From the IMG/VR virus record IMGVR_UViG_3300042879_001295, positions 1-20,242 of that record: DNA of 20,242 nucleotides. The stretch is one strand, 5' to 3'. Made by a program: the position numbers and the translations under genes. Position 1 is the stretch's first letter. Each line of letters begins with the position of its first letter. Below, piece after piece: positions 1 through 20,242 of the stretch. Origin of the DNA: a virus. The notes under the pieces are model-generated. The model had not been told where the DNA came from and did no database searches. It saw only the letters and a list, made by a program, of their open reading frames with translations.

Positions 1-408
1 GTACTGGCCGTCGCCGCTGCGCGGGATGCGGTGCGCCTCGTCGACGAGGATCAGATCGCACCAGCCGATCCTCGCGGCCTTGCTCCAGACGCTCTGGATG
101 CCGGCGAACAGGATGCGAGCGTCGTGCTCGCGGCGCCCGATGCCGGCCGAGTAGATGCCGGCCGGAGCCTCAGGCCACAGGCGCAGCATTTGGTCATGGT
201 TCTGCTGCACGAGCTCCTTGACGTGCGTCACGACGAGGATGCGCTGGCCGGGCCACTGCTCCATCACCTGCTGGCAGAACGCCGCGATCACGAGCGACTT
301 GCCGGCGCCTGTGGGCAGGACGAGCAGCGGATTGTCGGCGCGCTCGCCGAACCACCGATAGATCGCCGCGACAGATTCCTGTTGGTAGTCACGTAGCTGT
401 AGTGTCAT
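1..408 (-). CDS. Superfamily II DEAD/DEAH-box helicase, N-terminal part (cut by window edge)
   Basis: The first 136 residues of a gene that runs off the left edge are visible. Residues 5-13 (LRDYQQESV) resemble the Q-motif region of superfamily II helicases. Walker A is LPTGAGKS at 31-38, and motif II is a perfect DEAH box at 123-126, within LVDEAH. Motif Ia-like VTHVKEL lies at 60-66. These motifs mean an ATP-driven DNA or RNA translocase or helicase, as in phage replication and recombination modules. The ATG at 408 lies 20 bp inside the end of the upstream zinc-finger gene, and AAAGG and GAGG stand just before it. The C-terminal helicase motifs lie outside the window, so the subfamily (UvsW/RecG-like, SNF2-like or other) cannot be decided. 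Confidence 0.93.
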   Translation of the reverse strand, partial: MTLQLRDYQQESVAAIYRWFGERADNPLLVLPTGAGKSLVIAAFCQQVMEQWPGQRILVVTHVKELVQQNHDQMLRLWPEAPAGIYSAGIGRREHDARILFAGIQSVWSKAARIGWCDLILVDEAHRIPRSGDGQY

Positions 409-796
409 CGCCTTTGTCCTCTGTTGCCTTCACGGCCTCAATGCGCGCTCGGATGTCGGCTCGGTCCCACGACGTCGAGGCGCGCTCGAGCTCATCGTAC
501 AGCGCCAGCAGCCTGCTCGTCCGCATGGCATCGTCGTGCGACTTGTCGCCTGAGCTGTTGCGCGCGCGTGCCGTCTTCTCGCACGGCGTGCTGCAGTAGC
601 CCCACGTGCCTGAGTGTGGGAGCGGTCGCTTGCACGTCGCGCACGTGCGCGGCCGCAGCGCAGCTCGGCGCAGCGACTCCAGCTTGCGCAGGTTGCGGCA
701 CAGCCGGCAGAATCTGCGCGCGGCGTTGGGGTCGTAGCCGATTGCGTTCTCCGCGGTCAGATCGTGCCCGCGCTTGCACTTGTCGCCCCAGGTCAC
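389..796 (-). CDS. Small double zinc-finger protein, HNH-neighbour type
   Basis: This 135-aa protein has two Cys clusters. The first is C7-x3-H11 with C30-x2-C33, spaced like the CKRGH...CRxC fingers often found in phage HNH-associated proteins. The second is C52-x2-C55 with C68-x3-C72. I see no HNH catalytic motif, so nuclease activity is not claimed. The C-terminal half is helical and charged. The start is a GTG at 796 overlapping the upstream TGA as GTGA, with GGGAGGGG six bases before it. Its 3' end overlaps the helicase start by 20 bp, so the two are probably translated together. A nucleic-acid-binding accessory role is inference from the fingers and the operon. Confidence 0.85.
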   Translation of the reverse strand: MTWGDKCKRGHDLTAENAIGYDPNAARRFCRLCRNLRKLESLRRAALRPRTCATCKRPLPHSGTWGYCSTPCEKTARARNSSGDKSHDDAMRTSRLLALYDELERASTSWDRADIRARIEAVKATEDKGDDTTAT

Positions 797-1005
797 TGTC
801 CTCCCCTCCCGATGTCGATCACGGTGAAGGCTGCCAACTGCTGGCTGACGTAGTCCGCCAACTGCGTCGGCATGGCCATGATCGACAGCCCCGCCACGCC
901 GTCCTTGGTCGCGGCCTCGATGTCGATGCGACCGATGTTGTTGCGCTCGGCTGCGTGCAGGGCGCGGAACAGGGCCTGCACAAGACTGTCGTCTGCGGTG
1001 CTCAC
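793..1005 (-). CDS. Hypothetical small protein (70 aa)
   Basis: I do not recognise this 70-aa protein. It has a helical N-terminal half (residues 5-25), a middle segment that could form beta strands (25-45), and a Gly-rich end. There is no signal peptide, membrane segment or Cys motif. The GTG start at 1005 overlaps the stop of the upstream gene as GTGA, and a G-rich GAGGGGGAAGAA ribosome site precedes it. The stop overlaps the next start by four bases. The tight overlap on both sides and normal composition support it as a real gene. Confidence 0.75.
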   Translation of the reverse strand: MSTADDSLVQALFRALHAAERNNIGRIDIEAATKDGVAGLSIMAMPTQLADYVSQQLAAFTVIDIGRGGQ

Positions 1006-1202
1006 TTCTTCCCCCTCGCCCGCTTGGGCTTCAGCGAGTCGAGCGACACCCAGTCGCCGTTCTTCACCTGCTTATCGCCGATCAGCGCACCAATGCCGAG
1101 GCTCAGTTCGGCGAGGCCGAGGTTCAGTGCGGCGAGTTGGTTGCGGATCTGCTTCAGCATGTCCGCAACGTATTCCAGGTACTCCGTGTCGATCTGGTTC
1201 AC
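1002..1202 (-). CDS. Hypothetical small helical protein with basic tail (66 aa)
   Basis: This is an unrecognised 66-aa protein. Residues about 7-42 form a leucine-rich amphipathic helix (repeated LxxLxxxL spacing), which may mediate oligomerisation. The last nine residues are very basic (KPKRARGKK) and could contact nucleic acid. The start is GTG at 1202, overlapping the upstream TGA. The Shine-Dalgarno is AAGGAGG, seven bases before the start, and is the part of the upstream gene that encodes its terminal AAKEGG motif. The downstream gene begins in a GTGA overlap at 1005. Confidence 0.78.
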   Translation of the reverse strand: MNQIDTEYLEYVADMLKQIRNQLAALNLGLAELSLGIGALIGDKQVKNGDWVSLDSLKPKRARGKK

Positions 1203-1549
1203 TTGCCGCCCTCCTTCGCCGCGAGCGCGGCCTTGAACGCCTCACGAAGCGTGTCCATGCTGTTTCGGTTGCCCTCAATGTTGGCCGTGTACCACGGCAT
1301 CAGTAGCTCCTTGGGCATGTTCTCCAGTTCGCGGCGGCGGTCTCCGGCGATGATGTGGCACTCGAAGTCGCGCTTCCCAGCCGCGTCGAACGACTGGACG
1401 CAGATGGCGGTTTCCCACTCATGCCACCCGAAGCCCGTCAGTCGGTAGAGCACGCTGATCCAGCAATCGGGGTCGAGGTGGCGGATGAACCGCTCTTCGC
1501 CTTGTTCGATTTGCCAAGACGAGAGGTTGGTGTCGGCAACAAACGTCAC
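1199..1549 (-). CDS. Hypothetical protein with the shared AALAAKE C-terminus (116 aa), last member of the cassette array
   Basis: No family is recognised. The body (residues 1-95) looks like a compact alpha/beta domain rich in aromatics, with CW at 29-30, GFGWHEWE at 39-46 and MPWY at 84-87. It ends in FKAALAAKEGGK, the terminal motif shared with the genes to its right, but lacks the LRAIEAAA block that most of them carry. I chose the GTG at 1549. It forms a GTGA overlap with the upstream stop and has AAGGA six bases before it. A longer in-frame ATG at 1591 would sit deep in the upstream gene with no ribosome site. Confidence 0.8.
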   Translation of the reverse strand: MTFVADTNLSSWQIEQGEERFIRHLDPDCWISVLYRLTGFGWHEWETAICVQSFDAAGKRDFECHIIAGDRRRELENMPKELLMPWYTANIEGNRNSMDTLREAFKAALAAKEGGK

Positions 1550-1827
1550 AGCATATCCTTCGCCGCGAGCGCGGCCTTGAATGCCGACCACTCCTCACGC
1601 GACGGCTGCACGACGACGTAACGCAACCTTGCGTCGATGTCGTCCTCGACGTTCGCGGCGACTTCCCTCGCCGCCGCCTCGATCGCGCGGAGCCGGTCCA
1701 GTTCTGCTAGCCTCCGCTCCAGTTCGATGCGGATCGCCTTGTGACGACGACCACCATCGCGGTAGACGATGAGGGACTCGTCAAGAAGGTGCGCGGTCGT
1801 CATCGTGATGGGGTCAGGCCTTGCCAT
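1546..1827 (-). CDS. Cassette-array protein, paralogue of the next gene at its N-terminus (93 aa)
   Basis: The N-terminal 45 residues (MARPDP, then HLLDE, VYRDGGRRH) are closely related to those of the neighbour at 1814-2104. They are followed by the shared RLRAIEAAAR block at about 45-54, a unique stretch (55-80) and the common AALAAKD end. Function is unknown. The chosen ATG at 1827 has AAGGAGG six bases upstream, inside the 3' end of the preceding gene (14-bp overlap). The internal ATG at 1803 has no comparable ribosome site. A 382-codon open frame extends further upstream, but its extra part overlaps three genes and is Arg-rich, so I rejected it. Confidence 0.8.
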   Translation of the reverse strand: MARPDPITMTTAHLLDESLIVYRDGGRRHKAIRIELERRLAELDRLRAIEAAAREVAANVEDDIDARLRYVVVQPSREEWSAFKAALAAKDML

Positions 1828-2246
1828 TGCCGCCCTCCTTCGCCGCGAGCGCGGCGCGCAGGTTGCAGATTCTTGCGTCGTTCCGCAGATCGTGCAGAAA
1901 GCCGGTGTCCCACAGTGCGCGGTCGATTTGCCGCATGGCGTCCCTCGCCGCCGCCTCGATGGCGCGGAGGCGTTCCATTTGCGCGAACCTGCGGTCGAGT
2001 TCGCTGCGGATCGCCTCGTGACGACGACCACCATCGCGGTAGACGACGAGGTACTCGTCCAGCAGGTGGAAGTCGGACATGGTGCTCGGGTCAGGCCTTG
2101 CCATTGTCGCCCTCCTTCGCCGCAAGCGCGGCGCGCAGGTTGCAGATTCTTGCGTCGTTCCGCAGATCGTGCAGACAGCCGGTGTCCCACAGTGCGCGGT
2201 CGATTTGCCGCATGGCGTCCCTCGCCGCCGCCTCGATGGCGCGGAG
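1665..2246. repeat. Tandem duplication with 277-bp period
   Basis: The segment starting near 1665 is repeated 277 bp to the right. The part 1811-1969 matches 2088-2246 at 156 of 159 positions. The part 1741-1810 matches 2018-2087 at 56 of 70, and similarity continues more weakly to about 1665. The gene at 1814-2104 lies across both parts, which explains its mixed ancestry. Confidence 0.85.
1814..2104 (-). CDS. Cassette-array protein, apparent chimera of its two neighbours (96 aa)
   Basis: The first half (MARPDPSTM, HLLDEYLVVYRDGGRRH) matches the gene at 1546-1827. The second half, from RLRAIEAAARDAM to the AALAAKEGGNGKA end, is almost identical to that of the gene at 2091-2396. The DNA of the two second halves differs at only 3 of 159 positions. 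The gene therefore looks like the product of a tandem duplication or unequal crossover. The ATG at 2104 has AAGGAGG six bases before it and overlaps the upstream gene by 14 bp, exactly as at the next junction. Function is unknown. The cysteine in DARICNLR is the only Cys. Confidence 0.82.
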   Translation of the reverse strand: MARPDPSTMSDFHLLDEYLVVYRDGGRRHEAIRSELDRRFAQMERLRAIEAAARDAMRQIDRALWDTGFLHDLRNDARICNLRAALAAKEGGNGKA

Positions 2247-2396
2247 CCGACGCAACTCGGCGCGGGCGGCCAGAAGCTCGGCAGCGTTCTGCCGGACCTC
2301 TGCCCACGACGGGTCGCCCGTGGCAGCGCAGACGGCCAAGGGTATCGGTTTGCCGGCGGCAATCTCTCGCAGACGTTCGTCGGTCAGGTTGGTCAC
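2091..2396 (-). CDS. Cassette-array protein (101 aa), same C-terminal half as the preceding paralogue
   Basis: Residues 1-48 are unique (MTNLTDERLREIAAGKP..., then a helical stretch). Residues 49-101 carry the RLRAIEAAARDAMRQ block and the AALAAKEGDNGKA end, shared at 98% DNA identity with the gene at 1814-2104. The GTG start at 2396 overlaps the upstream TGA and has AAGGAG eight bases before it, inside the upstream gene's AAKE codons. Longer in-frame starts would read far into the Ea22-like gene. Function is unknown. The different N-terminus on a shared C-terminus fits a mix-and-match architecture. Confidence 0.82.
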   Translation of the reverse strand: MTNLTDERLREIAAGKPIPLAVCAATGDPSWAEVRQNAAELLAARAELRRLRAIEAAARDAMRQIDRALWDTGCLHDLRNDARICNLRAALAAKEGDNGKA

Positions 2397-2929
2397 TTCT
2401 CGTTCTCCTTCGCCGCGAGCGCGGCCTCCAGCGCGGAAAGGCTGAAAACGAACTTCTCCCATGGACCCTCGTTCGCGCAAGCCATGTACGAACGTGCCGC
2501 CGCTTCAATGGCGCGCAGATGACTAACCTCGTCGAGCAGCTTGATCTCTCGCTGAGCCGCTTCGATAACTGCGTGAACCGAAGCGCCCAGAAAGTCTGGA
2601 TGCATCTGGCGGTTGCGTTCCAAGCTGTCTGAAGTGTTGCAGCTTGCCAGTACTCCGCAGGCCGCAAGTTGCATTTGCAGCCTCTCGTTCTCACTTCGCA
2701 GCCGCTTGATCTCGGCGATCAGCGCGGGGGCGGCGTTGAGCAGTTCGACGGTGTACGCATCGTCGGCGTCGCACGCAGGGAACTGGCTACGAAGCCGCTC
2801 ACCTTCGTGCTCGACGTAGTAGCCGATGAACCCGAACGAGTATCCCGGCGGCGGCGTAACATGCACAAACGGCCCTTGCGTCGCAGCGGCGCGCAGAGTC
2901 TCCAGCTTGTCGATGTCGATGTCGGTCAT
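2393..2929 (-). CDS. Ead/Ea22-like phage accessory protein (178 aa)
   Basis: The N-terminus (DIDKLETLRAAATQGPF) and the later LLNAAPALIAEIKRLRSENERL coiled coil are the hallmark order of Ead/Ea22-like proteins from lambdoid and other phages. These are early accessory proteins whose molecular role is not established. Then follow a unique middle with HAVIEAAQREI, the array-wide LRAIEAAAR block near residue 138, and the AALAAKENEK end. The ATG at 2929 is one base after the upstream TGA and has GGAG seven bases before it. It is the longest member of the array. Family assignment rests on motif recognition, not a search. Confidence 0.82.
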   Translation of the reverse strand: MTDIDIDKLETLRAAATQGPFVHVTPPPGYSFGFIGYYVEHEGERLRSQFPACDADDAYTVELLNAAPALIAEIKRLRSENERLQMQLAACGVLASCNTSDSLERNRQMHPDFLGASVHAVIEAAQREIKLLDEVSHLRAIEAAARSYMACANEGPWEKFVFSLSALEAALAAKENEK

Positions 2930-2930
2930 G

Positions 2931-3251
2931 TCAGGTCTCCTTTGCCGCGAGCGCGGCCCTCGCTGCGTGCCACCCGCAATCGCAGTAGTCCCACAGCAAC
3001 TCGGTGCTCAATAGCGGGTTCCCTTCGCGGTGTCGAACAAAGGCACAAGTCGGGCAGTGTCCGCCCCATTCCATCCACGTTTTGGCCGCCGCCTCGATGG
3101 CGCGCAGCCGCTGAATCTCCTCAAGCGCAGTCAGGCAATCGAATGCCATGACTCGCTCATTCATGAGTTCGTCTCGGTTATCGGTTTCCTTAACCTCCCA
3201 AGCTTCAGCGTGATCCTTGAGCCGTTCAATCAGCTTGTCGATGTCGGTCAT
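2931..3251 (-). CDS. Cassette-array protein with a Cys cluster (106 aa)
   Basis: The N-terminus MTDIDKLIERLKDHAE begins like both neighbours upstream and downstream. The RLRAIEAAAKTWM block is at 48-60. The unique part has C66-x2-C69 and C90-x-C92 with H95 nearby, which could bind a metal. The protein ends in ARAALAAKET. The ATG at 3251 follows the upstream TAA by one base, with AAGGAG seven to eight bases before it. A longer reading frame (to 3425) exists, but its extra residues are Trp/Arg/Cys-rich shadow of the upstream gene. Function unknown; zinc binding is inference from spacing. Confidence 0.82.
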   Translation of the reverse strand: MTDIDKLIERLKDHAEAWEVKETDNRDELMNERVMAFDCLTALEEIQRLRAIEAAAKTWMEWGGHCPTCAFVRHREGNPLLSTELLWDYCDCGWHAARAALAAKET

Positions 3252-3252
3252 G

Positions 3253-3504
3253 TTAGGTCTCCTTCTTGTGCGGCGGTTCGTCAACATCGAGGACGGCAAG
3301 TGCCAACTCCATCGGGCTAGCCAAACCATCCTCCCACTTGCGAGCCACTTCCAATAGCGCAAGCAGTTTCGGCAGCAGGGCGCGCAGCCGCTGGTTCTCG
3401 GCACGCAGCCGATCCACTTCGTCAATCGACCGTTTCCACGCCGCGAGCATGGCCGCCACCATGGCGTCGGCTTGGTCCTCGCTCAGTTTGTCGATGTCGG
3501 TCAC
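3253..3504 (-). CDS. Small coiled-coil protein, first gene of the cassette array (83 aa)
   Basis: This 83-aa protein starts MTDIDKLSEDQAD, like the next gene, and has a leucine-rich coiled coil (about 25-53, with DRLRAENQRLRALL). It lacks the RAIEAAA block and the AALAAKE end, but its last codons (HKKET) still place AAGAAGGAG before the next ATG. The GTG at 3504 overlaps the upstream TGA as GTGA, with GGAG eight bases before it. It seems a reduced relative of the Ea22-like group. Function unknown. Confidence 0.8.
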   Translation of the reverse strand: MTDIDKLSEDQADAMVAAMLAAWKRSIDEVDRLRAENQRLRALLPKLLALLEVARKWEDGLASPMELALAVLDVDEPPHKKET

Positions 3505-4448
3505 TTGGCGGTCTCCGTGCCGAACGTCGACCGCTGACCCTTCGCGTCGACCAGCGTCATGCGACGCTTGCCCTCGTCGAACCGCAGCACTTGGTGCGTC
3601 CCGATCTGCGGGATCGGGAGCCACGACGCGCATCCAACGCGCTGCTCGTAGCCGTCGAGATCGTTGTCCCAGTAGTCGCAGTGCCAGCTGCCATCCGGCC
3701 GCGGCGTCGACGAGACGCACGTGCGGCACGACGGCGCCGGCAGCGCGGTGCCGTGGCACACATCGAAGAACCGGCACGGGTAGCGGTCGCCGTCGCGGCT
3801 CACCAGCACGCACGGCGGCGCTCCGGCGTCGAGCCGCTCCGGCGGCAGCTCGGCGTCGACGATGCGCTCGGCGCGCGCCCGCGCTTCGCGCGCCACCTTC
3901 GGCTCGAAGGCGACGATCTCAGTGTGGATGCGGTCGTCGTCCTTGCAGACGGCGACGTACAGCGCCTTCGTCAAGCCGAGGCCCAGCATGTACAGCTGCA
4001 TCTGCACAAAGTGCTGCCACTTCTCGCGCCGCACGCCGTTGTCAACCAGCCGGTCGAAGCTCTTCTTGCTGAACGTCTTGAACTCAGCGACGTGCTTCGT
4101 CTCGGGGTCATCGGGAACGCCGATGACCACGGCGTCGCAGCTGCCGCCGAGGTGGCCCCAGCCCGACACCAGTTGCTGCAGCGCCACGGCCTCGACGCCG
4201 ATGGACTGGAGGTCGTCGAGGATCCACGACTCCTCGCGCTCGCCGCGGCGGAACAAGCGCAGCATGCGCCCGTCGTGGTCCTCGCTCGCAGCCCAGCGGA
4301 ACGACAGCCACAGCCAGCGGTCGCACTCGTGGCCGATGACGCTCGCGCCCAGGTGGTCGCGACGCCAGTCCTTTGCCGTGGCACGGTAGTGGTGGTGGAC
4401 CATGCCGCCGACGACGGACATCTGCGGCGCTGGAAGGCGAGCTCCCAC
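3501..4448 (-). CDS. RecB/Cas4-like PD-(D/E)XK exonuclease with C-terminal Cys-rich zinc-ribbon-like tail
   Basis: The 315-aa protein has the PD-(D/E)XK core: GHECDRW at 39-45, D105 in CDAVVIG, E122-F-K124, and the QMQLYM helix at 149-154. Such proteins cut DNA ends in a metal-dependent way and sit in phage recombination modules. C42 together with C225, C231 and C241 resembles the Cas4/AddB-type Cys set that can hold an iron-sulphur cluster. A further C241-x2-C244, C257, C273 set looks like a zinc ribbon. The start is uncertain. I chose GTG 4448 because GGGGGAGG lies five bases before it. GTG 4454 overlaps the upstream stop but has the ribosome site abutting it, and ATG 4421 has none. It follows the DUF669 gene directly. 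Confidence 0.88.
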   Translation of the reverse strand: MGARLPAPQMSVVGGMVHHHYRATAKDWRRDHLGASVIGHECDRWLWLSFRWAASEDHDGRMLRLFRRGEREESWILDDLQSIGVEAVALQQLVSGWGHLGGSCDAVVIGVPDDPETKHVAEFKTFSKKSFDRLVDNGVRREKWQHFVQMQLYMLGLGLTKALYVAVCKDDDRIHTEIVAFEPKVAREARARAERIVDAELPPERLDAGAPPCVLVSRDGDRYPCRFFDVCHGTALPAPSCRTCVSSTPRPDGSWHCDYWDNDLDGYEQRVGCASWLPIPQIGTHQVLRFDEGKRRMTLVDAKGQRSTFGTETAK

Positions 4449-4450
4449 GC

Positions 4451-4951
4451 TCACCTCCCCCACGGCGGCGTGGCCTTGCGTGCCGGCGCGGCGACCGGTG
4501 CCGGCGCGGCCGGTGCCGGCGTCGCCGGCGCGTTGCGCTCGACGGCGCGGTAGGCGCGCACGTCGTTCCCCGCCTTGGTGCCCTTCGACGGGTCGGCCGG
4601 ACGCGCATCCAGCTTGACCTCGATCGTGGCGCCGACGAGCTCGTCGGTGTCGCCGACGAAGGACTTGCCGAGTGCCCGCGCCACCGCAGCCAGCTGCTGG
4701 CGCGCGATCGTGCGCGTCTGTTCGCTCGGGTGGTCGATGCACAGGTACGCCCACGCCAAGCGTCCGGCGTGGGCGGCGTGCCGCGCGGTCGTCTCCAGCG
4801 TCAGCTTGAGCAACTGGTCGTCGCCCTGCTTACGCTTCTGCAAGTCGGCGCCGGTGATCGTCACCTCGTACCAGCCGGGAGGCAGCGGCGAGTAGTCGCC
4901 GCCGCCGCGCGCGGGTTCGATGCCGTCGGTCGAGAAGTTGAGGTTCGCCAT
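4451..4951 (-). CDS. DUF669 family phage protein, probable ssDNA-binding or recombination accessory
   Basis: The 166-aa protein opens with MANLNFSTDGIEP, followed by LPPGWYEVTITGAD (about 23-36) and LLKLTLE (47-53). This is the usual beginning of DUF669 proteins. RQQLAAVARALG (85-95) and LVGATIEVKL (105-114) match the later family elements. Residues 141-158 are an Ala/Pro-rich tail, and the end is basic. DUF669 genes usually sit beside a Sak4-like ATPase and a RecB-like nuclease, as here, and are thought to act with ssDNA, though the exact role is not settled. The ATG at 4951 has GGAG nine bases before it, in a 24-bp gap containing two tandem copies of ACTGACC. Confidence 0.88.
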   Translation of the reverse strand: MANLNFSTDGIEPARGGGDYSPLPPGWYEVTITGADLQKRKQGDDQLLKLTLETTARHAAHAGRLAWAYLCIDHPSEQTRTIARQQLAAVARALGKSFVGDTDELVGATIEVKLDARPADPSKGTKAGNDVRAYRAVERNAPATPAPAAPAPVAAPARKATPPWGR

Positions 4952-4975
4952 GTTCGTAGTCTCCGTGGTCAGTGG

Positions 4976-5725
4976 TCAGTTGCGGGTAGCGGTCAGGGAG
5001 GCCTCGATCTGCTGCCAAGCGGCAGCCGGATCGCCGGCTGGGATCAGGATCTGGTCGGGCAGGCCGAAGCGGTTTTTGGCGGCGAACGCCGGGCGCTCGG
5101 TCGTGTGGAGCACGCGCGAGCCGTCTCCCACGCCGCGCTTGCGGTCGCCAGACTGCACGGCGGCGACGCGATAGTTCGCGAACAGGATCGCGTCGGCCCA
5201 GTCGCCGACGACGGCGCAGGCGCGCTTGTCCAGCCGCAGCTGGTAGCGGTCGTAGGCGTCCACCTCGGGACTCTCGAACCGAGTCACCTGCGAGTGCGCG
5301 ATCAGGATGATCGCCTTGCCCTGCTCGCGCAGCAGGTCGAAGCCGGACAGCAGCCGGCGCCACTCGCCGGCGGCGGCGACGTAGCCCTTGCCGTAGCCGA
5401 AGTCCTCGATCGACTTCTTGCCGCCCTCGGTGCAGACGTGCTCCCAGAGCATCGGCTCGAGTGCGTCGAGCGAGTCGAGCACTACCGTCTGGTAGTCGTT
5501 CGCTTCCTTGATGAGTGCGGCCATCTGCTGCAGCACGTCGTCGTACTTGGCCGCGCGCGGGAAGGCGTCGGCGTCGATGCGGCCGAGGCCGTCCTCGCAC
5601 TGCAGGAAGATCGGCTTCGGCGCGCAGGCCGCGAGCGTGGTCTTGCCGATGCCGGCGACGCCGTACAGCACGATGCGCGGAGCGCCGGTGGTGTTGCGAG
5701 AGATGTCCTTCAGAGAGATTGCCAT
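4976..5725 (-). CDS. AAA family ATPase, Sak4/AAA_24-like recombination ATPase
   Basis: The 249-aa protein has Walker A GVAGIGKTT at 22-30, Walker B VVLDSLDAL at 81-89 (D84), and a sensor-like strand ILIAHS at 140-145. This compact RecA-fold ATPase with the phrase YGVAGIGKTT is typical of the phage Sak4/AAA_24 group, which is linked to single-strand annealing or strand exchange. The following DUF669 and PD-(D/E)XK genes support a recombination or repair module. The ATG at 5725 comes 32 bp after the small membrane peptide gene, with only a weak GAGAACG ribosome site. This is the largest non-coding gap inside the early operon apart from its leader. Confidence 0.9.
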   Translation of the reverse strand: MAISLKDISRNTTGAPRIVLYGVAGIGKTTLAACAPKPIFLQCEDGLGRIDADAFPRAAKYDDVLQQMAALIKEANDYQTVVLDSLDALEPMLWEHVCTEGGKKSIEDFGYGKGYVAAAGEWRRLLSGFDLLREQGKAIILIAHSQVTRFESPEVDAYDRYQLRLDKRACAVVGDWADAILFANYRVAAVQSGDRKRGVGDGSRVLHTTERPAFAAKNRFGLPDQILIPAGDPAAAWQQIEASLTATRN

Positions 5726-5757
5726 GTGTCGTTCTCGTTCTTGGTTGGGGTAGTCGG

Positions 5758-5847
5758 TCAGAGGTACAGGGACAGGAGGAACAGCAGGAAGGCCAAGAGG
5801 CCCGCGGCGATGTCCCCGCTGCGGACGCGGTCACGGGAGGAGGTCAC
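5758..5847 (-). CDS. Tiny membrane peptide (29 aa)
   Basis: A 29-residue reading frame starts at GTG 5847, overlaps the upstream TGA as GTGA, and has AAGGA eight bases before it. Residues 1-12 are polar and basic (three Arg). Residues 13-29 are almost entirely hydrophobic (LLAFLLFLLSLYL at the end) and would make one short transmembrane helix, C-terminus outermost. No family is recognised. A longer in-frame open stretch to 6147 exists, but its extra part is Arg-rich shadow. The start signals match its neighbours, but a gene this small cannot be proved from sequence alone. Confidence 0.62.
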   Translation of the reverse strand: MTSSRDRVRSGDIAAGLLAFLLFLLSLYL

Positions 5848-6089
5848 TTGGTGCTTCCTTCGATCTCGGTGAGTTCGTGTTGCAGGTTGTGCGCTTCGCG
5901 GCGCAGGGCGGAGAGGGTTCCGTGCAGACACGCCAGTTGCCAGCCCCGCTTGTGCTCGTTGATCTCGCGGCTGTTCTGCAGCTTGCTGCACTCCATCACG
6001 CTGTCGTAGCACGCGATGGCGTCGCGGAACTGCTGCACGATGGCGATCAGCTCGGCGCGGCGCTTGGCGGCGTCGTAGACGTGGGTCAC
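5844..6089 (-). CDS. Hypothetical helical protein (81 aa)
   Basis: No family recognised. The 81-aa protein is predicted mostly helical, with two likely helices (about 5-35 and 45-75) around KLQNSREINEHKRGW. Cysteines are at 27, 34 and 54. The GTG start at 6089 overlaps the upstream stop as GTGA, with AAGGGGGG six bases before it. A longer frame upstream is Arg/Gly-rich shadow of the previous gene. It is co-transcribed with the genes on both sides. Confidence 0.78.
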   Translation of the reverse strand: MTHVYDAAKRRAELIAIVQQFRDAIACYDSVMECSKLQNSREINEHKRGWQLACLHGTLSALRREAHNLQHELTEIEGSTK

Positions 6090-6337
6090 AGCGCGCCCCC
6101 CTTGGCCTGCAGCTGCGCGCGCAACTGCTCGATCTCCCGAGCGGCACAGGCGAGCCAGTCGCGGATGTCGCAGAGCGCCTGCGCCGTGCGCTCGGTCGTC
6201 ACGACGGCGACCAGATCGTGCGCGTCGTACACCTCCCACGTCGTGGCGCCGTCGGGGCGCGTCTCTTCGACCGCCTCCCACAGGCCAGGGTAGGCGTCGA
6301 GCAGCGTGCGCACGCGCGGCAGGTCGATCGCCGTCAC
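6086..6337 (-). CDS. Hypothetical protein (83 aa)
   Basis: This is an unrecognised 83-aa acidic to neutral protein. The middle (WEVYDAHDLVAVVTTERTA, about 34-52) suggests a short beta-alpha fold, and the C-terminal third is a helix (EIEQLRAQLQAK, about 68-79). There is no membrane segment. The GTG at 6337 overlaps the upstream TGA, with GGAGGTG five bases before it, so it is probably coupled to the acidic first gene of the operon. Confidence 0.78.
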   Translation of the reverse strand: MTAIDLPRVRTLLDAYPGLWEAVEETRPDGATTWEVYDAHDLVAVVTTERTAQALCDIRDWLACAAREIEQLRAQLQAKGGAL

Positions 6338-6483
6338 AGCGCCACCTCCGCCTGCTCCTCGCCGTCCTGCTCGTCCTGGGGCTCCTCGCCGTCCCAGGCC
6401 CCCGACGTCGGGTCGGCCAGGTCGTCAGCCGCCAGCCACGGGTACAGCGCGTCTTCCATCGTCACGTCGTCGTCGTAGTCCAT
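6334..6483 (-). CDS. Very acidic 49-aa protein, first gene of the leftward early operon
   Basis: The protein has 18 Asp/Glu residues in 49 and no Lys or Arg. Acid-rich runs at 2-6, 20-24 and 31-46 are broken by a hydrophobic patch (ALYPWLA, 12-18). No family is recognised. Very acidic small early phage proteins can be DNA mimics or inhibitors of host enzymes, but nothing here shows that directly. I chose ATG 6483, with AAGGACGAG upstream. A longer in-frame reading (to 6786) would cross the promoter and the divergent regulator gene and is Arg-rich. Confidence 0.72.
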   Translation of the reverse strand: MDYDDDVTMEDALYPWLAADDLADPTSGAWDGEEPQDEQDGEEQAEVAL

Positions 6484-6510
6484 CGTCGTCTCGTCCTTGT
6501 GTAGTAGGTT

Positions 6511-6528
6511 CGCGGCGAAGCCGCCGCG
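6511..6528 (-). other. Leader hairpin at the 5' end of the early transcript
   Basis: Arms CGCGGC (6511-6516) and GCCGCG (6523-6528) are perfect complements around a 6-base loop. If transcription starts 6-7 bases after the predicted -10 box, near 6529, the hairpin is the first thing in the RNA. Such 5'-terminal stems can protect messages from decay; here that is inference. Confidence 0.4.
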
Positions 6529-6535
6529 GGTGACG

Positions 6536-6563
6536 TTTCTAGACTTTTGTCGGAGGAAGTCAA
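6536..6563 (-). promoter_or_regulatory. Predicted sigma70-type early promoter, reading leftward
   Basis: On the minus strand TTGACT (6563-6558) matches the -35 consensus at five of six positions. TAGAAA (6541-6536) matches the -10 box at four of six, with a 16-bp spacer. It points at the acidic 49-aa gene, leaving a leader of about 46 bases. The spacer contains one of the two operator-like boxes. Confidence 0.55.
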
Positions 6564-6583
6564 CGCCCGTGAGTAGACAAAAG
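6544..6583. promoter_or_regulatory. Operator-like inverted repeat pair between divergent genes
   Basis: CTTTTGTC (6544-6551) and its exact complement GACAAAAG (6576-6583) flank 24 bp. Box centres are 32 bp apart, about three helical turns. One box lies between the -35 and -10 of the early promoter and the other is just behind the -35. This placement suits repression, and the adjacent helix-turn-helix gene is the obvious candidate protein. A second small dyad, gcaac-ct-gttgc at 6596-6607, overlaps the start of that gene. Confidence 0.45.
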
Positions 6584-6590
6584 CCGAAAT

Positions 6591-6851
6591 ATGTCGCAAC
6601 CTGTTGCCATGCCACGAGCAACACGCCGGGAAAAGTTCGACGATCTGCTGGATGCGCTCGCCACCGGCGAGTCGCTGGGGGCGCTCGCTGCGCGTGCCGG
6701 CGTGGCCAGCCGCACGCTGTGGCGCTGGCGCACGGGTCAGTCGCCACGGCCACAGCTCGGAGCGCTCGCCCTCGTCGCCGCCGCACTCCGGTGCGACGTC
6801 GCCCGCGTGCGGGCAGCTGTCACGGCTGGCGTCTCAGACGCGCACCGCTGA
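6591..6851 (+). CDS. Small helix-turn-helix transcriptional regulator (Cro/XRE-like)
   Basis: This 86-aa protein is the only plus-strand gene. A helix-turn-helix is visible at about 26-50: LGALAARAGV, then SRTLWRWRTG, followed by LALVAAALRC. This is the XRE/Cro pattern of helix, turn, recognition helix and Gly-bounded turn. It is divergent from the early operon and so is likely to control it, and perhaps itself, through the operator-like boxes at 6544-6583. The ATG at 6591 or the in-frame ATG at 6609 could be the start. Neither has a clear ribosome site, and the message may be leaderless. Its 3' end overlaps the convergent resolvase gene by 32 bp. Confidence 0.82.
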   Translation: MSQPVAMPRATRREKFDDLLDALATGESLGALAARAGVASRTLWRWRTGQSPRPQLGALALVAAALRCDVARVRAAVTAGVSDAHR

Positions 6852-7236
6852 CGCTGTCGATCTGCCGGTCGTCGGGGTAGAGCGTGCCCTGCAGCGCGTC
6901 GGCGATCGTCTCGACCATCCCGTGCAGGTCGCGCTTCGTGCCCTTCGGGCCGCGCGCCGGCAGGACGCCGATCTTCTGCACCGTCACGACTAGCTCGTCG
7001 AGGTCGAGCTCGTGCGTGTAGGACAGCGACAGCGCGTCGTCGCTGTCGAACGGCATGCGCCCGCCGGTGATGGCGAGGGCTGCCGCGCGCACCATCCCGA
7101 CATCGTCGACAGCCTGCGCCGACGGCAACGACACGACGCGCCGGCCGCGCGCGAACAGCCGGCGGCGGTTCTTCGACGACGCCACCGGCCGCGGGATGCG
7201 CACCGTGAATGCGGTGCCGACTGGGATCGAGCTCAT
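6820..7236 (-). CDS. rusA: RusA-like Holliday-junction resolvase (divergent active site)
   Basis: This 138-aa protein is of RusA family length. The start has FTVRIPRPVASSKNRRR (10-26) and the family-like LPSAQA (38-43). The C-terminal part DLHGMVETIADALQGTLYPDDRQI (103-126) matches the RusA core, in which D103 and D123 are catalytic-type acids. The usual first Asp of the DxD pair is replaced (KRD), so activity is uncertain. It would cut branched DNA made by recombination or replication. Start ATG 7236 was chosen because upstream in-frame ATGs have no ribosome site. Even this one has only AAGG touching the ATG. It lies downstream of the virion genes, possibly with its own promoter. Confidence 0.72.
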   Translation of the reverse strand: MSSIPVGTAFTVRIPRPVASSKNRRRLFARGRRVVSLPSAQAVDDVGMVRAAALAITGGRMPFDSDDALSLSYTHELDLDELVVTVQKIGVLPARGPKGTKRDLHGMVETIADALQGTLYPDDRQIDSVSGARLRRQP

Positions 7237-7337
7237 CCTTGCCCACGAAAGAAAAAGGGGCGCACGCGCGGCGCTGGAGAAGAAGACGTCTGACATGGGA
7301 GGCCGGTGCCTGCGCGCGCGCCCCATGTGGCGCCCAT

Positions 7338-7366
7338 CCCGTACTCTCTCGGGCCAGGATGGTCAA
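7338..7366 (-). promoter_or_regulatory. Weak candidate promoter and dyad in the 177-bp gap before the resolvase gene
   Basis: The gap 7237-7413 holds no gene that I can support. On the minus strand TTGACC (7366-7361) is a good -35, followed after 17 bp by a poor -10 (TACGGG). An imperfect dyad, ccatcc (7334-7339) with ggatgg (7357-7362), overlaps it. A GC hairpin just after the giant gene's stop (7400-7412) has no T-run on the correct side. Confidence 0.25.
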
Positions 7367-7413
7367 CCGCCGCAGCCGACACCTTGCGACTTTTTTCTGG
7401 CGGCTGCGCCGCG

Positions 7414-10400
7414 CTACCGGCGCCGCTCGTCCTTGGCCGCGCGGCCCGTGACCGCTCCGCGCACCGTCGGATCCACCTGCCCCGACAGCACGTCGATCGC
7501 GTAGCCGGCCTGCTTCGGCAGCGGCACCGGCATGCCGAGCAGCACCAGCAGGCTGACGATGTCGCCGCCCGTGACGTTGTTCGGCTTGCCGTCCATCGCG
7601 CGCAGGGCGGCCTTGGCGCCGCGCTCCAGCAACGCGAACGGCGCCGGCGACGGCATGCGCCCGATCGTCTCGGGGCTGCCGTCGACGATGTTCACGACTG
7701 CTTCGGCGCTGCGGCCACCGACGCCGAACAGCGGCGCGAACGGACGCACCTGCGACTCGACAAGGATATCCCACGCCAAGTCGTCCCACCACTCGCCGTC
7801 CTTGTCCTCGTCGTCGTCAAGCGCACCCTGCATGGCTTTCATCAGCAGGGCCGACAGCGCGAACGGCAGGCCCCAGACGCCGAGGTAGATGCCGAGGTAC
7901 TTCAGCCGGCGGTTGCGGCTGCCGGCCTCTTGACGCACTGCGCCCATCATCCCCGACATCAGGTTGTGCATCTGGACGAAGAAGCCGCTGAACTTCGTCA
8001 GCAGCGCCTTCATCGGCGTCGTCACCTCGGCCGCGCTGCGATCTGAGGCGCGCAGCGATCCTTGGGTTCGCCTCACCACGCTGTCGGCGTAGGCCACGGC
8101 GAGCCTCTCGGCCACCTCGGGGTCTTCGTGCTTCTGGACCTCCAGCGAGTACGCCGCCTTCCACGTGATCTGGTCGCCTATGTGCTGCGTCATCGTCTGC
8201 AGGACGTAGGTAGAGTCGAGCAGGTAGCTCTCCCAGTCGCCGCGCAGGTTGATCGCTCGCTCAACGATGTTCTCGTCGGCGCGCAGCATCTTCTCCACGC
8301 GCTTCTGCGCGTCGCGCACTTCGTCGTTGCCGCGCCCGTTCATAAACGGACTCATCGACCGAACCGTGCGCCCCATCGCGCGCGGGTTGCGAGAGTAGTG
8401 CGCCGCAGCAGACATCATCGCGCCCATCGCGCGCGACGCGCCCTGGTCGGCGATCAACACCGTCGACGCAGGGAACAACTGCAGCGGGTTCTGGGCAGCG
8501 TTGATGACGTTGCCGAACATCGTCACGTAGGTAAACAGGCGGTCGAGGCGACGCATCAGCCTGCTCTGCGTCGGCGTGTCCGACTCGTCGCGCAGAGACG
8601 TCGTCAGCATCGCCGCGTTCTTCACCCATGGCGCAAGCAGGCGCGAACGCAACTGTGGGTTGATCGCGTCGATGCGGGCCTTGATCGCGCGCCGGTTGAG
8701 CAGGCGCTGCACGTCGACGATCGCCGGCCCCATCGCGGCGAACCGCGCCGACTCGCGGATGTGCCCAGGCAGCAGCGACAGCTGCAACGACAACGCGCGG
8801 AACGTGTTCGGGTCGCGACTCATGGTCATGCCGCGAGGCGTCTGCGCCAGGCTGGTGCGAGCCTCGGTCAGCATGTCCTCCACCTGCAGGTCGGCATCCT
8901 GCACCAGCATCCGGTCGGCCTTCGCCGGCATGTACCACCCGCGGTAGCTCGACGTCGTGCCGTCCGGCCAGACCACCCTGAACGGCAGCGGCTCCACCAC
9001 CTCAAACGGGTAGCCGAACGCCTCGACGTGCGCAGCTTGCAGGATCGGTCGCATCTCCTCAAACACGTCGCCGATCTCCTGCGCGGCGTCGAGGAACTCC
9101 TTCGTGATAGTGCCATCCCGCACCTTGTCGGCGAAGAACGAGTCCCACGCGCTGCTGTCCAGCGTGCGCTCGCCGGTCAGGGGGTCGATCGCTTGCGTGC
9201 CCCACTCACGGCGCGGGTCGAGTAGCAGCTTCTCCTTGTTGCTCAGGTTGCCCTGTGCGTGCAAGACGGCCATGAACAGCTCGGCCATGGCCGGCCCGTT
9301 CCTGCCCGTCAGCACCGCGCCACGCTGGCCGAACGTGTACGTGCGACTTGCGCCGACTTGCCACACGATCGGCTCGCTGCGCAGCATCGGCACCAGCCTC
9401 TGCAGGATGCGAGAAATGCGCGTGACGTAGGTGCGCTCTAGCTGCTCGGCCCTCGTCTCTGCGTCGGCGATTCGCTGAAACACGGCCTTGTGCCACATGC
9501 CTGGCATGCCGCCGTCCATCTGGATCGCCCAGTGCTCAATCCGCTTGCGCGCGGCCTTGCCGGCGAGCAGCTCGTGCGTGATCTTGTCCCACGTGGTGCC
9601 GCCGCCCGCAACGCCGACCGCCGTGCGCGTCGTGGGCGTCATGCCTGGGGCAGCCAGCAACCTCTCCTCCACCCATTCGATGGCTTCGCGGCGCCCGTCG
9701 ACGAGCGCGGTGCGCTCGGCTCGGCTGCGCTCCCACAGCATCTCCATGTTGTCGCGCAGGCCGCGCCATTCCTCGACGGTCAGGTCGCGGAAGTCGCCGG
9801 TGGCCGAGCGCATCATGCTCGGCAGCACGTCGCGCTCGAGCTCGGCGGCGAGGCTCTCGTTCATCTCGCGCACCATGCGCATTGCGTCGGCGAAGTGCGC
9901 AGGCTGCATCGGGTCGCGGCCGGTCGGCGCGTCCCGGTTCGGGTCGCGCAAGCCGTGCCCGGCCAGCACCGCGCGGCCGAGGTAGATCAGCGGCATTGTG
10001 TGCGTGCGCGCCAGTGCCTCGTCGTCCTTGGCAAAACGGCGGAACAGGTTGTTCCCGACGCGCAGCTCGTCTTGGAAGTCGGCCGCCTGCCGGGCCATCT
10101 CAGTCAGCACCAGCTGGCGGCGCTTGAGGTCGACGGCGCGCAAGAACTCGCCGGCCCTCAGTGCCTGCATCGTCTCGCGCGCCATGCGCGCCGCGGCGGC
10201 GTTGAGCGCGCGCGGCGACATCTCGCGCACCGTGCGCAGAGACAGGTTCGACGCGGCGGCCAGCCTCACCGCGGCCATGATCGTGCGCACGGTCTGCTCG
10301 CCGCTCTCCTGCCGGCGCAGTCTGCTGATCTGATCGGTCAGCTTGTTTGCTCGAGCACGAAGCGCGTCGCGCGCGGCGGCGTAGTTCTCGTCGTCGACGG

Positions 10401-13400
10401 CCAGCACCTCGATCTCGCGTGCCTGCACGCGCAGCCGGAGCTGCTCGTCCTCTAGCCGGTTGGCCTCGTCGAACGCTTCGCGGGCCGCATCGGCAAGCCG
10501 CCCCATCGTCGGGCTGGTAAGCACAGCACGCTGCAGGTGCAGGAGCTCGGTGGCGAGCACGCGGCGGCGCATGTCGTTGGCGATGGCGCGCTCAATGCGG
10601 TTGCGGCGGCTGTCGGAGTCGAAGAACTCGGGGTGCTCGCGGCGCACGCGGGCGTCAGTCCGCACGTCGATCATCTCCGTCGCGGTGGGCTGCTCAATCA
10701 GGTCGCGCACCAGCTGGTCGCCGGAGTCGTACCCGACCATCGCCGCCAGTTCGTCGGGCTGCTGCCCGCCGTCGGCTAGCAGACCGCGCAACTTGGCGAA
10801 CTGTTCCTCGCTCACCTTCGGCTTGTCGGTGCCGATGCCGAGCATCGCCTTCACGGCGGCGCGGTCGAGCTTCTGCCACTCGGCCGCCTGCGTGACCGTG
10901 CCGTTGCTGTTGCGCACTTGGCCTCGGCGCAGCCACAGCCGCGCGCGCTCGACGCGCTCGTTCGCCACATCTTGAGCGACCTCGCCTGCGATCTCCTCGC
11001 GCACCTCGCGCTGCTCCTTCTGCATCTCGGCGACTTCGCGATTGGCGCGCTCGATCGTCGACCTGCCGCCACGATCTGTCGCCTCGAGCAGCTCGTCCTT
11101 GGCGCGTTCCTTCGACAGCCACACCTCGGCCTGCAGTTCGTCCCACGCCGCCTCGGACAGGCCGGCGGCGAGCGCTTCCTCCCGCGTCTGGAACATCGTC
11201 CGCACTTCGCGCTCGACGGCGGCGCGCTCAATGTCCTCGTCGGCGGCGAAGATCCGCTCCATGACGCGGCGAGCCTCCGGCGACAGCACGCCGAGGTCTT
11301 CGCCGAACTCCTCGCGGAACAGCTCACTCAGCCGGCGACTCTGCTCCAGCAGGCCACGGTAGACGTCGCGGATCCAAGCGCCGATGCGCTCGAAGACACC
11401 GTGCAGTTCGGGAGACGGCGCTTCTCCGCGCGCGAGGAACTGCTCAAAGTGGTAGGCGAACCGCTCGTGGTACTTGCGGCGGGCTTCGAGGTCCATGCCG
11501 CGCCAGACGTCCACGGCGCTCTGCGTCGCGGTGGCCTGGACGCCGAGCCAGTCGAACATCACGCCGAGGTCGTTCACCAGCTCGGACGGGGCGTTGCCCT
11601 CGCCGACGATTGCGGTCGTCACTTCCAGCCAGTAGTGGCCGAACTCATGCAGCCACGTGCTGCGGTTGTTGCCGCGGTAGAGCGTGATGCGGTTGGCGGC
11701 GGGGCTGAAACTGCCGAGCGTGCGGCGGTCGGCGGCGAAGAACTCGCCGGGCGGCCGGACAATGGAGGATACGTTGCCGAGCTGCGTGTCGCCTCCTTTC
11801 CAGGTGGTGTTGAAGGCGTCCAGCAGCTGCACGTTGTGCGACGCGAAGAACGTCGCGATGTTTGCGGCGGCGATGTAGCCGTCGCGGAACTTGTCGACGT
11901 TGAAGATGGCGACCGACCTCGCGTTCGCTGCGCTACCGGCCCGGTAGAGCATCCCCATCGTGGGGCTGTTGCGAAGCCTGGACGTGGCGGCGTCGATGGA
12001 CACGAACCCCGCCGGACGGTTCTGGGTGTCGAGGAACAAGACGCCAGGGGCATCATCCCCCAGCAGCTTCTTGCCACGCTCGTACAGGTCCAAAGGATCG
12101 CGCACAGCGGTGCCGTCGGAGATCCGCTCTAGCTCGCGCTCCATCACCGGCACGGTCTTCCCGCGCGCGGCAGCTTCCACCAGGCCAGTCTCGACGGGTG
12201 ACCCATCGCCCAGAGCGTGCTCGTACCTGCCGTCCGAGCTGATCGCCATGATGCCACGCGGCTCGATCCCGCTGCCAAGCAGCAGACGGGCGCCGCGCGC
12301 CGCGACGGCTAGGTCTTCCTTGCTCAGTTTCGATTGGCCAGAAGGGTGGTTGTGGACGAACCAGGCGTACTTCGCCCCCTTGACGCGAACGACCTCGTGG
12401 ATCAGCGTCGCCCACGGGATAGACACCGAGTCGATGCCTCCCTTGAAGCCGGCCACGACCGCGAGCGGGGTGCCCTTGGCGTCGGCGAGCACGACGTCGA
12501 AGTGCTCGACTGCCTTGGTCTGGATCGAAGGCGCCATGGCTTGCGCGAGAGCCTTCGGGCTGTCGATCTTGCCCGCTCCCATCTGACGCTTGCCGGTGCG
12601 GACGAGCTTCGTCGACACCGGGAACTCGTCGAGGCGGGCGACGCCCTCGACCGTGTCGAGCGCATCGCGAGGCTCGGGCACCGGCGTAGTGTCCGTTTCG
12701 GGCGCCGCCTCGCTGCTCCGGTACTCGCCGGCGTCGCCTAGCTGAGTCGGTCCCTGGCTTCCGCTTCCTGGAACAGCCTCACCAGTCCGTCCGCGAACTG
12801 GTCCAACTGCTCGTCCGTCATCTCTTCCGTCAGTTCCCACGGCGCCACCGACCTGCCCTCCTGCGGCGCGGCGGGCTCGGACTGCGTCGACGGCTGCTTG
12901 GGCTTCGGCTCCGCGCCCTTGTTGGGCGGCAAGTTCGAGGAACTCATCGTCATAGCTCTTGTTGAGGTCGTTCTCGTCTTCGCCCTGGAGTTTGCTCCAG
13001 AGATCCTTCTCAGGATACCACAGGATCGCCTGGACGTCTGCATTCGTCACGACGAGGCCCAGCGCGGCCAGCCGCCTGCGGACGTCGTTGACGACTCGAG
13101 TGATCACTCGCCGGTCGGCGTTGCTCGGGACGTCGATCGGCTCAAGGTTCGCCTTGATGGTCTTGGCGATCTTGACCCAGCCCGGCTGGATCAGGGAGAT
13201 CGTCGTAGCGCCCTTGACGTTGTCGGTCGCCTCGCGTCGCTCGAACTCTACGGTCCTGCCGGCCGCCGCGTACTCGCGCTGCAGCCACAAGTCCTTCGGA
13301 CCCTTCACACCGAGACTCTTCTTCTCTGCTGCGCTCATCGCCTTCAGTTCGGCTTCCAGCGCGGCCTGCTTCTTCGGCGACAGCTTCTCGTACTTTGCGT

Positions 13401-16400
13401 CGATCTTGCGCTGCTGGCGCTCCAGTGAAGCCACGAGCCGGTTGAAGGCTTTGAGCTTCTCCTCCTCTGAGAGGCTCTCAAGGGTGGCGATGCTGTACTC
13501 GGCCTGCATCTCTGGCGTGACCGGCTGCTGCAGCAGCCTGTAGATCCCGTTCCATTCCGCGTACTCGCTGAGAGCGAAGTCAATGATCCGCTGCCGGAAG
13601 TCTGGGTCTTCCTCGATCCTGGTCGCGATGCTTTCAGGAAGCGAGTAGGACACGACCCCCTTCTTGCTGATCTCCCTGACCAGTCTCACCGAAGCCAGCT
13701 CCGGCGGCAGCTTGCGCTTTGCGGCCCGCACCGACTGGATAAGAGTCACCACTCGAGAGGAGCCCGTTTCGCCAGTGATGCCATCGCCGACGACGTCTCC
13801 GGTCATGCGGCCCCAGGTGCGGCGCATCCAGAGGTCGATGGTCACCGGGAAGAAGTTGCCCAGCAGGTTCTGCAGGAACCCTTGGCCAATCTTCGGGCCG
13901 AAGATCGCCGAACCGTTGACGATGTCGTTCTGCAGCCCGGTGACCTTGATCTGCTTGCCGAGTGCCTTGGACGCCTCAGCCATCACACTGCGAACGGTGA
14001 ACTCTTTCCGCGCAAACGCTTCTGCCCTTTCGAGAGACCCCAGCTTGGCGGCGAGCCGGTTGAACAACTTGAGGTTGTTGTTGATTGCGGTCTTCTTGCC
14101 TCCGTACTCGCCGGAAACGAACTTGCCAGTCTCGACGAATGCCTTGTAGACCGCTTCGGCGTACTTCGTGTTGTCGACGACCGTGTTGTTCTGCGAGGTG
14201 ATCGCGAGCGCAGCACGCAGAACGAACTGAGCGGCCTGCGACGGGTTGCGCTCTTTGGCGAATGCGGGGATCTTCCTTGCCGCCTCGTCGCTTGAGAGTT
14301 CGGGGTGGATCACCGCCGCCGCGGCGAGTGCCGACTCAATCGCGGTCGTGTACCAGTCGGCGGCGTTGCGGTTGGATGCCCGCAGGGCCGCGACCGCTTC
14401 GTCGGTCAGGTTCTTCGCGATCTCCTGCTCGATCCGTTCGAGCTCTTGGATCTTCTGCTCAAGGGCAGCGACGTCGGCGTTGTCCCCGGATGATGCGCGC
14501 AGCTTCTCCATTTGCTGCCTTAGCTGCTGCGCTTCTTCGTGCCGCTCCTCAAGGAGGACGCTGTCGATCTCCATCTTCCAGAACGAGAACGCCACCTCCT
14601 TGATCTGCTTGGCGACCTCGGACTTCTTCTGCTTCTTCTCCGGCTTCGGCAGCGCAGCGCTGTCGCCGTAGAGCACGTTGAGAGCCGACTGCGGCATCGG
14701 CGAGGCGGGAGCCTCCCCCATCGCGTCGCGGCTGCGAAGTTCTTCGCTCGCTTCTGGGCTGTACCCCCACTCGTGAATGCTGTTGGCGTCCGTGTACAGA
14801 TCGCCGGCGCGGACGGTTTGCTGCACAATCTGGTAGTTGCCGCGCAACGCAGACTCTCCGTGCAAGACTGCGTACTCCCTGTTCGGCGTCACCCAGTCGC
14901 CGGCGTTGATCGTGGCCTCGCTTGACGCAACGCCAGTAGGGATCGCACGGAATACGGTGACAGGCTGCTCTGGGTTCCCCTTCGCCGCGTTCACGACGGC
15001 GAAGGAGGCACGGTCCATGGCGTTGTCGCCGGTGCCGTAGTACCGAACCTGCTTGTCGCTGTAGACGTCGTCTGGGTACAGGACGGCGAGGTTGTGCAGC
15101 GGAGCTCCGCCGGCGCGGCTTGGAGCCCGGTGCAAGCCACGGTACTTGCTGTCGCGGCTGAAAAGCAAAGGCTGCTTCGCCTCTACCTCTCCCGCCTCCT
15201 GTTGCGTCGGCGCCGCATCCATCCGCCGCGTGAACGGCAACGGGTACTTGGCGACGAACTCGTGCGGAAGCATGTTTAGGCGCTTGGCCGTCGTCGTGAC
15301 GTAGGCCATTACCATCTCGGCCACCGTGTTGGCCTCACGCCGCGTGTAGCCGGCGCCGTCCATCAGGACGGGCAAGTAGCTATCCTTGACCTGCTGGCGG
15401 CTCTTGGCGATGGCTTCGTCGGCGGCCGCGAGCTTGTCTGCCTCGGCGCGCATCTGCTCGGCCTTCGCGCCCCTCCACTGCGCCCCAGCCTGCTCGCGCG
15501 CGATGGCTGCCTCGCTCGGCGACGCGACCTCAGGGTCGAGCGTGCCGTGCTGCAGCAGCTCATCGCCGAGCGGCGTGCCGGCGAGGTTCGCGCCGAAGTC
15601 GGCGAGGGGGATCGTCACATCGCCCACGGCCGTGCGTGCGCGCCCCAGGAGGCCGGGGGCCGCGCGCTCGAGCTGGTCGGCGATCGGCACGCGCGGCGTG
15701 CCGTCTAGGCGCGACTGCCTGTCTTGCTGCTCCTGCAGCTGATCCACCGCCGCGACGAGCCGGCGCGCGTCGAAATAGATCGTCTCGGCATCGGTGCCCT
15801 TCGTCGCCGTCGCCAAGAACTCGCGCAGCAGGTCGGGCGCGTCCGTGCGCAGCTTCTGCTGCGCGGCGGCGGCGGTCACGCTCGACAGCGTGTCCTTGCT
15901 GTCGGCCGCTTGTCGGGCGCGCTTGGCGTCCCAGTGCATGCGGTAGGCGGATGTGCCGGCCGACGGAATCAACCACGTCGCGGCGCCCGCGATGGCGGCC
16001 TCGCCGATCTTGCCCCACGCCTCGCCCCGCTCGAAGTCGGTGGCTGGAGCCTGCTCGCCCAGCCCTCGCCCGATCATGTTCTGCTGCGCCCACTGCTGGC
16101 CGACGATCTCGAAGTACTGCTGCGCGGCTTCCTCGCCGCCTTCGCCGGCGACGCCGAGCGCCGTGTTGATCACGGCGTCGGTGATGATCTTGCTCTTCGT
16201 CGGGCGCGCAATAGCGTCCATCGTGGCGTTCAGCGCCTGGCGCTTGACCACGCCCATGATGGGGCCGGTGAGCGGGCGGGCAAAGCTCGCCACCGTGCCG
16301 AGGGCCTCTATGCCCATGGCCGTCCAGCCGTAGGCCGCAGCCGCCGCGGCACTCGACTCGTGGTCGTAGCCCATCTCGCGGTAGGACCGATAGGCAGCTC

Positions 16401-17196
16401 CCGTCTCGCTGCGCTTCGTCGTGGAGAGCATCCCGTAAGTGAAGCCGCCGGCGAGGCCGATCTTCGTGCCGACCAGCGTGCCGATGCCTGGCACAAGACT
16501 TCCTACCCCGGCGCCCGTGGCGGCGCCGATCGTGGCCTCCTCCGCGCTCTCGCGGAACTGCACGCGGAACTGGCCGGCGTAGCGCGCTAGGCCGTAGAGA
16601 GGCATGCCCATGCCCATCTCGGCGTCGTCCTGGGGCAGCTTCTTCATCTCGCCGGCGAGCGCGTCGCGCTGCGTCTCCTGCTCCGGCGTGAGGGGGACAC
16701 CCTGCGCGACCATGTTGTCGAGCAGGCCGAGCTCCGTCGCCACGTAGCCGGCGCGGGCCGTCTGGGTGAGGCGCTCGAGGTAGCCGAGGTTGGCGATCTC
16801 GTCGCGCGCGACGGTGGCGTCCCGCTCGCGCTCCAGCAGCGCCATCTGCGCCTGCGACAACTTGCCGGCGACGAGCGCCTGCTGCTCGCGGTAACGCGCC
16901 ATCTGGCGCATCGCGTCCAGGTTCTCGACCGTCCATCGGAAGTCGGTGCCGAACTGCAGGCCGTAGGCTCTGGCCTCGGAGGCCAGCTTCGGGTCCGTCT
17001 CGATCGTCGCGCGCAGACGCGCCAGGAGCAGGCTCGCTTGCTCTTCCGTCTGCTGCTGTCCTAGCTGACGGAACTGCTCAACGAAGTCAGGCTGCGGTTC
17101 CTGCTGCGCGACGGGGGCAGCGACCGGCTGCTGCGGGAGCGCAGTCGGCTGCGGATCCTGCGGCAGGACGGAGACGGGAGGCGTGGTGCTAGTCAC
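7414..17196 (-). CDS. Giant polyvalent virion protein (3260 aa), T7 gp16-like ejection protein position, with ART, JAMM and zincin-like domains
   Basis: Order of parts: Pro/Gln-rich N-terminus (about 5-50); glycine-rich hydrophobic segment (about 222-256); ADP-ribosyltransferase-like domain (about 685-820, with H689, R750 in VFRAIP, E809 in HEWGY); a conserved domain found in polyvalent phage proteins (about 965-1135, GPKIGQGF near its end); low-complexity linker (about 1430-1520); RadC/JAB domain (about 1540-1660) with E1564 and H1615-x-H1617-x7-S1625-x2-D1628, a complete JAMM motif; zincin-like HEFGH at 1850-1854; long charged helices (about 1950-2350); hydrophobic segment 3100-3122 near the C-terminus. 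No lytic transglycosylase motif was seen. Gene order after the gp14/gp15-like proteins suggests that it is packaged and injected. The GTG start overlaps the upstream TGA. Function of the enzymatic domains is inference from motifs. Confidence 0.88.
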   Translation of the reverse strand: MTSTTPPVSVLPQDPQPTALPQQPVAAPVAQQEPQPDFVEQFRQLGQQQTEEQASLLLARLRATIETDPKLASEARAYGLQFGTDFRWTVENLDAMRQMARYREQQALVAGKLSQAQMALLERERDATVARDEIANLGYLERLTQTARAGYVATELGLLDNMVAQGVPLTPEQETQRDALAGEMKKLPQDDAEMGMGMPLYGLARYAGQFRVQFRESAEEATIGAATGAGVGSLVPGIGTLVGTKIGLAGGFTYGMLSTTKRSETGAAYRSYREMGYDHESSAAAAAAYGWTAMGIEALGTVASFARPLTGPIMGVVKRQALNATMDAIARPTKSKIITDAVINTALGVAGEGGEEAAQQYFEIVGQQWAQQNMIGRGLGEQAPATDFERGEAWGKIGEAAIAGAATWLIPSAGTSAYRMHWDAKRARQAADSKDTLSSVTAAAAQQKLRTDAPDLLREFLATATKGTDAETIYFDARRLVAAVDQLQEQQDRQSRLDGTPRVPIADQLERAAPGLLGRARTAVGDVTIPLADFGANLAGTPLGDELLQHGTLDPEVASPSEAAIAREQAGAQWRGAKAEQMRAEADKLAAADEAIAKSRQQVKDSYLPVLMDGAGYTRREANTVAEMVMAYVTTTAKRLNMLPHEFVAKYPLPFTRRMDAAPTQQEAGEVEAKQPLLFSRDSKYRGLHRAPSRAGGAPLHNLAVLYPDDVYSDKQVRYYGTGDNAMDRASFAVVNAAKGNPEQPVTVFRAIPTGVASSEATINAGDWVTPNREYAVLHGESALRGNYQIVQQTVRAGDLYTDANSIHEWGYSPEASEELRSRDAMGEAPASPMPQSALNVLYGDSAALPKPEKKQKKSEVAKQIKEVAFSFWKMEIDSVLLEERHEEAQQLRQQMEKLRASSGDNADVAALEQKIQELERIEQEIAKNLTDEAVAALRASNRNAADWYTTAIESALAAAAVIHPELSSDEAARKIPAFAKERNPSQAAQFVLRAALAITSQNNTVVDNTKYAEAVYKAFVETGKFVSGEYGGKKTAINNNLKLFNRLAAKLGSLERAEAFARKEFTVRSVMAEASKALGKQIKVTGLQNDIVNGSAIFGPKIGQGFLQNLLGNFFPVTIDLWMRRTWGRMTGDVVGDGITGETGSSRVVTLIQSVRAAKRKLPPELASVRLVREISKKGVVSYSLPESIATRIEEDPDFRQRIIDFALSEYAEWNGIYRLLQQPVTPEMQAEYSIATLESLSEEEKLKAFNRLVASLERQQRKIDAKYEKLSPKKQAALEAELKAMSAAEKKSLGVKGPKDLWLQREYAAAGRTVEFERREATDNVKGATTISLIQPGWVKIAKTIKANLEPIDVPSNADRRVITRVVNDVRRRLAALGLVVTNADVQAILWYPEKDLWSKLQGEDENDLNKSYDDEFLELAAQQGRGAEAQAAVDAVRARRAAGGQVGGAVGTDGRDDGRAVGPVRGRTGEAVPGSGSQGPTQLGDAGEYRSSEAAPETDTTPVPEPRDALDTVEGVARLDEFPVSTKLVRTGKRQMGAGKIDSPKALAQAMAPSIQTKAVEHFDVVLADAKGTPLAVVAGFKGGIDSVSIPWATLIHEVVRVKGAKYAWFVHNHPSGQSKLSKEDLAVAARGARLLLGSGIEPRGIMAISSDGRYEHALGDGSPVETGLVEAAARGKTVPVMERELERISDGTAVRDPLDLYERGKKLLGDDAPGVLFLDTQNRPAGFVSIDAATSRLRNSPTMGMLYRAGSAANARSVAIFNVDKFRDGYIAAANIATFFASHNVQLLDAFNTTWKGGDTQLGNVSSIVRPPGEFFAADRRTLGSFSPAANRITLYRGNNRSTWLHEFGHYWLEVTTAIVGEGNAPSELVNDLGVMFDWLGVQATATQSAVDVWRGMDLEARRKYHERFAYHFEQFLARGEAPSPELHGVFERIGAWIRDVYRGLLEQSRRLSELFREEFGEDLGVLSPEARRVMERIFAADEDIERAAVEREVRTMFQTREEALAAGLSEAAWDELQAEVWLSKERAKDELLEATDRGGRSTIERANREVAEMQKEQREVREEIAGEVAQDVANERVERARLWLRRGQVRNSNGTVTQAAEWQKLDRAAVKAMLGIGTDKPKVSEEQFAKLRGLLADGGQQPDELAAMVGYDSGDQLVRDLIEQPTATEMIDVRTDARVRREHPEFFDSDSRRNRIERAIANDMRRRVLATELLHLQRAVLTSPTMGRLADAAREAFDEANRLEDEQLRLRVQAREIEVLAVDDENYAAARDALRARANKLTDQISRLRRQESGEQTVRTIMAAVRLAAASNLSLRTVREMSPRALNAAAARMARETMQALRAGEFLRAVDLKRRQLVLTEMARQAADFQDELRVGNNLFRRFAKDDEALARTHTMPLIYLGRAVLAGHGLRDPNRDAPTGRDPMQPAHFADAMRMVREMNESLAAELERDVLPSMMRSATGDFRDLTVEEWRGLRDNMEMLWERSRAERTALVDGRREAIEWVEERLLAAPGMTPTTRTAVGVAGGGTTWDKITHELLAGKAARKRIEHWAIQMDGGMPGMWHKAVFQRIADAETRAEQLERTYVTRISRILQRLVPMLRSEPIVWQVGASRTYTFGQRGAVLTGRNGPAMAELFMAVLHAQGNLSNKEKLLLDPRREWGTQAIDPLTGERTLDSSAWDSFFADKVRDGTITKEFLDAAQEIGDVFEEMRPILQAAHVEAFGYPFEVVEPLPFRVVWPDGTTSSYRGWYMPAKADRMLVQDADLQVEDMLTEARTSLAQTPRGMTMSRDPNTFRALSLQLSLLPGHIRESARFAAMGPAIVDVQRLLNRRAIKARIDAINPQLRSRLLAPWVKNAAMLTTSLRDESDTPTQSRLMRRLDRLFTYVTMFGNVINAAQNPLQLFPASTVLIADQGASRAMGAMMSAAAHYSRNPRAMGRTVRSMSPFMNGRGNDEVRDAQKRVEKMLRADENIVERAINLRGDWESYLLDSTYVLQTMTQHIGDQITWKAAYSLEVQKHEDPEVAERLAVAYADSVVRRTQGSLRASDRSAAEVTTPMKALLTKFSGFFVQMHNLMSGMMGAVRQEAGSRNRRLKYLGIYLGVWGLPFALSALLMKAMQGALDDDEDKDGEWWDDLAWDILVESQVRPFAPLFGVGGRSAEAVVNIVDGSPETIGRMPSPAPFALLERGAKAALRAMDGKPNNVTGGDIVSLLVLLGMPVPLPKQAGYAIDVLSGQVDPTVRGAVTGRAAKDERRR
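12738..12953 (-). CDS. Candidate nested or frameshifted coding segment inside the giant gene (71 aa)
   Basis: In the +1 frame relative to the giant gene, an open frame runs from ATG 12953 (or ATG 12947) to a TAG at 12738-12740. Its product has a Lys/Pro/Gln-rich first half and an acidic amphipathic second half (ELTEEMTDEQLDQFADGLV). Over the last about 52 codons, 46 end in G or C. The giant frame over the same bases has about half G/C third positions and reads as Gly/Arg/Ala-rich low complexity. The ribosome site is weak (AAGAG). It may be an overprinted gene, a frameshift product, or the true end of a split gene. Confidence 0.45.
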   Translation of the reverse strand: MTMSSSNLPPNKGAEPKPKQPSTQSEPAAPQEGRSVAPWELTEEMTDEQLDQFADGLVRLFQEAEARDRLS

Positions 17197-19118
17197 TGCT
17201 TCTTGACCTTGCCGTAGTCGGGGTTGACGCTGCGCTGCATCTGAATGTACCGCTCCGCGATCTCTGTTTCGCTCGGCATGCGGGCGTTACGACCAGCCAA
17301 CGGGGACTGCGCTCCCCTGCCTCGCTGCTCTTGCACAAACGAATCGATGATCGCTTGGCGCGTCGCCCCGGAGATATCCCGGAAATAGAACAGCTTCTGA
17401 CTGCCGTCCTCGTTGAGGTAGCCGGACGGCTGCACGTAGGAGTTTCGGCGCTGCTCCTCGGTCATCAGGAACGACCGAGGTGTGGAGTCCCAGAAAGCGT
17501 CGTCGACGAACACGACGTCGCGAAGCAACTGCGCGAACAGTTCCTTCTTCTGCGCTGGAGTCGTTGGGACAGTCGCCCCAGACTTGGCGGCTTCGGTGAC
17601 GTAAGCCTGCAGCCGCTCCTCGACGAGGCGCTTCATCTCTGGGCTGACGACGCTCCCGTTGTAGACCTGGCTGACGAACTCGTTCGTCAAGTCCTCGGCC
17701 TTGACGAACATGGTGTCGACGGCGTCGAGAGCGACGTCGTTGCGGCGACGCCACTTGGCCACGAGCTCCGCGCGCAGCATCGGCGGGATGCTGCCGCCGT
17801 ACTCGCTGTCGATCTCTGACGGCACGATCGCGAGCAGCTTGTTTGGGTCGGCCAGGATCTCGCGCACTTGCAGAACCTTCTCGGGGTTGACGACGATCGA
17901 GTGACCGTTCTCCCACCACTCGTTGACCTCGACCAGCTTGCCGACCTGCTCTAGCCTCCCGACGAGCTCAGGGCTCAACACCTGCTGCGGCGATCCGTAG
18001 TTGCCAGCGCGCCGAGCCTCGTACAGCATCGTCTTCGCGGCCTCTACTGCGCCGACCTCCAGGGCGGCGACGCGCTCGCGTTCCATCCTCGCCGCAGTCT
18101 TTGCGGCTTCGCGCGCATGCTCTGCAGCACCACTTGGCAGCGTCTTCTCGTCGACGGCCATGGCGGCCTGCGCCGATACGACGTTCTCGACGTCGAGCAG
18201 GGCCTGCTTGTATCGCGCGTGCGCGACGGCCGGCGACGCGCTGCCATCGCGGCTTTCCCTCTGCACGGCCTCTAGCTCGGCAGCCATGGCTTGGCGTGCG
18301 AACTCAACACCGCTGTTCTGGTTGCTGCGCTTGGTCCCCCACTCCAACAGGTCCGTGCGCGCGGCGTCTTCGAGTTCGTCGCTTGGGATGCCCTTCAGGT
18401 AGCTCAGGGCCGCATCCGGTTGATCGATGGCGATCAGACGATTCACGGCGGCTGCGTGCAACTTGCTTAGGTTGGCTCGCTTGTGGGCTTCCCACTCCGG
18501 CCCCTTGTTGCTGCCATCGCCGCGGAGCGTTGCCCACTGCTTTGACAGCGTGTCGACGGCGGTGAGTTTGGCTGTCGCCGCGCGCTCCGCGTCCATCGAC
18601 TCAACCGCCACGACGTACTCTTGTCCGCGCTGTGCGGCCAAAGCTTCGGCCGCGCCGACCTTCGCCGCGATCGACTGCCGCTCGCGGTGCGTCATCGCGT
18701 CGCTCATCAGGTCGAGGCGGTGACGGTCGGCGCGCATGGCGAACAGCTGCCGCTGCGTGTCGTTCTCGAGCGTGCTGGCCGTCTTGCGCGCTTCCTCGTC
18801 GAACGACTTCAGCGTCGATTCAAACTGCTCCTCGGCCGCGGCGCCGACGGTGCGGCGATAGCCGTCCGTTATCTTCAGCTTGGCCTCGCCGAGGCGGGCG
18901 TCGTTCTGCATCACCATCGTGTCGTCGCGGCGACTTTGGATCGCCTCGCCGACGCGCATCAGCATGCCGCCCGACTGCGACAGCGTCTGGCCGAGCTGCT
19001 GGATCCGCTCGGTGGCCATGTCTGGCGGTTGCCACACCTGGCCGTCTCCGCGCACCTGCGTCGCCTGCATGGGCTGCGCGTCGACGCGCGGGACATAGCT
19101 GTCAGGGATGCGTGCCAT
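17193..19118 (-). CDS. Internal virion (ejection) protein, T7 gp15-like position (641 aa)
   Basis: This long, mostly helical, charged protein starts MARIPDSYVPRV, an opening common in podoviral internal proteins. Residues about 60-190 are strongly helical and rich in Glu, Arg and Ala. There is no signal peptide or membrane segment. Between the gp14-like protein and the giant gp16-like protein it takes the place of T7 gp15, part of the internal core that is injected and helps build the DNA channel. The ATG at 19118 overlaps the upstream stop (TGATG), with no clear ribosome site, so it depends on coupling. The stop overlaps the GTG of the giant gene. Family similarity is by position and composition; a remote-homology search would be needed to confirm. 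Confidence 0.75.
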   Translation of the reverse strand: MARIPDSYVPRVDAQPMQATQVRGDGQVWQPPDMATERIQQLGQTLSQSGGMLMRVGEAIQSRRDDTMVMQNDARLGEAKLKITDGYRRTVGAAAEEQFESTLKSFDEEARKTASTLENDTQRQLFAMRADRHRLDLMSDAMTHRERQSIAAKVGAAEALAAQRGQEYVVAVESMDAERAATAKLTAVDTLSKQWATLRGDGSNKGPEWEAHKRANLSKLHAAAVNRLIAIDQPDAALSYLKGIPSDELEDAARTDLLEWGTKRSNQNSGVEFARQAMAAELEAVQRESRDGSASPAVAHARYKQALLDVENVVSAQAAMAVDEKTLPSGAAEHAREAAKTAARMERERVAALEVGAVEAAKTMLYEARRAGNYGSPQQVLSPELVGRLEQVGKLVEVNEWWENGHSIVVNPEKVLQVREILADPNKLLAIVPSEIDSEYGGSIPPMLRAELVAKWRRRNDVALDAVDTMFVKAEDLTNEFVSQVYNGSVVSPEMKRLVEERLQAYVTEAAKSGATVPTTPAQKKELFAQLLRDVVFVDDAFWDSTPRSFLMTEEQRRNSYVQPSGYLNEDGSQKLFYFRDISGATRQAIIDSFVQEQRGRGAQSPLAGRNARMPSETEIAERYIQMQRSVNPDYGKVKKQ

Positions 19119-19723
19119 CAGTTGCGGGAGTAGTAGGCGTACTGCATTCCGGTCTGGGATGCGCCCCCCAGGAGGCTCTGAGCGATTGCGGCGCGCGTGT
19201 AGAAGCCGTCCATCTTCCGGTTGGCGTAGCGCATCGACTCGGCGCTGGCGCGCGCGAAGCGGGCTTCGTTGCGCAGGTTCACGGCCTGCATCCTCGCCGC
19301 CTGCGTCTGGCGCAGCGTGTTGCTGTCCATCGTCAGCTTGTCGATCTCCTTCGCGATCTCGATCGAGGCCGCGCGCTCGGCCGCCGACCCGACGCCGGCC
19401 TGCACGCCGCTGCTGGCCTGCTGCGCGCTCGTGGCGGCCTTGGCCTCGCCGTACTGCGCCGTCATGCGAGCCGCGTCCATCTGGCCGGCGCGCATGATGT
19501 CCACGGCCTGCAGCTCGGCCTGGCGAGCGTTCAGGTCGGACATGAACGCCGAGTAGTCGGCCTGCATCGCGCCGATGCGCAGGCCGGCCTTCTGGCTGCG
19601 GACGCCGTAGTAGGCTCCAACGGCCTGCACGGCCGCGCCGCCGATGCCGAGAGTTAGCGCCCCCTTCTGCAGGGGACTGAGGCGCGAGCTGCCGGATGCG
19701 GCGGAGGTCGAGGTGCTGGTCAT
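19118..19723 (-). CDS. Internal virion protein, T7 gp14-like (201 aa)
   Basis: After a polar Ser/Thr-rich start, residues about 22-44 (ALTLGIGGAAVQAVGAYYGV) form a hydrophobic Gly/Ala-rich segment. Next comes a long helical region with regularly spaced Ala, Gln and Arg (Q..L.AVDIMRAGQMDAARM), then GVQAGVGSAAERA near 126-138. This is the usual layout of podoviral gp14-like internal proteins: membrane-active N-terminus, helical body, small Gly-rich break. T7 gp14 inserts in the outer membrane during DNA entry. The ATG at 19723 follows the upstream TAA by two bases, with GGAA upstream. It overlaps the next start by one base. Confidence 0.78.
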   Translation of the reverse strand: MTSTSTSAASGSSRLSPLQKGALTLGIGGAAVQAVGAYYGVRSQKAGLRIGAMQADYSAFMSDLNARQAELQAVDIMRAGQMDAARMTAQYGEAKAATSAQQASSGVQAGVGSAAERAASIEIAKEIDKLTMDSNTLRQTQAARMQAVNLRNEARFARASAESMRYANRKMDGFYTRAAIAQSLLGGASQTGMQYAYYSRN

Positions 19724-19725
19724 AC

Positions 19726-20242
19726 TTAGCTTCCGATGGCGACCTCGAGCGTCAGCCCGGTCACGGTGGCAGGTGTGGGATCGGTGACGCGCAGGATCAG
19801 CTGGCCCGACTGCGTCCAGCCTGGCAGCGCCGTCGCCTGCACCTCGGCCGTCGTGGCGCTGGCGCCCATGTTGATCGGCACGAGGCGCCCCTCGTCGGGG
19901 CCGACCATCATCGCGCCGCTGTCCACCAGTTTGGCCCAGACGCGGCCGACGTTCTTCGTCCGGCCCTGACCCATGGCGTCTGCCTGCAGTGCCAGAGGCA
20001 GCGTCTTGAGGTCGGAGGTGAACGGCAGCCCGACCGTGATGCGCGCGAACGCCGCCGGCAACGTGACCGAGCCGCCCGCTACGAGGACAGGGTACTGCAC
20101 GGCGCCGTCGGCGAGGATCGTGACCTGGCTGCCCTCAAGGTGCGCCAAGCCGCTGATCGTCGACGCCAGCACCTCCACGGTGCCGGTGCCGGTGCCGGAC
20201 GCGGTCGTGATCGTGAACTGCGTGGTGCTCGTCACCGTGACG
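19726..20242 (-). CDS. C-terminal part of a tail or structural protein (tail-tube B/gp12-like), cut by the window edge
   Basis: The frame is open to the right edge, so a GTG at 20235 is probably internal: no ribosome site precedes it. The visible part has GLAHLEGSQVTILADGAV, GGSVTLP and ITVGLPFTSDLKTLP, a repeated beta-strand pattern found near the C-termini of podoviral tail tubular B and related structural proteins. The remainder is beta-rich with no Cys. It lies just before the gp14-like gene, which is where T7-like genomes keep gp12. The exact family is uncertain because the N-terminal part is missing. Confidence 0.72.
   Translation of the reverse strand, partial: VTVTSTTQFTITTASGTGTGTVEVLASTISGLAHLEGSQVTILADGAVQYPVLVAGGSVTLPAAFARITVGLPFTSDLKTLPLALQADAMGQGRTKNVGRVWAKLVDSGAMMVGPDEGRLVPINMGASATTAEVQATALPGWTQSGQLILRVTDPTPATVTGLTLEVAIGS

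Follow-up and report, generated by a model that had tools for sequence, protein, structure and literature searches.

An array of small genes built around fixed blocks of DNA

The window, the whole 20,242-nt stretch of viral DNA analysed here (IMG/VR record IMGVR_UViG_3300042879_001295), carries at positions 1199-3251 six consecutive small genes, all on the minus strand, each of which closes with a 20-nt block, GCCGCGCTCGCGGCGAAGGA. This locus raises the question of why the same DNA recurs at every gene end when the parts between are mostly unrelated. In all six genes the end block reads GCCGCGCT(C/T)GCGGC(G/A)AAGGA and codes AALAAK(E/D). With up to three mismatches allowed, we found six matches in the window versus 0.17 expected from dinucleotide shuffles, none of 100 of which reached six. 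A second block of 26 nt, the hinge, lies inside g1-g5 between a front and a back module. A sequence-only reading of this DNA had already described it as an internal RLRAIEAAA block common to five genes, and we confirmed this, with HLRAIEAAA in g2. A third shared stretch, the start block, is found at gene starts, where 26-31 nt are 93-100% identical between otherwise different front modules. The features, all on the minus strand, are as follows.

3253-3504 (-): gA, gene upstream of g1; front module N9; ends KKET
2931-3251 (-): g1, open reading frame; front N1, hinge, back C1, end block
3085-3110 (-): hinge of g1, CGGCTGCGCGCCATCGAGGCGGCGGC
2937-2957 (-): end block 1 (g1/g2), one synonymous change
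2901-2929 (-): start block, ATGACCGACATCGACATCGACAAGCTGGA
2393-2929 (-): g2; long front module, hinge (HLRAIEAAA), back C2, end block
2496-2521 (-): hinge of g2
2405-2425 (-): end block 2 (g2/g3)
2091-2396 (-): g3; front N3, hinge, back C3, end block
2224-2249 (-): hinge of g3
2112-2132 (-): end block 3 (g3/g4), one synonymous change
1814-2104 (-): g4; front N4, hinge, back C3, end block
1947-1972 (-): hinge of g4
1835-1855 (-): end block 4 (g4/g5)
1546-1827 (-): g5; front N4, hinge, back C4, end block in the KD variant AAGGAT
1670-1695 (-): hinge of g5
1555-1575 (-): end block 5 (g5/g6), ends AAGGAT
1199-1549 (-): g6; single module without hinge, end block
1211-1231 (-): end block 6 (g6/gN), GCCGCGCTCGCGGCGAAGGAG
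1002-1202 (-): gN, gene started from the last end block; product matches front module N8

The earlier claim that six consecutive genes end in AALAAK(E/D) holds for the presence of the motif in all six. What follows AALAAK is ET, ENEK, EGDNGKA, EGGNGKA, DML or EGGK; with 1-7 further residues after it, the motif lies near the C-terminus and does not form the last residues. The parts between the blocks are indeed mostly unrelated, except that the back modules of g3 and g4 share 98.9% nucleotide identity and the front modules of g4 and g5 share 83%. At the upstream edge, gA carries AAGGAG at 3259-3264 inside its KKET end, 7 nt before g1, and lacks the full end block. It is 95% identical to L215 and L218 over 126 nt and then diverges inside the hinge, departing from its relatives 12 nt into that block (CGGCTGCGCGCC). 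At the downstream edge, gN is 93.8% identical over 211 nt to L214, where N8 runs on into a hinge and a back module.

Front and back modules pair freely across related contigs

A search for near-identical annotated phages found none, and g2 gave only one weak match to phage records by tblastn. We clustered the modules of hinge genes by blastn with coverage. The 33 hinge genes, from 18 viral contigs, fall into 20 front clusters and 19 back clusters and make up 33 different combinations. Among gene pairs, 23 share the front only, 27 the back only and none both, and in eight back-sharing pairs the backs are 100% identical at the nucleotide level behind different fronts. If module labels are shuffled at random, 1.3 pairs with both modules in common are expected, and 24% of shuffles yield none; the data thus fit free pairing and do not demonstrate avoidance. 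The genes of the window follow suit: C1 is also found behind three other front modules (in L019, L220 and L237), N3 occurs with five different backs, and the front module of g2 is 95% identical to that of an L092 gene with a different back. In L215 a relative of the hinge-less g6 occupies the corresponding position, following a C4 gene.

Near-identical phages change partner at the blocks

Comparison of near-identical phages located the breakpoints directly. L215 and L218 are 100.0% identical over 3,828 bp up to a point 6 nt past a hinge, beyond which they are unrelated except for one 432-bp stretch. L219 and L218 are 99.7% identical over 3,332 bp starting inside an end block, and are unrelated just before it. 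L019 matches L216 at 93% up to the array start and at 97.5% from exactly the last end block, with different contents between, and between L216 and L153 a front module has been replaced between start block and hinge. These joins are not assembly chimeras, since those of L218 (99.94% over 6.4 kb), L219 and L216 each occur in two metagenome assemblies and that of L215 is present in three contigs. Over all arrays, 128 of 169 similarity ends fall within blocks, which make up 17% of the sequence, a count from non-independent pairs that is partly biased towards blocks because conserved blocks lengthen alignments. The prediction that gene gain and loss break inside the block was therefore borne out, for the hinge as well as for the end block.

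The blocks are fixed as codons, not as residues alone

Such joins could also come from illegitimate recombination anywhere, if only in-frame joins at a tolerant coiled-coil spot and at gene ends survived and the blocks were conserved for the protein (helix hinge and C-terminal helix) and for the Shine-Dalgarno (SD) sequence. Gene-edge joins generally survive selection, and illegitimate recombination is favoured for most mosaic joints (PMC3029335). In our AlphaFold2 model of g4 (pLDDT 86), moreover, the hinge sits mid-way in one long helix, a place tolerant of swaps; the model of g1 was of low confidence (pLDDT 67.5). The codons, however, are fixed along with the residues. Codon identity is 0.96 in the end block versus 0.38 expected (maximum of 1,000 simulations, 0.44) and 0.79 in the hinge versus 0.34 (maximum 0.40). 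Compared over 28 different modules, most columns of the end block reach an identity of 0.9-1.0, and columns immediately beyond it drop to about 0.3; the weaker columns of the block (0.6-0.8) are its two opening positions, a single third codon position and the variable positions at its close. For the hinge, across 16 genes sharing neither module, column identity is mostly 0.88-1.0, with flanks again at about 0.3. Even when any synonymous codon was permitted, all hinge-family record matches read GCCGCGCTCGCGGC(G/C)AAGG. In sharp contrast, unrelated phages with a terminal AALAAKE and an SD use varied codons, with per-position identity of 0.29-0.54 at four of five codons. Synonymous variation in the end block is far below expectation; had it been as high as elsewhere, the sequence-only reading would have taken this to argue for simple gene duplication. 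Since joins also lie within a few nucleotides of a block in the near-identical pairs examined, we consider illegitimate recombination an unlikely source. Repeated copying, as well as selection, could have fixed the codons.

Translation initiation does not account for the conservation

The junction block had been proposed to be kept because it supplies translation initiation, with AAGGAG 6-8 bases before the next start at every junction. An SD does stand at the right distance everywhere, but the distances, counted from the end of AAGGAG, are 7, 8, 7, 7, 5 and 8 nt, hence 5-8, and the g5-g6 junction reads AAGGAT; at junctions between consecutive block genes the SD-to-start spacing is 4-8 nt. This spacing would suit an end block whose sole role is to signal translation, through the SD and a GCCGC/GCGGC hairpin, with swapping incidental, and the isolated 14-mer folds at -8.4 kcal/mol. 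In context, however, the hairpin does not outdo shuffles (z -0.24 to -1.41), and at two of the four junctions tested the prediction yields a different fold; we rejected the hairpin as the conserved feature. More importantly, the hinge is equally fixed with no start nearby, and within the end block AAGGAG is no more strongly fixed than the 14 nt that precede it. Translation initiation therefore cannot explain the conservation at the DNA level, and breakpoints at the hinge refute it as a complete account; we regard a pure translation signal as very improbable.

Recombination genes next to the array

Just upstream of the array, the window encodes a Sak4-SSB-exonuclease set:

4976-5725 (-): Sak4-like single-strand annealing protein (Pfam AAA_24, E 3e-51; phrog_124, E 5e-45)
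4451-4951 (-): SSB-like partner of Sak4 (phrog_6015 ssDNA-binding protein, E 2e-16)
3501-4754 (-): open reading frame with a Cas4/RecE-type recombination exonuclease (phrog_1990, E 3e-82), directly upstream of the array; its true start is probably nearer 4400

Another array phage, G003, carries RecT and RusA. We considered Sak4 as a universal partner of the arrays and discarded the idea: we found it only in the phage of the window and in a duplicate of that record, apart from weak matches in two others. No single recombinase is therefore tied to the arrays. At 20-26 bp, the blocks are short for RecA-type recombination.

A site-specific recombinase might instead act on the palindrome GCCGCG-CT-CGCGGC, in the manner of integrons or shufflons. 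The 6-bp dyad is perfect, and its central CT is inverted to AG in L215 and L218. Yet phage integrase or resolvase domains (PF00589, PF00239) are absent from the 19 records, some of them fragments, the outer palindrome bases vary, and the hinge behaves likewise though it is different and non-palindromic, which leaves this explanation scarcely credible. Simple tandem duplication and divergence of one gene, to which a 277-bp repeat running from hinge to hinge (1664-1940/1941-2217) might point, is already contradicted and can be given almost no weight, since the repeat halves differ in age (98.9% for the C3 copies versus 83% for N4), the two N4 copies are no more like each other than like the copies in other phages, and what lies between the blocks consists of unrelated modules that are met again in other phages; turnover in the related contigs is real, with its boundaries in blocks, and we did not find there the constant gene order said to favour duplication.

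Array proteins lack good family matches

Searches of the array proteins against Pfam, NCBIfam, PHROG and PADLOC gave no good family match; the PADLOC models of known anti-phage defence genes went unmatched, and a PDB profile search returned nothing. C1 carries HCPTC...CDCGW, by its sequence a possible zinc knuckle. The array proteins may be early proteins, helical and variable, that act on targets in the host and for which diversity would be the advantage.

The sequence-only reading had called g2 Ea22-like and thereby linked the array to known phage accessory genes. We rejected this membership: the Pfam Ead/Ea22 model matched none of eight g2-group members at E<=1, and hhalign of the g2 family versus lambda Ea22 gave a probability of 0.2% (E 0.33). 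Lambda Ea22 is a small early phage protein with a coiled coil and non-homologous, mosaic C-terminal domains (PMC10834534, PMC7093339). Ea22 proteins all end K/R-G-E, coded in lambda by the SD-like AAAGGAGAG. Architecture alone is common to Ea22 and the array: a coiled coil is followed by C-terminal domains that vary, and the final residues are encoded by an SD-like sequence. Unlike the array, lambda ea22 is a single gene, with no gene annotated within SD distance after it.

A probable shuffling site for two-module proteins

From these comparisons we think it probable that the array serves to shuffle accessory proteins made of two modules. The blocks would act as cassettes of homology for recombination of the annealing type, and the end block also carries the SD. 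In this scheme each gene consists of a start, a front module, the 26-nt hinge block, a back module and the 20-nt end block with the next gene's start, and the DNA of both blocks hardly differs from gene to gene or from phage to phage. If two such phages, or DNA arriving from a phage, came together in one cell, the short identical blocks would pair and everything beyond would be exchanged. A hinge crossover would create a new in-frame front/back protein, whereas an end-block crossover would add, remove or replace whole genes, and the AAGGAG in the end block would keep the next gene translated, whichever gene follows. The earlier proposal that the conserved junction lets homologous recombination swap genes or domains with translation unbroken stands as far as turnover boundaries in blocks and an SD at every junction are concerned; the recombination type we infer to be homologous or annealing-type, carried out here by the Sak4-SSB-exonuclease set. 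Selection may keep the blocks for recombination or for SD use.

In 15 contigs, one of which matches Pseudomonas lambda-like phages, another fixed block of different sequence shows the same behaviour, and it appears to do the same job in that phage group. This recurrence suggests that the design is widespread and that some conserved C-terminal motifs owe their conservation to demands on the DNA. Somewhat short of an even chance, in our estimate, is the broader idea that the small early proteins of many phages are assembled from exchangeable modules on fixed coding DNA linkers, which at once provide homology for recombination, form a hinge or tail of the protein and act as the ribosome-binding site. 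This would be a phage counterpart of exon shuffling, with conserved C-termini (AALAAKE, the K/R-G-E of Ea22) as the linkers' protein imprint.

Comparison with known systems

In the HsdS subunits of type I restriction systems, conserved helical segments act as recombination sites for the exchange of variable domains; shuffling takes place within one locus, often through inverted repeats and an invertase. HsdS works like the array, though the proteins are unrelated. T4-type phages reportedly carry mobile regulatory cassettes (promoter early stem-loops) between early genes, which Arbiol et al. are said to have proposed in 2010 to drive shuffling by homologous recombination. Those cassettes are intergenic, non-coding promoters with a stem-loop and, unlike the array blocks, do not shuffle domains inside genes.

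In cluster K mycobacteriophages, the SAS/ESAS are short repeats that contain the RBS region; they immediately precede the starts of small genes that are unrelated, and almost all of them point the same way (PMC3203893). The end block, also conserved, repeated and RBS-containing at 4-8 nt from starts, is a functional analogue only; its sequence, GCCGCGCTCGCGGCGAAGGAG, does not match the SAS sequence GGGATAGGAGCCC, and the description of SAS mentions neither a shared C-terminus coded by them nor a swap point, and they have no intragenic partner block (PMC3203893). Closer in kind, genes 67 and 68 of the cluster I mycobacteriophage Island3 share their last 18 codons at the nucleotide level, and a gene was gained or lost by recombination between the copies (PMC3029335). 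Island3 is a single case of whole-gene gain or loss, with no hinge, array or module pairing across many phages.

The array bears on an old dispute, whether phage mosaicism arises by homologous recombination at short boundary sequences or by illegitimate recombination filtered by selection. In the homologous-recombination model of mosaicism in lambdoid phages, boundary sequences are short conserved stretches at module borders at which homologous recombination exchanges modules, yet they cannot be found at most mosaic borders (PMC3029335). In the array, module borders likewise coincide with short conserved DNA common to both parents, and these sequences are plain to see, recur within the array and were caught at crossover points where stretches of phage genome are otherwise identical, which reduces the mosaicism question to a simple recoding experiment. 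Unlike lambdoid boundary sequences, the array blocks lie inside coding sequence and are repeated 5-6 times per array; one joins domains within a gene, where shuffling generates many small proteins, and one doubles as an SD. Judged by its sequence, the array would be a strong new variant of the boundary-sequence idea.

Array and genome setting

The minus strand of the 20,242-base virus record carries an array of six genes with a common 20-nt end block near the gene end, GCCGCGCTCGCGGCGAAGGA, which codes AALAAK(E/D) and occurs in six copies in the window versus 0.17 expected. The next start lies 5-8 nt after the AAGGAG of each end block (AAGGAT in one). Five of the six genes also share a 26-nt internal block coding RLRAIEAAA, CG.CT.CGCGCCATCGAGGCGGCGGC, hereafter the hinge, which separates a front from a back module. 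Directly upstream of the array is a recombination set consisting of a Sak4-like annealing protein, an SSB-like protein and a Cas4/RecE-type exonuclease, and the same phage encodes T7-type internal virion and tail proteins together with a giant protein:

Window 1199-3251, minus strand: the six-gene array
Window 4976-5725: Sak4-like protein; the nearest among phage records are from Synechococcus phages (49%)
Window 7414-17196: 3,260-aa protein containing segments of phrog_9880, ParB-C-like and RadC-like type, the last related to DNA repair; it is probably an internal virion protein that is injected, and an unusually large one

Both blocks are conserved at the DNA level

The sequence-only reading had attributed the conservation of the end block to translation initiation. 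The Shine-Dalgarno (SD) sequence indeed explains AAGGAG, but it leaves unexplained both the preceding 14 nt and the hinge, which lies far from starts. If selection acted only on AALAAKE and RLRAIEAAA, codons would be expected to track usage; codon identity is instead 0.96 versus 0.38 expected for the end block and 0.79 versus 0.34 for the hinge, each above all 1,000 simulations. Where AALAAKE precedes an SD in other phages, its codons vary. An RNA hairpin was unconvincing as the conserved feature. What is left as a factor common to both blocks is recombination homology, maintained either by selection or by copying at each exchange.

Similarity breaks at the blocks

Array-bearing viral contigs were recovered by searches with one array protein, with Sak4 and with nucleotide patterns of the two blocks that left codon choice free. 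Arrays also occur on two contigs of one Phycisphaerales MAG, JADCJE010000143.1 (L237) and JADCJE010000176.1 (L238); these resemble phage sequence that was cut off within the repeat array, and are probably mis-binned phage or else a hint of the host.

The end block, aligned across 28 genes whose ends differ, has a column identity of 0.9-1.0 at most positions and about 0.3 on both flanks; within the block, values are lower (0.6-0.8) at the first two positions, at the third base of codon five and at the variable last positions. In the hinge, compared across 16 genes with neither module in common, identity is 0.88-1.0 for the most part, some wobble bases scoring lower, and on the flanks it is again about 0.3.

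Judged from sequence, the strongest evidence on the joins comes from breakpoints between close relatives. Contigs L215 and L218 are identical over 3,828 bp ending 6 nt beyond the hinge, past which they are unrelated except for one 432-bp stretch. L219 is unrelated to L218 just ahead of the end block and, starting there, matches it at 99.7% over 3,332 bp. L218 thus resembles a left part from one phage fused to a right part from a second, each junction being marked by a block. L019 and L216 have both flanks in common and none of the array content, the right-flank similarity restarting exactly at the last end block; L216 and L153 differ in the front module alone, between a common 27-nt start block and the hinge; and divergence of L019 from L058 starts at the upstream gene's AAGGAG. 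The main joins were found again in independent metagenome assemblies, which speaks against chimeric contigs. Of the 169 similarity ends found when every array was compared with every other, 128 fell inside blocks, which make up 17% of the array; this count is partly biased by block conservation.

On the array strand of L215 (at ~3693) and L218 (at ~3657), the palindrome GCCGCG-CT-CGCGGC has its central CT inverted to AG (AASAAKE), as would result from a flip of the 14 bp. An alanine-rich gene (IDN..ASQRILAHLHEGRL...) with highly variable Ala/Asp repeats stands beside or within the arrays of L215 (3075-3722), L219, L058 and L238 (array strand); it also ends in an AALAAKE or AASAAKE block.

Pairing of front and back modules

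After removal of duplicates, 33 hinge genes on 18 contigs yielded 20 front-module and 19 back-module clusters, and every one of the 33 combinations is different. Of the fronts, N3 has five partner backs, and N4 and N5 have four each; of the backs, C3 has five partner fronts, C1 and C4 have four each, and C6 has three. Eight of 27 back-sharing pairs have backs that are 100% nucleotide-identical and fronts that are unrelated. Double-sharing pairs numbered 0 versus 1.3 expected (P = 0.24), so pairing is not distinguishable from random and front and back are unlinked. One gene, L238:40-516 (array strand), is a three-part chimera of an N4 front tail, a C4 start, the long middle of g2 (the second array gene) and a C2-like back, so a gene can combine more than two modules.

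A second fixed block in other phages

Outside the hinge family, another start lies 4-12 nt downstream in 37 of 38 viral ORFs ending near AALAAKE with AAGGAG, compared with 13 of 42 where the peptide is internal. The commonest version, a second fixed block GCCGCCCTGGCTGCGAAGGAG (also given as GCCGCCCTGGCTGCGAAGGAGGNGTGA), occurs on 15 contigs including L044, one of the 15 matching Pseudomonas phage PS-1 and other Pseudomonas (lambda-like) phages. Genes on both sides differ and neighbours are re-paired: L059 and L099 have only the upstream side in common, as do L086 and L251, while L075 and L099 share the downstream gene and differ in upstream back ends. The 27 identical columns of this block result from the search construction; the re-pairing does not.

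Proposed mechanism

We infer that blocks of co-infecting genomes pair. Crossovers in the hinge would recombine protein halves in frame, and those in the end block would exchange genes with the SD staying in place. Annealing-type recombinases tolerate short, imperfect homology. Single-strand annealing and recombineering have been demonstrated for Sak4 with its SSB (PMC5928155). Recombinases differ among array phages, with Sak4 in the window phage and RecT plus a RusA-like resolvase in another (G003); an integrase or serine-resolvase domain was found in none of 19 records. In the AlphaFold2 model of g4, the fourth array gene (pLDDT 86), the hinge lies mid-way in one long helix, a predicted position at which halves could be exchanged with the fold kept. 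Our guess is that the array proteins serve a variable, host-directed early function.

Comparison with known systems

Ea22, to which the sequence-only reading likened g2, resembles the array genes in design and not in sequence. Lambda ea22 (L236:1048-1596) has a K-G-E end (K/R-G-E), a terminus whose significance was called unknown (PMC7093339) and which is coded by the SD-like AAAGGAGAG / AAAGGAGAGTGA. An unannotated open frame follows this sequence; no annotated gene lies at SD distance downstream, and the parallel is thus only a lead. In the open-access literature we found no account of coding linkers that combine the roles of SD, recombination homology and protein hinge or tail, and none of freely paired half-genes in phage arrays. 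Island3 has one gene pair with common 3' ends (PMC3029335). Boundary sequences at module borders are an old idea that the array blocks resemble, and the SAS sequences of cluster K phages (PMC3203893) are a close formal analogue of the end block.
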